NCBI GenBank assembly: GCA_013140695.1
Contig: JABFSI010000103.1
Span: 1 to 64,000 of the forward strand
Direction: 5' to 3'
Source: Sideroxydans sp.
GTDB lineage: Bacteria > Pseudomonadota > Gammaproteobacteria > Burkholderiales > Gallionellaceae
DNA length: 64,000 nt
Shown: piece after piece, positions 1 through 64,000 of the stretch
Numbering within the stretch: the first letter of the stretch is position 1
How the letters are laid out: each line of letters starts with the position of its first letter
The notes under the pieces: generated by a model
The model's input: only the letters and a program-made list of their open reading frames with translations
What the model was told of the DNA's origin: nothing
Databases searched by the model: none
Program-made: the position numbers and the translations under genes

Positions 1-1
1 G

Positions 2-784
2 CGCCGAGAAGCTGCCCTAACAGACCATCTCGATGAAACCTCCAACACCTTGAAAGCGCTGGTGGGCAGCATCATCAACAACAGCAAGACGGGCGTCGAG
101 TTGGCCGAAAAGATGGAGACGGTGAGCCAACAAGTGCGCGCCATTCTTGGGGTGCTGGGCGAGATTGACTCGATTTCTAAACAAACCAATCTACTCTCAT
201 TGAATGCGGCTATCGAAGCTGCGCGAGCAGGCGAAGCGGGACGCGGCTTTGCCGTGGTCGCCGATGAAGTGCGCAAACTCTCTTCGCGTGCGGAACATTT
301 TAGTCAGCAGATTCGTAGCAATGTCACGCAAGTACATGGCGCAATTGTGGATGCCGAGCAGGTTATCAATCGCATGGCTTCGCTGGATATGGATTTCGCA
401 CTGCAATCCAAACACAGACTCGATAACGTGATGGTGCAAGTGCAGCAAATCAATCAGGCGATGACAACAGTAATTGAAAAGCAGTCGGCCATCTCTATCA
501 AAGTCGATGACGTGGTGGGTGCGGCGGTGACCTCACTACAATTTCAGGACATGGTTAATCAACTGTTACAGCATTCGCTGCAACGCCTCGAATGTATGCA
601 GAGCGCATGGCTGCGGATGGAGGATGTCGCCAAACAGGAACAAAGCGGCGCATTGATCTCACAACAAGAAACTGTGCTGGTATTGGCAGAAATTGTTGAG
701 ATATTCAAGCGCGCCGATCATCTGAGCACAAAAAATCCGGTGCGCCAGCAACACATGCAAAGTGGAGATATTGAGCTGTTTTAG
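2..784 (+). CDS. Methyl-accepting chemotaxis protein, C-terminal part (5' end outside window)
   Basis: This is the cytoplasmic signalling end of a chemoreceptor. The frame is open to the window edge, so the N-terminal sensor and membrane parts lie upstream. The conserved hairpin tip that contacts CheA and CheW is visible at about 170-270 ([18 protein letters not shown], then [14 protein letters not shown]). The downstream stretch is not the usual long coiled coil: it holds a [16 protein letters not shown] segment seen in receptors that act with CheY/CheA clusters of this kind. It ends in IELF and has no CheR-binding pentapeptide. cheY follows 44 bp later on the same strand, so it probably belongs to the chemotaxis operon. 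The family assignment is firm; the ligand is unknown. Confidence 0.93.
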
Positions 785-828
785 CGCGCAGTGCATGAAC
801 ACATTGATTAATCGGTGGAGGTAAGGCC

Positions 829-1194
829 ATGGCAAAAATTGTTTTGAGTGTTGATGATTCGAGTTCGATTCGTCAAATGGTGGCATTCACGTTAAAGAGT
901 GCCGGGTATGAGGTGATTGAGGCGGCCGATGGACAAGAAGGCTTGGATAAAGCCAAGCAACGTACGGTTGATTTGGTGTTGACCGATCAAAACATGCCAC
1001 GCATGGATGGCTTAACGCTCATCAAAGCATTGCGCGCATTGCCCAGTTATCGCAGTGTGCCCATTTTGATGCTGACGACCGAATCAGGGGAGACCATGAA
1101 AGTACAGGGCAAAGCAGCAGGTGCAACGGGCTGGTTAGTTAAGCCCTTCGACCCCAATAAATTGCTCGAAGTGGTGAAGAAGGTCATCGGGTGA
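829..1194 (+). CDS. cheY: CheY-type single-domain response regulator
   Basis: This stand-alone receiver protein of 121 residues carries the phosphorylation signal from CheA, typically to the flagellar switch. All receiver landmarks are present: acidic pair D9-D10, phospho-acceptor D53 in the TDQNMP motif, T83 and K105. There is no output domain. A strong GGAGG ribosome-binding site precedes the ATG. It lies between a receptor gene and cheA, so it is the likely cognate target of that kinase. The TDQNMP and MLTTES motifs resemble CheY proteins linked to PAS-type receptors in beta- and gammaproteobacteria. It could act on type IV pili instead of flagella, but flhB nearby favours flagella. Confidence 0.95.
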   Translation: MAKIVLSVDDSSSIRQMVAFTLKSAGYEVIEAADGQEGLDKAKQRTVDLVLTDQNMPRMDGLTLIKALRALPSYRSVPILMLTTESGETMKVQGKAAGATGWLVKPFDPNKLLEVVKKVIG

Positions 1195-1234
1195 GTCACG
1201 CGCGCACGCCCCCTCAAACTATTGAAAGACCAAC

Positions 1235-3250
1235 GTGAGCATCGACATCACACAGTTCTATCAAGTCTTCTTTGAGGAGACAGCTGAACATCTGGGCACG
1301 ATGGAATCTTTGCTATTGGCTTTGCAAGTGAATGATCCAAGCATGGATGACTTGAATGCGATTTTCCGCTCGGCACATTCCATTAAAGGGGGGAGTGGTA
1401 CGTTCGGTTTTACCGATATGACCGAGGTGACCCATATTCTAGAAAATTTGCTCGACCGTCTGCGCAAACAGGAAATGCAACTGACTGATGAGATGGTGAA
1501 TGTATTTCTGGAAGCGGGAGATGTCATTCGAATGCAGCTCTATGCGCATCGCGGTGAAGGTGAGGTTGATCAAGCTGAAGTGAAAATGGTGTGTGAAAAA
1601 CTAGCGCAGCTCACCCAAATTGCTGTGCCTGCGGTTGCTCCCCCCACCAATGCAGCACCCGCAAAGCAAAATGATGCGTATGGATTTTTTGATGATGCGG
1701 GGGAGCAGGCAACCAGCAGTGAACCCCAAGCAGACTACGGTTTTTTTGAAGATGTGGAGACGCCTACCCCCTGCGTGGCAGCAGATCAAGGTTATGGATT
1801 TTTCGATGACCAAGCTGCTGTTGCCGGCACGCACATTTCCCCGACCGACACCACGCAAGGTTTTGGTTTGTTTGTTGATGAACCTACGCAGCTGCCCTCA
1901 ACACCCCAACAAGCTCAACAAGAAACCCAACAAGGTTACGGATTTTTCCACAAGGTGGTGCCGCCAGCGGTGAGAGCATCGCCGGTTGACGCCGCGCAGG
2001 TAGAACGTCGCGCTAGCGAGGAAGGGGAACGGCGTGTCAAACCCATTAGCGAAAAAACTTCTGCTGCTGCGGATACCTCGATACGAGTGAATGTGGAAAA
2101 GGTGGATCAGCTTATTAATTTGGTGGGCGAATTAGTGATCACACAAGCCATGCTGGCGCAGTCTGCTGCCACGGTGGACAGCGCGTTGTATGAAAAATTA
2201 AATAGCGGACTGCATCAGTTGGAACGCAACACGCGCGATTTACAGGAAGTCATCATGTCGGTGCGCATGTTGCCCATCTCTTTTGTGTTCAGCCGTTTCC
2301 CACGTGTGGTGCGCGATTTGGCGGGCAAGTTAGGCAAACAGGTCGAGCTCAAAACTTTGGGCGAAGGCACCGAACTGGATAAAGGATTGATTGAAAAAAT
2401 CGCAGATCCCTTGACGCATTTAGTGCGCAACAGTTTGGATCACGGCATCGAATCACCCGAAAAACGCATGGCAGCCGGCAAGCCAGCGAAGGGCACGATT
2501 ACCCTCAAAGCCTCGCACCAAGGCGGCAATATTTTGATTGAAGTCAGCGATGACGGCGGTGGCTTGAATCGCGGCAAGATATTAAGCAAAGCCAAAGAGC
2601 GCGGCTTACCCGTGCGTGATGATATGAGCGACCAAGAAGTATGGATGCTGATTTTTGAAGCGGGTTTCTCCACTGCCGAGGTGGTCACTGATGTGTCGGG
2701 TCGCGGGGTTGGCATGGATGTGGTGAAGCGCAACATTGCCGCTATGGGAGGCCGTGTCGAAATTGAGTCCGCCGAAGGCTTGGGGACGCGCATTCTCATT
2801 CGCTTGCCACTCACATTGGCCATTTTGGATGGCTTATCTGTCGCCGTGGGGCCGCAGACTTACATCATTCCCTTGGGCTACATCATTGAATCATTATTGT
2901 TGGCGGACAAGGATTTGCGCACGGTAAGTGGCGGCGGGCACATGGTGCATGTGCGCGGCGAATATCTGCCGTTGCTGGCATTGCAGGAAGTCTTTAATTT
3001 ACCCAGGGGCAGTGCTCAAAGTGATACGCGTATCGTGGTCATCGTCGAAGCGGAAGGTAAGAAAATTGCGGTGCAAGTGGATGAGCTACTGGGGCAACAC
3101 CAAGTGGTGATCAAAAGTTTGGAAACTAACTTCAGAAAACTGCTGGGTATTTCGGGTGCCACCATTTTGGGCGACGGTAAAGTCGCTTTAATACTAGACG
3201 TGGCTGCATTAAGTATCGCTCCCGCCCATCAAAACAAATTAGCCGCGTAA
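1235..3250 (+). CDS. cheA: Chemotaxis histidine kinase CheA with repeated YGFF linker
   Basis: CheA autophosphorylates on its HPt histidine and passes phosphate to CheY and CheB. Domain order over 671 residues is: HPt (1-125, H48 in SAHSIKGG), a linker (130-280), P3 dimerisation (285-345), a GHKL ATPase (350-530, N399 in the N box, DDGGG at 439-443, FEAGFST at 474-480, GRGVGMD at 489-495) and a C-terminal CheW-like domain (535-665). The start is GTG. The linker holds five copies of an aromatic motif: YGFF at 149, 168, 187 and 235, and FGLF at 210. The canonical CheY-binding P2 domain is not recognisable, so these repeats sit where it should be. It is followed by a 545-bp gap and then cheW. 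Confidence 0.96.
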   Translation: MSIDITQFYQVFFEETAEHLGTMESLLLALQVNDPSMDDLNAIFRSAHSIKGGSGTFGFTDMTEVTHILENLLDRLRKQEMQLTDEMVNVFLEAGDVIRMQLYAHRGEGEVDQAEVKMVCEKLAQLTQIAVPAVAPPTNAAPAKQNDAYGFFDDAGEQATSSEPQADYGFFEDVETPTPCVAADQGYGFFDDQAAVAGTHISPTDTTQGFGLFVDEPTQLPSTPQQAQQETQQGYGFFHKVVPPAVRASPVDAAQVERRASEEGERRVKPISEKTSAAADTSIRVNVEKVDQLINLVGELVITQAMLAQSAATVDSALYEKLNSGLHQLERNTRDLQEVIMSVRMLPISFVFSRFPRVVRDLAGKLGKQVELKTLGEGTELDKGLIEKIADPLTHLVRNSLDHGIESPEKRMAAGKPAKGTITLKASHQGGNILIEVSDDGGGLNRGKILSKAKERGLPVRDDMSDQEVWMLIFEAGFSTAEVVTDVSGRGVGMDVVKRNIAAMGGRVEIESAEGLGTRILIRLPLTLAILDGLSVAVGPQTYIIPLGYIIESLLLADKDLRTVSGGGHMVHVRGEYLPLLALQEVFNLPRGSAQSDTRIVVIVEAEGKKIAVQVDELLGQHQVVIKSLETNFRKLLGISGATILGDGKVALILDVAALSIAPAHQNKLAA

Positions 3251-3262
3251 GGTGCAATCGAG

Positions 3263-3504
3263 CGATAGCGCTCTTCAGCGGCCATCGCCCGATACCCAGG
3301 GTACAAGAACCTCTTCGAGGTAAATCGGGCTTCCACAGGATTCAGAAACGTTTTGAAGTGGCAGCGGTTTTGTAGGAGGCCAATTGAGCGTGTGGTGTTG
3401 GAATTTTGTAGGAGCCCGATTTATCGGGCGATAGGTCTCTTGAGCGGCCATCGCCCGATACCCACAGGGTACAAGAACCTCTTCGAGGTAAATCGGGCTC
3501 CCAC
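3263..3504. repeat. REP-like intergenic repeats between cheA and cheW
   Basis: Two long direct copies, about 75 bp each, lie at 3263-3337 and 3429-3504. They are near-identical: the CGATACCC-to-GGTACAAGAACC core differs by a short insertion. Between them sits a segment at 3371-3399 that recurs almost unchanged at 12159-12187. A small palindromic unit (GCCCGATTTATCGGGC, at 3415-3430) gives hairpin potential. The rest of this 545-bp gap (3251-3795) holds two terminator-like hairpins and a possible sigma-28 promoter. No convincing gene is seen in the gap. Confidence 0.8.
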
Positions 3505-3592
3505 AAATGACGAGGGTCCAAGAATTTTTCGGTGTGGCCTCCCACATGAGTGGTTGCGGGTGAGGTACACCCGCCTCCCATCACACAAACTG

Positions 3593-3612
3593 AACCCGCG
3601 AATTAGCGGGTT
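3593..3612 (+). terminator. Rho-independent terminator-like hairpin after cheA
   Basis: A 7-bp stem (AACCCGC at 3593-3599 pairing with GCGGGTT at 3606-3612) is followed by TTATTTTGT. It could end the cheY-cheA transcript, although it lies 340 bp past the cheA stop and behind the repeats. Confidence 0.55.
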
Positions 3613-3643
3613 TTATTTTGTCTGTTCCCCTAAAGAAACGGGC

Positions 3644-3670
3644 AAACGTGCCGTTAGAGTTAGCACGTTT
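3644..3670 (+). terminator. Second terminator-like hairpin
   Basis: AAACGTGC at 3644-3651 pairs with GCACGTTT at 3663-3670 and runs into TTAGGTTTTG. Together with the preceding hairpin it suggests that cheW and the genes after it are transcribed separately from cheA. Confidence 0.45.
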
Positions 3671-3759
3671 TTAGGTTTTGTAGTCGGGATAGTTTTTGCC
3701 CGCACGTGATGTATGCATGAATGCGTGAACAAACAACGAATGATTTATCCATACCTGCC

Positions 3760-3786
3760 TAAAGACAAATAGGTGCGGTTAGATAA
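3760..3786 (+). promoter_or_regulatory. Possible sigma-28 (FliA) promoter before cheW
   Basis: TAAAGACA (3760-3767), an 11-bp spacer and TTAGATAA (3779-3786) match the FliA layout TAAAG...GATAA. However, the -10 box ends only 9 bp before the cheW ATG, so the transcript would be nearly leaderless and would lose the G-rich Shine-Dalgarno run at 3787-3793. It is a plausible but unproven site. Confidence 0.35.
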
Positions 3787-3795
3787 GGGGGGGAC

Positions 3796-4272
3796 ATGGC
3801 GACCGAAATGAACAGCGGTATTTCCAATAATGAGTTTCTGACTTTCACTTTAGGCAAGGAAGAGTACGGACTCGATATTCTTAAAGTGCAGGAAATACGC
3901 GGCTATGACGCGGTCACCCATATCGCCAACACGCCCGAGTTCATCAAAGGCGTGATCAACTTGCGCGGCACTATCGTGCCTATCGTTGATCTGCGCATCA
4001 AATTCAAATTACCCAACATTGAATATGACCAGTTCACCGTGGTCATCATTCTTAATTTTGGTCAGCGTGTGGTGGGCATCGTGGTGGATAGCGTGTCCGA
4101 TGTGTTGACGCTGAATGCCGATCAGATACGCGCCGCGCCCGAATTGTCTGCTGCATTAGACACGCGCTACATCATGGGTTTGGGAACGGTGGCCGAGCAT
4201 ATGTTGATTCTAGTGGATATTGAAAAGCTGATGAGCAGTAGCGAAATGTCATTGATTGATGCGGCTGCCTAA
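3796..4272 (+). CDS. cheW: Chemotaxis coupling protein CheW
   Basis: CheW links receptors to CheA in the membrane-proximal signalling array. The 158-residue single-domain protein shows the family landmarks [16 protein letters not shown] near residues 22-37 and [16 protein letters not shown] near 52-67. Length is normal for the family. A G-rich ribosome-binding site lies directly upstream. It is 27 bp upstream of the large Aer-like receptor gene and probably shares its transcript. Confidence 0.96.
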
Positions 4273-4299
4273 ACAGCCCACACCCTTTTAAGGAGAGTA

Positions 4300-7158
4300 A
4301 TGATGCGTATGAACAGCCCTGTCACCAATGTCGAATATGAACTGAAAGAAGGTTCTTCGATTGTTTCCAAGACTGACTTGAAAGGCTTGATTACCTATGT
4401 CAATCCTGACTTTATCGAGGCCAGCGGATTTACCGAAAAAGAGTTGCTTGGGCAGCCGCACAATCTGGTGCGACATCCTGATATGCCCGTGGAAGCCTTC
4501 GATGATTTATGGAATACCTTGAAGAAGGGCAGACCGTGGACGGGGCTGGTGAAAAATCGCCGCAAGGACGGTGGTTTTTATTGGGTCGTTGCCAATGCCA
4601 CGCCTATTTATGAAGGGGGCAGTTGCACGGGCTATATGTCTGTACGTAGCAAACCTACACGGGCATTAATCGAGGCGCATGAAGCGGCTTACCGTCTATT
4701 TCGCGAAGGTAAGCAGGGCAATTTGCGCATCGTGGAAGGTAAAGCGGTGCAGTCTGGTGGCCTAGCTACGTTACTGGGACGCGTGACAAACTTGAGTGAA
4801 AAAGCCCGCATGACGGGTATCTTCGCTCTGTTGGTATTGGCTTTAATTATTAACAACGTGATTGGCTACTACTCGTCTCAACAGTCGGCAGACAAGATGA
4901 ATGACATTGCCACACGGCGTATGGAACTGAACCAAGATATTCAAGAAATGCAATATCTGATGACGGATAGTCGCACCCAAATCATGCAAGGGTTGCAACA
5001 TGATCCGAGTAGTAATTTTATGGGTGCACATAACCATCCCCTGACGACGCACACAAGTGCAGTGCAGGCCAATGTGAATCGGATTGATGCGCTGCTCAAG
5101 GATATGGCGAGCAAAGCCAAATCAGAAAAAGGCAAGGTGATGCTGGCTGAAGTGGTGCTTGCCCGCGATAACTATATGGAGCAAGCCGTCATGCCGACGC
5201 GCCAATTGTTATTGGATGGCAATTATCTGGCGGCCAATAGTGTGTTGTTGGGACTGCTCAACCCTTTGCACGATGCGGCGAAAAAATCCGTGTCTGATAT
5301 GACACAGCACGAGGTGGAGGGGGTTAAGCACGCTTACGAAACAGCAAAAGAAGAAAGTGAGCAATTAGGTCGCTTACAGCTATGGGTCACGGTGTTTTCA
5401 TTGTTGCTGTCGGCTTGGTTGGGCTGGATGTTGGTGCGCTACATCATCAGTTCTTTGCGGGCAGCCAGTAGTCAGCTGCTGCGGGTTTCGCAGGGACACT
5501 ATCACGACATTATCTCGGTCAAGCGTGCGGATGAATCGGGTATGTTGCTGTATGCCATGAAAGCGATGCAGATACGCATGGGCTTTGAAGTGAGCGATGC
5601 CAAGCGCATCAATGACGAAGTAACACGTATCAAAATTGGCCTCGACAACGTCAGCACCAATGTGATGATTGCTGACAAAAATCGCAACATCATCTACATG
5701 AACAAATCCATCGTTGAGATGTTCAAAGCTGCGCAAGACGATATGCGCAAAGAGCTGCCTAATTTCGACGCGGCAAATTTGATGGGCGCCAGTATTGATC
5801 CCTTGTTCACCAGTGTTGCCAATCAATCACAGTTGTTGACGCAGTTAAACAGCACGCAAAAAGCTACGCTCAAAATTGCGGGGCGCACTTTTTCTCTAAC
5901 GGTCAATGCCGTTATCAATGAACACGGCCATCATTTAGGGTCGGCTGTGGAATGGTTAGATCGCACGGTAGAGTTGGCGGTAGAAGAGGAGATTGCCAAC
6001 ATTATTGCAGCCGCAGTGCGCGGTGATTTCACGCAAAGTATTCAAGTTGAAGGCAAGAGCGGCTTCTTCCTGGTGATGGCGCAGAACATCAACCAGCTGA
6101 TGCAGATTAGCTCGGTGGGTTTAGAAGAAGTAGTGCGTGTGTTGGGTGCGTTAGCCAATGGCGATTTGACACAAAAAATATCAGGCGACTATCAAGGTAC
6201 GTTCGGTCAATTAAAAGATGATTCGAATGCAACAGTCGAGCAACTCACGCAGACCATTTGCCGTATCAAAGAGGCGGCCGACACTATCAGTACCGCTTCC
6301 AAAGAAATCGCCAGCGGTAATACCGATTTGTCGCAACGCACTGAAGAGCAGGCGTCTAGTTTGGAAGAGACTGCCGCCAGCATGGAAGAGCTCACCTCGA
6401 CCGTGAAGCAAAATGCGGAGAATGCCAAACAAGCAAATCAACTTGCCTTGAGTGCTTCTGACATCGCCATTAAAGGCGGTGAGGTGGTAGGGCAAGTGGT
6501 GGGCACGATGTCTTCTATCAGCGAAAGCTCCAAGAAGATTGTGGACATCATCAGTGTCATCGACGGCATTGCCTTCCAAACCAATATCCTCGCTTTGAAT
6601 GCGGCAGTAGAAGCAGCGCGTGCGGGTGAGCAAGGGCGCGGGTTTGCGGTGGTGGCGAGCGAAGTGCGTAATTTGGCACAGCGCAGTGCAGCGGCAGCCA
6701 AGGAAATTAAAGGATTGATTAGCGATTCCGTCGAGAAGGTGGGCGCAGGGACACGCTTGGTGGACGAAGCCGGCAAGACCATGAACGAAGTGGTGCACTC
6801 GGTGAAACGTGTAACCGACATCATGGCGGAGATTACAGCGGCATCCACCGAGCAAAGCCAAGGCATCGAACAGGTCAACACGGCCATCACCCAAATGGAT
6901 GATGTGACCCAACAGAATGCAGCACTGGTTGAAGAAGCGGCTGCCGCCGCAGAATCACTGGAAGAGCAAGCGCAAGAATTAGCCGCGCAAATGAGCAGCT
7001 TCAAGTTGCAAAGTCATGCACAACAAATGCCGCAAGGGATACCCAAACCCGTTACCCATGCACGCCAATTAGCAGCCCCCAAAGCGAGCGTGCCGCGTGC
7101 CAAAACACCCGCAGCAAAACTATCAGCAGCGGAGGATGGGGAGTGGAAAGAGTTTTGA
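4300..7158 (+). CDS. Aer-like PAS chemoreceptor with C-terminal pentapeptide tether
   Basis: This is a 952-residue transducer. The N-terminal PAS domain (about 20-120) resembles the FAD-binding PAS of Aer, with DPDM-like RHPDMP at 59-64 and the KNRRKDGGFYWV stretch. One membrane segment is at about 171-193 and a second near 361-383, with a four-helix periplasmic sensor between them. A second, PAS-like domain lies near 440-545, then a HAMP-like stretch and the MCP signalling hairpin (QTNILALNAAVEAARAGE). The last five residues, EWKEF, resemble the NWETF-type tether that recruits CheR and CheB, whose genes follow. Redox or energy taxis is a likely role by inference from the PAS type. ATG at 4300 or 4303 both fit the AGGAG site. 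Confidence 0.93.
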   Translation: MMRMNSPVTNVEYELKEGSSIVSKTDLKGLITYVNPDFIEASGFTEKELLGQPHNLVRHPDMPVEAFDDLWNTLKKGRPWTGLVKNRRKDGGFYWVVANATPIYEGGSCTGYMSVRSKPTRALIEAHEAAYRLFREGKQGNLRIVEGKAVQSGGLATLLGRVTNLSEKARMTGIFALLVLALIINNVIGYYSSQQSADKMNDIATRRMELNQDIQEMQYLMTDSRTQIMQGLQHDPSSNFMGAHNHPLTTHTSAVQANVNRIDALLKDMASKAKSEKGKVMLAEVVLARDNYMEQAVMPTRQLLLDGNYLAANSVLLGLLNPLHDAAKKSVSDMTQHEVEGVKHAYETAKEESEQLGRLQLWVTVFSLLLSAWLGWMLVRYIISSLRAASSQLLRVSQGHYHDIISVKRADESGMLLYAMKAMQIRMGFEVSDAKRINDEVTRIKIGLDNVSTNVMIADKNRNIIYMNKSIVEMFKAAQDDMRKELPNFDAANLMGASIDPLFTSVANQSQLLTQLNSTQKATLKIAGRTFSLTVNAVINEHGHHLGSAVEWLDRTVELAVEEEIANIIAAAVRGDFTQSIQVEGKSGFFLVMAQNINQLMQISSVGLEEVVRVLGALANGDLTQKISGDYQGTFGQLKDDSNATVEQLTQTICRIKEAADTISTASKEIASGNTDLSQRTEEQASSLEETAASMEELTSTVKQNAENAKQANQLALSASDIAIKGGEVVGQVVGTMSSISESSKKIVDIISVIDGIAFQTNILALNAAVEAARAGEQGRGFAVVASEVRNLAQRSAAAAKEIKGLISDSVEKVGAGTRLVDEAGKTMNEVVHSVKRVTDIMAEITAASTEQSQGIEQVNTAITQMDDVTQQNAALVEEAAAAAESLEEQAQELAAQMSSFKLQSHAQQMPQGIPKPVTHARQLAAPKASVPRAKTPAAKLSAAEDGEWKEF

Positions 7159-7224
7159 TTTTGCGAGGTAAGTAGCGCTGTCGTTCACCCAATATGCGCT
7201 ACAGAAAAATGGCAGGCAAATTAA

Positions 7225-8097
7225 ATGTCAGATGAGATAAACATGAGTAGTCGCGAATTTCAATTTACCACGCAGGATTTTCAGCGGGTGCGCAAGCTAA
7301 TTTACGCACATGCGGGTATCGCGCTTAACGATAGTAAGCAGGAGCTGGTGTATAGCCGCTTGTCGCGGCGCTTGCGTGCCACGGGGATTAGCAGCTTCAG
7401 CACGTACTTGCAGTTGTTGGAACAGCGTGATGAAAAAGAGTGGGAAGCTTTCGCCAATTCGCTGACGACCAATCTCACTTCATTTTTTCGCGAGCAGCAC
7501 CACTTTCCTTTGCTGACCGAGCAATTAACAAAAATCGGCCAGGCACATCCCATTGTGTTGTGGTGCTCGGCGAGTTCGACGGGTGAAGAGCCTTACTCAA
7601 TGGCGATGACGGCGATTGATGCGTTCAATAGCTTTACTCCCCCCGTAAAAATTATTGCGACCGACATCGACACCAACGTGCTCGATACAGCACGCAAGGG
7701 CGTGTATGCCTTGGATCGTGTTGAGAAATTGGACAAGGAAAAAATTAAGCGGTTTTTCTATAAGGGAGAGGGAGCTCAAGAAGGGTTCGTTAAAGTACGT
7801 TCCGAATTGCAGGCCATGATTAGCTTTCAGAAATTGAATCTGCTGGATACCACGTGGCCGATACGTGACAAGTTGGACGCTATTTTTTGCCGCAATGTGA
7901 TGATTTATTTTGATAAGGAAACGCAGTTGGCGATTCTTAAAAAAATGGCGCCACTGCTGCGCAGTGATGGATTGTTATACGCGGGTCATTCCGAAAATTT
8001 TTATCATGCGGAAGCGTATTTCAAGCTGCGAGGTAAGACGGTGTACGAACTTTCTCCCGCGATGAAAATTGTGCAAAGCAAGCTTGAAAGAAAGTAA
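7225..8097 (+). CDS. cheR: Chemoreceptor glutamate methyltransferase CheR
   Basis: CheR methylates receptor glutamates with S-adenosylmethionine, which adapts the receptors to sustained signals. The 290-residue length is normal. The all-helical N-terminal domain (about 10-85) precedes the methyltransferase fold, with the SAM-binding stretch WCSASSTGEEPYS near 113-125 and the IIATDID acidic loop. IFCRNVMIYFD, typical of CheR, is near 219-229. No TPR extension is present. cheD and cheB follow in the same direction, so this is the adaptation module for the upstream receptors. Confidence 0.96.
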   Translation: MSDEINMSSREFQFTTQDFQRVRKLIYAHAGIALNDSKQELVYSRLSRRLRATGISSFSTYLQLLEQRDEKEWEAFANSLTTNLTSFFREQHHFPLLTEQLTKIGQAHPIVLWCSASSTGEEPYSMAMTAIDAFNSFTPPVKIIATDIDTNVLDTARKGVYALDRVEKLDKEKIKRFFYKGEGAQEGFVKVRSELQAMISFQKLNLLDTTWPIRDKLDAIFCRNVMIYFDKETQLAILKKMAPLLRSDGLLYAGHSENFYHAEAYFKLRGKTVYELSPAMKIVQSKLERK

Positions 8098-8109
8098 GCG
8101 ACATCAACC

Positions 8110-8721
8110 ATGTCTGATCATCAATACGAAGAAGTGGTCTCACCGAATAAGTATTTCGACCACAACTTTAATGTTGAGGCGGTAAAGATACTCCCCGGGG
8201 AGTATTACGTGACAGGGCGCAACATGGTGCTGGTGACGGTGTTGGGATCATGCGTGGCAGCGTGCATCCGCGATAAAACGACGGGCATAGGCGGCATGAA
8301 TCACTTTATGTTGCCGGAAAGCCCCTATGACAGCGGGAGTCCGGTTGGATTAGCCGGACGTTACGGAACGTACGCGATGGAGCTGATGATTAATCAATTG
8401 CTTAAATCCGGTGCGCGGCGTGCCAATTTGGAAGCCAAGGTATTCGGCGGCGGCAATGTGTTACACGGATTTACGGTAGCGAATGTGGGAGAACGCAATG
8501 CCGAGTTTGTGCTTGAGTATCTGCACACTGAAAAAATTGCGCTGAAGGCACAGGATTTATTGGATGTTTATCCGCGCAAAGTTTATTACTTTCCGGCAAC
8601 CGGACGCACTTTGGTGAAGCAACTACGCAGCGTGCACAACGACACCATCGCGCAAAGAGAGCAACAATACATTGCCAAAATTAAATCGTCGGCAGTGCAA
8701 GGTGAGGTGGAATTATTTTGA
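8110..8721 (+). CDS. cheD: Chemoreceptor glutamine deamidase CheD
   Basis: CheD deamidates receptor glutamines and in some species is tethered by CheC. The 203-residue protein carries the catalytic pair of the family: C48 in LGSCVAACI and H65 in GGMNHFML. KVFGGGNV follows at about 113-120. There is no cheC in the window. The gene starts 12 bp after cheR and ends 31 bp before cheB, consistent with one transcript. The C-terminal tail (about 180-203) is longer than the catalytic core needs and ends in VELF, similar to the IELF end of the first receptor. Confidence 0.95.
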   Translation: MSDHQYEEVVSPNKYFDHNFNVEAVKILPGEYYVTGRNMVLVTVLGSCVAACIRDKTTGIGGMNHFMLPESPYDSGSPVGLAGRYGTYAMELMINQLLKSGARRANLEAKVFGGGNVLHGFTVANVGERNAEFVLEYLHTEKIALKAQDLLDVYPRKVYYFPATGRTLVKQLRSVHNDTIAQREQQYIAKIKSSAVQGEVELF

Positions 8722-8752
8722 TGCGGTCTGATCAAGCTGACGGTGAAATGAT

Positions 8753-9832
8753 ATGAGCGAAGTGATACAGCCACGCAAAATCAAGGTGTTAATCATTGAT
8801 GATTCAGCATTGATACGCAGCATCTTGAAAGAAATCGTGAATAGCTATGCCGATATGGAAGCGGTCGGTGCGGCGGCCAATCCTTTGCAGGCGCGCGAGA
8901 TGATTAAGACGCTGAATCCCGATGTGCTGACACTAGATGTTGAAATGCCCGAAATGGATGGGCTGACATTTTTAGAAAAATTGATGCGCTTGCGCCCGAT
9001 GCCCGTATTGATGATTTCGACCTTAACTGAACGCGGCTCGGAAGCTGCATTGCGTTCACTCGAATTAGGCGCGGTTGATTTTTTAGCCAAGCCCAAATTG
9101 GGCGTGGCACAGGGAATGCAAGATTACGCAGACGACATTGCCGAAAAAATTCGGGTGGCAGCACGCGCAAAATTTAAGGTGTATGGGGCGATTAAATCAC
9201 CAGCCCAAAATTTGCCCGCCTTGGGCGGTCGCTTAAGCAGCACAGAAAAACTCATTATCGTGGGCGCCTCTACGGGAGGCACGGAAGCGCTCAAAGAGTT
9301 TTTGCTACCTATGCCTGCGGATGCACCGGCCATTTTGATTGCGCAACATATGCCAGAAGCTTTTACAAAATCGTTTGCAGCACGTCTAGATGGACTATGC
9401 AAAATTACGGTAACTGAAGGTGAAAACAAGGAACGCGTATTGCCAGGGCATGCGTATATCGCACCAGGACATTCGCACATGTTAGTGAAACGCAGCGGCT
9501 CAAATTATGTGATTGAGTTAAGTCAGGCAGCACCCGTTAATCATCACCGTCCCTCGGTGGAGGTACTGTTTCGTTCCGCCGCGCAATGTGTGGGCGCAAA
9601 TGCTATTGGCGTGATGCTGACAGGCATGGGTAAAGATGGCGCGGTAGGCATGCTGGAGATGCGTCAGGCAGGCGCCTACAACTTTGCGCAAGATGAGGCG
9701 AGCTGCGTGGTGTATGGCATGCCGCGCGCAGCCGTTGAGGTTGGCGCTATCCATGAATCTTTACCCATACAAGATATGGCGCAAGGCGTGATACAGAAAT
9801 TGATGAGTGGCGGGGTGCGTCATCGTTTGTAG
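8753..9832 (+). CDS. cheB: Protein-glutamate methylesterase/response regulator CheB
   Basis: CheB removes receptor methyl groups when phosphorylated by CheA. An N-terminal receiver (D16-D17, phospho-site D62 in [10 protein letters not shown]) is joined by a linker to the methylesterase domain. The catalytic triad is visible: S173 in GASTGG, H199 in AQHMPEAF and D295 in GMGKDG. Total length of 359 residues is normal. It closes the cheW-mcp-cheR-cheD-cheB run. A 102-bp gap with no clear terminator separates it from the next gene. Confidence 0.96.
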
Positions 9833-9934
9833 CCATGGACGTAATGAAGTGAGAAGTAAATCGCAGATTTTTCTAAAAGCAGTGGGGGAGGTGGCAAGTT
9901 GCCGCTTCTATCAACACATAATAAGCAGGAGGTC

Positions 9935-10243
9935 ATGATGCAAATCCATATCACAAATGCCGGTGACAAAACGGTGATGAATTTGAGCGGGCGCTTTGAT
10001 TTTAATGCGCATCGAGTCTTTAAGGCTGCTTATGATCCGATTCTGGGGGAAAGAAATTTCAAAAATTTAGAAATTGATTTATCTGACATTGAGTATCTCG
10101 ATAGCTCTGCTTTGGGGATGTTGATGTTGTTACGCGAACGTGCAATGTTGATTGGGATAACGGTGGTGCTAGCGAAGCCTAACAAGATGGTGGAGCAGAT
10201 TTTGGATATTGCCAATTTCAAAAAGCTATTCACGATTTCTTAA
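9935..10243 (+). CDS. STAS-domain anti-anti-sigma factor (HsbA-like)
   Basis: This 102-residue protein is a single STAS domain like SpoIIAA, RsbV and HsbA. The phospho-switch serine lies in the DSSALG motif at 56-61. In this family the unphosphorylated form binds a partner (anti-sigma factor or effector), and phosphorylation releases it. The start at 9935 (or 9938) is chosen because AGGAGG sits just upstream; an in-frame extension to 9899 lacks such a site. Its stop codon directly abuts the ATG of the REC-PP2C-kinase gene, which can be expected to phosphorylate and dephosphorylate it. The pair resembles HsbA/HsbR, which controls flagellar versus biofilm output in Pseudomonas. Confidence 0.88.
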   Translation: MMQIHITNAGDKTVMNLSGRFDFNAHRVFKAAYDPILGERNFKNLEIDLSDIEYLDSSALGMLMLLRERAMLIGITVVLAKPNKMVEQILDIANFKKLFTIS

Positions 10244-12013
10244 ATGAGCCAGTTAACTAATCATCAGGCGCTTCCTACATCAGGCCAACTTAAAATGTTG
10301 GTGGTGGATGATATCGAGTCTAACCGTCTCGTGTTAGAGGCCATGCTCATCAAAATGGGACATCGCGTCACCTTGGCAGATAGTGGTCCCAAAGGTCTTG
10401 CACTGTTTGTTGAGACTCAGCCCGATATGGTGCTGTTAGATGTGTCGATGCCAGAGATGGATGGATTTGAAGTGGCCAAGGCGATTCGGCGCAGCAACAC
10501 GCTCGTGCCCATTTTCTTTATTTCGGCTAGCACACTGAATCAAGATGTAGTGAAAGGGTTGCGGGCGGGCGGGGATGATTATTTGTTCAAGCCATTGAGC
10601 TATGAAATTCTGCAATCAAAAATCGAAAGCATGCTTGAGCGTCTATCCTTGGCCGCCGTATTGTCAAAACAAAATCACCTATTGTTGAATTTTCGCGAGC
10701 GCATCGAAGATGAAACGCATACCGCACGCGACTTCATCAAACAATTTATTGCGTTGGATAAAATTAACGACCCGCTAGTAAAGTTCATGCTGCAACCGGC
10801 CGAAAATTTCAGCGGTGATTTAATCGCTGTGGCGCGCACGCCTGACCATCGCTTGCATGTATTGTTGGCGGATAGCGCGGGACATGGATTGACTGCGGCA
10901 TTGGCAGTGATTCCTATCACGCAGCCGTTTTATCAGATGACGGCCAAAGGATTTGATATTCCAGCCATCATCAGAGAAATTAATCGCCGCGTGCATGACT
11001 ATTTGCCACTACCGCGTTTTGTGGCGGCAATTTTTCTGTCACTGGATACCGAGATGCAGACCCTACAGGTATGGAACGGCGGTTGTCCGTCCGCCTTGTT
11101 GCTCAATCACGATGGCACACAAATTTTGCACCGTTTTGAATCAAACCATTTACCTTTGGGCATCGTGTCGTCTGCGGAATTTCATGCGACGCCTGACTTC
11201 TACCGCTATTCGCAACCGCATGGACATGTGCTGTTGTGCTCGGATGGCGCAACTGAAATCACCGTGGATGACGGACGTACTTTGAGCCACGATGGTTTGT
11301 TGAGTGGTGCTGAAAATTTATCAAACGAACATCTTTTTGATCGTTTAGTAGGGGGCATTGAACACCATTTGAAAACTTCTCAAGCCGATGATGACATCGC
11401 CTTGATTTTGATTGAGCTACCCGATGAGGTGCAAGAGGATTCGCTTGAATCGAGTGGCACCGCTCTTACGCTTGAAGTGACTAAAAAAAATGCACGCTGC
11501 TATCAAGAAGCCTCGGGGAAAATCGCTTGGGAGATTGCGCTGACACTCACCGCAGACCAACTTAAGCGTATGGATGTGGTGCCTTTCTTGTTGAATATCA
11601 CTGATCAAATCGAAGGGGGCAATGCCACAGGCAAAGTCTTTTTGGTGCTGTCCGAGTTGTTCAACAACGCATTGGATCATGGGCTGCTTAAACTGGATTC
11701 CACCTTAAAAAATGCGCCAGAAGGCTTGGAAAATTATTTCGAGGAGAGAGCTAAACGATTGGCTGAACTGGCACAAGGGCAGATAGCCCTACAGTTAAAA
11801 AAGCATGTTTGCAAAGGTTGCAGCTGTTTGACCATTTCAATTAAAGACAGTGGTGAGGGATTTGATTACACGCATGACCCTATTTCTGGCGTGCTACACA
11901 ACCACTTGCGACATGGACGCGGTATCGCCTTGCTGTGCAATATATGTCGGGATTTGCGATACGCGGGTAACGGATCAGAAGTCACTGCCTGTCTTGATTA
12001 CATGAATGCCTAA
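10244..12013 (+). CDS. Response regulator with PP2C phosphatase and RsbW-like kinase domain (HsbR-like)
   Basis: Three modules are seen in 589 residues: a receiver domain (about 15-135, D66 in LDVSMPEMDG), a SpoIIE/PP2C serine phosphatase (about 185-385, with LLADSAGHG and LCSDGATE metal-binding motifs) and a C-terminal GHKL ATPase of the anti-sigma kinase type (about 435-589, with LSELFNNALDHG). Known HsbR and RsbU/RsbW-type proteins use these activities to set the phosphorylation state of a STAS partner, here the gene immediately upstream. The C-terminal part has a CKGCSC cluster (about 523-528), whose role I cannot assign. The input kinase could be CheA or the hybrid kinase downstream. Confidence 0.87.
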   Translation: MSQLTNHQALPTSGQLKMLVVDDIESNRLVLEAMLIKMGHRVTLADSGPKGLALFVETQPDMVLLDVSMPEMDGFEVAKAIRRSNTLVPIFFISASTLNQDVVKGLRAGGDDYLFKPLSYEILQSKIESMLERLSLAAVLSKQNHLLLNFRERIEDETHTARDFIKQFIALDKINDPLVKFMLQPAENFSGDLIAVARTPDHRLHVLLADSAGHGLTAALAVIPITQPFYQMTAKGFDIPAIIREINRRVHDYLPLPRFVAAIFLSLDTEMQTLQVWNGGCPSALLLNHDGTQILHRFESNHLPLGIVSSAEFHATPDFYRYSQPHGHVLLCSDGATEITVDDGRTLSHDGLLSGAENLSNEHLFDRLVGGIEHHLKTSQADDDIALILIELPDEVQEDSLESSGTALTLEVTKKNARCYQEASGKIAWEIALTLTADQLKRMDVVPFLLNITDQIEGGNATGKVFLVLSELFNNALDHGLLKLDSTLKNAPEGLENYFEERAKRLAELAQGQIALQLKKHVCKGCSCLTISIKDSGEGFDYTHDPISGVLHNHLRHGRGIALLCNICRDLRYAGNGSEVTACLDYMNA

Positions 12014-12086
12014 GTTGCATCCCCCCATTTGAGTGCTTCAACCCCATACAGCTACGGGTAAATCGGACGATGGTTGCTTCAAGATA

Positions 12087-12187
12087 TCTATCGCCCGATA
12101 AATCGGGCACCTACAAATACAAAATGGATGGGGCGCAAAGTGAACTAAAAAAGGGTCTGTAGGAGCCCGATTGAGCGTGTGGTGTTA
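12087..12187. repeat. REP-like repeats before flhB
   Basis: The gap 12014-12375 holds the same repeat family as the cheA-cheW gap. A palindromic unit lies at 12089-12115 (CGCCCGATAAATCGGGC core), and a 29-bp segment at 12159-12187 nearly matches 3371-3399. A third, degenerate part at 12188-12245 keeps the GGGTACATCGGGCG ending. The last 130 bp before flhB show no clear promoter or gene. Confidence 0.75.
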
Positions 12188-12375
12188 GGGCGTAGCCCCT
12201 TACAGCCACGGCCTACCCCTTGCGGGTACATCGGGCGACGGGCGCCTCCCCAATTCCTTCCATGCTTTCTATCCTCGCGGAATTGCACTTGATTGTGCAT
12301 CTTGTTCTTCAGATTAAATCCACTGCTGTTGTCGATAATGCTTATGCAAGCTCTGTGTAGAGCAGGTGAGTCACC

Positions 12376-13521
12376 ATGGCAGAAGATAGCGATCTCGAAA
12401 AAACAGAACAGCCCTCGCAGCGCCGACTTGATCAGGCGCGGGAGAAGGGGCAGGTTGCGCGCTCGCGCGAACTATCTACGTTTGTCATATTGCTAGCAGG
12501 CGGAGGGGCGATGTTGTTTATGGGGTCGACACTTACCCAGCAGATGATTGAACTGCTACGTAATGGTTTGACGTTAAACCGTGAGGTGGCATTTAACCCG
12601 CAGTTACTTATGCCGCGTCTGCTCGATTTATCGTTGGATGCGTTGCTCATCTTTGCGCCTATTTTGCTGGTGTTAATGCTGGCGGCAGCATTTTCGCCGC
12701 TGCTCTTAAATGGCTGGCTGTTTAGCGCGCAATCTTTACAGCCGCAATTTTCGCGGCTTAATCCTATGGCGGGTATTGGCCGCATGTTCTCCACAAATTC
12801 ACTGGTTGAGTTGGGTAAAGCCGTCGCCAAGTCCATCGTGGTGGGAGGGGTGGCGGCATGGGTAATTTGGCACAACAAAGAAGCGGTGATGGAGCTGGGC
12901 ACGCAAAATTTGAATGTGGCGATTCCACAAATGGGGCGATTGATTGGCGCAAGCTTTATGGCGGTGGTGGGCGCCATGCTTTTAATTGTGATGGTGGATG
13001 TGCCTTTTCAATTATGGGATCACAACAAGAAACTGATGATGACCAAGGAAGAGGTGCGTCAAGAATCCAAAGAGACTGAAGGCGATCCGATGGTGAAAGG
13101 GCGCATCCGCAGTTTGCAACGTGAGGCTGCTCGTCGGCGCATGATGGATGCCATCCCGACGGCGGATGTGGTGGTGACTAACCCAAGCCATTTTGCAGTG
13201 GCCTTGAAATACAGCGAGAGTGGGGCTCGCGCGCCTATCGTCGTTGCCAAGGGTGCTAATTTGGTTGCACTGCGCATACGCGAGATTGCCGCCGAGCACC
13301 ATGTGCCTATATTGGAAGCGCCACCATTAGCACGTGCTTTGCATAAACATACCGAATTGGGCGAGTCCATACCAGAAGCCCTGTACATCGCCGTGGCAGA
13401 AGTCTTGGCATACGTTTATCAGCTGAAACGCTATCAACAACAAGGGGGGACATGCCCCACTGAACCCGTTCAATTACCCGTTCCTGTTGAGCTTGATCCC
13501 GCAGCAACCCGGACTTTGTAG
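12376..13521 (+). CDS. flhB: Flagellar type III export protein FlhB
   Basis: FlhB is the export-gate protein that switches the flagellar secretion system from rod/hook to filament substrates. The 381-residue protein has the family N-terminus (EKTEQPSQRRLDQAREKGQ), four hydrophobic segments (about 33-55, 88-112, 150-168 and 188-210) and a cytoplasmic domain. The self-cleavage site is N269-P270-S271-H272. The position matches the canonical NPTH site, but serine replaces threonine. It stands alone: flhA does not follow, although flhB-flhA is the usual order. A broken flhA lies near the other end of the window. Confidence 0.95.
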   Translation: MAEDSDLEKTEQPSQRRLDQAREKGQVARSRELSTFVILLAGGGAMLFMGSTLTQQMIELLRNGLTLNREVAFNPQLLMPRLLDLSLDALLIFAPILLVLMLAAAFSPLLLNGWLFSAQSLQPQFSRLNPMAGIGRMFSTNSLVELGKAVAKSIVVGGVAAWVIWHNKEAVMELGTQNLNVAIPQMGRLIGASFMAVVGAMLLIVMVDVPFQLWDHNKKLMMTKEEVRQESKETEGDPMVKGRIRSLQREAARRRMMDAIPTADVVVTNPSHFAVALKYSESGARAPIVVAKGANLVALRIREIAAEHHVPILEAPPLARALHKHTELGESIPEALYIAVAEVLAYVYQLKRYQQQGGTCPTEPVQLPVPVELDPAATRTL

Positions 13522-13632
13522 GTAAATAAGTGTGGTGTGCCAACTAAAATTTAGTTTATTCACTCAAGAATTTTTGTGCTGTGACGATAAGTCAGTTAGT
13601 AGCCCTTTTGGGGGCTTGCGCTGGAGAGGACT

Positions 13633-14691
13633 ATGAAAGTCGTAATCATTGATGACGCACAAATGAACGTGACGCTGTTGCAACATCTGGTGCGCAAGAT
13701 TCCTGATTGCGAGCCCACCTGCTTTACTGATCCCGTCAGTGCTTTGGAATGGTGTTTAACGAATGAACCCGATTTAGTGATCGTGGATTACATGATGCCC
13801 AATATGAGCGGTACGCAGTTGACCGAAAAATTCCGCTCACACTATCCCGACATCCCTGTGCTGATGGTGACCGCTAATCATGAGACGGAGTTGCGCCATC
13901 AAGCTTTACGCAATGGGGTGACAGACTTCCTGAATAAGCCGTTAGACAACGTAGAGTTTTTGGCGCGTGCCAAGAATATGTTGGCGTTGCGCCAGAGCCA
14001 TAAAAATCTAGCTGATCACGCCAGTTGGTTAGCCGATGAAGTGCGCAAGGCGACGGCACAAATTTTGGCGCAAGAACGCGAGATGATTTTCACCTTGGCC
14101 AAAGCTGCGGAATATCGTGACCCAGAAACAGGCGCACATATTTTGCGCATGGCTCATTACTCAAAACATATCGCACGTGTTTTGGGGCTGTCCGTCGAGC
14201 AACAAGAGTTGCTACTAGAGTCAGCACCGATGCATGACATCGGCAAAGTGGGCACGCCCGATATGATTTTGCTCAAACCTGGCAAGCTGACAAATGATGA
14301 ATTTAGCGTAATGAAACAGCATGCGGTGATTGGCTATGAGGTGCTGAATACGAGCAGTTCGCCATTGTTAAAGGTCGCCGCAGAGATTGCACATACCCAC
14401 CATGAGAAATTTGATGGCAGCGGCTACCCGCGTGGTTTGGCGGGCGAGGATATTCCTTTATTTGGACGCATCGTAGCCGTGGCGGATGTGTTTGATGCGC
14501 TGACTTCGGAGCGACCTTACAAAAAAGCCTGGAGCATTGAAGATGCCAAAAAATTACTGCGTGATGGTAGCGGTCAACATTTCGACCCCACTTGTGTCGA
14601 GGCATTTTTCAGCGACTTCGACGAAGTGTTAGCCATTAAAAACCAATTCATGGATGAACAAATTGAACTCCGAGATCGCACGCTGGATTAA
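13633..14691 (+). CDS. Response regulator with HD-GYP c-di-GMP phosphodiesterase domain
   Basis: An N-terminal receiver (about 1-120, phospho-site D52 in VDYMMPNMSG, K102) is followed by an HD-GYP domain (about 148-345). The metal-binding HD pair is H201-D202 in MHDIGKVG, and HHEKFDGSGYP is present at 256-266, so the active site looks intact. The family degrades cyclic di-GMP, which usually favours motility. The total length of 352 residues matches the common RpfG-like architecture. A good GGAGAGG site precedes the start. A short 30-bp gap to the FIST gene and the hybrid kinase beyond suggests a shared signalling pathway. Confidence 0.93.
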   Translation: MKVVIIDDAQMNVTLLQHLVRKIPDCEPTCFTDPVSALEWCLTNEPDLVIVDYMMPNMSGTQLTEKFRSHYPDIPVLMVTANHETELRHQALRNGVTDFLNKPLDNVEFLARAKNMLALRQSHKNLADHASWLADEVRKATAQILAQEREMIFTLAKAAEYRDPETGAHILRMAHYSKHIARVLGLSVEQQELLLESAPMHDIGKVGTPDMILLKPGKLTNDEFSVMKQHAVIGYEVLNTSSSPLLKVAAEIAHTHHEKFDGSGYPRGLAGEDIPLFGRIVAVADVFDALTSERPYKKAWSIEDAKKLLRDGSGQHFDPTCVEAFFSDFDEVLAIKNQFMDEQIELRDRTLD

Positions 14692-14720
14692 CTTGTCTAA
14701 ATTTTAAGAAAGGAAGCGTC

Positions 14721-15836
14721 ATGAAAATCAATCAAATCCGTTGGTCAGATAAATCTGGATGGGAGCGGCCTTTGATGGAACTGACTGACGCGGACCTTGT
14801 TTTAGTCTTTGCCGATACGGATTATTTTCAAAGTGATGAATGCTTTACATATTTGCGGAATTCATATCCACAGGCACATATTGTCGGCTGCTCAACTGCG
14901 GGCAGCGTAGTAGGGGTGGAAATTAGCGATGGCGATGTGGTGGCGACCGCAATCAAACTAGAGCGCTCTCGCGTGCGAATTGCATCAGTAGAAATATCTC
15001 CAGAAATAAATGCCGTCACGTTAGGTGAGGCGCTGATGGTGAACTTAAACGCTCCCGATCTGCGCCATGTATTCGTGCTATCCGATGGATTGCAAGTGAA
15101 TGGAAGTGAATTGGCACAAGGACTGAATCAGGCAGGTATCCCAATCACAGGTGGGCTGGCAGGAGATGGCACGCGTTTTGGTCAAACCTGGGTAATGGCA
15201 GATGCCCCCGCCAAGTCAGGATGTATCGTTGCACTGGGTTTCTATGGAGAAGCAATTATCCATAGCGGCTGCTTTGCTGGCTGGGATGAATTTGGCACTG
15301 ATCGCATCGTTACTAAATCGGTTGGGAATGTGGTGTATGAGATAGACGGTGAGCCTGCATTGGTACTCTATAAGCGCTATTTGGGAGAGTTGTCCAAAGA
15401 GTTACCTTATAGCGGGCTGCGCTTTCCTTTGAGTATTCAGGCAAGCAAAAGTGACCTACCTTTAACGCGCACTTTATTGGCGATTGATGAAGAAAATAAT
15501 AGTCTGACTTTTGCCGGCGATGTACCGCAAGGTTACATGTGTAAATTGATGCAAGCCAATTTGGATAGCTTGATTGAGAGCGCTGGCAAGGCGGCCGAAA
15601 ATGCCCAATCCGAGCATGAATTAAAGAATGGATTGTGCCTATTGGTGAGCTGTGTCGGTCGCAGGCTAGTGATGAATCAATTGATTGAGGAAGAGCTGGA
15701 CATCGTGCAGGAGAAACTGGGGAATACAACCGTCATCACCGGCTTTTATTCTTATGGCGAGTTGGCTCCGTTCGCGGGATTGATGCAATGTCAATTGCAT
15801 AATCAGACGATGACGCTAACCACTATTTACGAGTAG
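14721..15836 (+). CDS. FIST-domain sensor protein
   Basis: This 371-residue soluble protein matches FIST proteins, which have FIST N and FIST C domains and are thought to bind small ligands such as amino acids. Recognisable features are VFADTDYF near the N-terminus, GCSTAGSV at about 57-64, the GGLAGDGTRFGQTW segment at about 144-157, and the C-terminal FYSYGELAPF near 343-352. No signal peptide is seen. It ends 9 bp before the start of the hybrid kinase gene, so the two are very probably co-expressed, with FIST supplying the ligand input. The ligand itself cannot be read from the sequence. Confidence 0.88.
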   Translation: MKINQIRWSDKSGWERPLMELTDADLVLVFADTDYFQSDECFTYLRNSYPQAHIVGCSTAGSVVGVEISDGDVVATAIKLERSRVRIASVEISPEINAVTLGEALMVNLNAPDLRHVFVLSDGLQVNGSELAQGLNQAGIPITGGLAGDGTRFGQTWVMADAPAKSGCIVALGFYGEAIIHSGCFAGWDEFGTDRIVTKSVGNVVYEIDGEPALVLYKRYLGELSKELPYSGLRFPLSIQASKSDLPLTRTLLAIDEENNSLTFAGDVPQGYMCKLMQANLDSLIESAGKAAENAQSEHELKNGLCLLVSCVGRRLVMNQLIEEELDIVQEKLGNTTVITGFYSYGELAPFAGLMQCQLHNQTMTLTTIYE

Positions 15837-15845
15837 GAGCGATTC

Positions 15846-18800
15846 ATGCATCGTTTGCTCGAACGTCAACTGCGGCGGATTTTAGGCAAAGATTTTCAGC
15901 CGGACGCATCGCTACAGCCATTTATCGAATTGGTGGATAGTTATTATCACGAGGTCGATAAAGAGCAACGTTTGTTGCAAAATGTTTTGTTGATGAATAC
16001 GGCAGAACTGAATGCAGCTAACGAAAGATTGCGCACACAGAACACCGAGATGACGCACACCTTGCTGAATACTTTAAGCGACGGAGTGTATGCGACTGAC
16101 TTGGAAGGCAATCTGACTTTTATGAATGCAGCTGCTGAAAAGATACTCGGCAGACGGGAACAAGAGCTGACAGGACGCTCCATGTATAAAATGGTGCAAC
16201 ACCACCTTCCTGATGGTTCAGTTTTCCCCGCACAGAATTCACCACACCTTAAAGTCATTCATTCCACTGAACCGATTGATGGAAACGGATATTTTGTTGC
16301 ATTGGATGGCACTTTTGTCCCTGTGAATTACCGCGCGCGCCCCATTATTTTGGAAAACAAACTGATTGGTGCCTTGGTATCTTTCCAAGATGTTAGTTCG
16401 CTACAGAAAACCGAGAGTGAGTTGCGCAATGCTTATGATCATTTAAGTGCCACGTTAACTGAACTGAATTTTCAAAAATATGCACTAGATCAACATGCCA
16501 TCGTAAGTATCGCCGATTACAGTGGGAAAATAATTTATGCCAACGGGAAGTTTCTTGAGATTAGCCAGTACTCAACGGAGGAGTTGTTGGGGCAGGATCA
16601 TCGTGTATTGAACTCTGGTTATCACACACATGCGTTTTTCAAAACCATGTGGCAAACCATTGGTCGTGGCGAAATATGGCACGGTGAGGTAAGAAACCGC
16701 CGTAAAGACGGCAGTTATTACTGGGTAGAGTCCACTATCGTTCCTTTCATGGACGAGCAAGGTAAGCCATTGCGTTACGTATCTATACGTACCGACATCA
16801 CGGCACGCAAAGAATTGGATGCTCGTATGGTTGAACAGCGGACATTCTACGAGCGCATCAGCGAAACTTTGGGTGAAGGTTTGTATGTGCAGGATGGGGA
16901 AGGGCGCTGCATATATATGAATGCAGAGGCGGAACGCTTGCTAGGTTGGCATCGCAGTGAATTTATTGGCAAGCTGGTACATGACACTATTCATACCCAG
17001 ACTGCTGAAGGAGTTCCACTGGCGGCGCGCGATTGTATGATTTATCGCGAGGTGAATGCGGCAGGGGAGGCGCACTTAGACAATCAAGTATTCACGCGTA
17101 AAGAGGGTACGGTGTTTCCTGTGGCCTTGGTTTCAAAGGCATCCTACGCAGACGATGGAAAGTTAGAAACGATGGTGGTGGCATTCCAGGATATTTCCGA
17201 ACGCAAAAAAAATGAGTTGTATATGAGTCTTACACAAGGACGGCTCAATTTGGCCTTGGAAGGTTCTGGTTTAGCTTTATGGGATTGGGATATTGCCAGC
17301 GACCGCATTTATCTAAGTAGTAAATGGGCCGAAATGCTGGGGGGAAATGCCGAAGAAACGCTCATTTCAGTAGAGCGATTGTTTGTGGAAGTACACCCGC
17401 AAGATCGTACGCTAGCCAAAGCACAGCTTGTTCCAGCCCTTAAAGGAACGGCGAGTTACTACTCTAGTGAGTATCGCGTAAAACGAAAAAATGGTGAGTG
17501 GTTGTGGATACATTCTCACGGCAAAGTGGTAGAGCGTGACAGCGCGGGGCATGCGCTACGCATGACGGGAACGAATGCGGACATCAGCGCACGTAAAGAA
17601 GCCGAAGCCGCAATTGTTAAAGCTAAAGAAGCCGCCGAACAAGCGAGCCGTGTTAAAGGTGATTTTCTCGCCAATATGAGTCATGAAATTCGCACGCCCA
17701 TGAATGGCATCATCGGTATGACTGAATTAGCGCTGGATACCGAGCTGACTCACGAGCAACATGAATATCTGTCCTTGGTGCAATCCTCAGCCAATTCCTT
17801 GCTGCACATCATCAACGACATTTTGGATTTTTCCAAAATCGAATCGGGCAAGATGGATATTGAGAACATCGAGTTTTCTTTAGAACACACGATGCGCAAC
17901 ACTATGAAGTCACTGGCGGTGCGTGCACACCAAAAAAACCTTGAATTGCTACTGCACATCTCTCCAGATGTGCCAGATCGTGTGTTCGGTGATCCTGGAC
18001 GGGTACGTCAAGTTATTGTCAATTTGGTTGGCAATGCCATTAAATTCACCGATTCGGGCGAGATTGAAGTGGCCGTGTTGCGCGAAGTTGACGTTGAGGA
18101 AGGTTTAGCACGCTTGCGTTTTAGTGTGCGCGATACAGGCATCGGCATCCCGCAAGAAAAATTTCAGACCATCTTCGAATCATTCTCACAAGCTGATACT
18201 TCCACAACACGCAAGTATGGCGGTACGGGTTTGGGCTTAACCATTTCAGCACAATTGATTGAGCTAATGCAAAGCCGTATTGAATTGCAGAGTGAGCTGG
18301 GCAAGGGCAGTACCTTCCATTTCACTTTGCCTATGCAAATTGCTTCAAATGCGCCCCTGGCCAATTATCAAGAAACAGGACGCATTGTCGGTATGCCTGT
18401 TTTGGTGGCTGATGATAACGCCACCAATCGCTTGCTGATGTTGGAGATGTTAAGGAGTTGGCAGATGGCCCCCGTTGTTGTTGAAGATGGGGAACAGGCA
18501 TTGTTTGAGTTGGAACGTGCCGCGAAAAGCGGCAGGCCTTATCCGCTGGCACTGCTGGATGTGCAGATGCCAAAAATAGATGGATTTGAGTTGGCAGAAA
18601 AAATTCGCCAACACCCAGGCTATGTTGGTGCAACTGTAATGATGGTGACTTCCGAAGGTCGGCGTGGACATGCAAGCCGTTGCAGCGAATTAGGTGTGGC
18701 GAGTTATTTGATGAAACCAATTGCTCAGTCCGAATTATTGGATGCCATCATGTCGGCCTTGGGAGAGCCATTCACTCAAAAGACACCATTGATTACTCGC

Positions 18801-19556
18801 CATTCTTTACGTGAAAAACATAAAACGAAACTGAATTTGTTGTTGGCGGAAGATAACAAGGTAAATCAAACCTTGGCAATTCGCTTATTGGAAAAATTAG
18901 GCCACCAAGTAACCCTAGCCAATAATGGCATTGAGGCCTTACAGCATTGGCAAGAGTCAACCTTCGATGCAATTCTGATGGATGTGGATATGCCAGAAAT
19001 GAATGGCTACGAAGCATCTGAACGTATCCGTGAAGGTGAAAAGTTGTCTGGGCAACATATTCCCATCGTGGCGATGACCGCTCACGCTATGCAAGGCGCA
19101 CGCGAGGAGTGTCTGCGTCACGGCATGGATGGCTATTTAACCAAACCTATCGACACAGATGCGTTATGGCGCGAGTTAGGTAAGCTGGCACAAGCGGTTG
19201 AGGCTTCAGATTCCGCGTTAGAACAATTGTTACCCATTGCCGATTTTGATAAATCACGGGGCATGATGGATAACAGTAAAGAACTATTTGAAGAAATCGT
19301 TCGTCTTTTCAAAGCAGATGCACCCTCGCATTTCCAACAAATTAAACAAGGCTTGGAACAAGAAAACATTGAGGTAATACACCACAGCGCGCACACCCTA
19401 AAAGGCATGCTCGGTATTTTCTCGGCGGAACGCACAATGCAGGTAGCAGAACGGCTTGAGCAATCTACCAATCTATCTGAATGCGGTAAATTGATTATTG
19501 AACTTGAGACTGCTTTATTCGATTTGCAGGTAGCCATAGATCAATATCACTGGTAA
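15846..19556 (+). CDS. Multi-PAS hybrid histidine kinase with two receivers and HPt
   Basis: This is a 1236-residue soluble-looking phosphorelay kinase. After a short N-terminal region (1-65) come four PAS domains (about 68-185, 210-325, 335-455 and 462-585), then HisKA (H613 in SHEIRTPMNG), a GHKL ATPase (about 725-850), receiver 1 (ADDNATNR, LLDVQMPKIDG), receiver 2 (AEDNKVNQ, MDVDMPEMNG) and a C-terminal HPt domain with the HTLKG histidine near 1178. Every phosphorelay residue is present, so the relay should work within one protein. No membrane segment is obvious. The FIST gene 9 bp upstream is the likely sensor partner. The transposon lies 75 bp downstream of its stop. Confidence 0.94.
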   Translation: MHRLLERQLRRILGKDFQPDASLQPFIELVDSYYHEVDKEQRLLQNVLLMNTAELNAANERLRTQNTEMTHTLLNTLSDGVYATDLEGNLTFMNAAAEKILGRREQELTGRSMYKMVQHHLPDGSVFPAQNSPHLKVIHSTEPIDGNGYFVALDGTFVPVNYRARPIILENKLIGALVSFQDVSSLQKTESELRNAYDHLSATLTELNFQKYALDQHAIVSIADYSGKIIYANGKFLEISQYSTEELLGQDHRVLNSGYHTHAFFKTMWQTIGRGEIWHGEVRNRRKDGSYYWVESTIVPFMDEQGKPLRYVSIRTDITARKELDARMVEQRTFYERISETLGEGLYVQDGEGRCIYMNAEAERLLGWHRSEFIGKLVHDTIHTQTAEGVPLAARDCMIYREVNAAGEAHLDNQVFTRKEGTVFPVALVSKASYADDGKLETMVVAFQDISERKKNELYMSLTQGRLNLALEGSGLALWDWDIASDRIYLSSKWAEMLGGNAEETLISVERLFVEVHPQDRTLAKAQLVPALKGTASYYSSEYRVKRKNGEWLWIHSHGKVVERDSAGHALRMTGTNADISARKEAEAAIVKAKEAAEQASRVKGDFLANMSHEIRTPMNGIIGMTELALDTELTHEQHEYLSLVQSSANSLLHIINDILDFSKIESGKMDIENIEFSLEHTMRNTMKSLAVRAHQKNLELLLHISPDVPDRVFGDPGRVRQVIVNLVGNAIKFTDSGEIEVAVLREVDVEEGLARLRFSVRDTGIGIPQEKFQTIFESFSQADTSTTRKYGGTGLGLTISAQLIELMQSRIELQSELGKGSTFHFTLPMQIASNAPLANYQETGRIVGMPVLVADDNATNRLLMLEMLRSWQMAPVVVEDGEQALFELERAAKSGRPYPLALLDVQMPKIDGFELAEKIRQHPGYVGATVMMVTSEGRRGHASRCSELGVASYLMKPIAQSELLDAIMSALGEPFTQKTPLITRHSLREKHKTKLNLLLAEDNKVNQTLAIRLLEKLGHQVTLANNGIEALQHWQESTFDAILMDVDMPEMNGYEASERIREGEKLSGQHIPIVAMTAHAMQGAREECLRHGMDGYLTKPIDTDALWRELGKLAQAVEASDSALEQLLPIADFDKSRGMMDNSKELFEEIVRLFKADAPSHFQQIKQGLEQENIEVIHHSAHTLKGMLGIFSAERTMQVAERLEQSTNLSECGKLIIELETALFDLQVAIDQYHW

Positions 19557-19607
19557 ATGAGAATCAATCGGGGAGATTCGGTATTGGTAGCCAGATGTGA
19601 GGACCAA

Positions 19608-19631
19608 ATGGAAGCAACTCAAAAAGGCATT
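19608..19631 (+). pseudogene. 5' part of a small reading frame split by the transposon (rest at 49781-49855)
   Basis: ATG at 19608, with GAGG 8 bp upstream, starts eight codons that end exactly at the target-site duplication. Joining them to the sequence right of the transposon (49781-49855) gives a continuous 32-codon frame ending in TAG. Residues about 12-26 of the joined peptide (LFLGAAISFYIIYIM) look like one membrane segment. It may be a small membrane protein gene interrupted by insertion, or a chance frame. Confidence 0.3.
19627..19631. repeat. Target-site duplication GCATT (partner at 49776-49780)
   Basis: The five bases directly left of the transposon are repeated exactly on its right side. 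Five-base duplications are the rule for Tn7 and Tn5053-type elements, and this defines both boundaries to the base. Confidence 0.93.
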
Positions 19632-19777
19632 TGTCTGAATAGCTAAGTGTGTTTGCATATAGATTATGTAACATTATGAAAATAATAACATAATTATTTA
19701 ATGCAAACACAATTAGTCAATGCAAATTTTGACTAATTGTGTTTACTAGAATGCGTCTTTGACTAAAAGTGTTTACA
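19632..19777. repeat. Left transposon end with TnsB-type boxes
   Basis: Boxes reading GACTAAAAGTGTTTACA or variants lie at 19640-19656, 19731-19747 and 19761-19777. A further copy in the opposite direction is at 19702-19718. The inverted copy and its neighbour form a perfect 16-bp inverted repeat (19705-19720 and 19729-19744, 8-bp spacer). The three same-direction boxes spread over 146 bp are like the spaced sites of the Tn7 left end. Confidence 0.85.
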
Positions 19778-19991
19778 AAGGTGCGGAGCGAGATGAAAGA
19801 GCGAACTAGCGCTACTTTTTCTGTGTGCCGCAGACTAGTTTGAGCTGACGGGATTCCTCCCCGCAACCCTACACCTCACCGTACTTGTCCGGGGTTCCTT
19901 GCTTATCCAGGGAGTACTATTCTTCTCAGGGGTAACGGGTATCTTGAGCTTTATAGTCAACGAATTGCATCCGGCCGATCCGCAATTATCG
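19778..19991. other. Non-coding stretch inside the left end
   Basis: No gene, RNA or clear regulatory signal is seen between the last left-end box and the WYL promoter. Short frames here have no ribosome-binding sites. Confidence 0.5.
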
Positions 19992-20047
19992 TTGACATGA
20001 GATACGACCAGTAATATGATTAGTCGTGTTTTACGATTAATCATATT
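19992..20047 (+). promoter_or_regulatory. Sigma-70 promoter overlapped by an operator-like inverted repeat
   Basis: TTGACA (19992-19997), a 17-bp spacer and TATGAT (20015-20020) form a near-consensus promoter. An inverted repeat with 15-bp arms (20013-20027 and 20033-20047, one mismatch, 5-bp spacer) covers the -10 box and the start region, ending 12 bp before the WYL gene. This is the arrangement expected for autorepression, as known for CapW and BrxR. Confidence 0.8.
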
Positions 20048-20059
20048 ATTGGTGCATGA

Positions 20060-20968
20060 ATGAACAACTCCGGTCTTTCACTGGCGGCTGAAACGATTAA
20101 GGCTGAAAGCAGAAACCCAAAACCCGGTCGGTGGGGGCAGGATCGTCGCATTGAATTTATTGAGTTCAGGCTACTTTGGGATGGCCGGATTAACCGTAGT
20201 GAACTAGCCGATTTTTTTGGTATTTCAATTCAGCAGGCCTCCTTGGACTTCGCAAAATATATGGAGGTTGTCGAAGGCAACATGGAATATGACCGGAGTG
20301 AGAAGGTCTATCGGGCTACGCGGCACTTTGAGCCGCGCTTTATGGCGCCAGACACGCAGACATTTCTCAATCAGCTGGCCAATTTGACTACTGGAACCCT
20401 AGCGCCATCCCTAAGCTTCATTGGATCAAGGCCTCCGTGTGACGTTGTGACTCTGCCGACACGGAGGGTGCGGACTGATGTTCTGCTATCGGTTTTATGG
20501 GCAATAAGAGATGTCTCTGAAGTCGAGGTGACCTACCAGTCAATGCGTCGTCCTTCCGCAACTAGGCGCTGGATAGCGCCACACTCGCTCGCTTTTGATG
20601 GTGCCCGCTGGCATGCACGAGCCTGGTGCTATGAAGGCAAGATGTTCCGAGATTTTGTTTTGACACGAATCCAAAAAGTCCACGATAGGCGTGCAACTGA
20701 GATTGATTCAACTACGGATTCTGAGTGGCACACATATGCTGTTATTGAAATTGAACCACGCTCTGATTTGACTGTTGGGCAGAAAGAGTCTGTCATAACA
20801 GATTTTGGTATGCAGAATGGTAAGTTGTGTAAAACGATCCGCCGGGCACTTGTTCAATACTTCGTGCGTCACCTGCAGATCGATGGGGTGGGTAATACGG
20901 GACAGCCAATTGTATGGGCGAATCGCAATGAATTTGGAGGCATGATTGATCCTAACAGGCTGTACTAG
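20060..20968 (+). CDS. WYL-domain transcriptional repressor (CapW/BrxR-like)
   Basis: The 302-residue protein has an N-terminal winged helix (about 25-95, RINRSELADFFGISIQQASLD), a central WYL domain (about 130-215, with WIAPHSLAFDGARWHARAWC and FRDFVLTRI) and a C-terminal extension (about 225-302). This matches CapW and BrxR, dimeric repressors that keep CBASS, BREX and other defence operons off until infection. It is the first gene of the transposon and lies 52 bp before the ubiquitin-like operon. A promoter with an overlapping inverted repeat sits directly upstream. The effector that relieves repression is not known; in relatives, nucleic-acid-like ligands are suspected. Confidence 0.88.
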   Translation: MNNSGLSLAAETIKAESRNPKPGRWGQDRRIEFIEFRLLWDGRINRSELADFFGISIQQASLDFAKYMEVVEGNMEYDRSEKVYRATRHFEPRFMAPDTQTFLNQLANLTTGTLAPSLSFIGSRPPCDVVTLPTRRVRTDVLLSVLWAIRDVSEVEVTYQSMRRPSATRRWIAPHSLAFDGARWHARAWCYEGKMFRDFVLTRIQKVHDRRATEIDSTTDSEWHTYAVIEIEPRSDLTVGQKESVITDFGMQNGKLCKTIRRALVQYFVRHLQIDGVGNTGQPIVWANRNEFGGMIDPNRLY

Positions 20969-21020
20969 GGGGTATATCTGCTTTGTTTTTTAACTGAAAG
21001 ATTTTGTGGAGGGAACTGAA

Positions 21021-21308
21021 ATGACTGAAAAACACGAACATGAACACGAACATGAACACGAACATGAACATGAACATGGCAAAAAATTGAATCACTTTTT
21101 TGTAGATGCCAAAAAATACGAAACTGCACAAACTGCTTTAACTGGCGCAGAAATCAAGGCAATTGCTGGTGTCGCTGCGAACTACCAACTCTTCCTCGAA
21201 GAAGAAGGAGACAATCCCGATAAGGCAATTGGCGATGGTGAAGCGGTGAATCTCGCTGAACGGGTAAAACACTTTTTTGCTGTTCCTCCTGCTACGTTTG
21301 GTGCGTAA
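21021..21308 (+). CDS. Single-domain ubiquitin-like protein with His-Glu N-terminal tract
   Basis: The 95-residue protein starts at ATG 21021, seven bases after GGAGGG. A His-Glu repeat fills residues 5-19, encoded by a GAACAY hexamer array at about 21032-21077. The rest (about 24-90) matches the beta-grasp multiubiquitin family of bacterial conjugation operons: FFVDAKKYETAQTALTG, then YQLFLEEEGD, then VKHFFAVPP. It ends in TFGA, with no GG. If the neighbouring JAB domain trims the last alanine, the new end would be glycine. Its stop is directly followed by the E2 start. The likely role is the modifier attached to targets by the E1/E2 that follow. The His-Glu tract could bind metal. Confidence 0.82.
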   Translation: MTEKHEHEHEHEHEHEHEHGKKLNHFFVDAKKYETAQTALTGAEIKAIAGVAANYQLFLEEEGDNPDKAIGDGEAVNLAERVKHFFAVPPATFGA

Positions 21309-21707
21309 ATGATCAACCAACAATTTGCTGAACTGCAGGGCTATCTTCGCGACGAAAAGAAACTTGGAGCAGAGCTGCAGAGCCTTAGTAATGGAGGCTA
21401 CTTAGTCACCATCAAAAACGTTCCAATCAGGAACGGCTGGAACTGCCAGACGGTTGATGTGCTGTTTATGGCACCTCCTGGATACCCGGCGGCCAAGCCG
21501 GACTGTTTCTGGGTAACGCCTCAGCTGAGATTGAACAATGGTGCGCTGCCGCAAGCTGCAAATGATGGCACTGTAATTCCGGGTGACCCCATTCCCGGGC
21601 GACCACTTACATGGTTTTCCTGGCACCTACAAACTTGGGATCCAAGCCGAGATAAACTGGTTACCTTCTATAGCGCTGTCATGAAGAGACTGATTCCGGC
21701 GCGATGA
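21309..21707 (+). CDS. E2-like (UBC-fold) protein of bacterial ubiquitin-like system
   Basis: This 132-residue protein resembles the prokaryotic E2 family E, found beside multiubiquitin and JAB-E1 genes. The E2-like PPGYPAAKPD (56-65) and the later WHLQTWDPSRDKL (105-117) line up with the YPxxPP and W-P landmarks of E2 proteins. The only cysteines are C46 and C66. Neither falls at the usual catalytic position before the W-P motif, so either C66 has taken over or the protein works without a thioester. Its ATG abuts the previous stop, and its stop overlaps the next ATG (ATGA at 21704), which shows tight operon coupling. Confidence 0.8.
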   Translation: MINQQFAELQGYLRDEKKLGAELQSLSNGGYLVTIKNVPIRNGWNCQTVDVLFMAPPGYPAAKPDCFWVTPQLRLNNGALPQAANDGTVIPGDPIPGRPLTWFSWHLQTWDPSRDKLVTFYSAVMKRLIPAR

Positions 21708-23038
21708 TGGAACTTGCGATCTCAACAGCTGATGCGGATCTAGTTGCTAGCGAGATTCTGGGTGGAGAATCTGAGCGATGTGCCGTGCTGTTCGCCTCTC
21801 GGGTTGATCGCGCTGATGGCGGGGTACGCTTCATAGTCCGGAATATTGAGATTCCCAGCCCAGAAAGTTACACCGAGCAGACAGCGGTTAGGGCTGAACT
21901 CAATCCGGCATTTGTTGCAAAAATCAGTAAGAACGCTCGTATGCGGGGCGACTCGATTGTATTTATTCACTCGCATTTGGACGAGGCACGCCCGGAGTTT
22001 TCTCGTATTGATGATTTGGGCGAGAACCGCTTGGCTGATTTTTTGGCAGTGAGGATGCCTGGGGTGCCACATGTATCAGTGGTTGTTAGCGCTGGGGGAT
22101 GGTGTGGACGTCAACTTGGCACTTCAAATCCTATAAAGATCGTCTCAATCGGGGAACGGCGCGACGTGCTATTCGAACCGGGCAGTTGCGGCGAACCTAT
22201 TCAACCGATCTTCGATCGACAAGTCCGAGCGTTCGGCGAAGCTGGGCAGCGAGTTATGGAGTCGCTGACGGTCGCGATAGTCGGGTTGGGCGGCACCGGA
22301 TCTGTAGCCGCCGAACAGTTAGCGCACTTGGGTGTAAGGCGATTCGTCCTCATCGATCCCGACAAACTTGAACCGACAAACTTGAACCGTGTGGTAGGAG
22401 CCTCTAAGGGCGATATTGAACTTCCAAAGGTCGAAGTTGCAGCCAACCATATCGCCAAGATCGCACCCGAAGCGTCGGTCAAATGTGTTCAAGGCGACAT
22501 CACGCGCACTCGTATCGCAAGGGAATTAATTCCCGTTGATTTTATTTTTTCTTGTACAGATTCACATGGCAGTCGGGCCGTCATTCAACAGATTTCATAT
22601 CAGTACCTAATACCATGCGTTGACGTTGGATCGATACTTACGGCCAAAAATGGACGAGTTACCGGCATACACGGACGCATTCAGGCGTTGGCACCAGGGC
22701 TTCCCTGTTTTAGCTGTAGCGGACTTATTGATGCCGAAGAGGTTCGGCGAGACATGATGAATGAGGAAGAGCGCCGCCTCGACCCTTACATTCAGGGGGC
22801 CCAGGAGCCTGCACCAGCTGTCATATCCATTAATAGCACTGTGACTTCACTCGCTGTCACGATGTTTATGTCTATTACATTAGGTATCCCAAGCGAAGGT
22901 CGCTACGTTTTATACAACGCTAACAGACCTTCACTTCGGTCGGTAACGGCCAGTCAGAATCCAACTTGTTACATCTGCTCGCCAAGCGGGGTACTTGGGC
23001 GCGGTAACTCACAGGCTCTGTTCACACGGAACGACTAA
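21704..23038 (+). CDS. JAB isopeptidase fused to E1-like ThiF adenylyltransferase
   Basis: Two enzymes are joined in 444 residues. The N-terminal JAB/JAMM domain (1-150) has the zinc motif H89-S-H91 with S100 and D103, expected to cleave isopeptide bonds or process the modifier. The C-terminal E1-like domain (about 165-435) has the nucleotide loop GLGGTGS (194-200), D218 in LIDPDKLEP, NLNR at 226-229 and two CxxC pairs (CFSC, CYIC) for a zinc site. It would adenylate the C-terminus of the ubiquitin-like protein upstream. Fusing eraser and activator is known in such operons and keeps the system under its own control. It overlaps the E2 gene by 4 bp. Confidence 0.9.
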   Translation: MMELAISTADADLVASEILGGESERCAVLFASRVDRADGGVRFIVRNIEIPSPESYTEQTAVRAELNPAFVAKISKNARMRGDSIVFIHSHLDEARPEFSRIDDLGENRLADFLAVRMPGVPHVSVVVSAGGWCGRQLGTSNPIKIVSIGERRDVLFEPGSCGEPIQPIFDRQVRAFGEAGQRVMESLTVAIVGLGGTGSVAAEQLAHLGVRRFVLIDPDKLEPTNLNRVVGASKGDIELPKVEVAANHIAKIAPEASVKCVQGDITRTRIARELIPVDFIFSCTDSHGSRAVIQQISYQYLIPCVDVGSILTAKNGRVTGIHGRIQALAPGLPCFSCSGLIDAEEVRRDMMNEEERRLDPYIQGAQEPAPAVISINSTVTSLAVTMFMSITLGIPSEGRYVLYNANRPSLRSVTASQNPTCYICSPSGVLGRGNSQALFTRND

Positions 23039-23039
23039 C

Positions 23040-24701
23040 ATGCCAATCCGTGAATTCTCTTCCACAGGGGTGCCTCGTGCAAAAATAGGCTTCTATAACG
23101 AGCTTCCGCCAATGTCTGATTTGGAACGATTCAAGGAACGCAAGTACGCATGCATACCATGTACAAAGGAAGAGTTACAGGATCCCGCATTTGTCGCGCT
23201 ACTTGACGCGGTAGTATTCTCCCAAAAACCCGATAAGAGAAGCGCACTCGGTCCCATACTACAAGCATCGATCTCTCTGCTTCTGAATAACGACGTACGT
23301 GTATATGTTCGGATTGCTAAAGATCCAGACGGAAGCAATGTGGCACGTAAGCTCGTAATTGATTCACTGCTTGACTTGAACGTTCCATTGGCGAATATTC
23401 GCCGAGATGAATGGGATCGAATACCGGAAAAATGGAGAGAAAGGGAGGGTAGCAACCTCGCACCGTATATCTACATTTTTGATTGCACCGAGAGTTGGGC
23501 TAGCATCGCGCACACAGTCTGCGACCGTCCTGCTGGACACGCGGCGAATACTGAGCTGAGGTTCGATGGACACGATATTCAATCATTAGGGCAGGAAGGC
23601 CATGATGAGCGGCAGATTCTCCTGCAGCGTGCTTTTTCGAATTGCCACACGCTTCATTTAGAAAAAATGACAGATGGGTTGTCTGGTGCGCCTGTTTTCA
23701 AAGCATACGCATCTCAACACCCGGTGGTGGGTGGCTGGGAATATGACTGGCCGTCCCTTCACCTTGTTAAGTTGGGACCGCGCAAGAAAATTGTGGACGA
23801 GTACGACAAGTATATTGGTCACGCTCTCGATTACGTTCCGTTTCACCTTGGCCCCAAGTTGAGACTGGATCGATGTAATCTTGGTTCATCTCAAGGAATC
23901 CTCGTTAGCGATTTCGTCGAAGGCACCGAAGCCATTCGTGACTGCGCGCCTGCAGGAAGGGGGGGGCATGCCATTGCCAATTTATTCGACAAAACCTTGG
24001 GAGCTTGGCGTAAACAAGCAAAAGTTAATTCGTATCGTACCCTCGGGCAATTTTTGGATGGGAAATGGCTGAAAGAGGATAAACAGGAAATTAGCGTTCC
24101 TCCTGAACGTGCGAAAATCGTCAGTCACTTGGGATATGCCCCCGACGTTGCCCCGTTACGAGAAATCTTCAACAGGTGCAGCCAAAACTCGGTCCTGACG
24201 GGCCCGGCTCATGGCGATTTACATGCAACCAATGTTCTTGTCCGTAATGGAGACGCAATAATTATCGACTTCGAAAAAATGGAAGACGAGTTTCCGATGC
24301 TCTACGATCCGGCATCGCTGGAAGGTGGTCTTTTGGTAGAGGGTTTTGGGGGGGACAAACGAAGCACAGAAGATCCGCGCAACTTGCTAGAGTCAATTTC
24401 GCCCCTCTATACTTTGGACATACTAAATAATTTCGTTGTCCCCTGTCACGCCACTAATCCGTCCTCTTGGTTCTACGACTGCGCTGGGCAGATTCGAACA
24501 TTATCACGTCACGCTGAGCTATGTGACGGACAGTACGCCCTTGTGCTAGCTCTTTGCCTAATTCGTAAGGGCTGCAATTCGCATTCATTTGACAATCTTG
24601 CTTATGAGAACCTTCGAGCGATCTCGTTTATCCTTGGACAGAAGATCCTCACACAGGTTGATCAGCATTTCAACCAACAGGCTACAGCAATCAGAATGTA
24701 G
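23040..24701 (+). CDS. Kinase-like (aminoglycoside phosphotransferase fold) protein of the ubiquitin-like operon
   Basis: I do not recognise the 553-residue protein by name. An alpha/beta N-terminal part (about 1-200) is of unknown type. The C-terminal part is kinase-like: a G-loop-type LSGAPVFKA near 213-221, a lysine in HLVKLGP near 244, a helix-C glutamate, the Brenner motif HGDLHATN near 390-397 and IIDFE near 407-411, all typical of APH-fold phosphotransferases. Comparable domains occur in bacterial conflict systems as ternary-complex-associated domains. It starts 1 bp after the JAB-E1 stop, so co-expression is certain. It may phosphorylate a toxin, target or small molecule; the substrate is unknown. 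An alternative start at 22995 would overlap the E1. Confidence 0.72.
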   Translation: MPIREFSSTGVPRAKIGFYNELPPMSDLERFKERKYACIPCTKEELQDPAFVALLDAVVFSQKPDKRSALGPILQASISLLLNNDVRVYVRIAKDPDGSNVARKLVIDSLLDLNVPLANIRRDEWDRIPEKWREREGSNLAPYIYIFDCTESWASIAHTVCDRPAGHAANTELRFDGHDIQSLGQEGHDERQILLQRAFSNCHTLHLEKMTDGLSGAPVFKAYASQHPVVGGWEYDWPSLHLVKLGPRKKIVDEYDKYIGHALDYVPFHLGPKLRLDRCNLGSSQGILVSDFVEGTEAIRDCAPAGRGGHAIANLFDKTLGAWRKQAKVNSYRTLGQFLDGKWLKEDKQEISVPPERAKIVSHLGYAPDVAPLREIFNRCSQNSVLTGPAHGDLHATNVLVRNGDAIIIDFEKMEDEFPMLYDPASLEGGLLVEGFGGDKRSTEDPRNLLESISPLYTLDILNNFVVPCHATNPSSWFYDCAGQIRTLSRHAELCDGQYALVLALCLIRKGCNSHSFDNLAYENLRAISFILGQKILTQVDQHFNQQATAIRM

Positions 24702-24720
24702 GGAGGCCCAAAGCAACCCT

Positions 24721-25248
24721 ATGATCAATCCCAAGCTAACTCTTAAGGCAACTGTCCCGTCTCGCAGTGCTGCAAGCAGCTATTTGAAGAAGCCTGGTGA
24801 TGCGGTTATTGTTGATCGCCAAGGGCCTCGTTGGCTAATTCTTATGTGCCCATGCGGTTGTGGAGAAGAGTTTCCAATCAACCTTGATTCGCGTGCCGGC
24901 CCAGCGTGGAGACTGTATAAACACGAACGAACAGGACTCAGCTTATACCCATCCGTATGGAGGAAAAGTGAGTGTAAAAGTCACTATATCATTTGGCGAA
25001 ACCAGATTTTCTTATTCAATCGATATGAGGAGGATTTTTACGGCAAAACTCGCAAGGATGAGTCGTTGCGATTGACGATAGTTGTTCGTGAGAAATTTCC
25101 AATAAGGGGATACATTTCTTTCTACGATATTGCGGAAATCATAGGCGAAATACCGTGGGATGTATTAATGGCTTGCCGTTGGCTTGTACGAGAAGGATTC
25201 GCAAACGAGGGAATCGGCAAGCTCAAAGGTTCTTTTAAGCGGCGATAA
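24721..25248 (+). CDS. DUF6527-family zinc protein, copy 1
   Basis: The 175-residue protein has the MCPCGCGEEF motif near 42-51, LYPSVWRKSEC near 75-85 and SHYIIW after it, the hallmark of DUF6527 proteins that accompany bacterial ubiquitin-like operons. The cysteines and histidine suggest one zinc site. A C-terminal part (about 100-175) includes a helix-turn-helix-like stretch (YDIAEIIGEIPWDVLMACRW). The start at 24721 follows GGGAGG by 13 bp; longer in-frame starts would overlap the kinase-like gene by more than 100 bp. The function is unknown. Copy 2 follows 18 bp later. Confidence 0.75.
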   Translation: MINPKLTLKATVPSRSAASSYLKKPGDAVIVDRQGPRWLILMCPCGCGEEFPINLDSRAGPAWRLYKHERTGLSLYPSVWRKSECKSHYIIWRNQIFLFNRYEEDFYGKTRKDESLRLTIVVREKFPIRGYISFYDIAEIIGEIPWDVLMACRWLVREGFANEGIGKLKGSFKRR

Positions 25249-25266
25249 ACAAACAAAAGAGGTATC

Positions 25267-25821
25267 GTGAATAAGACACATCACATTAACTTCAAGGGAA
25301 CGATTGATAAGTTTGGAGGCGCGGTTGCGCTAATTAGTACGCCAGGAGACTGCGCCATCGTCAGCAGGGGAGTACCTCGTACGCTCGTAATGATGTGCCC
25401 CGATGGTTGCGGGGAGACAATTGCCGTAAACCTAGATCGCCGTATAGGCAAGGCTTGGCGTAAATACGAACAAAGCAACAAGCTCACAATTTACCCATCG
25501 GTGTGGAGGGATACAGGCTGTCGCGCGCACTTCATCATTTGGAACGACCAAGTACTCTGGTGTGATGTTGAGGATGGGGTGAGAATTGCCCTTGATGAAA
25601 AGTTTGTTGAGACTGTATTCAACAATCTCTCTGACAGCCAATTTATTCATTTCGAAACCATCGCTGAATCGCTCCATGCTATAGCTTGGGACGTGCTTTG
25701 GGCTTGTAATGAGTTAGTTAAACGAAGAATTGCACAGGTTGCTAATCGAACCACATTCAAGAGAATTGGTATTAGATTTTCCGCCATGCCGATCAACGGG
25801 CGGATAGATATTAGTGTATAG
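25267..25821 (+). CDS. DUF6527-family zinc protein, copy 2
   Basis: The 184-residue paralogue of the preceding gene shares its layout: MMCPDGCGETIAVNLD near 43-58, IYPSVWRDTGC near 78-88, HFIIW, and a C-terminal FETIAESLHAIAWDVLWAC segment like that of copy 1. One cysteine of the first cluster is replaced (CPDGCG instead of CPCGCG), so metal binding may differ between copies. The start is GTG, with AGAGG upstream. Tandem divergence suggests they work as a pair or recognise different partners. After it, a 178-bp gap shows no clear terminator. Confidence 0.73.
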   Translation: MNKTHHINFKGTIDKFGGAVALISTPGDCAIVSRGVPRTLVMMCPDGCGETIAVNLDRRIGKAWRKYEQSNKLTIYPSVWRDTGCRAHFIIWNDQVLWCDVEDGVRIALDEKFVETVFNNLSDSQFIHFETIAESLHAIAWDVLWACNELVKRRIAQVANRTTFKRIGIRFSAMPINGRIDISV

Positions 25822-25999
25822 GTCTGGCATTTTTTGAATTTGCTTTAGAATTTTCAACTATCAGATTTCGGGACGATTAATATGGAATTTGCGCTAATCC
25901 CATTAATGTTTGTCTTGGCGTTCTGCGATTTTTAGGGGATGGGGGCAGCGCGGCCTCATTAGTTGATAATGTCCCACACTTTTCAATCACTGGAAGAAA

Positions 26000-26845
26000 T
26001 TGATTACAGCGCTAAAAAAACGAACACTTAACCGTGCGCTCTACACTCGCGATCCCAAGATCGAGGCCAAGCTGGTAGAGCTAGAATTGCTATCGCGGGA
26101 TGATCTCTTTGCACGTTGTTCGATTGCTCGACGCAGTAATTTAGCGTATGTGCCGAACGAATGCGTTCTATATTTTGTGCGCGCGAGCCGGACAGAAAAC
26201 TCTAGTCGCGATTTCGAGCGTTTGTGCAAGATTCTGATGGAGCGTGTTCTGCGAATCCTGCCTAAGCCTGACAACGCTGACGGTTCGACACTGTCGTTTG
26301 CCAAAAGTCAGGTCAGGGAGAAAGCGTTTGACCGGTTTGTTGAGATGCTGATGGAAGACCGCACGGGCTATTCGGAAAAGCTCGATTTTTTTGAGGTGCG
26401 ATTCAACGGTGCTCTCGCCAGCCTTCGGCGTGATGCCCAAGAACAGGTTTGGCGCGAGGAAAACCGTACTGTTGAACTTGAGTCTGATGAAGAAAGTGGG
26501 GAAATTTCCGCCGAGGTTGAGCTCGCGGTTGGCAGCTATGATCCTTTCGATACACGCGAATTTGATGCTGCCGATTACCGGTCTTGCCTAGATGCGGCGA
26601 TTAGTACTCTACCTCTATTACAACGAAGGATAGTCGAAATGATTCGACAGGGAATTCTCATCGACTCCAAAGACGCGGGAGTTGTAACCATCGCAAAGAC
26701 GCTCAATAAATCTGAGAAGACGATAAGAACGCATCGAGACAAGGCCTATGCTGTATTGCGGGCAGCCCTGACCAGGGGGAAAGTATATGACATCGACCAC
26801 TCATCAGCCTCCGCGCGAAGACGTACTGAATGCATTTGCCGTTGA
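26000..26845 (+). CDS. Sigma-70-like factor (region 4 HTH) of cassette B
   Basis: The 281-residue protein ends in a sigma-region-4-like helix-turn-helix: LPLLQRRIVEMIRQG, then IAKTLNKSEKTIRTHRDKAYAVLRAAL (about 206-256). The N-terminal half (1-190) shows helical, charged segments such as FNGALASLRRDAQEQVWREE that could be region 2, but the match is weak. The start is TTG with GGAAGA upstream. It could be an extracytoplasmic-function-type sigma factor or a LuxR-like regulator. The gene overlaps the next one by 59 bp, so they are coupled. It may drive transcription of this cassette. Confidence 0.55.
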   Translation: MITALKKRTLNRALYTRDPKIEAKLVELELLSRDDLFARCSIARRSNLAYVPNECVLYFVRASRTENSSRDFERLCKILMERVLRILPKPDNADGSTLSFAKSQVREKAFDRFVEMLMEDRTGYSEKLDFFEVRFNGALASLRRDAQEQVWREENRTVELESDEESGEISAEVELAVGSYDPFDTREFDAADYRSCLDAAISTLPLLQRRIVEMIRQGILIDSKDAGVVTIAKTLNKSEKTIRTHRDKAYAVLRAALTRGKVYDIDHSSASARRRTECICR

Positions 26846-27368
26846 ACAAGACTTTGGACGTGAAACGCTAGAGCGGTATCTTCGAGACTTTCCTCAGTAC
26901 GCTACAGATATTATCGATCTATCAAGCGAGCTTTCCCGAAGCATTATTGAACAAGAAGGGGAACTATCTGAAAAGGATCAGATGTTGATCAACAAGGCTT
27001 GGACACGTTACCAGAGTGCCATACCAACGGTGACTTTAGACCCTCTTGCCGCATTATCGGTGCCTGAGCTTCGTGAACTTGCGAGTCGCCTTGAAGTGCC
27101 GCGGCAGGTTATAACTGCCTTTCGCGAGCGAAGGGTAATCGTTGATTCGGTACCTCAACGGTTTCTTTCACAGTTTGCCGTCGCCTTGAATAGTACCGTT
27201 GAACGACTAGTGAACGCATTTGCGATGCCCCCCTTACAGGGTTTGACGCGAAGCTATAAGGCTGATGTGAAGCCGCAGGGAGATGCGCCCATCACGTTCG
27301 AGCAACTACTTATGGACGCTGGCGTTTCCGAAGAGAAACGGAATGTGCTGATGGCGGACGACGACTGA
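26787..27368 (+). CDS. HTH-like partner protein of the ImmA-helicase
   Basis: I do not recognise this 193-residue protein. The middle part (about 88-135, VPELRELASRLEVPRQVITAFRERR, RFLSQFAVALN) looks like an XRE-type helix-turn-helix, and the flanks are acidic and helical. XRE-type repressors are the usual substrates and partners of ImmA/IrrE proteases, and such a protease starts 1 bp after this gene ends. It overlaps the sigma-like gene upstream. By inference it is a repressor or anti-sigma factor cleaved by the next gene's product. No enzymatic motif is seen. Confidence 0.5.
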   Translation: MTSTTHQPPREDVLNAFAVEQDFGRETLERYLRDFPQYATDIIDLSSELSRSIIEQEGELSEKDQMLINKAWTRYQSAIPTVTLDPLAALSVPELRELASRLEVPRQVITAFRERRVIVDSVPQRFLSQFAVALNSTVERLVNAFAMPPLQGLTRSYKADVKPQGDAPITFEQLLMDAGVSEEKRNVLMADDD

Positions 27369-27369
27369 A

Positions 27370-30300
27370 ATGGATGGGGTCGAGCTTGCCCGGCAGGCTG
27401 CGGCCTCACTTCATGCTCTGGCCGTCGCCAGGGGGTTAGACCCTTGGCAACCTTATGACTTTGTTGTAGCTGAAGCAAAGCGACGGGAGATCGATGTTGA
27501 ACCAACCGCATGTGGTGCTGCAGTGCTCAATGGCGGTCGCGCGACGTTCGTTTCTGATGAACAACTTATCCTCCATGAAAATGTGGGGACGCAATTCGAT
27601 CAAGCGTTTCTGGTCGCTCATGAAATTGGTCACGTTGAACTCGGAGATGACACTGGTAGCGGTCTGGCGCTCGAAATTAACCCGGTGCGTTCGGCGGAAT
27701 TCTCACCGGTTGGCATTGACAGGGTCGTAGACTACGGCCCACGGCAGCGACGCGAAGTTCAGATGGATCTTTTTGCGCGGGAATTCCTCCTCCCGCGTCC
27801 CGTGGTTCGCAAACTCCACTTAGATGATGGACTGACCGTTTCGGCCATTGCGAAACGGCTCGGTGCCCCATTCGATGTCGTGGCACAGCAGTTGCTCGAC
27901 GCGATTTTGTTACCACCGGTTTCGCTAACAACGAAAGAAGATGTTGAGCGTCCGCTCAACCGCTTGCAGGAAGAAGCAGCTAATCATCGGGGTAATGCTT
28001 ATCTGCTTGAAGCTGGTCCTGGGACCGGCAAGACACAGACCCTGACAGCTCGAGTTGACAGACTCTTGGCTGACCATGTCGATCCACGTCGAATTCTACT
28101 TCTAACTTTCTCGAACAAGGCTGCAGGAGAGATGGCAGAGAGAATTGCGCTCAAACATAAGGACGCTGCCGCAGCAATGTGGATCGGTACATTTCATGCA
28201 TTTGGGCTCGACGTAATTCGACGTTTTCATGCTGAACTGGGACTGCCAAAGGATCCGCGCATGATGGATCGGACTGATGCGGTGGAACTACTAGAACAGG
28301 AATTTCCGCGACTGGGTTTTGTTCACTATCGCAACCTTTATGATCCAACGCAGATAATCAGCGATATGCTAGCGGCAGTCTCGCGCGCTAAGGACGAGGT
28401 GATTGACGAAAAGAAGTATGCTGAACTAGCCAATCTCATGTTCAGAAAATCCGTCACTTCCGAGGATCGCGAGATGGCGGAGCGGGCCCTTGAGGTGGCG
28501 CGGTTCTACGATGCATATGAGACATTGAAACGGAAAGCGCACAGCGTCGATTTCGGTGATTTGGTATCCTTGCCAGTGCGGTTATTGGAATCTGATGCCG
28601 CCATCCGAGAGCATTTCCAGAATCAGTACGATCATGTATTGGTAGACGAATACCAGGACGTTAATCGAAGCAGTGTCCGTCTTCTCGAAGCATTGAGGCC
28701 TTCTGGTAGCAATCTCTGGGCTGTCGGTGATGCCAAGCAATCAATCTACCGGTTTCGCGGTGCGTCGTCATTTAACATGGCTCGATTTGGGACTGAGGAT
28801 TTCGCCGGCGGCATTCGTGGCAGATTGAAGCGGAATTATCGATCAGTTCGTGAGGTGGTGGACGCCTTCTCGTCATTTGCAGTTCGCATGAAAACCGGGG
28901 ATGCCGATAGCCGCCTGGATGCGGATCGAGGGAGCAGCAATCAGCCGCCAGAATTTCGAACGGTGAATAGAGCTGAGGAGCAGACAGTTGTGCTTGCCGA
29001 CACCATTGAGGAAATGCATCGTGCCGGCCACCATTACCGTGATCAGGCCGTACTGTGTACCGGTAACGAGAAACTCTCAATCTTGGGACAAGATTTGGAA
29101 CGGTTGGGGATTCCCGTACTCTTCTTAGGTAGCCTGTTTGAACGTCCAGAGGTCAAGGATCTACTTGCGCTGTTATCTATTCTGACAGATCGCCGAGCAA
29201 TGGGCCTCGTTCGGGTCGCCTGCTGGCCAGAGTTCAAGATGCCGATAACCGACGTTGCGGTGGTGATGGATTACCTCCGTAAGAATCAGGACGCTCCTGA
29301 CTTGTGGATCCGTAATCCTAACATCATCGTGCAGATGTCTGGACAAGGGCAAGTTGCCTTGAATGCGCTGGCGGAAGCGCTGGATGGGTTTGATCAGCGT
29401 GATTCGCCCTGGACGGTGTTGGCGACGATTTTGCTTGATCGGACCCGTATCGCAGCCAAAATTGCAGCCTCATCTGACATTGTCGACCGGACGCGCTGTA
29501 TTGCTATCTGGCAATTGATGAACTTTATACGCGTCCAGCCCCCCGCCCAAGGCCAGCCTATCGTTCGCCTTCTGGAACGCGTTCGCAGGCTCGTGCGTTT
29601 GGGGGATGACCGGGAGTTACGGCAGCTGCCGGCAGCAGCACAAGGCATTGATGCGGTACGTTTAATGACAATTCATGGGGCGAAGGGGCTGGAGTTTAAG
29701 GTTGTGCATGTGCCTGGTATGAACGCGGATACCTTGCCACGAACCCCGTCGGCGCCGCCGTGTCCTCCGCCGGACGGCATGGTGGAAGGAGGAGAAGGCA
29801 ATGCACTGGAGGTTTTCCGCGCAGGTCATGCAGAAGAGCAAGAATGCCTATTTTACGTGGCGCTGTCGCGATCACGTGATCGGCTGTTCCTCTACGCACC
29901 AACGCAAAAATCCAACGGCCATAACCGCCCCCTTTCGTCTTTCTTGGAACGGTTAGGGGCGGGCACAGTACGGCGACTAGTAAGTCCCTCGCGGACTCTT
30001 CCAATATCGCCGGACGCTGCCGACATCGAGCTCGTCATCGATGAGGGAGTAAAGTTTAGTGGGTCACAGATCGCTCTCTACGAGTCTTGTCCACGACGCT
30101 TTTTCTACACTCACATTCTGCAAATTGGTGGGCGACGGACGGTAACAGCATTCATGCAGATGCATGAGGCGATCCGAACTGTCTTCCAGACTGTAATTGC
30201 TGGAAGCGAACCAATCACAAGGGACTCTGATCTGGAAGGGAAGATAGATTGTGCCCTGACCGAGAACGGACTAGCTGAGCATGGATACGTGAGCGAGTAC

Positions 30301-30768
30301 CGAGCGTTGGCTTTGATGATGGTCCGCTACTTTATCTCCGTTCGTGAAGGGCATACCCCTGAAATGCCAACCACTTTGAGCCTGACCATTGGTGAAGAGC
30401 AAATCATCGTTCGGCCTGACGATGTGCTGGTGCGGCCGGATGGAAGCCGTACGCTTCGTCGTGTCCAGACAGGCCATCAGAGGTCAGGAGAAAGCAAAGA
30501 TGTTGGCGCGGCCGCCTTCATGCTGGCAGCCCAACAGGCATTTCCGGATGCTACTGTTGAGTTGGTCCACCTGTCGGATCAGACGGTACAGCAGATTTCC
30601 CTTTCCGATAGAGAGCTGCAAACCAGGCGGGAGAGGCTTATTGGCTTCCTAAAGAGCATCCGAGCAGGGCGTTATCCTGGAGAACCGTCATCGCGTACGT
30701 GTCCGCGCTGCCCAGCCTTTTTCGTCTGCGGACCCACGCCACACGGCAGTCTGCAAAAAAAACCTTAA
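27370..30768 (+). CDS. ImmA/IrrE protease - UvrD helicase - Fe-S nuclease-like fusion
   Basis: Three modules are seen in 1132 residues. The N-terminal ImmA/IrrE metalloprotease domain (1-180) has HEIGH at 84-88 and a FAREFLLP helix at about 135-142. A UvrD/Rep superfamily 1 helicase follows: Walker A GPGTGKT at 216-222, DEYQD near 426-430, GDAKQSIYRFRGA, HGAKGLEFK near 768 and ALSRSRDRL near 831. The C-terminus resembles AddB/Cas4-type nuclease domains, with an iron-sulphur-like set of cysteines (one in YESCPRRFF near 906; three in CPRCPAFFVC near 1110). The PD-(D/E)XK motif looks broken: where DYKTG is usual, this has RRVQTGH. It may sense damaged or foreign DNA and proteolyse a regulator. 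Confidence 0.88.
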   Translation: MDGVELARQAAASLHALAVARGLDPWQPYDFVVAEAKRREIDVEPTACGAAVLNGGRATFVSDEQLILHENVGTQFDQAFLVAHEIGHVELGDDTGSGLALEINPVRSAEFSPVGIDRVVDYGPRQRREVQMDLFAREFLLPRPVVRKLHLDDGLTVSAIAKRLGAPFDVVAQQLLDAILLPPVSLTTKEDVERPLNRLQEEAANHRGNAYLLEAGPGTGKTQTLTARVDRLLADHVDPRRILLLTFSNKAAGEMAERIALKHKDAAAAMWIGTFHAFGLDVIRRFHAELGLPKDPRMMDRTDAVELLEQEFPRLGFVHYRNLYDPTQIISDMLAAVSRAKDEVIDEKKYAELANLMFRKSVTSEDREMAERALEVARFYDAYETLKRKAHSVDFGDLVSLPVRLLESDAAIREHFQNQYDHVLVDEYQDVNRSSVRLLEALRPSGSNLWAVGDAKQSIYRFRGASSFNMARFGTEDFAGGIRGRLKRNYRSVREVVDAFSSFAVRMKTGDADSRLDADRGSSNQPPEFRTVNRAEEQTVVLADTIEEMHRAGHHYRDQAVLCTGNEKLSILGQDLERLGIPVLFLGSLFERPEVKDLLALLSILTDRRAMGLVRVACWPEFKMPITDVAVVMDYLRKNQDAPDLWIRNPNIIVQMSGQGQVALNALAEALDGFDQRDSPWTVLATILLDRTRIAAKIAASSDIVDRTRCIAIWQLMNFIRVQPPAQGQPIVRLLERVRRLVRLGDDRELRQLPAAAQGIDAVRLMTIHGAKGLEFKVVHVPGMNADTLPRTPSAPPCPPPDGMVEGGEGNALEVFRAGHAEEQECLFYVALSRSRDRLFLYAPTQKSNGHNRPLSSFLERLGAGTVRRLVSPSRTLPISPDAADIELVIDEGVKFSGSQIALYESCPRRFFYTHILQIGGRRTVTAFMQMHEAIRTVFQTVIAGSEPITRDSDLEGKIDCALTENGLAEHGYVSEYRALALMMVRYFISVREGHTPEMPTTLSLTIGEEQIIVRPDDVLVRPDGSRTLRRVQTGHQRSGESKDVGAAAFMLAAQQAFPDATVELVHLSDQTVQQISLSDRELQTRRERLIGFLKSIRAGRYPGEPSSRTCPRCPAFFVCGPTPHGSLQKKP

Positions 30769-30813
30769 AATATTTACCGGTCGTCTCTTGTCGTTCCGAT
30801 TAAAGGTATAGAG

Positions 30814-30828
30814 CCTGACATAGTCAGG
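30814..30828. promoter_or_regulatory. Palindrome upstream of the triple ubiquitin-like gene
   Basis: CCTGAC-ATA-GTCAGG is a 6-bp-arm palindrome 24 bp before the next ATG, in the only sizeable gap (84 bp) of cassette B. It could be an operator or a small hairpin in the leader. No convincing -35/-10 pair is seen. Confidence 0.35.
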
Positions 30829-30852
30829 TCAAACCTAAAGGAAACTACGACG

Positions 30853-31611
30853 ATGAATACCGATAAACTTCTTGAATACGACGACTTAAGCGAAGCTTTG
30901 CGCGAGGGTCGTGCATTACGGCCAGCCAGAGGTTACCGCATCCTCTATGCGCAGGGTGATCTCAACTTTCGCAGCCTCGATGTGCCCGATCCCGTGCCGT
31001 TGGGACACCAGATACTCACGAGCGCTGGGGTCAACCCAAGTGATGGATACAGCCTCTTTGCCATCCTACCAGCAGGCGACTTCGAGGATGTGCGGCTGGA
31101 CGAGCCGTTTGACCTCCGCGAGCGCGGTGCGGAGCGTTTTATCGCCTTTCAGACCGACCGCGACTTCAAGCTTACGTTGAACGAAAAACAGCTTAAGTGG
31201 GGCAAGCCTACTATTAGTGGCGCAGATATCTATACCCTTGCGGACATTGGCGAGGACGAAGCGGTTTTTCTCGAAGTCAACGGGGGCGAAGACCGGCTGA
31301 TCGATTACGACGAATTAATCGACCTGACAACGTCAGGAATCGAACACTTCATAACAGCACCAAAGCCAGCTCTCACGTTCGAGTTCACGGTGAACTCGCG
31401 ACCTCACGTTGTGAGTGATCGGCGGGTGACCTTCGAACAGGTGGTGCAGTTGGCGTTCCCAGGTAGCCAGTCCGTGCCGAATGTAGCCTTCTCAATGACC
31501 TACCGCCACGCAGCCTCGAAGCCTCACGCTGGCGAGCTCGGCGCTGGAGGTGTTGTCGAAGTCAAAAATAAAGGAACCGTATTCAATGTCACAAAAACCA
31601 TTCAATCATAG
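30853..31611 (+). CDS. Triple ubiquitin-like (multiubiquitin) protein
   Basis: The 252-residue protein contains three tandem beta-grasp domains of the multiubiquitin type: about 25-95 (YRILYAQGDLNFRSLDVP to RFIAF), about 96-170 (DFKLTLNEKQLKWGKP to HFITAP) and about 172-245 (FEFTVNSRPHVVSDRRVTF to GTVFNVT). The ends of the domains have no GG, so it may be used whole, as a polymer-like unit, and not cut into monomers. The E1 gene begins inside its last 26 bases. AAGGA precedes the start. It belongs to the multiubiquitin-E1-DUF6527 triad known from many bacteria, whose function is not established. Confidence 0.85.
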   Translation: MNTDKLLEYDDLSEALREGRALRPARGYRILYAQGDLNFRSLDVPDPVPLGHQILTSAGVNPSDGYSLFAILPAGDFEDVRLDEPFDLRERGAERFIAFQTDRDFKLTLNEKQLKWGKPTISGADIYTLADIGEDEAVFLEVNGGEDRLIDYDELIDLTTSGIEHFITAPKPALTFEFTVNSRPHVVSDRRVTFEQVVQLAFPGSQSVPNVAFSMTYRHAASKPHAGELGAGGVVEVKNKGTVFNVTKTIQS

Positions 31612-32761
31612 TCCTGACCTGAAGCGCCTTCGCGAGGAAGGCTACTTTGTGCAGATCAGAGGAGGTTTCCTCATTATGCGCGACGTGCCTTACGTCAATG
31701 CTCAGCGGCAGGTTCGAACGGGGGCGCTTATCTCCAGTCTTACGCTCGCTGGAGATATCACTCGTGCTCCTGATACACATGTCGTCTACTTTGACGGCGA
31801 CTACCCGTGTGGTGCCGATGGAGTTCCGATCCAGCAGATTTCACACCAAAGTGGCAACATCAACCTTGGTAATGGTGTGACTGCGAAGCACGGGTTCTCT
31901 AGCAAGCCTGAAACTGGGTATGTGGACTACTTCCACAAAATGACTACCTATGCTGCGATTCTGTCTGGGCCCGCGAATTCGCTGAAGCCCGGAGTCAGTC
32001 CGCGAACCTTCCGCCTACCAGAGGATGAGGAAGACAGTATTTTCAACTATACAGAAACCGCATCCGATCGCGTGGGTATCGGAGCTCTGACCGAACGCTT
32101 GGTAGCAGATCGAGTGGCGATCTTCGGCCTTGGGGGCACAGGATCGTATGTGCTCGATTTTGTGGCCAAGACACCAGTTCGAGAGATCCGGCTGTTCGAT
32201 GGTGACGAGTTCTTGCAACACAACGCCTTCCGCGCGCCTGGCGCTCCATCCATCGACGAGCTGCGTGAGGCTCCGAAGAAAGTTGACTATCTGAAAGGCA
32301 TCTATTCGAGGATGCACCGTGGAATCTTTGCCCATGCAGTCCCAATCGATGCAGGCAACATCCAGTTGATGGACGGCATTACATTTGCATTCATCTGCAT
32401 GGATGCAGGCGAAGCCAAACACCTTGTCGTCCAGAAGCTAGAGGCGCTCGGTGTGCCCTTCGTCGATGTTGGCATGGGTCTCGAATTAGTCGAGGGTTCG
32501 CTTGGTGGTATCTTGAGGGTCACCGCGAGCACTCCGCAGAAACGCGATCATATCCATCAGGGGCGTATCTCCTTTGCAGGCGGCGGTGAAGACGACCTAT
32601 ATGCCTCCAATATTCAGGTCGCCGACCTGAATGCACTTAACGCGGTAATGGCTGTCATCAAGTGGAAGAAACTCAGGGGCTTCTACCGGGACATCGAGCG
32701 AGAGCACCACAGTACCTACACGACCGACGGCAACATGTTGTTGAATGGTGATTTTGAATGA
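31586..32761 (+). CDS. E1-like ThiF adenylyltransferase with DUF6791-type N-terminus
   Basis: The 391-residue E1-like enzyme has an N-terminal domain (about 1-150) of the DUF6791 type typical for multiubiquitin operons, followed by a ThiF fold with GLGGTGS near 180-186, LFDGDEF near 199-205 and the FICMDAGEAKHLV segment that offers the most likely reactive cysteine. There is no JAB domain and no separate E2 gene in this cassette, unlike cassette A. The start (ATG 31586) lies within the ubiquitin-like gene, 26 bp before its end, and the stop overlaps the next gene by 4 bp. It should activate the triple ubiquitin-like protein. Confidence 0.87.
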   Translation: MSQKPFNHSPDLKRLREEGYFVQIRGGFLIMRDVPYVNAQRQVRTGALISSLTLAGDITRAPDTHVVYFDGDYPCGADGVPIQQISHQSGNINLGNGVTAKHGFSSKPETGYVDYFHKMTTYAAILSGPANSLKPGVSPRTFRLPEDEEDSIFNYTETASDRVGIGALTERLVADRVAIFGLGGTGSYVLDFVAKTPVREIRLFDGDEFLQHNAFRAPGAPSIDELREAPKKVDYLKGIYSRMHRGIFAHAVPIDAGNIQLMDGITFAFICMDAGEAKHLVVQKLEALGVPFVDVGMGLELVEGSLGGILRVTASTPQKRDHIHQGRISFAGGGEDDLYASNIQVADLNALNAVMAVIKWKKLRGFYRDIEREHHSTYTTDGNMLLNGDFE

Positions 32762-33210
32762 TGCGACACTCTCATCTCGAACACAGGTTCGTGCAGAATA
32801 TACCGACGCGTCTGGAGCCGGGGGTCCTCTATGTTTCAATGGAGTACGGTACGGCCATCCACAGTTGCTGTTGCGGTTGTGGCGAAGAAGTGGTGACGCC
32901 ATTCACCCCAACCGACTGGCGAATGACATTCGATGGGGAGACAATTTCGTTATGGCCGTCAGTAGGCAATTGGAACTTGGCGTGCCGTTCGCACTACGTG
33001 ATCGAGCGGGGGCGTGTAATTGAAGCGGGTTCTTGGAGCAGCAAGCAAATTGCAGCTGGGGTTCGAAGAGAAAAGGCGGCGAAGGCTAGCTACTATGGCT
33101 CATCCAATCGGCCTAAGACGGTTGAGTCCACCCAAATGCAGTCCTCACCAAGTAAGAAGGGCACGGGTGTCTGGTTTCTGGTTATTCGTTGGATGCTTGG
33201 ACGTGAGTAG
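32758..33210 (+). CDS. DUF6527-family zinc protein, copy 3
   Basis: The 150-residue protein is the clearest DUF6527 member in the window: CCCGCGEEVVTPF near 37-49, SLWPSVGNWNLACRSHYVI near 67-85. Cysteines C37-C41 region and the later C-SH pair are likely zinc ligands. The C-terminal tail (about 110-150) is basic and unlike copies 1 and 2, which are longer. It overlaps the E1 stop by 4 bp (ATGA). Its presence in both ubiquitin-like cassettes argues for a shared role, perhaps ligase-like or adaptor; that is inference. Confidence 0.83.
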   Translation: MMRHSHLEHRFVQNIPTRLEPGVLYVSMEYGTAIHSCCCGCGEEVVTPFTPTDWRMTFDGETISLWPSVGNWNLACRSHYVIERGRVIEAGSWSSKQIAAGVRREKAAKASYYGSSNRPKTVESTQMQSSPSKKGTGVWFLVIRWMLGRE

Positions 33211-33262
33211 TAGATGAGGCGTGCAGCCAGAAAAGAATTATGACGGCAAACAACGTTACCTA

Positions 33263-33294
33263 TTGGAGTAATATTACACAATGGAGTAACATTA
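33263..33294. repeat. Operator-like direct repeats before the winged-helix gene
   Basis: TTGGAGTAATATTA (33263-33276) and ATGGAGTAACATTA (33281-33294) are spaced 18 bp apart. The first contains the perfect palindrome GTAATATTAC (33268-33277). They lie 27 bp before the small winged-helix gene, a good position for its own operator. Confidence 0.55.
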
Positions 33295-33320
33295 AGTTAT
33301 CTAATTGATAATACACAAAT

Positions 33321-33617
33321 ATGAGTACTAAAGCCGATAGGACCGTGATTATCACAGCAAGTGGCATTAAGTTGTTGCAAGCAAAATTTCTCAAGCAGAC
33401 AGAACATTTGGTCTTGTGGCATTTAGTGGCTTCGCTTCCGGTCACGGGAGATGTTGTATCTCACGCCGCACTTGGTCTTGAACTTGCAATTGCTCCATCT
33501 CATATCAGTGCGTCCGTTAAACACTTGCGGGAGTTAGGTTTCCTGGCTCGTGGTGAAAAAATTGGGCACTCGTATTACTACAAACTTAACCCGGCTTTTT
33601 TCAGAATCATCTCATAG
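33321..33617 (+). CDS. Winged-helix regulator of the condensin-like operon
   Basis: The 98-residue protein is almost all one winged helix-turn-helix domain (about 20-92: HLVLWHLVASLP, LAIAPSHISASVKHLRELGFL, YYYKLNP), similar to MarR/ArsR-type small regulators. It ends 1 bp before the MksF-like start and so belongs to the same transcript. Direct repeats with a palindrome just upstream are its likely binding site. No cysteine pair or other sensing motif is seen. It may hold the cassette off in the absence of a plasmid or phage. Confidence 0.7.
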   Translation: MSTKADRTVIITASGIKLLQAKFLKQTEHLVLWHLVASLPVTGDVVSHAALGLELAIAPSHISASVKHLRELGFLARGEKIGHSYYYKLNPAFFRIIS

Positions 33618-33618
33618 C

Positions 33619-34968
33619 ATGTCTGACCGCGATCACGGACCTAGTTCGATACTTTCAGTTGTCCAGACAATACTGGAAGAAGAAAGGTCACTAGATTTAA
33701 CGTCGCGTGACATAGCACTTCTGGTGCTAATACGACATGAACTCAACTCGGGTGATGATTCTGAGCTGTCCATCCCCTATTCGACAATACAAGCGTTGCA
33801 CAGCCGTCTTGATTCAATTGAGGCTGGCGGATCACAGAACCCAGAGCGCCGACTGACCGAAAGCTTAGCGCGTCTTATTAAGACAGAATGTGTGACCAAG
33901 GCGGACATGACCCGAATTCGGTTGACCGTAGACACCGAATACCAGCTCACCACAATCGGCGAATCGGTTGCCGAATGGCATTTGATGCAATCCGAGTTCT
34001 CAGGGGAACCGCTGACGGCGATTTTTCGATCATTCATCAGCCAGCTCATGCTCATCGCAGGAGATGCCGAGAAAGCGCAATCCCAAGAGGACTGGCAATC
34101 CAATGTGGTGCAGCAGATGCAATATGTGTTGAAGGGAATGCTGGTCAGTATTCAGAGACACCAGAAAGAATTGGACCGCCAGCACGCAGCATTAAGGGAC
34201 TTTGTACCCACGCTGTTGATACAGGCTAGCGAAGACTCGATAGGGCAATGCGAATCGCAACTATCCAAAGTGATCAAAACGATTGATGATCTTCAAGAAG
34301 TTGTATTGGCATCAACCAACCGGGCGCAGGCTCTGATCGATCAGATCGGCAACATAGCGCATTCCAGCGAGAGTACGAATACACCCGAGTCTTTAAGGGG
34401 CGTCGAAGCCATCTGCGATGAGTTTCAGCGCAGGCTAGTGAATATCTCTCTTTGGACGATACAACGTGCTACCGATTGGATAGACCATCACAACGTTGTG
34501 CACAACCATCTTCGAACGGTCGTTCGAATCGACCGCCAGCGTCGCATCTCAGATGCGTTGAAACGATCTATGGCAAGTGTGCCGAGGTGGACTTTGGAGG
34601 TTGCATCGGAGCCGTGTTTCATGCGGATGCGAGAAGACATTCAGCGCGATCACACCCCGAAAAAAGCACCCCGTGTCCGAAAAGATGCATCCAGCAGAAA
34701 CCGCGAATTCACAGATGAGCTTCCGGACAAAGTGCATGAAATTCTGCTTGCGCACCTCCAGAATGAATTGAGCGAAGGAAGCGCACGCGCATCGAGTATT
34801 TTAAGCAAGGTCGCTACGGAAACAATGGACGAGGTAGGTGTTCTATCTCAATTCTCATGGCTAATTGGTGAAATGACGCAAGCTGGGCGGATGGAAGATG
34901 GGATACGTCATTGGACTCGTACAACATCATGCATTGAAATCGAAGAATTTAAGGTGAACGCAAAATGA
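33619..34968 (+). CDS. MukF/MksF-like kleisin (Wadjet JetA counterpart)
   Basis: The 449-residue protein has the layout of MukF/MksF/JetA kleisins: a winged-helix-like N-terminus (about 25-130, with IPYSTIQALHSRLDSI and YQLTTIGESVAEW), a long helical middle (about 130-330) and a C-terminal part that should touch the SMC head. Start ATG 33619 is 1 bp after the regulator's stop. It overlaps the next gene by 4 bp. In MksBEFG and Wadjet, this subunit closes the SMC ring used for loop extrusion. Identity rests on gene order and overall pattern more than on strong motifs. Confidence 0.72.
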   Translation: MSDRDHGPSSILSVVQTILEEERSLDLTSRDIALLVLIRHELNSGDDSELSIPYSTIQALHSRLDSIEAGGSQNPERRLTESLARLIKTECVTKADMTRIRLTVDTEYQLTTIGESVAEWHLMQSEFSGEPLTAIFRSFISQLMLIAGDAEKAQSQEDWQSNVVQQMQYVLKGMLVSIQRHQKELDRQHAALRDFVPTLLIQASEDSIGQCESQLSKVIKTIDDLQEVVLASTNRAQALIDQIGNIAHSSESTNTPESLRGVEAICDEFQRRLVNISLWTIQRATDWIDHHNVVHNHLRTVVRIDRQRRISDALKRSMASVPRWTLEVASEPCFMRMREDIQRDHTPKKAPRVRKDASSRNREFTDELPDKVHEILLAHLQNELSEGSARASSILSKVATETMDEVGVLSQFSWLIGEMTQAGRMEDGIRHWTRTTSCIEIEEFKVNAK

Positions 34969-35588
34969 CTATCTTTAAAGATGATGAGTTTGTCGAGATT
35001 GATTTGCTTCTGCGTCGAGGAGCCCATATCAATCGCGCCAACATGGCTCTATACGATTACATGTGTCACCACCTAACTGAACTGAAAGATTTTTACTTCC
35101 GGTACGGGTGTTCGCTTTACCAGCATCCTGATGGGTTTTTTTACGCAACGGTCAAGGGGGGGAAGATTCAAACACGGCTGCTGCCAAAATCATGTGTTCA
35201 TCTAGGTATGTTCCTCGCACTTAAGGCTAGAGATCCAGAGATTACCAGGTCATCCGGACGAATATCCGTCAATCAGTTGCTTCAGGATATCGAGACATCC
35301 GTTCCTCGCGACATCCTTCAGCAAGTCTACGCACCTAAGCGCCGGGAGGCGGTTGTTGATGAGTGCATAAATGATGAACTCAACAAGTCGCTAAGAACGC
35401 TGGCAGAGCTGGGATTTATTGAATTGACGGATCTTGCGATACGACCATTGGAGGCAATCAACAGGTTTGCCGAGTTGGCTCGTAGTAATAATGAACCCAG
35501 CGATGAAAACCGATTGAATCTGATTGTGACGCGCGGTGTCGTTTTCCTCGAAGACGGCGAAGAGGTTGAAGGAGAGGCAGATGAGTAA
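34965..35588 (+). CDS. MukE/MksE-like KITE subunit (Wadjet JetB counterpart)
   Basis: The 207-residue protein fits the DUF4194/MukE type: two winged-helix domains (about 25-85, KDFYFRYGCSLYQHPDGFFYA; and about 120-185, LRTLAELGFIELTDLAIRP), and an acidic C-terminus. In the condensin-like complexes it binds the kleisin and DNA. It overlaps both neighbours (4 bp upstream, 8 bp downstream), so all four subunits are produced together. Length is normal for MksE/JetB. Confidence 0.82.
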   Translation: MTIFKDDEFVEIDLLLRRGAHINRANMALYDYMCHHLTELKDFYFRYGCSLYQHPDGFFYATVKGGKIQTRLLPKSCVHLGMFLALKARDPEITRSSGRISVNQLLQDIETSVPRDILQQVYAPKRREAVVDECINDELNKSLRTLAELGFIELTDLAIRPLEAINRFAELARSNNEPSDENRLNLIVTRGVVFLEDGEEVEGEADE

Positions 35589-38500
35589 AGCAAAAATTGA
35601 CCGTGTCGCATATGTCGGCTGGCGTGGGATAGTTGGTTGCGAAGTGCTTGAGCTCGATGAAGAGTTGACCGCACTGGTTGGACCAACAGGCGCTGGGAAA
35701 TCGACACTGGTCATGTGCATGGATTACGCCATTCTGCCAGACAGACGAACGATGGAGATACGCCCGATATCAGATGTTCAGGATATTCACAACGCGGGCA
35801 CTGACACGCTGGCTGCTCGCATCGACCCGGCCTATGGCTATGCCTACGTGGTGCTGGGGATCACCATGATAAATGGGAAAAAATTGATTGCAGGCATCCA
35901 CGTCTCGACAGTCGACGGGCATGCGCACTTTACCCGTTGGCTGATACGCGACGTGCCAGAAAATTCTTTGCTTCAGGATTTATTGAGCATACAAGATGGA
36001 GAGAGCGAGTATTACCCTGACTTTCCAGAACTAAAGCGCCATTTGGCCGGCAATGGAGTCTATATATCCATCTGTGGCACGATTGGCGAATACTGCCAAG
36101 CGTTATACGAAGCCGGAGTCTTGCCTTCGTCTATGACCTCTGGAACGGATAGGACACTATATGCAAAACTCATTGAGAGTACGTTCAAAGGTGGTATTTC
36201 AGAAGAGATCGCCACTAACCTAAAAGGCTATCTGCTGCCAGTACAATCTCAGGTGCAAGAACTGGTGCGTGGCTTGCAGGAATGTACAAACGATGTAATT
36301 AAAACCCGCAGTGCCGTAGCTGACGCGAAAAACCAGCTGAATATGCTGAAATCGACCTATGGCGTGGGGAAAGATGCAGTGATGACGGCATTGAAGGGAA
36401 TTGAAGCCGACGTTAGCAAAACCGAGCGTGAAATTGAGGGGGCAACTACATTTGTTTCGACTAAGCATGAAGAGTTAATAAGGTTGGATGCAAGCATACC
36501 GCGGCTCGTCGAACAGATTGAGGTGGCTGAACAGTTAAAGAAGTCAGCGATGGAAAATGGCCTTCATGAACTGCAGTTGCTAGGTGACCAGAAGGAGACA
36601 TTGTCTGGCACGCGTAACACACGCAAGACCACAATGGACGAAACGGCCAAAAGGCTTAAGGAGTTCAATGCTGGGTGCGCGCTTTGGCGCAAGGTAGCAG
36701 GAGCGTTGGAAAACGATGGCTACGATGATGTTAAGGCGGCGCAAGAGAAAAAAATAGAAGGGCTCAATCGGAGCATATACGGGATAGAAAAGGAGATGCA
36801 CACGCTGCAAGATGAGGATGAGCGTCTGTCTATGGATCGCTCGTCTTCGACTTCAGAGCATTTGGCCGAACTGCTCGGCGGACAAACGCTGGAGCAATCG
36901 CTCGGACGTGTGAGCGAAAAAGAATCTGTGGCGCTGGAAATGACGCTGGGCGGGCTGACAGAAGGCGTTGTCGGTGTGGATTTTGGTTCACTGGCTAGCA
37001 TTCCTGCGACTGACGATATTCCAAATCTATTTTGGTTGGGAGAGAAGACACCCAGCCCGAGGCCTATCAGGGAGTCGGGTGACTGGTATTTGTTGGCAGC
37101 TGCTGACGGATACATCGTGTCGAGCAAAAAAAGAGCTTCTGTGTTCGGCAACGATGCGCGGAAGTTGCGTCGGGTCGCAATCGCGGAGGAGTTGGAAATA
37201 CTATCCGGAAGACTTGGCATCCAGATTATCGCCAGGGACAAGGAACAAGAAAAACTGACTGAGTTCCTGAAAAATGATGGACTAATCAAGATATTTCTTG
37301 AAAATAGACAGGACGTATTTGCGATTGATCGGGCTGCCAAAAATGCAAAAAAGGAGTGGGAGCTAGCGGACGCAGCACTCAAAACAGCCGAGATAAAATA
37401 TCTCACATTGCAAGCAGATATAACTAAGATTGGTGAACCGCACGAGCGAATCCTATCTGGGTTACGCACAGACCTGAGTTCACAACAGGGTAAACGTCCT
37501 TTCCTTGTCAAAGAAATCGAGGATTCGGAAACCAGCTTATTGATGTTGAATAAACGAATGGACGCTTGCCGTCTCGAAGAAACATTTGCCAAGGAAATAT
37601 TGGGATGCGAATTCGCCCGCTTTTGGGCTACGGCAAGTGAAAGTGATTTTCCGACGCAAAATGTGGAGGGACTTCAGACAAGACGGATGTTGGAGGTTAG
37701 CAAAGCGCTGGGCGAAGAGAATCAAAATCGATTTGAGTCGTTTCGGGACTTTGATGCAGCCAATCGTGTCAGCATCGTGCGCATGTGGCCAGACCTGATG
37801 AAAGTGATCCAGGAAACCATTAGCATCGACATCGTAGACAAGGATGGTGAAGACTTGATTGAAGCCATGCAGATAAAACGGGCGCATCTCGATAGCGACC
37901 TTGCGCTGCAAGAGAACGAACTCGATGTGAAGGCGAATAGTATTTCTTTGAGCATCAACACCGCTGTCCGAACCCAAAGAAACAAGATCGACAAGTTGAG
38001 CAAACTGGGTCACACCATTTGCTTTGGAAATGTGAACGGAATCCGGCTTCAACTGGTGCCGCGTACAAATATGCTTGAGGTTTTGGAACAGTTCGCCGAT
38101 CAGCTGTCTCTACTCAGTAAGGAAAAGCCTGTCGACCAGGTGCTGAAGGATTTCTTTGATGCGGCCAGTTCCGTTAGGATCAGAATGGATGGGGCGAGTT
38201 TGCTGGATTATCGGGAATACGTGGATTTGGTGATTGAGACCAAACGCGAGGAAGGCGACTGGGAACTGGCTTCGTCGTTGTCTGGTGGCGAATCCATTGG
38301 GTGCGGGTTGGCAATCGCACTGATGCTGACGCGCTCTATTGCGAATCGGGGTGAGGCTGGCGGGGAGGGTGTCAAAACGGAAAATATCCGCCCCCTTTAT
38401 GGAGTGGATGAGATCAGTCGACTTGACGCTGCAGGTCAAAAAGTCTTGGTAGATTTCGCCAAACGTGAAAGGTTTCAGTTGCTGTTTGCAGCGCCAGAAC

Positions 38501-38616
38501 TTAAGCCATCGTATAACTGCACTCTCTACAACTTGAAGCGCATCTTCACACCAGAGGCGAGACTAATCATACGCGCATCAAGGTACCGCCCACAGTTGGG
38601 CATGGATGCCGCATGA
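35581..38616 (+). CDS. SMC-like ATPase MksB/JetC
   Basis: The 1011-residue ATPase begins with a MukB-type head: Walker A GPTGAGKST at 34-42, then the MukB-like stretch near 43-75. Coiled coils fill about 260-480 and 590-860, separated by a hinge-like globular segment. At the C-terminus lie the ABC signature LSGGES near 899-904 and Walker B LYGVDEIS near 939-946. Length fits MksB and JetC, and is much shorter than MukB (about 1490). The start at 35581 has GGAGAGG upstream. By analogy with Wadjet, the complex extrudes DNA loops and detects small circular DNA for cleavage by the next gene's product. Confidence 0.88.
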   Translation: MSKAKIDRVAYVGWRGIVGCEVLELDEELTALVGPTGAGKSTLVMCMDYAILPDRRTMEIRPISDVQDIHNAGTDTLAARIDPAYGYAYVVLGITMINGKKLIAGIHVSTVDGHAHFTRWLIRDVPENSLLQDLLSIQDGESEYYPDFPELKRHLAGNGVYISICGTIGEYCQALYEAGVLPSSMTSGTDRTLYAKLIESTFKGGISEEIATNLKGYLLPVQSQVQELVRGLQECTNDVIKTRSAVADAKNQLNMLKSTYGVGKDAVMTALKGIEADVSKTEREIEGATTFVSTKHEELIRLDASIPRLVEQIEVAEQLKKSAMENGLHELQLLGDQKETLSGTRNTRKTTMDETAKRLKEFNAGCALWRKVAGALENDGYDDVKAAQEKKIEGLNRSIYGIEKEMHTLQDEDERLSMDRSSSTSEHLAELLGGQTLEQSLGRVSEKESVALEMTLGGLTEGVVGVDFGSLASIPATDDIPNLFWLGEKTPSPRPIRESGDWYLLAAADGYIVSSKKRASVFGNDARKLRRVAIAEELEILSGRLGIQIIARDKEQEKLTEFLKNDGLIKIFLENRQDVFAIDRAAKNAKKEWELADAALKTAEIKYLTLQADITKIGEPHERILSGLRTDLSSQQGKRPFLVKEIEDSETSLLMLNKRMDACRLEETFAKEILGCEFARFWATASESDFPTQNVEGLQTRRMLEVSKALGEENQNRFESFRDFDAANRVSIVRMWPDLMKVIQETISIDIVDKDGEDLIEAMQIKRAHLDSDLALQENELDVKANSISLSINTAVRTQRNKIDKLSKLGHTICFGNVNGIRLQLVPRTNMLEVLEQFADQLSLLSKEKPVDQVLKDFFDAASSVRIRMDGASLLDYREYVDLVIETKREEGDWELASSLSGGESIGCGLAIALMLTRSIANRGEAGGEGVKTENIRPLYGVDEISRLDAAGQKVLVDFAKRERFQLLFAAPELKPSYNCTLYNLKRIFTPEARLIIRASRYRPQLGMDAA

Positions 38617-39563
38617 AAGATGCCGCCACAGAAATTGCCAGCCTAGCACGTCTCTTAGAGACAGGTACGATACGGGCGGGTAAAAAGAATGAATTGTTGA
38701 TACGTCGCCTCGAAACTGCGCGCTGGGTGATGTTGGGAAATCGAAAGGACGAATGGGTGCTTCGTCCGGAGAGAACTGCTGACATCGAAAATAGACTGTT
38801 ATTTTTGTTGCCTTCGTGGCGCACAGATTTCGAGTTTCTGCGGTCCATCGGGCGCAACCACTTCAATTCTTCTGATATTGAAGCGCTGCCAATGTTGAGA
38901 CGTAATTCAAACCCTTCTGGGCGCTTGCTAAATCGGAGAAATTGGAATGCCGCTTCTGGCGTGGGGCCAAAACACAGGGCAAAGATTCCTGCCCAGAGTT
39001 CGCTCACCAAAGATTGGGTGCTTCGAATACGTCCCAACAAGGGATTGATAGGTGTGATGGATAAAGGCGAGGTCGATCTGTATTGTATGGCATCAAGCTG
39101 GACAGAATGTGTGATACCGGAACGCGCTTGGATGGGGTTTCGTGGGTTATGCGGGGAACTCCCAAAGGTGATCATAACTTGTGAAAATCTTGGAGCTTAT
39201 ATCGACCTTCCCGTCCGAGAATCCACTATGGTGGTCTATTCGCCAGGCGCAGATACGGAAGCCGCAATAGCATTGTTGAAGATGCTACCAGAGGTGTTGT
39301 GGATGCATTTCGGTGACCTTGACCCTGAAGGCGTGGTCATTGCTGTCCGCATAGCTAATGAAACAGGGCGGCCGCTGAAGCTGGCGATCCCGGATTTTGT
39401 GATGGATTATCTAGATGCAGCCAAGCCAGTTGAAACACCGTGGCAAAACACGCCGGATATTGAAATTCTGAATGCGCTAAAAGGCAAGGAAAGACGAATC
39501 TTCCAAGAGGTGTTCATGTTGGATGATCGGCTGCCGAGTGCGTTGGATCAAATGGGTATTTAA
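38613..39563 (+). CDS. MksG/JetD-like TOPRIM nuclease subunit
   Basis: The 316-residue protein has an N-terminal arm (about 1-170) and a C-terminal TOPRIM-type domain (about 185-310) with VIITCENLGAYI near 187-198 and HFGDLDPEGVVIA near 233-245, which supply the catalytic glutamate and the DxD-like pair. Wadjet JetD and MksG cleave DNA after SMC-driven loop extrusion, which removes plasmids. It overlaps the SMC gene by 4 bp. With it, all four subunits of an MksFEBG/Wadjet-like system are present and look intact. Confidence 0.85.
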   Translation: MKDAATEIASLARLLETGTIRAGKKNELLIRRLETARWVMLGNRKDEWVLRPERTADIENRLLFLLPSWRTDFEFLRSIGRNHFNSSDIEALPMLRRNSNPSGRLLNRRNWNAASGVGPKHRAKIPAQSSLTKDWVLRIRPNKGLIGVMDKGEVDLYCMASSWTECVIPERAWMGFRGLCGELPKVIITCENLGAYIDLPVRESTMVVYSPGADTEAAIALLKMLPEVLWMHFGDLDPEGVVIAVRIANETGRPLKLAIPDFVMDYLDAAKPVETPWQNTPDIEILNALKGKERRIFQEVFMLDDRLPSALDQMGI

Positions 39564-39705
39564 ACTATCAAATTCGATCTGGTATTGAAGTCTGTTCGTT
39601 TAAGACCTTATTGTTTGAAGATATGTAATCCAACTCATCAATTCATTAGACGCCGCGCAGCGTATTTCATTTCATACACTAGATAACAGAAATCTCCACT
39701 ACAAA

Positions 39706-40713
39706 ATGAACTCAAAAATTGTTTACACCGACGTCAGTCTAAAGGGCTTCAACCTTGAAGCCGCCACGAAGGTAAAGAATGACGCTCTACCGACAATTTC
39801 AAAACTGCTATGCAATCTTACTCTACACGATCATTCTGGCAAACCAGTCTCCGTATCAGTTGACCTTAATGAGTTTGATTATGACAAAGAAATATTTATG
39901 CAGGCGAAAGCTACGCGACTAGGCGAGGCAAACTACATGATTGAAATTGGCGTGGGGCTCTTGGCCCAATTATCATTGATCGCTAAATCCATTGCTGCTG
40001 ACAAACAGGTGTTACGTGGTCGAACCAAATCCAAACTACTAGATGCTGACATTCGCAAAGATGGGCGCGAAAAGGCGCTTAGCGACTTCATCTTCCACTA
40101 TATGTTGACGTTTGTTATGTGGCATGAGGTTGCTCACGTAGCGCTTGGGCATCTGGATTGGCTTAATAAAAATTCTCAATTGAACGTAATTGAAGAATTC
40201 GGCCAAGAGAAATTTTGCGAAGTTAATTGTGTGCAGTACCAAACGCTAGAGGGCGATGCAGATCGACAAGCATCATTATGGACATCTGCGATGATTGATT
40301 ATTCTATTTCGTCTAATCCGTTCTTGCGATACCCAATCCTTACCGACGCTTTCCATGATATCGGGTACATTTATGGCGCGCTATTTGTATTTCTTGACTC
40401 GGTTGATAAGGAGATTTCACAATCATCCAGAAAGCATCCCAAGGCGGACGTAAGGCTAGGTATTGCTCTTTCCTTTGTCGAGGAGTACTTGATTAAATTC
40501 CATAAAGATTCTCATTCAACACTTATGCAACAGGTTTACGCAGGGGGGTTTAAGGCCCTGGCTACGATCTTGCATGCTGAGAAGAGACCCTTCGACGTAT
40601 CCGGCGTAGCAAATTTCATGGCTCAGAACGGACATCGAATCGATGCCATGAAACTACGCTCACTACAGCACAGCGTTACTAATTCATTGGGTGGTTCTTT
40701 CGTTGTTGCTTAA
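39706..40713 (+). CDS. HEXXH metalloprotease-like protein
   Basis: I do not recognise this 335-residue protein by name. A zinc-protease motif HEVAHVALGH lies at about 144-153, and LEGDADRQAS at about 182-191 supplies a likely third zinc ligand (a gluzincin-like pattern). Lit-type (U49) peptidases and ImmA-like enzymes share this general layout, but the flanks are unlike either. No signal peptide or membrane segment is seen, so it should be cytosolic. It stands alone, 142 bp after the MksG gene, with no clear promoter. A role in abortive defence is possible, by position only. Confidence 0.5.
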   Translation: MNSKIVYTDVSLKGFNLEAATKVKNDALPTISKLLCNLTLHDHSGKPVSVSVDLNEFDYDKEIFMQAKATRLGEANYMIEIGVGLLAQLSLIAKSIAADKQVLRGRTKSKLLDADIRKDGREKALSDFIFHYMLTFVMWHEVAHVALGHLDWLNKNSQLNVIEEFGQEKFCEVNCVQYQTLEGDADRQASLWTSAMIDYSISSNPFLRYPILTDAFHDIGYIYGALFVFLDSVDKEISQSSRKHPKADVRLGIALSFVEEYLIKFHKDSHSTLMQQVYAGGFKALATILHAEKRPFDVSGVANFMAQNGHRIDAMKLRSLQHSVTNSLGGSFVVA

Positions 40714-40831
40714 GTAATCAACCCATCTAACCTGCGCAAAAAGCCGTTAGGGTTGAGGCCAATACCTGTCAGATATACTACAAGTTATCCCTACAAAGAA
40801 CTCGTGGGTTGACTGTGCCTGATTTCCACCG

Positions 40832-41722
40832 TTAGCCAATAGGAGCGCTTACGATCTTCGGGTCCAAGATCATTTTTATTTTAATTCCACGTCGTCCGTT
40901 TAGTATGTCATATAACAATCGGACACGTGCCGACGTATCGAAAGTCGGCTGCTTCGCCTCCGGCATCCCAGGTATGATTGTGGAGAATGCTGATACCGTC
41001 GCCGAAAAATTGATATGTTCGAAGGAAAGTCGTTCCCCCTTGAATGTAGCTAAAGGAAATATTCTTTGCCTATAGATGTCGAAAAAAATATCCCCAAAAT
41101 AACCAAAGCAGTCGGTGACTGATAGTGCCAGAAGCATTCGGTAGATAAATCTTCCAAGCTCGATTGACAGAGGACTGCCTCCCTCTTCAGACATCTCACG
41201 AAGCAAGATCGTTAGGTAAGCCAACGAATCAATCCCGGTGCTTCTTTCGATTGAGCGCAACACTCGTATTGAAGCAGGTACTCGTGAATAGCTAAACCCT
41301 TGGCTTTTGAACACATACCGCAACACCTCCGGGCTCAGCTTGTGCAGCCAATCATCTGCATGTTCTGCAACAGGCAGTCTTGTTTGAAGGACTTGCCACA
41401 GGACATGATTCAGGGTGACTTGAGTACCAGGAAGTATTGCCTCAACACGGGCTACTAGGGATTTTTGCGGCATGCGCCGCCCGACTTCATACTTTGGCCA
41501 CTTGTTTTCAGGAATTCTATTGCCGTCATCAGTGGACGTTCTGAGATTGAGTTCCTTCTCAACTTTGTATGCGGTCGTAGCCTGAAGGCGATCCTTAAGA
41601 GTGGCAAACCAAAACGCCGTTCTGAGGACATCCATTTCATTTTTTCTCGTGCCTTGAGCTGCGGCCATATTCTTTTGCAGCCTGCTGCAAAAGTCCCGTT
41701 CTCGAAACTCTTTATCTGCCAT
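40832..41722 (-). CDS. Unknown protein next to the transposition module, possibly DNA-binding
   Basis: The 296-residue minus-strand protein is not recognised. An N-terminal stretch (about 40-95, LQATTAYKVEKELNLR, NKWPKYEVGRRMPQKSLVAR) could be a helix-turn-helix of the XRE type. The rest is hydrophobic-helical with no catalytic motif. It is divergent from the small gene at 41836, with 113 bp between them, the usual layout for a transposon regulator and its target promoter. It could control transposition or be an unrelated cargo gene. Confidence 0.55.
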   Translation of the reverse strand: MADKEFRERDFCSRLQKNMAAAQGTRKNEMDVLRTAFWFATLKDRLQATTAYKVEKELNLRTSTDDGNRIPENKWPKYEVGRRMPQKSLVARVEAILPGTQVTLNHVLWQVLQTRLPVAEHADDWLHKLSPEVLRYVFKSQGFSYSRVPASIRVLRSIERSTGIDSLAYLTILLREMSEEGGSPLSIELGRFIYRMLLALSVTDCFGYFGDIFFDIYRQRIFPLATFKGERLSFEHINFSATVSAFSTIIPGMPEAKQPTFDTSARVRLLYDILNGRRGIKIKMILDPKIVSAPIG

Positions 41723-41835
41723 ATCAATGGACTATGCAATCTTTAATAGAGTCACTTTACTCAATATATGGTGGCTAGCACAATTTTTTTCAGATAGTTA
41801 AGATTGGGTGTGACTGGATGTGACATTGAAAACGT

Positions 41836-42102
41836 ATGACTGATGATGCAAGAGTAAAGGGTCTGGCAGAGTTGCTTGAGCAAGATTTGATGGGCAAGTA
41901 CGGCCCGCTCATTTCGAATGACGACTTGCGCCAGGCTCTTGGGTTCGCTTCAAATGACGCATTCCGACAGGCATTGGCCAGAAAGACGATGCCAATCCCT
42001 GTATTCCCGCTCCCTAACCGGCGTGGGAAGTATGCTTTGGTAAAAGATGTTGCTACTTGGCTTTCTCGCCAGCGTGAAGCAGCAGCAGCGCAAATGAAAT
42101 AG
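41836..42102 (+). CDS. Small HTH protein (AlpA/excisionase-like)
   Basis: The 88-residue protein has a compact winged-helix pattern (about 25-80: ISNDDLRQALGFASNDAFRQA, FPLPNRRGKYALVKDVATWL) like AlpA- or MerR-type small DNA-binding proteins. It lies 256 bp before tnsA in the same direction. Small proteins of this type often sit beside tns genes and regulate transposition or expression. No ribosome-binding site is obvious before ATG 41836. Confidence 0.55.
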   Translation: MTDDARVKGLAELLEQDLMGKYGPLISNDDLRQALGFASNDAFRQALARKTMPIPVFPLPNRRGKYALVKDVATWLSRQREAAAAQMK

Positions 42103-42151
42103 GGCCGAAAGTAGGGGAAGGCCCGGAAAAGGAGCGAATATGTAAAAAACA

Positions 42152-42183
42152 AAAGCCGAGTTCACTTTCGTTCACTCGGCTTT
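42152..42183 (-). terminator. Hairpin terminator before tnsA
   Basis: A perfect 10-bp stem (AAAGCCGAGT at 42152-42161 with ACTCGGCTTT at 42174-42183). The T-rich tail is on the minus strand (TTTTGTTTTTT), so it best stops leftward transcription, yet it also lies just after the small HTH gene and may act in both directions. Confidence 0.65.
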
Positions 42184-42328
42184 GGTCGTGATGAGATGAA
42201 GATCCACCACTGGTTGGCGCTAGTAGTATCTCCATTCCGTCCCCCAAAGTCAAGCTCAAGACCGTATTTCTGGGATTTTTCCAGTCGCCGGAGGCATCCG
42301 TGCGTCCTGAATTCCCCGATTAGAGATA

Positions 42329-42344
42329 GCCGGCCCGTGCCGGC
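42329..42344 (+). promoter_or_regulatory. GC-rich hairpin directly before the tnsA ribosome-binding site
   Basis: GCCGGC-CCGT-GCCGGC forms a 6-bp stem that ends 3 bases before AGAGGAGG of tnsA (42359). This location could limit or protect ribosome access. It is seen in the sequence; the regulatory role is inference. Confidence 0.35.
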
Positions 42345-42358
42345 AAGAGGAGGCATTT

Positions 42359-43057
42359 ATGAATCATTCGTCACCAATATACCCACGCCACGACCGCCCG
42401 GCATGGAACCCTGGACGCGGAAGCTACGGCAACAACATGTGGCAAGCCTACAGCCCCAAGTTGAAAAGAAACGTAAGGCTGTACAGCGATCTTGAATATC
42501 ACCACTGGATTCTAGTCGAGGCGACACCAGAAATTGTCGCATTTTGCGAGCAGCCAGTCAGAATGCTGAGCAGGGTAGAGGGACGCGACCGTGCGTCCTA
42601 TATTGACATGTGGGTGAGATTTCGAGATGGCGCAGAACAATATCGGGAATTGAAATACGCCAAGGACATCTCTCAACTTGAAGACAAACCCTCCTTAAGG
42701 CAGCAGCTGTTTGTACAAGAATCGTGGTGTCGACGTAATGGCGCAGAACACCTTGTCGTAACAGATGAGGTGGTTCACGCCAACAAATTGCTGCTTCGCA
42801 ACTGGCGACTAATTCTATCCATCCTGGCAAATGCGAGGGATGCCGATCACGGAAAACTCAGACAGACAATTCTAGATGTCGTCGATGCGCAGGGAAGAAT
42901 TTCGATTGATGAGCTTCGTAGAATGATCATTGGTACCGAGGCCGCATTGCTGGCAGCAATATTTGAGCTGATCCAGAAGGGAAATATTCGGGCGCCCCTA
43001 GACACAACTGAGCTTAACCACTTTATGCTGCTGGAGGTGAATCATGCCTCTATGTAA
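42359..43057 (+). CDS. tnsA: TnsA endonuclease
   Basis: TnsA cuts the 5' ends of the transposon, so that the element moves by cut-and-paste together with TnsB. The 232-residue protein shows the restriction-enzyme-like active site of the family: E46 in DLEYHHW, D83 in YIDMWV and E97-L-K99 in RELKYAKD. The C-terminal part (about 150-230) is the winged-helix domain that contacts TnsC and DNA. A strong AGGAGG site precedes the start. It overlaps tnsB by 14 bp. Confidence 0.92.
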   Translation: MNHSSPIYPRHDRPAWNPGRGSYGNNMWQAYSPKLKRNVRLYSDLEYHHWILVEATPEIVAFCEQPVRMLSRVEGRDRASYIDMWVRFRDGAEQYRELKYAKDISQLEDKPSLRQQLFVQESWCRRNGAEHLVVTDEVVHANKLLLRNWRLILSILANARDADHGKLRQTILDVVDAQGRISIDELRRMIIGTEAALLAAIFELIQKGNIRAPLDTTELNHFMLLEVNHASM

Positions 43058-45002
43058 GCCACCTGCAACACGTACGCAAATTTTGTCTGGGTTCCCGCTC
43101 GAAATTTGGCCACAGGTCGATAAGAGCATATTTGTCGACAGCTCTGATAAAGCGAGTATCAAGCGCCACGAACATTATTGCTGTCGCGAATCCTCTGTCG
43201 TTGCCTACTTGAATAACGAGCCTTGGCGCGAAATCGAGAAGAACTTCGGACTATCAAGACAGTTTGTTAATCGTCTCATTCACAAGTGCCTTGCTACCCA
43301 TCCGGATGGCAAAATTTGGGGATTTCGGGCATTGCTACCCTTCATTCGCCAGAAGAGATATGACCGGTTGGCTAAGATAAAATCTGGACAGCAACATGGT
43401 GGACAGGCAGGAGCATTAACCCAGCTCTTCGAAACCTACCCGGACATTCAAGAATCCATCGAAGCGTTATTTCTCAAGAAAGTGGACAAGGTCATAACAG
43501 TCCACGAGGCGGTGATTTCTTTTAAATCGATTCACAAGCGATTCATAGATGCGTGTCGGGCGTCCGGCATCAAAGCAACCGACTATCCGTTCACATCCAA
43601 ATGGCTTGGGTACCACGGGCTCGTGAACTATCTGAAGCAACTTGCCTTGATACGGTATGGAGAAGCGGTGGCAGCAAGATTTGGAAAGGTTGCAGCGAGA
43701 AACCTCAATCTTGGCCTCTCCGCACAACCGTTGATGCCCGCGACCAGACCTTATTTTCGGGTTGAATTTGATGGCCATAAGGTAGACGTTAGCTTCATCA
43801 TCAAGATCCCAACGCCATACGGTCAGTGCGAAGAAAGGGTAGTGAACCGCTTGTGGATCCTAGTTATCCGGGAAACCCTCAGCGGCGCGATTCTCAGCTA
43901 CCACGTCACATACGGTCTCGAATACAACCAGCATGAGGTCGCCCAGTGCATCAAGAAGGCAATTCAGCCGTGGGTTCCCAGAAAAATCACCACGTCAGGA
44001 CTTTCTTATCCAGTGCATGGCGGCATGCCATCTCACATCATCAAAGAACTTGAGTGGGCAACGTTTCAGGAACTGCTGTATGACAACGCCAAAGCCAATC
44101 TTGCAAATACTAATACTCGCATCCTGACAGAAGTGGTCGGCGCTGCAGCCAATGCCGGTCCTGTTGACTCACCTGAACGGCGAGCATTCATTGAGCGATT
44201 CTTTGGACTGTTCGAAGAGAACGGATTTCATCGCCTTCCATCCACTCTCGGGAATAGCCCTCAAGATATCCGGCGAACCAAGCCAGAAAAGATGGCCGAG
44301 AAGTACAAGATCCGGCTTGAGCACATTGAGGATCTTGTCGAGATCCTGATCGCAGAATTCAATGGCCGACCATCACATGGCAATGGCTATCGTTCTCCAT
44401 TGGAGCGGCTTCAGTATTTCGTATCTCAGCCTGGGGTGATTATCCCCAAGCTGGATGAAAGCAAACGAAGGAGGTTACATATGTTTGATTATCGTATTTG
44501 CCGAACCATCAGAGGGAACATGAAAGAGGGCAAGCGCCCCTATGTCGAGATTCTTGGCGTTCGCTATACCAGTGAAATTCTGTCACAACAGCCAGAGCTT
44601 ATTGGCAAGAAGCTGGTCATCTACGTTGACCCACAGGACGGTCGTTTCGCACATGCCTATTTTGCGGATAGGGGAGAAGAGCTTGGCTTGCTCGACGCTA
44701 AAGGGTTCTGGGGAAGGACTCCACACACGCTGGAAATGCGCAAGGCCATACTGGAGGGGAAAATCAGGCAGTTCGAACATGAACTCGATAAAGAAGACCC
44801 AATTCACAGTTACCTGGATCAGCAAGCAAAAGACGCGCTTACCGAAAAGAAAGCCAGAAAGAAGTTTCTGAAAAACACACGTGGCTCACATCTTGAGGTT
44901 GTGGCGCCCACATTCTCACCTGACCACTCAAGGAAACGTGAAAGTAAGCTCAAGCGGGACGTGAGCGCGGAAATGTTCAGCCAAAAAGTCTTTCGAGTTT
45001 GA
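43044..45002 (+). CDS. tnsB: TnsB DDE transposase
   Basis: This is the 652-residue retroviral-integrase-type transposase that binds the end boxes and joins 3' ends to the target. The catalytic triad is D243 (EFDGHKVD), D347 (YDNAKANL) and E384 (FIERFFG). N-terminal helix-turn-helix segments (about 45-100 and 140-200) should recognise the 17-bp end repeats. The C-terminal tail (about 580-652) is basic and would contact TnsC. It is followed by tnsC 9 bp later. Family and intactness are clear. Confidence 0.95.
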   Translation: MPLCKPPATRTQILSGFPLEIWPQVDKSIFVDSSDKASIKRHEHYCCRESSVVAYLNNEPWREIEKNFGLSRQFVNRLIHKCLATHPDGKIWGFRALLPFIRQKRYDRLAKIKSGQQHGGQAGALTQLFETYPDIQESIEALFLKKVDKVITVHEAVISFKSIHKRFIDACRASGIKATDYPFTSKWLGYHGLVNYLKQLALIRYGEAVAARFGKVAARNLNLGLSAQPLMPATRPYFRVEFDGHKVDVSFIIKIPTPYGQCEERVVNRLWILVIRETLSGAILSYHVTYGLEYNQHEVAQCIKKAIQPWVPRKITTSGLSYPVHGGMPSHIIKELEWATFQELLYDNAKANLANTNTRILTEVVGAAANAGPVDSPERRAFIERFFGLFEENGFHRLPSTLGNSPQDIRRTKPEKMAEKYKIRLEHIEDLVEILIAEFNGRPSHGNGYRSPLERLQYFVSQPGVIIPKLDESKRRRLHMFDYRICRTIRGNMKEGKRPYVEILGVRYTSEILSQQPELIGKKLVIYVDPQDGRFAHAYFADRGEELGLLDAKGFWGRTPHTLEMRKAILEGKIRQFEHELDKEDPIHSYLDQQAKDALTEKKARKKFLKNTRGSHLEVVAPTFSPDHSRKRESKLKRDVSAEMFSQKVFRV

Positions 45003-45011
45003 GGAGGCCAT

Positions 45012-46007
45012 ATGATCTCAAGACCAAATTTTATCCGGCCATCAATTCCGGAAGGCTGCCATCCGATTCAAGCTGGTGGCTATGTAATCAGTACGCCATC
45101 CGTTTTCGAGATGGGCAATGAAATTTCAGAGTGGATCGAGCTGCGCCAATCAGGCGGAATGATCTATGGACCGCCAAGGTTCGGCAAGACCAGCGCTATC
45201 AAATATATCAAGCAGAAGCTGCTGCATGACTTCAACGCACGGCTGCCCATTGTCACCTTTGAATGTCAGAGCCACCAACTAGCAAGGGAGGGGGAGTTTT
45301 TCAGCGAATTTCTTAGAACAATGGGGCACGCGTTACCGCTGAAAGGCCACATTTCAGAGAAGCGCGAGCGGCTGTATTTGCATCTCCGAAACATGGCTGA
45401 ACAGAATCCTAATAGGAGGATCGTGATATTTCTGGACGAGGCGCAGAAACTTCACAAGGATCACTATGCATGGCTGGTCGATATATTCAACTATCTGGAT
45501 CAGGCAAAAATCACACCAACGTTCATTCTGGTCGGACAGCAGGAGTTGGCCAATAGGCGAAACGCCATGGTCATGGCCAAGCAGTTTCAAGTCGTTGGAC
45601 GATTCATGGTCAATGCACATCAATTTTCCGGCATTTCAAGCGAGAAGGAAGTCCAGGTATGTCTCCATGCCTATGACGAACAATCTGAATATCCGGAAGG
45701 CAGCGGTTGGTCGTATTCTCGCTTCTACTTCCCCGTTGCGTATCAACATGGTTGGCGATTGACGGACCAAGCAAGCAACGTCTGGACAGCTTTCATGGAA
45801 GCTCGTGAAAGCGGCCGGCTGCCTGGCTCGGCACAGATACCGATGAAATTTCTGACGGCCGCAATCGAATACATCCTTCGCAGGTATGAAAACCTGCGTG
45901 ATATTGAGCCGCACCTGTCGCTGCAGGTCTGGCGCGAAGCCATCAGGAAATCCCAATACCAGCTTTCGGGCGACTTCATTAGTGCAGACGAAGAGGTGAC
46001 TCAATGA
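45012..46007 (+). CDS. tnsC: TnsC/TniB-type AAA+ ATPase
   Basis: The 331-residue regulator has Walker A GPPRFGKTS at 53-61 and Walker B IVIFLDEAQKL at 138-148, and belongs to the TnsC/TniB AAA+ family. These proteins polymerise on target DNA, are recruited by TniQ/TnsD and activate the transposase. A GGAGG site precedes the start. Its size is closer to TniB (about 300) than to Tn7 TnsC (555). The stop overlaps the tniQ start by 4 bp. Confidence 0.92.
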   Translation: MISRPNFIRPSIPEGCHPIQAGGYVISTPSVFEMGNEISEWIELRQSGGMIYGPPRFGKTSAIKYIKQKLLHDFNARLPIVTFECQSHQLAREGEFFSEFLRTMGHALPLKGHISEKRERLYLHLRNMAEQNPNRRIVIFLDEAQKLHKDHYAWLVDIFNYLDQAKITPTFILVGQQELANRRNAMVMAKQFQVVGRFMVNAHQFSGISSEKEVQVCLHAYDEQSEYPEGSGWSYSRFYFPVAYQHGWRLTDQASNVWTAFMEARESGRLPGSAQIPMKFLTAAIEYILRRYENLRDIEPHLSLQVWREAIRKSQYQLSGDFISADEEVTQ

Positions 46008-47539
46008 TGATTTTCCAAGAACGGCCACCCAGCATCCTGAGTGGCTCCGGATACACTTGGGACGAGTCTTGGATTCTGCCCTATGAATCAATCCGGTCAT
46101 TGATTCACAAGTTCGCGGCTTTAAACCGCATCTCCCTGCCCGAATGCAAAAGACTCTTTAGACCCGAAAGGGGGGCAGGGGGCATTAGTGAGCTGGGCAC
46201 GAAACTCAGTCTGGACAAAGTGTCCCGGATAATTGGCCTCGGCACCAATCTTGAAATGAACCTGGTCGACAACCTAGCTCATCCTACAGACAGGTCGTCA
46301 CTCATATCGCCCCACCTCAGAACCTGTCCAATCTGTACAAAGCATCATTTTCATAGTGTCCTCCACCAGATACTGTCAATCAAGATGTGCCCAGTCCATT
46401 TCGTCGAACTTAACCTTACGACGTGCAGCTCATGTGGTGCACATCAGATGTATAAGGACATGAGTTTTTCCGTTGGCAAGTACAGTGCTACGCCGTGTAT
46501 CTGTGCGAAGTGCGGACAAAAGCTCTGGCAACCATACGACGATGCGATCGATTCATCTCGGCGCAACCTTCTCGTGCTCACAAACGAACAGAAAGCGAAA
46601 CTCCACGACTTGTATGAATGGTTCATGGCCTCTGCGAAGATTGCCGCCCGTAGTTCAAACTTGGGGCGTTGGGAGGCGATGTCCGGACTGGTGTTCTTTC
46701 CCGCGCCTATAGGCATGGTTCCCCATAAGAAATCGATCTACCAAATTAGGGGGCGTGAAATCATGGCGCACCGCGGAGTAGTTATTGGCCAGAATCCGCC
46801 ATTTCCAATACCTTATACAGTCAAGAAGGGCACGACCTACTCCGTCACTCAATATGGTTTTAAGCAAAAGGGCAGAGGTAATCAACCAGAGAATGACCAA
46901 CCGCGCCCTGATCCTCAGTTTAATGATTCCAGAATTGTCTATTCCGATGCCGACAAAGCTCTTAAAGATTCGCTCGGGCCAGTATATAAATCAATACGGA
47001 GACACATAGCCAAAACCTTTCTTGGGAGCGAGCATCGGAAATGTGCGCGATCCATTGAGAAGGCAATGTGGTGGGAACCTGGTCCTGACAGCGACACGCA
47101 TATCTGCCCTTGGGCATTCGCATACTTATTCTGGCGTCGGCACTGGGAAAAAGCAGCACGAACCCATCATCCACATAGATACGTGAACTGGAAATATTTT
47201 ATCTCCGCAAAAATATCAGCCGACGACTGCGGCGAAAATGAGTGGGCAAGTCGTCGAATATTTGCGCTTGAGTGCTATTGGACATTTCAAGAAACCGTGC
47301 TTTTGGCGCGAAAAATGTACTTGCGAAAGAAATTCAGCTGGGATCCCGCTCTGATTCGAGGGCGTCTAATTCCATACTGGTACATTGATAGTCAATCCAC
47401 TTACAGAAATCCTTCAATCTTGTGGTGGGGACGCCGAGCAATTCATTTAAAAAATCTTAGGCCACACGAATCCGCTAATCGCCACCGCCAGGTTGTAAAT
47501 GAGCAGGCTAAGATAGTTTACGGGTTGCCATTAATCTAG
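46004..47539 (+). CDS. tniQ: TniQ-family target selector of TnsD length
   Basis: The 511-residue protein has the TniQ zinc domain (CPICTKHHFH from C108, KMCPVH at 128-132, CSSC from C141, and CICAKC at 165-170) and a long C-terminal part. Tn7 TnsD has a similar length (508) and binds a fixed chromosomal site, while short TniQ proteins work with Cascade. The length therefore suggests site-specific insertion by TnsD. No second TniQ or Cas gene is present. The cognate site might be the 3' end of tatD or of the hybrid kinase gene, both near the insertion. Confidence 0.9.
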   Translation: MMIFQERPPSILSGSGYTWDESWILPYESIRSLIHKFAALNRISLPECKRLFRPERGAGGISELGTKLSLDKVSRIIGLGTNLEMNLVDNLAHPTDRSSLISPHLRTCPICTKHHFHSVLHQILSIKMCPVHFVELNLTTCSSCGAHQMYKDMSFSVGKYSATPCICAKCGQKLWQPYDDAIDSSRRNLLVLTNEQKAKLHDLYEWFMASAKIAARSSNLGRWEAMSGLVFFPAPIGMVPHKKSIYQIRGREIMAHRGVVIGQNPPFPIPYTVKKGTTYSVTQYGFKQKGRGNQPENDQPRPDPQFNDSRIVYSDADKALKDSLGPVYKSIRRHIAKTFLGSEHRKCARSIEKAMWWEPGPDSDTHICPWAFAYLFWRRHWEKAARTHHPHRYVNWKYFISAKISADDCGENEWASRRIFALECYWTFQETVLLARKMYLRKKFSWDPALIRGRLIPYWYIDSQSTYRNPSILWWGRRAIHLKNLRPHESANRHRQVVNEQAKIVYGLPLI

Positions 47540-47589
47540 TTCGTTCATGCCTAGTAAATCGTGAGGAATGAAATTCCTAGGAGGATGTA

Positions 47590-48237
47590 ATGGATATATT
47601 TTTTGACACAGAGTTTTCTGGGACGGAAAAGACGAAAGGGCATCGCTACCTGATTTCAATCGGTTGTGTATCATCTGAAGGGCACGAGTTCTATGCTGAA
47701 CTTACCGACACATGGGATGAAAGCCTGTGTTCTTTTTTTACCATTGCGAACGTTCTACCGTTGCTTCAAGGAGGCGTATTTGAAATGGGTTTAGATGAAC
47801 TGGCGGTACGACTCAAAAACTGGGTTGAAAATCTAACTGAGGAGCAGGTTACTTTTCGCAGCGATGCCCCGAACTTTGACTGGCCATTCTTGCAGGAAAT
47901 ATTTGGGTTTATTGGTTGGCCAAGAAACCTAAACCGTCAGTGCGGCACAATTTTTTTTGAAGATGAACTTCAGCAGTTGAGCTACGACAGAGCGCTTGAG
48001 GATTACTGGAAATCCCCTGTTCACGCACAATTGAGACACCATGCACTGATAGATGCAAAGAGCCTACGGTTTGCCTGGTGGCACGCGACAGCAAGCGAAA
48101 TGTCAGAGGATAAATTTCAAGAATTGATATCTTCCCTTATGCAGATTGGACTCGGCGATGGCGGCAATGGATATAGATATTGGTCGGGTGTGGTAGCGAA
48201 TCTAAAGAAATTACGTACATTGGCGGTAAATAAGTAG
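47590..48237 (+). CDS. DEDD-type 3'-5' exonuclease-like protein
   Basis: The 215-residue protein has the exonuclease motifs FFDTEF near 4-9, SDAPNFDWPFL near 94-104 and HHALIDAKSL near 151-160, which give the four acidic residues plus histidine of DEDDh enzymes. It resembles the 3'-5' exoribonuclease-like family seen in mobile elements. AGGAGG lies upstream. It is a cargo gene between tniQ and the right end. Nucleic acid degradation is likely; its biological role is unknown. Confidence 0.72.
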   Translation: MDIFFDTEFSGTEKTKGHRYLISIGCVSSEGHEFYAELTDTWDESLCSFFTIANVLPLLQGGVFEMGLDELAVRLKNWVENLTEEQVTFRSDAPNFDWPFLQEIFGFIGWPRNLNRQCGTIFFEDELQQLSYDRALEDYWKSPVHAQLRHHALIDAKSLRFAWWHATASEMSEDKFQELISSLMQIGLGDGGNGYRYWSGVVANLKKLRTLAVNK

Positions 48238-48367
48238 GGAGTGTTTTCCAAGTGTGTTTCTTCAATTGAGACATGGCCGCCCACAGGCAGTAATGTGTCT
48301 GATTGCCGTCGGTAACTGTGTCGAACTTCTGAACGACCGCATATATCGTGTGATGGCCTCGGTCGTG

Positions 48368-49498
48368 TCAGAGTAGGTGAGGCATGGGGGGCAAGTCGTG
48401 CATGAAGGTGTCGTTCTTCCACTCGCTGTCCATGGCGGTGATGCGATGGACAAACGCGTTGCTCACCTTGTCGGAATGGTTGATTAGCCCTTGCAGCAGA
48501 TTGAAGCTTTCGGTTTGGGCACTGTTCCATGCCTTCTTGCGTGCCAATAGTTCCGGCAGCCGGTGTTTCTCTACAAAGTCCTGATACTTTCCGATCAAGC
48601 CCACCGTCACATCGGCAAGCTGGATGCCGGGGACTGCCTTAGAATCAGAGAATCGATAGTCGATGCCCTGAGCGCGTTGTTTGAAGCCTTCAGCGCTCAA
48701 GCTTTTCTCAACTTGTATTTCGCGATCGAAGACGTGAACGGCGTTCTTAAACAGCAAGATGGGCATCGTAAAGAAAGAACTGAAGCTATCAATGAGCACG
48801 TCCGCATCATCATCGACAAGGAAGGCGAGCTCGGTTAGGACTTTGGCCTTTCTGAGCAATTCTTTGAGCATATGGGTCGGTAGGTTGCCGACCCTCGGAT
48901 TGTGGAGATTGAGAAAGGCCTCCACGTCTGCGATGAAGTCAGCGACCATACTGCGCTGGATGTTGGGGTAGCCATGATGCTTCATCAGAGCCAGGAACGC
49001 CGGCTTGTCCATGCAGGCAATCCGATAGAGCTCATTCTTCATCTCCCTGCGACCGTAGCTGAAGGCGTCAAAACGCTCGCTGGCCAAGATTGAATCGACA
49101 ATGTCCACGATAGACCAATAGACGATGTTGATGCTCGAGTAGTGGATGGCGAGTTGGTGCTCGGTCAGCCAGATTAAAAACCGCGCCATCTTTCTCGACG
49201 CCAAGACCGCCTCAAAGTCACCGCTGGCGACGTGCTTGAACTTGATTTCTGGCGCGTTATCTTGCAAGTCTAGGGCGGCGCGCAGCGATGCGATCTCAGG
49301 CAGGACTTGCCCCTCTTGGAGGGCAATACCGCCGAGAACGAAGTTCTTGTGTTCCGAGACGTTGGTTCCATCGTCCGTAAGCAGGAACCTACGGATGTTG
49401 TTGGTCTCGTCGTAGTAAAAGGCGAACTTGTCATCAGCCCGGCGAATTCCGTAGGCGTTGATCATCATGGCGCGCATGTTGGCCCAATCGATTTCCAT
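48368..49498 (-). CDS. DUF3800-family protein
   Basis: The 376-residue minus-strand protein has FYYDETNN near the N-terminus (28-35) and PGIQLADVTVGLIGKY near 285-300, the paired motifs of DUF3800 proteins, which have an RNase H-like fold and are common in defence islands and phage-borne loci. The start at 49498 is chosen because AGGAG lies 6-7 bp upstream; in-frame starts at 49519 and 49561 lack that site. It converges with the exonuclease gene; no terminator is clear between them. The function is unproven, with a nuclease-like role likely. Confidence 0.78.
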   Translation of the reverse strand: MEIDWANMRAMMINAYGIRRADDKFAFYYDETNNIRRFLLTDDGTNVSEHKNFVLGGIALQEGQVLPEIASLRAALDLQDNAPEIKFKHVASGDFEAVLASRKMARFLIWLTEHQLAIHYSSINIVYWSIVDIVDSILASERFDAFSYGRREMKNELYRIACMDKPAFLALMKHHGYPNIQRSMVADFIADVEAFLNLHNPRVGNLPTHMLKELLRKAKVLTELAFLVDDDADVLIDSFSSFFTMPILLFKNAVHVFDREIQVEKSLSAEGFKQRAQGIDYRFSDSKAVPGIQLADVTVGLIGKYQDFVEKHRLPELLARKKAWNSAQTESFNLLQGLINHSDKVSNAFVHRITAMDSEWKNDTFMHDLPPMPHLL

Positions 49499-49726
49499 CC
49501 GGCTCTCCTGCGAACTCATTTGGCCAGCGGTTCTGTTCCCGCTGGTTTGAGCTTGAACCACTCGATACGCTCAACCAAAGTCTTGTGGATTTCAGCGCTG
49601 AGCTGCGTCAGGTTCATTTCAGAGTGTTGCGTCATTAATTTTTTGCCTAACAAAACCGACCTTATTTCAAAACCCTTTGGCCTTGCGTCGGACGCTACCG
49701 AAAAGGGGGAGAAGGTCTATCTATGT
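49499..49726. other. Non-coding stretch inside the right end
   Basis: No gene is supported between the DUF3800 start and the right-end boxes. It holds that gene's promoter region, but I see no clear -35/-10 pair. Confidence 0.45.
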
Positions 49727-49775
49727 TGTAAACACTTTTAGTCTCTGGATGTAAACACTTTTAGTCAAACAGACA
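49727..49775. repeat. Right transposon end with two TnsB-type boxes
   Basis: TGTAAACACTTTTAGTC occurs twice, at 49727-49743 and 49750-49766, spaced 23 bp. AAACAGACA follows, and the element ends at 49775. These are inverted relative to the left-end boxes. Confidence 0.9.
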
Positions 49776-49902
49776 GCATTAGTGAGCGATTGTTTTTGGG
49801 AGCTGCAATATCATTTTACATAATATACATTATGCGAAATATAGATCGGGTGTAGTCAACTAAAAAATATAAGGGATATTGCTTAATATATATATTAATT
49901 AG

Positions 49903-50673
49903 TTAGTTATTGTTTAACCGAAAAAGCGTGTTGAAGTTATGGCTAGTTGTTTCGCCGACCTCTTGCAGAGAAATGTTCTTTAATTTGGCTATTTCTTCGG
50001 CCACGAATTTGACGTATGCGGGTTGATTCGTTTTTCCGCGATATGGCGTTGGTGCCAAATACGGTGAATCGGTTTCAATGAGGATTCTATCCAATGGGAT
50101 GGCTTGGGCGACTTCTTTAATTTGCGTCGCGTTCTTGAATGTCAGGATGCCAGAAAAGGAAATGTAAAAACCAAGATTGATAGCCGCTTTAGCCACTTGC
50201 AGATTTTCAGTAAAGCAATGCATTACGCCCCCCACTTGACCAGCGTCTTCCTCATTCATGATTTGCAGCGTATCTATCGCCGCCGCACGGGTGTGAATGA
50301 TGAGAGGTTTAGCACATTCTTTTGCAGCACGAATATGAGTGCGGAAACGTTCACGCTGCCACTCCAAGTCTCCAGTTAGGCGGTAATAATCAAGACCAGT
50401 TTCTCCAATAGCGATGACTTTTGGATGAAGTGCCAGACTCACTAATTCAGCTTGTGTTGGCTCCGCTTCAAGCTCGTAATCTGGGTGTACACCTACGGAC
50501 GCATAAAGATTGTCGTGATTTTCAGCCAAGGCCAATACTTGCGGGAAAGAGGCTAAATCGACAGAAACACAAAGCGCATGTGTCACCAAGTTGACTTGCA
50601 TATTGCCTAACAAAGTGTCTATGTCTTTGAGAAGATCAGGGAAATTTAGGTGGCAGTGGGAATCAATAAACAT
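49903..50673 (-). CDS. tatD: TatD-family metal-dependent deoxyribonuclease
   Basis: The 256-residue TIM-barrel hydrolase of the TatD/YcfH type has metal ligands in FIDSHCHLNF (H7, H9), an AIGETGLDYY segment at about 90-99, IHTRAA near 125-130, and METDSPYLAP near 201-210. The family acts as a DNase or repair exonuclease. It is the last gene of the fab-tmk-holB cluster, 6 bp downstream of holB. The transposon inserted about 127 bp beyond its stop codon. There is no terminator-like hairpin in the AT-rich gap (49856-49902). Confidence 0.94.
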   Translation of the reverse strand: MFIDSHCHLNFPDLLKDIDTLLGNMQVNLVTHALCVSVDLASFPQVLALAENHDNLYASVGVHPDYELEAEPTQAELVSLALHPKVIAIGETGLDYYRLTGDLEWQRERFRTHIRAAKECAKPLIIHTRAAAIDTLQIMNEEDAGQVGGVMHCFTENLQVAKAAINLGFYISFSGILTFKNATQIKEVAQAIPLDRILIETDSPYLAPTPYRGKTNQPAYVKFVAEEIAKLKNISLQEVGETTSHNFNTLFRLNNN

Positions 50674-50679
50674 GCGGCA

Positions 50680-51687
50680 TTAGGATTTTTGGAAGAGTTG
50701 CAGATAAGAAATAAGCAAGGATTCAAAGACTAACTTGGCATTTAGAGGGTGGTCAGCCGAACGTCTGGCCTCTTGCAGATCGCGCTGGAAGCTCAATAAA
50801 GTTTGAGTAGCTGCGTCATTTGCCAGTCTGTCTATCGCATCGGTATATTCAGAAAAATAGCGGACTTGCCCCGTTAGCTTGGCGATATATAAATCATGAG
50901 TCCATTGTTGGAGGCAATGAATGATATGAATCGGCTTACTTCGCTGCAAGCTATCTGCCAGAGATAAGGCATCCATTGTCTTAGGCTGTTGAAGCGCGTT
51001 GAGTAGTAGTTGACGCGCATCAGCGCCTTCGCCCTGTTCTGCCCAGACTAAGGCTTGCAAAGGTGAGAATCCAGTTTGAGCGAGTGCATGATGCGGGTTC
51101 TTGACTCCTTGAGTCGTGAGCCACGCAGCACCAATCTCACGACTAGGTGTGTTCACTGTAAAGCCCAAACAGCGACTCAATATTGTCGGCAATAAATGTT
51201 GAGGACGATGTGTGACTAACAAAAACAATAGCTTATCGCTAGGCTCTTCCAAAGTTTTAAGCAAAGAATTCGCCGCGTTCAAATTCATTGTTTCGGCTGG
51301 ACAAATGATTACCACACGATAGTCGCCTCGATGCGCAGATAAGTTGCTGAATGCTGAAAGGTCGCGAATTTGTTCAACCGTTATTTCACGAGAAGGTTTT
51401 TTCCCCCCCACCTTTTCGTCGGGGTCCTCCACAGTTAACGCGGCAGGCTGAATTATCCGAAAATCTGGGTGATTGCCTTGTAACAACCAATGACAGGAAT
51501 CGCATTTGCCACATGCCATTCCACTCGAAGTTGGATGTGAACAGAGTAATGCGTGGGCAAAATTAAGCGCTAAATCGAGTTTTCCTATCCCTTGCGCACC
51601 TTTCAATAACAACGCATTAGGCAAATGAGTGTGTAAGCCTTGTAAGACTTGCCATGATTCATGCTGCCAAGGATATAGATATTTCAT
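50680..51687 (-). CDS. holB: DNA polymerase III delta-prime subunit
   Basis: HolB is part of the clamp loader that opens and loads the sliding clamp. The 335-residue protein has the degenerate P-loop GAQGIGKLD at 30-38 expected for delta-prime and the four zinc cysteines C49, C59, C62 and C65. The loop TLEEPSDKLLF near 143-153 is also typical. It overlaps nothing, starting 1 bp after tmk and ending 6 bp before tatD. No PilZ-domain gene lies between it and tatD, unlike in many relatives. Confidence 0.95.
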   Translation of the reverse strand: MKYLYPWQHESWQVLQGLHTHLPNALLLKGAQGIGKLDLALNFAHALLCSHPTSSGMACGKCDSCHWLLQGNHPDFRIIQPAALTVEDPDEKVGGKKPSREITVEQIRDLSAFSNLSAHRGDYRVVIICPAETMNLNAANSLLKTLEEPSDKLLFLLVTHRPQHLLPTILSRCLGFTVNTPSREIGAAWLTTQGVKNPHHALAQTGFSPLQALVWAEQGEGADARQLLLNALQQPKTMDALSLADSLQRSKPIHIIHCLQQWTHDLYIAKLTGQVRYFSEYTDAIDRLANDAATQTLLSFQRDLQEARRSADHPLNAKLVFESLLISYLQLFQKS

Positions 51688-51688
51688 T

Positions 51689-52297
51689 TCAAAGTGTTGA
51701 AAGAATATCTGAAAGTGACTGATTAACTTCTGAAATGGTTTTCTCTGCGTGAATTACTACGATTCGTTGCGGAGATTGAGTCGCTCTTGCGAGATAAACT
51801 TGGCGCACTCGCTCAAAAAACTCGCCCTTTTCCTGCTCAAATCGATCCAAACTCAAGTTGCTAGCAAGGCGCTTTCTTGCTTCCTCGATGGGAATATCAA
51901 ACAACAATGTTAAGTCGGGTTGTAAATCCTCATGCACCCATCGTTCTAATTGTTCAAGTTTTGCCAGAGGCACTCCCCTCCCCCCACCTTGATATGCAAA
52001 ACTGGCATCACTAAATCGATCCGAGATAACCCAAATACCTTGCTGCAAAGCAGGCCGTATTACTTTTTCTACATGCTCTCGACGTGCAGCGAACATCAAC
52101 ATCGCCTCGGTTTCAATATGCATAGGTTGATTCAGTAGCATTTCGCGCAGTTGTTCTCCCAACGGAGTGCCACCTGGCTCACGAGTGACTATCAATGGAA
52201 TGCCTCGCTGGCGTAAAGCTTCGGCAAACCATGCCAGTCCCGTGCTCTTACCTGCGCCGTCCACTCCTTCAAAGGTGATAAATTTAGCTTTGCTCAT
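51689..52297 (-). CDS. tmk: Thymidylate kinase
   Basis: Tmk phosphorylates dTMP to dTDP in DNA precursor synthesis. The 202-residue protein has [11 protein letters not shown] at about 9-19 (P-loop), TREPGG near 38-43, and [18 protein letters not shown] near 89-106 (DR-type motif and lid region). Its start overlaps the mltG stop by 4 bp. The gene pairs tmk-holB are typical of proteobacterial fab clusters. All expected residues are present. Confidence 0.96.
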
Positions 52298-53283
52298 TTT
52301 TGAAAGCGGTTCACCGCGTTATTGTGTTCAGACAAGTTGCTTGAAAAATAGGATGTTCCATCCCCTCGCGCTACAAAATACAACGCATTACTTTGCGCTG
52401 GATGCAGTGCGGCTTGCAAGGAAGCAAGCCCAGGTGAGGCTATCGGGGTGGGCGGCAGTCCATTACGGGTATAGGTGTTGTACGGAGTATCTAGAATTAA
52501 ATCGCGCCGTCGAATGTTGCCTTTGAAGTTGTCTCCCATGCCATAAATAACGGTAGGGTCGGTTTGTAGTCGCATAGGTTTACGCAGCCGATTGATAAAT
52601 ACGGAGGCAATCATTTGACGATCGGATGCCCTGCCTGTTTCTTTTTCAATGATAGAGGCCAGAATCAACGCTTCATAAGAAGAATTCAATGGCAGACCTG
52701 CTTCGCGAGTTACCCAACTCGATTGCAAGTGTTGTTGCATCAATTTGTACGCCCGTTTTATAACCAACAAGTCGCTACTGCCACTCGAAAAATTGTAGGT
52801 ATCTGGAAAAAATAAACCTTCTGCCTTACCTTCAGTAGCGCCGATTTTTTGCAGGATTTCCTTCTCCGAAAGTTGGGCGGAGTAATGTGCAAGGCTAGGA
52901 TGATTATTTAATTGAGCGCGGAACTCTTTGAAGGTGCTACCTTCAACTAAAGTCAATTGGCTTTGTTCGGTGCGCCCAGAAGTAATAATGTTTAGTAGCT
53001 CTAGATACGAAAGCGACTTTTCTAACTGATAGTTGCCGTGCTTAATTTGAGTTGTTTTGCCTAATGCACGCGCCAATAAAATAAATATCCAGTCTTCCTG
53101 TATAGCGCCTGCTTGACGCATTTGGGTGGCCGCTCCCTTTAAGCTACTACCCGGTTTTAGTGAAAACTCAAGTGGGGTATGTGGCAATGGCTGGGGGAGC
53201 GCAAAAAAATAGGCAGCAAGCCCTGCGCTCATAAGGATAAAAAATAGCGTTAATTTAATGATTTTATTGATTATTTTCATCAT
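52294..53283 (-). CDS. mltG: Endolytic murein transglycosylase MltG
   Basis: MltG (YceG) cuts nascent peptidoglycan glycan strands at the inner membrane. The 329-residue protein has one N-terminal membrane anchor (about 9-29), a LysM-like domain (about 40-90) and the catalytic domain with SIIEKETG near 212-219, which contains the catalytic glutamate. [13 protein letters not shown] near 272-284 is also conserved. It overlaps pabC by 20 bp upstream and tmk by 4 bp downstream. Length is normal. Confidence 0.95.
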
Positions 53284-54085
53284 TCAGCCATTGTTGAATT
53301 TGCCACGCTACCGGGTGTTGAGTGCGCAGGTAATCGCCCATTTTATGAACGGGCCATAATCCAAATACGCTGTTCACAAGAAAAATTTCATCCATATTGC
53401 ACAGCGCTTCACGACGCATCTGAATAACCTTGCATTCAACACCTCGATCTTTCGCCCAAGTCATCACTCGATCTCGTTGCACGCCCGCCACACCGCATTG
53501 ACTTAAGTCAGGAGTGTAAAGCGTTCCTTGGCGATAGGCGAACAAGTTGGAGCGAGTGCCTGAAATAACCCATCCCGCTTCATCTTCCAACAAACCTTCT
53601 GCGGCGTGAGCGGATTCGTATTCGCTTGCGGCGAGCACATTTTCAAGTCGATTTAGGTGTTTAACACCTGCTAGTAATACTTGGTGACCGAGTTTTAGCT
53701 GACAAGTGTGTAAAGTAATGCCGTTATAAGCATAGCTGGGGTCGAATTGGGGCGCTGGCGAAATCTGAACAATATTTGTTGCTTGCTGCGCATTTTGAAT
53801 GGCGTAACCACGTGCACCGCCACCTCGGGTAACGATTATTTTCACCACCCCATCAGGCTGTAGTGAACTTAACGTTTGAATCTCATGAGAAAGGAATATA
53901 TCCGAAGGGCAATCCAAATTGAGCCGGGTACAGTCTTGCCGCAATTTTTGATATTGGCATTGCCAATTGAGTGGCCGTCCATGTTTCAGGCGCAGGGTGC
54001 GAAACACCCCATCACCGTAGAACAAGCCGCGATCCAATGCAGAGATTGAATTACTCGCCGCACCGTTGACCCGTATAATGGTCAA
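53264..54085 (-). CDS. pabC: 4-amino-4-deoxychorismate lyase
   Basis: PabC converts aminodeoxychorismate to p-aminobenzoate for folate synthesis, using pyridoxal phosphate. The 273-residue class IV aminotransferase-like protein has GVKHLNRLEN near 137-146 with the cofactor lysine, and DEAGWVISGTRSNLF near 166-180 as its active-site region. RGLFYGDGVFRTLRL near the N-terminus is typical. The start is TTG, 3 bp after the fabF stop. It sits in the standard fabF-pabC-mltG order. Confidence 0.93.
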   Translation of the reverse strand: MTIIRVNGAASNSISALDRGLFYGDGVFRTLRLKHGRPLNWQCQYQKLRQDCTRLNLDCPSDIFLSHEIQTLSSLQPDGVVKIIVTRGGGARGYAIQNAQQATNIVQISPAPQFDPSYAYNGITLHTCQLKLGHQVLLAGVKHLNRLENVLAASEYESAHAAEGLLEDEAGWVISGTRSNLFAYRQGTLYTPDLSQCGVAGVQRDRVMTWAKDRGVECKVIQMRREALCNMDEIFLVNSVFGLWPVHKMGDYLRTQHPVAWQIQQWLNDENNQ

Positions 54086-54088
54086 CGG

Positions 54089-55321
54089 TTAAACCTTGCG
54101 AAATACCAAGGTTCCGTTAGTGCCGCCGAAGCCAAAATTGTTATTCATCGCCACATCAATTTTCATTTTACGTGCGCTGTTCGCGCAGTAATCCAATTCA
54201 CACTCTGGATCTTGGTTGATGATATTGATGGTCGGAGGAGAGATTTGGTGATGTAAAGCTAAAACGCAAAACAAGGATTCAATACCTCCCGCACCACCCA
54301 ACAAATGTCCCGTCATTGACTTGGTTGAATTCACTACTAGCTTTTTTGCGTAATCGCCGAAAGTGGCCTTGATAGCATCACTCTCATTTTTATCACCCAT
54401 TGGGGTAGATGTTCCGTGCGCATTGACGTATTGCACTTGGTCTGGCGTCACGCCCGCATCTTTTAATGCATTTAACATGCTGCGTTTAGGGCCATCCATC
54501 GTAGGTGAGGTGATGTGATAGGCATCCGCACTTGCGCCATAGCCCACAAGTTCAGCATAAATTTTTGCACCGCGTGCTTTAGCGTGTTCGTATTCTTCAA
54601 GCACTAAAACGCCCGCACCTTCGCCCAGCACAAAACCATCCCTGTCTTTATCCCAAGGACGACTAGCCGTTTCTGGATCGTCATTACGAGTGGATAGTGC
54701 GCGCGATGCAGAAAATCCACCAATAGCTAACGGGCAAACTGAAGATTCCGAACCGCCCGCAATCATCACATCGGCATCACCATATTGAATCTTACGCATA
54801 GATTCGCCAATGCTATGTGTCCCTGTAGAACACGCAGAAACAACAGCAAAATTAGGGCCACGCAATCCAAACATGATGGAAAGATTGCCCGAAATCATAT
54901 TAATAATCGTGCCTGCAATGAAGAATGGGGAAATTTTTCGTGCCCCACTCGCCAAAAAATCATTATGCGTGTCTTCAATCATTGGCAGACCGCCAATGCC
55001 TGAACTAATACAAACGCCTATACGATCGGCGTTTTGTTCGTTCACTTCAATACCAGAGTCCTTAAACGCTTCGACACCTGCGGCTAAGCCGAGATGAACG
55101 AAGCGATCCATACGTCGAGCGTCTTTTGCGGGGACGAATTGAGTAACATCAAAGTCCTTCACTTCGCCAGCAATTTGGCAAGCAAAAGAGCTGGCATCAA
55201 AACGTGTGATACGCCCGATACCAGATTTACCTGCCACGATGTTTTGCCATGTGGCTGCAACACCTACTCCGACTGGGGTCACTGCCCCGAGACCGGTTAC
55301 GACGACTCTACGTTTAGTCAA
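54089..55321 (-). CDS. fabF: 3-oxoacyl-ACP synthase II
   Basis: FabF condenses malonyl-ACP with growing acyl-ACP chains. The 410-residue protein has C164 in SACSTGTHS, a histidine in NAHGTSTPMGD near 303-313 and a second in SMTGHLLGGAGG near 337-348, which completes the Cys-His-His triad. Ends and length are normal. It follows acpP by 40 bp in the same direction, the common acpP-fabF arrangement. Confidence 0.97.
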   Translation of the reverse strand: MTKRRVVVTGLGAVTPVGVGVAATWQNIVAGKSGIGRITRFDASSFACQIAGEVKDFDVTQFVPAKDARRMDRFVHLGLAAGVEAFKDSGIEVNEQNADRIGVCISSGIGGLPMIEDTHNDFLASGARKISPFFIAGTIINMISGNLSIMFGLRGPNFAVVSACSTGTHSIGESMRKIQYGDADVMIAGGSESSVCPLAIGGFSASRALSTRNDDPETASRPWDKDRDGFVLGEGAGVLVLEEYEHAKARGAKIYAELVGYGASADAYHITSPTMDGPKRSMLNALKDAGVTPDQVQYVNAHGTSTPMGDKNESDAIKATFGDYAKKLVVNSTKSMTGHLLGGAGGIESLFCVLALHHQISPPTINIINQDPECELDYCANSARKMKIDVAMNNNFGFGGTNGTLVFRKV

Positions 55322-55361
55322 ACTGAACTCCGATATTGAAGTGTTAAACGATACAACTCAA

Positions 55362-55598
55362 TTACTTGGAATGTGTATTTACATAGTCCAGCGCAAGTTG
55401 AACAGTAGTGATTTTTTCTGCATCTTCGTCAGGAATTTCAACGCCAAATTCTTCTTCCAGAGCCATCACCAGTTCAACTGTATCCAATGAGTCTGCGCCC
55501 AAATCATTCACAAATGAAGACTCATTTTTAACTTCTGATTCATTAACACCCAGTTGTTCTGCAACAATTTTTCTTACGCGTTGTTCGTTGTTAGACAT
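55362..55598 (-). CDS. acpP: Acyl carrier protein
   Basis: The 78-residue carrier protein holds the growing fatty acid on a phosphopantetheine arm at S37 (GADSLD). It is acidic and helical, with the usual [12 protein letters not shown] helix. The start at 55598 is chosen over an in-frame extension to 55628 because GGGAG lies just before it and the product then matches the family length. An 80-bp gap to fabG may hold its own promoter, since acpP needs high expression. Confidence 0.97.
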
Positions 55599-55678
55599 TG
55601 CTCTACTCCCATTAAAATTAAAATACAAAACAGCCCAAACATTCTATCAAACTCATGCCAATTTCCAAAATCGCAACC

Positions 55679-56422
55679 TTACTCCATGTACATCCCGCCA
55701 TTCACATGTAGGGTAACGCCCGTAATGTAAGCGGCACTAGGACTTGCCAAAAAAGCCACTGCCGCTGCGATATCAGCAGGCTGCCCTAGGCGTTTTAAGG
55801 GTACATGCTCTACCAATTTGGCACGTTGTTCGTCACCCAATGCATGGGTCATGTCAGTATCGATGAAGCCTGGAGCGACACAATTGACGGTGATGTTGCG
55901 ACTTCCGATCTCTTGTGCCAATGATTTTGTGAATCCTGCCATACCTGCTTTGGAAGCAGCGTAATTGGACTGACCGGGGTTGCCCATGCTGCCGACGACC
56001 GAGGAGATGCTGATGATGCGACCGCCACGTGCCTTCATCATTGCACGTAGTACTGCTCGGCTCAGACGGAACACGGACTTGAGGTTGGTCGTCAGTACAT
56101 CGTCCCATTCTTCTTCAGACATACGCGCGAGCAGGTTGTCTTTAGTGATGCCGGCGTTGTTCACCAATATCGATATCTCACCGAACTGCTGGCGAATCGC
56201 TGTCAATACTTGCTCGATTTGAGCTGCATCGTTGACGTTCAGAGCAAAACCTTGGCCTTTGATACCCGCCGCATTCAGGTAAGTACTGATGGCTTGAGCG
56301 CCGCTTTCGCTTGTCGCCGTACCAACAACGATAGCGCCCTGCTTACCCAGTTCAAGCGCGATGGCTTGTCCGATGCCGCGTGAAGCGCCAGTGACCAGTG
56401 CAATCTGTCCTTGTAGTGTCAT
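55679..56422 (-). CDS. fabG: 3-oxoacyl-ACP reductase
   Basis: FabG reduces 3-oxoacyl-ACP with NADPH. The 247-residue short-chain dehydrogenase has the cofactor loop GASRGIGQA near 14-22, NNAGIT near 88-93, a serine in SISSVVGSMG, and Y-A-A-S-K near 154-158. All catalytic residues are present. It starts 10 bp after the fabD stop. Confidence 0.97.
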   Translation of the reverse strand: MTLQGQIALVTGASRGIGQAIALELGKQGAIVVGTATSESGAQAISTYLNAAGIKGQGFALNVNDAAQIEQVLTAIRQQFGEISILVNNAGITKDNLLARMSEEEWDDVLTTNLKSVFRLSRAVLRAMMKARGGRIISISSVVGSMGNPGQSNYAASKAGMAGFTKSLAQEIGSRNITVNCVAPGFIDTDMTHALGDEQRAKLVEHVPLKRLGQPADIAAAVAFLASPSAAYITGVTLHVNGGMYME

Positions 56423-56432
56423 GTTCTTATCC

Positions 56433-57365
56433 TTAAACGAGCGCAGCCAACGCTGCTTTCAAGGCTTCGCCATCATTGATGGCCATTGCCTGTTGATTGG
56501 TATCGATGCGTTTGTTCAGTCCAGCCAATACCTTGCCGGGAGCGCATTCCACGTTATGGGTGATGCCCTGCTTACCCAAAGCCTGGATGGTCTCCACCCA
56601 ACGAACTGGGGAATAAAGCTGGCGGACCAGCGCATCTTTGATCGAGGCCGCATCGTTGTAAGAAGCGACATCGGCATTATGCAGGACTGGAACGGATGGT
56701 GTCGCTACTGTGACATTCTTCAAATAGTCGCGTAGCTGCTCCGCCGCGCCTTTCAGCAAACTGCAATGCGAAGGAACACTCATTGGCAACATGATGGCTC
56801 GCTTGGCCCCTTTAGCCTTCGCCAATTCCATACCGCGCTCGACCGCAGCACGATTACCCGCAATCACGACTTGACCGGGAGAATTAAAGTTCACCGCTTC
56901 CAACACTTCGCCTTGCGCGCCTTCGGAACATACAGCGCGAACGATCTCATCATCCAAACCCAAGATAGCCGCGATGCCGCCCACACCTTCAGGTACGGCT
57001 TGTTGCATACATTGAGCACGGTAACGTACCAGCGGAAGTGCATCCGCCAAAGTCAATGCGCCAGCAGCGACTAACGCGGTGTACTCGCCCAAGCTATGGC
57101 CAGCCATCATGGCCGCCTTCGCACCATTCTGAGATTTCCATGCGCGGAACACAGCCACGCCCGCAGTCAACATGATGGGCTGAGTATTCACCGTGGCGTT
57201 GAGATCGGCATCCGAACCTTCGGCGACCAATTGCCACAGATCTTGTTTCAGTACATCGGAAGCTTCTGTAAAGGTGTCGCGCACGGCTGAGAAATCGGCA
57301 TAGCCATTCATCATTCCGCGTGATTGAGAACCTTGACCGGGAAATACGAAAGCGAATTTAGTCAT
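56433..57365 (-). CDS. fabD: Malonyl-CoA:ACP transacylase
   Basis: FabD transfers malonyl groups from CoA to acyl carrier protein. The 310-residue protein has FPGQGSQ at 8-14, the nucleophile S91 in GHSLGEYTAL, an arginine in RAQCMQQAV and a histidine in VPSHCSLLKGAA near 199-210. Length and context are standard. It starts 7 bp after fabH ends. Confidence 0.97.
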   Translation of the reverse strand: MTKFAFVFPGQGSQSRGMMNGYADFSAVRDTFTEASDVLKQDLWQLVAEGSDADLNATVNTQPIMLTAGVAVFRAWKSQNGAKAAMMAGHSLGEYTALVAAGALTLADALPLVRYRAQCMQQAVPEGVGGIAAILGLDDEIVRAVCSEGAQGEVLEAVNFNSPGQVVIAGNRAAVERGMELAKAKGAKRAIMLPMSVPSHCSLLKGAAEQLRDYLKNVTVATPSVPVLHNADVASYNDAASIKDALVRQLYSPVRWVETIQALGKQGITHNVECAPGKVLAGLNKRIDTNQQAMAINDGEALKAALAALV

Positions 57366-57372
57366 ATCGAAC

Positions 57373-58302
57373 CTACCACTTGATTAAAGATGCGCCCCAG
57401 GTGAACCCGCCACCAATAGCTTCCATGATGACGGTTTGTCCTGGCTTGATACGTCCATCTCGAACGGCTGTGTCTAGCGCTAACGGTATCGAAGCTGCTG
57501 ATGTGTTGCCGTGATTAGCTACCGTGACCACGACATTGTCCAAGGTCATCCCCAATTTTTTGGCGGTCGCTTCGATGATGCGAATGTTGGCTTGGTGCGG
57601 AACCATCCAATCGATGTCAGAGCCAGTCATATTTTCTTGCTCAAGCAATTCCTCAACAACACCACTTAACGAATTGACTGCAAACTTAAAAACAGCCTGA
57701 CCTTCCATTGAGATCTTAGGGTCTGCCTTGAGTAGTTGATGGTAACTTCCATCCGAATGCAGTTTGGAAGCAATGATGCCAGGCTCATCGGAAGCCTTCA
57801 AAACGACCGCACCCGCACCATCACCGAAGAGAACGCAAGTTGTTCTATCGTTCCAATCCAGCATGCGCGAGATGACTTCAGCACCCACAACAAGCGCTGT
57901 CTTGGCTTGTCCACCACGGATGTACATGTCAGCCGTGTTGAGTGCGAAGATGAAGCCTCCACAAACTGCCTGAATATCAAAAGCAGGACTTCCGTTGGTG
58001 ATGCCGAGTTTGTGTTGCAGGATACAGGCCGTACTTGGGAAAGGCATATCGGGCGAAGTAGTCGCCACAACGATCAAGTCGATATCGGATGCCTTAATGC
58101 CCGCCGCTTCGATGGCCTTAATACTTGCTTCATAAGCCAGATCACTGGACTTTTGATCATCGGCCGCGAAATGGCGTTCTTGGATACCACTACGAGAAAC
58201 AATCCAATCGTGTGAAGTATCGACGATCTTTTCCAGTTCGTAATTGGTTACCGTCTTGGCTGGCAGGTAACTGCCCGTACCGATGATCTTGGAATAGGTC
58301 AA
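57373..58302 (-). CDS. fabH: 3-oxoacyl-ACP synthase III
   Basis: FabH starts fatty acid chains by condensing acetyl-CoA with malonyl-ACP. The 309-residue protein has C114 in [11 protein letters not shown] in [11 protein letters not shown] near 233-243 and N in [11 protein letters not shown] near 264-274. These form the Cys-His-Asn triad. Its start overlaps the plsX stop by 4 bp. Confidence 0.97.
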
Positions 58303-59339
58303 ATCGCCTCTCCTGTAGTGGTTTGGCGTGCGTTATGCCATTTTTCGACATGCTCGCTGATGTGTTGCAACATGCCGCCACGTGCTTCTTCAGCCGCACG
58401 CTCGATAGCACATTGGAATGCGAAAGCATCTGCAGAACCGTGGCTCTTGACGACGATACCTTTCAACCCCAAGAAACTAGCACCGTTATAACGGCGGTGA
58501 TCAAGGCGATGCTTAAAAGCTTTAAGCACAGGTAAGGAAACCAAAGCGGCTAGTTTGGTGAATAGATTTCGGCTGAATCCTTCTTTGAGGAAGCCCCCCA
58601 TCATTTTGGCTACGCCTTCGGCCGTCTTCAGCGCGACGTTGCCAACAAATCCATCGCACACCACGACATCAGTCACACCCTTGAAGATGTCATCACCTTC
58701 GACGTTGCCGTAGAAATTGAGGTCACTACCGCGCAACAACTCTGCCGCCTGCTTGACGACTTCGTTGCCTTTAATGTCTTCGCTACCGATGTTCAATAGG
58801 CCGACGGTCGGGCTTGGATTGTGTTCCAAAGCGGTGACCAAAGTCGAACCCATGATGGCGAATTGCAAAAGATGTTCTGCCGTGCAGTCGGTGTTAGCTC
58901 CCAGATCCAACATACAAACCTGCCCCGTATTGGTGGGTAGGAAAGAAGCGATGGCGGGACGATCTATGCCAGGAAGTGTCTTGAGTACGTAACGAGCGGT
59001 CGCCATCAATGCGCCTGTATTGCCTGCACTGACGCAAGCCGATGCCTCCTCCGACTTGACGAGGTTGATCGAGACTCGCATGGAGGAGTCTTTTTTGCCG
59101 CGCAAAGCAGATTGAGGTTGCTCGTCCATCCCGACCACTTCGGTCGCAGGATGAATTCGAAGATTTGGACGTTCCCCGGAGATCCCAGCAGAGCGTAATG
59201 CACTCTCTATTGCCTCTGTTAAACCAACCAAAACGATGGTGTCGTTGGGATGGTCGCGCAGATAAGCAACAGCCGCAGGGACAGTAACGGAAACACCATG
59301 GTCGCCTCCCATGGCATCAATGGCAATCGTGATATCCAT
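58299..59339 (-). CDS. plsX: Phosphate acyltransferase PlsX
   Basis: PlsX makes acyl-phosphate from acyl-ACP for phospholipid synthesis. The 346-residue protein begins [15 protein letters not shown] and shows the family's ASAGNTGAL-like [11 protein letters not shown] near 103-113 and [11 protein letters not shown] near 222-232. The start at 59339 is preferred, with GAGGA upstream, over an in-frame extension to 59381. It lies 82 bp after rpmF in the same direction. Confidence 0.96.
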
Positions 59340-59421
59340 TAGGCGATCCTCATTAACGAGAAATGGTCGAGCTGAAAACATCCTACGGGAGCAGGATGTG
59401 CAATCAAATCAAACAAAGAAC

Positions 59422-59601
59422 TTATTCGCCCTTGGTGTTGACTACTTTTTTGCCACGGTAGTAGCCGCTTGGGCTGATGTGGTGACGCAGATGGGGTTCG
59501 CCAGTAGATGGCTCAATTGCCAACGCTGGTGCGGTCAAGAAATCATGAGCACGATGCATACCGCGCTTGGATGGGGACTTTTTATTTTGCTGAACTGCCA
59601 T
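59422..59601 (-). CDS. rpmF: 50S ribosomal protein L32
   Basis: This short 59-residue protein is read on the minus strand and begins [20 protein letters not shown]. It is basic at both ends, contains [17 protein letters not shown] and lacks the zinc cysteines, so it is the zinc-independent type. It sits between yceD and plsX, its usual place in proteobacteria. A GGAG site lies 9 bases before the ATG. Confidence 0.95.
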
Positions 59602-59632
59602 GGTAACTACTCCTCACAAAAACTAACTCAAT

Positions 59633-60112
59633 CTACTTCTTTAATGCCGCCAATACCGAAAATGGATTGGCGGAGTGTTGCAAACTTTCTGGTGCAGGAA
59701 CGCAAACTCCTGTGGCATGCTTGGGGGAAAAAGGAAGGCTTAATAAAAGCTCATCCTCAACCAACGCCAACACATCCAACTGCGACGAAGCCTCTAGATA
59801 CTCAACTTCATCTTCAGCCTCAACTTCATCCATCTCTGCCGAACTAACCAAACGCAAATTCGCATTCAAGGTTAAGGGGTAATTCAACTCCCCCAAGCAA
59901 CGCTGGCAACGTAAATGGCATTCGCCAGAAATCTCTATGCCAAGCATATCAACTTCTCCCACGCGATAGCCATGCACTGCGTAGTGCAACATCCCGCGCG
60001 AATCAGTCAGCAAATCACCCAATCTAGAGAGAGCTGAAATGGGGACTTCCCCGCGTAATTGCTTGCCATTTCGGGCAAATTCCAACGCATCAATTAAAGG
60101 CTGTGCAAACAT
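59633..60112 (-). CDS. yceD: YceD-family 23S rRNA accumulation protein
   Basis: The 159-residue DUF177 protein has the pair CHLRCQRCLGELNYPL near 66-81 (a CxxxCxxC-like set) and an acidic middle. In E. coli it supports 23S rRNA accumulation, and the yceD-rpmF pair is widely conserved. It starts 58 bp from the divergent Maf gene, so the promoter region for both operons lies at 60113-60170. Confidence 0.92.
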   Translation of the reverse strand: MFAQPLIDALEFARNGKQLRGEVPISALSRLGDLLTDSRGMLHYAVHGYRVGEVDMLGIEISGECHLRCQRCLGELNYPLTLNANLRLVSSAEMDEVEAEDEVEYLEASSQLDVLALVEDELLLSLPFSPKHATGVCVPAPESLQHSANPFSVLAALKK

Positions 60113-60170
60113 GAGGCGCGCATGATATATATTCTCGCCTCCCCTGTCAAAGTCGCTTCAAAGGAATATC

Positions 60171-60755
60171 TTGAATTCTCAACCGATTATCTTGGCTTCC
60201 ACTTCTATATATAGGAGTCAGTTGTTAGCCACGCTCCAACTTAAGTTTCAAACTGCCGCACCAGAAGTAGATGAAACCCCGCTAGCAAACGAGAGCGCCT
60301 TGCAAACGTCGCAACGCCTGTCTCAAATAAAAGCCCAAGCGGTTGCCGAACAATATCCCGATGCGCTCATTATTGGTTCAGATCAAGTAGCGCTGTTGAA
60401 CGACCAACAATTAGGCAAGCCAATGACTCACGATAATGCTGTGCGTCAGTTACGCGCCATGCGTGGCAACAGGGTTATTTTCTATACTGCGGTAAGTCTG
60501 CTTAATGCACGTACAGCCGACATGCAAACAGCACTGGTCACGACACAAGTCGATTTTCGGCAGGTGAGCGATGATGAAATTGAGCGCTACTTACTTAAAG
60601 AGCAGCCCTACCACTGTGCTGGCAGCGCAAAGTCAGAAGGGCTAGGGATTGCGCTTATTCAGCGCATACAAGGCGACGATCCGAATGCATTAATCGGATT
60701 GCCACTCATCAAATTGGTAGATATGCTAAAAAAACAAGGGGTTAGTATTTTATAA
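60171..60755 (+). CDS. Maf-like nucleotide pyrophosphatase (YceF type)
   Basis: This 194-residue protein hydrolyses non-canonical or modified nucleoside triphosphates, by family knowledge. It has LASTSIYRSQLL near 8-19, the GSDQVALL segment near 69-76 and YHCAGSAKSEGLG near 145-157. These match the YceF subfamily that prefers m7GTP. The start is TTG with AAGGA upstream. It is divergent from yceD, a common arrangement. Confidence 0.93.
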   Translation: MNSQPIILASTSIYRSQLLATLQLKFQTAAPEVDETPLANESALQTSQRLSQIKAQAVAEQYPDALIIGSDQVALLNDQQLGKPMTHDNAVRQLRAMRGNRVIFYTAVSLLNARTADMQTALVTTQVDFRQVSDDEIERYLLKEQPYHCAGSAKSEGLGIALIQRIQGDDPNALIGLPLIKLVDMLKKQGVSIL

Positions 60756-60763
60756 AAACCCGA

Positions 60764-63613
60764 TTATTCAATTTTTGGCTGCGACAGAAAATCAACTTGT
60801 TTTGCCGCTTGCTCAATCTTCAAACACAAATCGGCCAATTCCAGTGCGCCCACCATGCGGCACGCCCCCTTGATGCGGTGTGCGCTGCTGGCGATAGCGG
60901 GTGCATCGCCGTGTTCTAAATCCATCAGCAGACTGGCGATGTCATCACGGTTGTATTGCTGAAATTCTTGCAGAATTTCAACCTATTCGAATGGCGTGGT
61001 GGCAATTTTCTGTAGAACGGTAAGATCCAGTTCCACATTGAGTACCTGCACAGATGGCCCCTGCTCTGCCACCTCGAACAGCTAGCCCTTGCGCAGCCAC
61101 TTAATCAGCATGGCGCGCAGCACAAGCAGTTCGGTGGGCTTTGTGAGCAAATCGTCCATGCCTGCGGCATGACAATGCGCTGCTTCTTCGGCCATCACAT
61201 TGGCTGTCCAAGCAATAATGGGAATACGCGGTCGATCATCGTGGATTTCCATTTCGCGGATGCTGCGCGTGAGTTCGTAGCCATCCATTTCGGGCATGTG
61301 GCAGTCGGTAATCACAAGGTCAAAGTGGCCTGTCCACCACAACGATAAAGCAACAATGCCAAAAGCCGCCGCCTCCACTTGTACGCCAAGTTGCTCCAAT
61401 TGTTGTTTGAGGAGCGCTCGATTAACCGGATGATCGTCAACTATCAATATACAAAGGAGACGGCCATCCGTTATGAGTGGCGCAACAGCTTGTGTAATAT
61501 CACTTTCGTCACCGCGCGCTAAACGTAGTTGCATAACGCGTTGCTCTTCTTGGTTTGCTAGCGGCAATCGAATACTTAAATAAAAGGTAGAGCCCACGCC
61601 TGGTGTGCTTTCTACGCTAATCTCACCTTGCATTAATTTAGACAAACTGCGGCAAATCGACAGCCCCAGCCCTGTTCCTCCATACATGCGTGCCGTATCG
61701 GAACTTGCTTGTTCATAAAGTTGAAACAAACGTCCCATTTGCTCTGAATTGATACCCACTCCACTGTCTTTAACCCCCAGCCGTATCGCCACACCCTGCT
61801 CGTTTTGATTGACGTATTCGGCAAAAATCTCAACCGTTCCATGTGCCGTAAATTTAATGGCATTACTGGTGAAGTTGTTGAGTATTTGGGATAGACGAAG
61901 GGAATCGAACAAATACGCTGCGTTCAGTTGCTCGTCAATTCGGTGTCGCAGTTGTACGCCCTTGGCACTCGCCAGTTGAGCATAAGTATTCACCACTCCC
62001 TTGATGAGCTCAGGCACATTGGCCACCTCGGGAGACAATTCTAATTTGCCCTCTTCAATTTTAGACCAATCCAAAATGTCATCGACGATGCGCAACAAAC
62101 CTTTACCAGAACTCATGGCGGTACGCACCATACTGTGTTGCTCGTGGTTTAGTTTGGACAGGCTCAATAACTCAATCATGCCGAGTAGTCCGCCTAGCGG
62201 CGTGCGTATTTCGTGACTCATCGTTGCCAGAAAAGAATCTTTGGCTTTGTTGGCGCGTAATAATTGTGCCGTGCGTTCCATTACACGCTCCGCCATCAAG
62301 GCATGCTCTTGTTCAACTTGCGCTTTGGCCTGTTCCAATTCAGTAGCGGTATGCTGAACTTGCGATGTAATTCGCTTACGCTCGGAAATGTCACGTGATG
62401 AATTGAACAAGACTTTCTCTCCGCCTAATTCAAGCGGAAAAGCACTAATCTCAACGTCGAATTGTGTTCCGTCTTTACGGCGGTGGACTAACTCAAATTG
62501 AGTCCGAATAGGTTGCTCACGCTGTTGCTGCAAAATATTTTGCACATCGGGGGTGTCAAAATTAACCGTCCACGCAGAGATGTGCATGCCGATTAGCTCA
62601 CGCCGTTGATAACCCAACATGGCGCAGAATGAATCGCTGGCTTCAATCACATTGCCATAAGTGTCTAGGATGTGAATACCGTCACTCGCATTGTGTAGCA
62701 ACGCGAGATTCTTCTCGCTTTCTAATCTCCAGGCTTGTTCAGATACCTTGCGTTCCGAAATGTCTTGTTTGACCACAACGAAATGGGTAATTTCGCCCTG
62801 CTCATCCGCTAAGGGGGTGATGGTCATTTCTTCGTTCAACAGGGATCCATCTTTGCGGCGATTGATGAGTTCTCCGCGCCACACTTTTTTGGACAGAATC
62901 GTTTTCCACAACGAGTGATAAAAAGTTTTGTCCTGCATTCCAGAATGCACTAACTCACTGTGATTGCGCCCAAGCATCTCGCCATGGTCGTACCCAGAAA
63001 TCCTACAAAAAGCCTGGTTCGCCCATTCAATTTGGCCTGCTTTGTCAGTGATGATGATGCTATTTGCAGCCGCATTGAGCGCTGTATCTTTTAAGCGAGT
63101 TTCGTCCAACACCTGCTTGATACTATCCACGTAAGTTGCAATCGTCATACTGACTAATGACAGAATCAACATATAAAACCAGTAGTCATTAAGCTGTGTT
63201 TCGGATAGTTGCTGTGCAATGAAATCGTTATTTTGAAATATGCCCAACATGAATTGCATGGAAATAAGCAGCACGACCAAAGTTGCACCCCGTGACCCTT
63301 GGCGTATTGCTACCCAAGTGCATAACAAAAACATCCAGTAATTTTTGGGTGGCTCACTGAAGTATTCATGCAGCCAACCCAAGAAAATAATTTGCCCTGC
63401 AACAAAGGTAAGCGCAATTAGCAACAGCGCTTCAAGCCGCTCCCAATTAGAAAATTGTTTGTAAAAACGTTTGCGCCACGCAATAAAAAAAGGGGCGACT
63501 AACACAACACCTAATACATTTCCCATCCACCAATTTTTGGCGCATACAAAATACTCAGCAGGTGCTATATCACCAGCCAGAATCATTGTGGAAATAGCGA
63601 TAACAGTGCCCAC
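60764..63613 (-). pseudogene. Hybrid histidine kinase, truncated MASE1 start and two in-frame amber stops
   Basis: The main open part (61082-63613, 843 codons) has about five membrane segments of a MASE1-like sensor (1-160), two PAS domains (about 170-290 and 300-420), HisKA (SHEIRTPLGG near 468-477), a GHKL ATPase and a receiver (VITDCHMPEMDG). It stops at TAG 61082-61084. Reading on in the same frame gives 106 more codons, with a second TAG at 60983-60985 and then an intact HPt domain (AHRIKGACRMVGA) to TAA 60764-60766. The N-terminal part of MASE1 is missing where flhA begins. It is a decayed kinase, or a chain read through two ambers. Confidence 0.82.
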
Positions 63614-64000
63614 ACCGCCGGCAATCCAAATGCGGGATCGGTCGTTTGTGTTCCGCTTAATTTTCCCGTCACATTACCCGGATCAATCGCTAAAAATTGA
63701 TTGGGGTAAGCTTCTCCAACGCCTACTTCAACCCCTTTAAGCGTGATGCGGTATGCGTTTGGACGTAAATCCAAATTGTCACGAATATGCACAGAGGGAG
63801 GTAGGAAACCAATGTCTTGCGTAAATTTTTTGCGGATTCCTTTGATGCGCCGCAACAAGTCGCCATCCTGCGTCTTATCCACTAGTGAGATGAGTCGATA
63901 GCCCACTTCCAAGCCCAGCACATCGACTTGTGACACATCTTCCCAACTGGCTTCCGTTGCCTCTTCCAGAGTTGGCATCACCACTTCGGCCTGTTCTAAA
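63583..64000 (-). pseudogene. flhA: FlhA fragment fused to the kinase junction (partial at window edge)
   Basis: About 130 residues match FlhA: LGLEVGYRLISLVDK, GDLLRRIKGIRKKFTQDIGF, HIRDNLDLRPNAYRITLKG, and DPAFGLPAVW. This covers the linker and the start of the cytoplasmic domain. After AVW the match stops and the frame ends at 63583, so the last roughly 200 residues are missing. The FlhA match runs up to about 63615, where the MASE1 kinase frame takes over. The frame is open to the window edge. FlhA is essential for flagellar export, so this copy cannot work unless another exists. Confidence 0.87.

Follow-up and report, generated by a model that had tools for sequence, protein, structure and literature searches.

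A mobile six-gene unit that appears to bring its own sigma factor to a ubiquitin-like tagging operon

Bil operons contain a JAB deconjugase and an E2, and Bub operons encode a dedicated protease with a Ser-His dyad and use oxyester conjugation chemistry. The CapK+CapS and CapW/BrxR controllers are kinase/STAS or WYL proteins. As described in sections of PMC13373217, these are DNA-damage controllers placed before immune operons, Bub included; Bub operons often carry HTH plus peptidase or WYL controllers and sit behind DNA-damage controllers, and in the same sections phage protection was not demonstrated for Bub. Activation by ssDNA is described for CapP and PprI in excerpts of PMC13373217 and PMC10904395. 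The CalpL/CalpT/CalpS (type III CRISPR) and Csx29/Csx30/CASP-sigma (type III-E) systems combine a protease, a sigma inhibitor and an ECF sigma factor, with the protease acting on the inhibitor (excerpts of PMC11417357 and PMC10028731).

We analyzed a 64,000-nucleotide stretch of DNA from Sideroxydans sp., hereafter the window, and found a six-gene unit that appears to join ubiquitin-like operons with protease-gated sigma switches. The initial annotation had described six same-direction genes with overlaps or 1-bp gaps save for one 84-bp gap, and all six ORFs were indeed found on the plus strand; their junctions are, in order, a 59-nt overlap, a 1-bp gap, an 84-bp gap, an overlap and a 4-nt overlap. 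The features are as follows.

26000..26845, plus strand: ECF-type sigma-like factor, 281 aa (sigma70-ECF below cut-off; AF2 fold)
26575..26602, plus strand: embedded promoter-like copy of TTACCGG-N16-CGATT within the sigma gene (exact motif match)
26787..27368, plus strand: 193-aa XRE-type HTH protein (VIA fold match)
27370..30768, plus strand: ImmA/IrrE (M78) protease-UvrD helicase-PD-(D/E)XK-like fusion, 1132 aa (domain matches)
27478..27894, plus strand: Peptidase_M78 domain, residues 37-175 (E 1.1e-12)
30055..30729, plus strand: PD-(D/E)XK-like domain, residues 896-1120, with Cys cluster (E 2.9e-13)
30774..30801, plus strand: promoter-like TTACCGG-N16-CGATT in the 84-bp gap before the ubiquitin-like operon (exact motif match)
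30813..30829, plus strand: leader stem-loop between promoter motif and ribosome-binding site (covariation)
30853..31611, plus strand: triple Multi_ubiq (PF14452) protein (E 8.6e-62)
31586..32761 (ORF open from GTG 31550), plus strand: DUF6791-ThiF E1-like adenylyltransferase (domain matches)
32758..33210, plus strand: DUF6527 protein (E 1e-24)

The PD-(D/E)XK domain is a third domain of the fusion that the initial annotation missed; it foresaw neither the degenerate state of this nuclease-like domain, nor the promoter copy in the sigma gene, nor the structured leader.

The last three genes resemble Bub and Bil in pairing a Multi_ubiq protein with a ThiF E1-like enzyme. Multi_ubiq matched the 30853-31611 product in three stretches, and comparison with solved structures gave 3.6e-55 and 1.1e-40 for the multi-ubiquitin proteins 9cd2 and 9d5b, 1.5e-40 for BilA (8u38, profile positions 30-188) and only 1.1e-4 for BubA, placing the protein nearer to 9cd2 and BilA. 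The E1-like protein matched DUF6791 (9.7e-61), ThiF (2.8e-9) and NF004802 (738 bits), and the PDB entry for BubCD in the ThiF part only (3.2e-8, profile positions 168-299); its relatives align from the ATG at 31586, inside the 31550-32761 ORF. The DUF6527 protein has an invariant Cys, Ser68 and His79 in 14 sequences, and a solved relative was not found. The triad differs from Bub/Bil in lacking a recognizable E2 or JAB, with no match to either at E <= 0.1 in the three proteins; a BilA-type protein is matched in the window, whereas the JAB and E2 of Bil were not found in the triad. A reading of DUF6791 as an E2 found no support (DUF6791-ThiF alignment against a Synechocystis Prok-E2_E protein, probability 0.2%). 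The window's controllers also set it apart: they combine sigma factor, HTH protein and ImmA-helicase fusion, a set that the excerpts cited here do not name.

The protease-helicase fusion proposed at first reading holds, with Peptidase_M78 and UvrD (6e-65) matched in one protein. Across 86 distinct fusion sequences, HExxH was kept in 85, and E129, Walker A and DExQD in all 86; by these motifs the fusion keeps its ImmA and helicase sites intact. The (D/E)xK position of the nuclease-like domain is degenerate in the same set, so that the PD-(D/E)XK-like core looks inactive and is predicted to be catalytically dead; four Cys are kept in 83-85 of the 86. This C-terminal part had no solved relative by phmmer, and its Cas4 match was sub-threshold (E 0.0025). 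The intact helicase motifs, together with PADLOC model matches to the helicase part (RTasHel 2.6e-75, GajB 2.7e-64), could mean that the fusion is itself an effector that unwinds or cuts invader DNA, the ubiquitin-like operon being a co-expressed second effector. We consider this unlikely, given the degenerate (D/E)xK position of the nuclease part and a motor that shares its polypeptide with an intact ImmA site. Naming the unit after PADLOC E1-E2, GajB or RTasHel was dropped, as these matches are at domain level only.

Profile searches with the sigma-like protein gave only sub-threshold sigma matches (sigma70-ECF 4.6e-6). Sigma70_r4_2 was found in 41 of the 61 members of its alignment, the window's protein included, and sigma HMM matches were found in 76 of 80 loci; relatives stop about 20 aa sooner than the 281-aa protein. 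The AF2 model (pLDDT 88.6) retrieved sigma factors or their complexes, by title, in all 50 VIA matches listed (best Z 9.3), and the 26000-26845 product therefore models as a sigma factor by fold. The 193-aa protein consists of an N-terminal helical part, an XRE-type HTH at residues 85-149 and a C-terminal tail with an invariant P163. Its model matched 3kxa (top Z 6.3), the CapH N-domain 7t5u (Z 5.5) and DdrO 6rnz (Z 5.3), so that it models as an XRE domain with extra helices; the search scarcely covered the N-terminal 80 residues. Both fold assignments rest on VIA-align 2, because neither model had a Foldseek match at E <= 0.001. In Pfam the HTH protein matched only YfcL, sub-threshold and probably by chance, and its N-terminal helical part had no family match in the profile search. 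For this reason the label "anti-sigma" is given by analogy, and the protein is a candidate sigma inhibitor and a candidate protease substrate.

The XRE HTH protein and the HExxH M78 metalloprotease recall CapH+CapP and DdrO+IrrE/PprI, the HTH protein by fold class only. The window differs in that its protease forms one polypeptide with UvrD and a PD-(D/E)XK domain whose motif is degenerate, the HTH protein carries additional helices at its N terminus, and an ECF-type sigma factor is added, whereas CapH+CapP consists of two genes without sigma. Since the XRE fold resembles CapH and DdrO, the HTH protein might act as they do, repressing the sigma gene on DNA until ImmA cleavage allows sigma to be made and the operon to be turned on. 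Consistent with such a repressor, 219 of 544 Bub operons adjoin CapW or CapH+CapP (an excerpt of PMC13373217), and HTH+ImmA pairs adjoin related operons in L019, L021 and L113. However, no conserved operator dyad was found upstream of the sigma genes: over 75 regions the best dyad scored 6.44 on average, against 6.06 (sd 1.07) in 5 shuffles per region, and the conserved elements look promoter-like rather than operator-like. We regard repression of this kind as possible and rather doubtful. A profile comparison of the HTH protein with a CapH-like protein gave no significant match.

The promoter-like element carries most of the argument for a sigma switch. Counted in related sequences, in the same gaps on which it was defined, TTACCGG-N16-CGATT was present in 75 of 76 distinct gaps before the ubiquitin-like operon, always with a spacing of 16 (75 of 75); 62 of the distinct gaps bore the exact motif, as did 0 of 3800 mononucleotide shuffles. 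Loci outside the defining gaps served as the held-out test. Multi_ubiq loci without the sigma-HTH-fusion trio lacked the motif (0 of 4, and 0 of 9 in the held-out set; 13 loci in all). On the other side, the motif was missing at N16 from one divergent held-out locus, L112, even when 2 mismatches were allowed. In three loci with the trio and a different downstream operon (L017, L084 and L088), the motif still stands behind the helicase gene.

A conserved XRE protein is encoded next to the motif, and the motif might thus be a site for that protein, or for a recombinase, instead of a sigma promoter. This is very unlikely, since its two boxes are non-palindromic, fixed at 16 bp, always in sense orientation relative to the operon, and end 47-53 nt upstream of the start codon in 64 of 75 gaps. 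It is further opposed by L011, L057 and L068, in which the sigma-position gene is altered beyond recognition, TTACCGG is lost, and both operons are instead preceded by a different two-box motif. Weighing against the sigma reading, none of these three genes had a Pfam sigma match, L057 had a single weak NCBIfam sigma match (0.045), and L011 and L068 were without match to any sigma family. Taken together, these patterns argue strongly that TTACCGG-N16-CGATT would be recognized by the sigma factor.

In the window's genome the exact motif occurs twice, both times within the operon (reversed control, 0). With this two-copy motif, the sigma-like factor very probably turns on the ubiquitin-like operon, as the initial annotation had supposed. 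In 20 other host genomes, operon sites made up 32 of the 40 exact matches; the remaining 8 all lie inside open frames of at least 100 codons and, compared with 1 for the reversed control, leave room for further sigma targets. The embedded copy (26575) precedes the HTH and protease-helicase genes. In a test of 59 conserved degenerate columns, none showed stronger codon constraint than its codons Y193, R194, A200 and I201, each compared within its own degeneracy class; by this measure, the copy is conserved at the codon level. General sigma autoregulation was rejected: among 77 distinct regions upstream of sigma genes the motif was found with 1 mismatch in 3 and with 2 mismatches in 7, about the rate in shuffles save for a few clades, and since only a minority carries it, autoregulation is not the rule. 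Downstream of the gap motif, the leader hairpin has six covarying pairs, every one with double-sided changes in some sequences; placed beside the ribosome-binding site, it is a possible second control of the ubiquitin-like operon.

Our own HMMs found all six genes together as a unit in 70 of the 80 genome loci that matched best, spread over several phyla. In unselected samples every genome that carried the HTH gene, 7 of 7 with the window's own counted, had the ubiquitin-like gene about 4 kb away. These results bear out the initial proposal that the six families are conserved together and form one system, and dispose of the possibility it had raised, that trio and triad never meet elsewhere. 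Of 17 plasmid neighborhoods inspected, the 8 picked via the fusion protein all had the six genes, by HMM or position, as did 3 of the 4 picked via the sigma gene; L017, picked the same way, had the trio with another operon. The trio accompanied 1 of the 5 picked via the Multi_ubiq gene. In two of the three six-gene loci picked via the sigma gene (L014 and L015) the helicase is broken into two frames. Trio and triad are two linked modules because each also occurs without the other, the trio with other downstream operons in L017, L084 and L088 and the triad alone in L019-L021. The unit is mobile and appears to use its own sigma factor for a ubiquitin-like tagging operon. Neither the unit nor the motif was found among the literature matches listed, and prior publication is possible.

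A 2016 paper, as excerpted (PMC4963859), read HTH+DUF955 pairs beside PF14452 genes as toxin-antitoxin units and found 70% of PF14452 proteins adjoining such loci, from which the HTH/ImmA pair might only guard the ubiquitin cassette against loss. We find this very unlikely, because the trio is connected by a spacing-exact motif with the triad as well as with other operons and a pure stabilizer needs none, and because ssDNA-activated proteolysis is reported for ImmA relatives (an excerpt of PMC10904395).

The reading we prefer, and think probable, is a stress-gated sigma switch before a Bub/Bil-type ubiquitin-like operon. The XRE-HTH protein would normally hold the ECF-type sigma factor inactive. 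On engaging aberrant DNA, such as single strands or ends from damage or phage, the ImmA-helicase fusion would cut the HTH protein through its metalloprotease and free the sigma factor. Freed sigma would then fire the promoter in the 84-bp gap, turning on the multi-ubiquitin/E1-like/DUF6527 operon, whose transcript would begin with the hairpin near the ribosome-binding site, and would also fire the promoter inside its own gene, making more HTH protein and protease-helicase for feedback and reset. Helicase sensing, HTH cleavage and sigma holding are based on family precedent. By that analogy we have moderate confidence that the HTH protein holds sigma and is cleaved by ImmA, and likewise that DNA is the trigger, sensed by the helicase part; an anti-phage role is put forward at a similar, moderate strength.

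Protease and ECF-type sigma are common to this unit and CalpLTS/CASP, the inhibitor here being a candidate only, and motif copies in the own locus are a further likeness to CASP-sigma (excerpts of PMC10028731 and PMC11417357). The differences are that the window's six genes had no CRISPR effector match above cut-off, that the protease family and trigger domain are others, and that the target is a ubiquitin-like operon. CapK+CapS and CapW/BrxR differ in having neither protease nor sigma factor.

In a broader reading, to which we give an even chance, a DNA-sensing motor in the protease licenses a private sigma factor that serves essentially two same-sequence promoters, one of which lies within the sigma gene itself; with the structured leader, this would form a self-resetting gate for ubiquitin-like conjugation. 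The trio would then be a portable controller that is exchanged between operons, metallophosphatase/SbcC-like pairs among them, all bearing the same promoter. With a single motif at two sites, one sigma factor, a candidate inhibitor and a protease whose active site is clear, the controller is tractable at base resolution. If the proposed scheme is true, helicase DNA sensing, proteolysis, sigma release and ubiquitin-like tagging would be combined in one mobile unit, and the trio would provide a switch that is portable and acts on an almost private promoter.

The six open reading frames of the initial annotation were all present as described there. In Pfam searches the product of the third carried Peptidase_M78 and UvrD helicase domains, together with a PD-(D/E)XK domain that had been overlooked. 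The proteins of the downstream triad had three Multi_ubiq stretches, a DUF6791-ThiF composition and DUF6527, respectively. The sigma-like gene that heads the upstream trio (sigma-like, HTH and ImmA-helicase fusion genes) gave sub-threshold matches only (Sigma70_r4_2 in Pfam, 6.2e-4; sigma70-ECF, 4.6e-6), and Sigma70_r4_2 was matched by 41 of the 61 members of the sigma gene alignment (E ≤ 0.01). In the window this gene overruns its usual end by ~20 codons (26783–26845) and overlaps the HTH gene by 59 nt, compared with the usual ~4 nt.

We examined 17 plasmid neighborhoods, 8 picked by the fusion protein, 4 by the sigma gene and 5 by the Multi_ubiq gene. All eight fusion-picked neighborhoods (Agrobacterium, Cereibacter, Leptolyngbya, Klebsiella, two Acinetobacter, Robbsia and Mesorhizobium) contained all six genes, seven of them by HMM; in Robbsia the sigma-position gene was 21% identical and unmatched by the sigma HMM, and the triad was oriented divergently from the trio. 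Six genes were also found in three of the four sigma-picked neighborhoods, two of these three with the helicase split between two frames; sigma-picked plasmid L017 has the trio followed by an operon that differs from the triad. The trio was present in one of the five Multi_ubiq-picked neighborhoods (L018). Scanning genomes with the fusion protein, we retained the best 80 of 509 relatives (74 distinct helicases), and profile searches, the check proposed in the initial annotation, bore out co-occurrence of the six families, with all six genes matched by HMM in 70 of the 80 loci. Five of the 10 incomplete loci are truncated by contig ends (L041, L043, L068, L085 and L095), L068 having an altered sigma-position gene as well. 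Among the others, the helicase frame of L066 stops early and the triad is absent from the remaining 3.3 kb, L057 is Robbsia-like, L084 and L088 have other operons in place of the triad, and L102 has a Multi_ubiq gene with E1 and DUF6527 unmatched by HMM.

Because these 80 loci are nearest relatives, we also drew unselected samples from the phylum (398 genomes) and the class (369 genomes). The HTH family occurred in 6 and 2 genomes, respectively, and all seven distinct HTH-bearing genomes, the window's own included, had a Multi_ubiq gene ~4 kb from the HTH gene on the same contig. The Multi_ubiq family was commoner (13 and 11 genomes) and therefore often exists without the trio. Neither family was found at E ≤ 1e-5 in G733, a genome of the window's genus; the unit is thus variable inside the genus.

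Loci with sigma, helicase and Multi_ubiq matches (plasmid, genome and window) were scanned for a promoter-shaped motif in the 130 nt upstream of the Multi_ubiq start. The set comprised 76 distinct gaps, each 25 nt or longer, and spacings of 14–20 were permitted; L053 was excluded owing to an overlap between the site and the start called for its Multi_ubiq gene. The window has two sites, which are the only exact copies in its 2.5-Mb genome (reversed control, 0):

30774–30801, + strand, gap motif, exact TTACCGG-N16-CGATT
26575–26602, + strand, embedded motif within the sigma-like gene, exact, where the protein reads YRxxLxxAI

The motif was present in 75 of the 76 gaps (62 exact, 11 with one mismatch and 2 with two), always with a spacing of 16, and ended 47–53 nt upstream of the start codon in 64 of the 75. 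L091, the sole miss, has an exact motif directly downstream of the helicase, farther from the called start. Mononucleotide shuffles (n = 3800) yielded no exact motif and six with one mismatch. The motif was matched in 19 of 20 other host genomes, and 32 of the 40 exact copies in these 20 genomes are operon sites. The remaining eight exceed the reversed control (one) and fall below the ~15 given by equal-base arithmetic in 127 Mb; all eight fall within open frames at least 100 codons long, so there is no clear promoter among them. These copies may reflect targets beyond the unit. Additional exact motifs beyond the two usual places occur at L089 (15960, + strand) and L102 (8340, − strand), with possible further target genes.

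The embedded motif lies ~185 nt upstream of the HTH gene. Located by protein pattern in 76 distinct sigma genes, it had at most one mismatch in 68 and 2–7 mismatches in 8, and the pattern gave no candidate in four more loci. Part of these failures arose because the pattern picked the wrong place: L071 and L086 have exact copies. DNA and protein constraint were compared over 59 conserved degenerate codon columns in 61 sigma genes, and the four motif columns each ranked first in their degeneracy class: Tyr-193 (TAC, 53/53; next best column, 45/57), Arg-194 (CGG, 51/57; 44/57), Ala-200 (GCG, 58/59; 30/56) and Ile-201 (ATT, 58/59; 41/58). At the level of codon usage, the embedded motif is conserved as a DNA word, beyond protein constraint. 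Variants also recur at both sites. All six loci with TTTCCGG or ATTCCGG in the gap (L014, L062, L065, L073, L077 and L092) encode Phe at the embedded site, and TTACCGA occurs at both places in Acinetobacter loci L010 and L012; the sites disagree in L025, L040 and L056. Loci with matching variants are related, so this tally is non-independent.

The motif was not found (≤1 mismatch, N16) in four plasmid loci without the trio or in nine Multi_ubiq genomes without it, the latter a subset of 16 such genomes from both unselected samples; plasmid L022 has a one-mismatch N17 copy 8 kb off the operon. In six held-out trio genomes outside motif discovery, the gap motif was exact in four (L107, L108, L109 and L111), read TTTCCGG-N15-CGATT by eye in L110, and was not found within two mismatches in L112; the embedded copy was exact in three, had one mismatch in two and was absent from L112. 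In L011, L057 and L068 the sigma-position gene was not recognizable as a sigma factor and TTACCGG was not found. All three have TGGCAAG-N13-AGAGC or a near form (ACAGC or GGAGT for the second box) before the ubiquitin-like and sigma-side operons, a pattern defined post hoc from the same sequences; TGGCAAG by itself occurs 4–8 times per locus. The sites facing both operons are as follows:

L011, 8732 and 8768
L057, 2433 and 2469
L068, 443 and 479

It is well supported that the sigma factor drives the triad.

The exact motif also follows the helicase where non-triad operons stand behind the trio, at L017 (14810), L084 (13429) and L088 (7543). These operons encode DUF7665 and a sub-threshold JAB match, followed by a metallophosphatase and a protein annotated as an AAA ATPase (L017, 10001–20786); a metallophosphatase and SMC/SbcC-like proteins (L084); and a weak Multi_ubiq match, an E1-like match and a metallophosphatase (L088). 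Conversely, Multi_ubiq genes without the trio neighbor an HTH+ImmA pair in L019, L021 and L113 and a hypothetical gene plus a winged HTH gene in L022; no obvious controller was found among the neighbors in L020. The trio and the triad are two modules.

Leaders from promoter to start codon (67 distinct) had a mean folding z of −2.86 against mononucleotide shuffles. In an alignment of 40 of 62 leaders, hand-picked for diversity, a 6-bp stem formed in 81.3% of cells, compared with 66.4% after partner shuffling (0/500 as high) and 30–47% for slid versions. Both sides had changed in all six stem pairs, which is within the shuffle range (121/500), and the RNAalifold covariation term was small (−0.28). 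The ribosome-binding site is base-paired as well in the folds predicted for many alphaproteobacterial leaders; the window is not clear in this respect. The L011/L057/L068 clade has a G-rich/C-rich leader hairpin upstream of the Multi_ubiq gene. In L045, a perfect 14-bp inverted repeat ~50 nt upstream of the sigma gene was the top dyad of 75 scanned upstream regions, all others scoring ≤10.5.

The sigma model (pLDDT 88.6) had no Foldseek match at E ≤ 0.001, and its 50 listed VIA matches were all titled sigma factors or transcription complexes. The best, SigmaE/RseA (Z 9.3), gave an r.m.s.d. of 20.8, with the two domains differently placed; SigR region 4 alone matched at 1.4 Å over 64 residues. 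In the HTH model (pLDDT 84.2, pTM 0.53), residues 85–149 form a predicted XRE-type HTH. Its VIA matches, CapH (Z 5.5) and DdrO (Z 5.3) amid many tied ones, were all below Z 8, and thus support the XRE fold class and not a special CapH kinship. Among 86 distinct fusion sequences, HExxH was retained in 85 and the third ligand Glu-129, Walker A and DExQD in all. The nuclease-like domain keeps its first Asp in 84, its TG pair in 83 and 86, and four Cys in 83–85; its (D/E)xK position reads mainly R-x-R/Q/K, with Arg at the acid position in 66 and the catalytic Lys in only 10. We take this domain to be a putative structural DNA-binding end, perhaps iron-sulfur-bearing, by analogy with AddB/RecB-like nucleases. 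The closest solved chain to the Multi_ubiq protein was 9cd2 (3.6e-55), followed by 9d5b and BilA 8u38 (~1e-40); its match to BubA was weak (1.1e-4), as was that of the E1 to BubCD, across the ThiF part. Given these mixed matches, and since E2 and JAB were not found in the triad proteins by Pfam, we term the triad Bub/Bil-type and claim membership of neither.

WYL-linked and sigma-linked ubiquitin-like systems adjoin in the window, where a second ubiquitin-like operon lies immediately upstream of the six-gene unit and a Wadjet-like set directly downstream:

20060–25821, + strand, second ubiquitin-like operon, including a WYL regulator and two DUF6527 genes
21021–21308, + strand, single Multi_ubiq protein (3.7e-10)
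21309–21707, + strand, Prok-E2_E (2.9e-14)
21704–23038, + strand, ThiF E1 with a weak JAB match
22995–24701, + strand, TCAD9/APH-like
33550–39563, + strand, Wadjet-like set of MukF-, MksE- and MukB-like genes and JetD

In 2016, 70% of PF14452 genes were reported to be linked to HTH+ImmA loci (PMC4963859), and 219 of 544 Bub operons reportedly lie beside CapW or CapH+CapP and 59 beside CapK+CapS (PMC13373217). The sigma/HTH/ImmA-helicase trio with its promoter was not found among the literature matches listed, a scope outside the main Bub papers. Published work describes activation of CapP and PprI by ssDNA (PMC13373217, PMC10904395) and two CRISPR systems in which a protease acts on an inhibitor of an ECF sigma factor (PMC11417357, PMC10028731). 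The sequence analysis directly establishes the six-gene unit, the pair of motifs, the predicted folds, the active-site motifs and the leader structure. We infer that the HTH protein is a candidate inhibitor of the sigma factor and a candidate substrate of the ImmA protease, with DNA as the probable trigger. Fusion of helicase and protease would place the sensor at sites of single-strand formation, and transcription from the embedded promoter would increase inhibitor and protease jointly, forming a reset loop.
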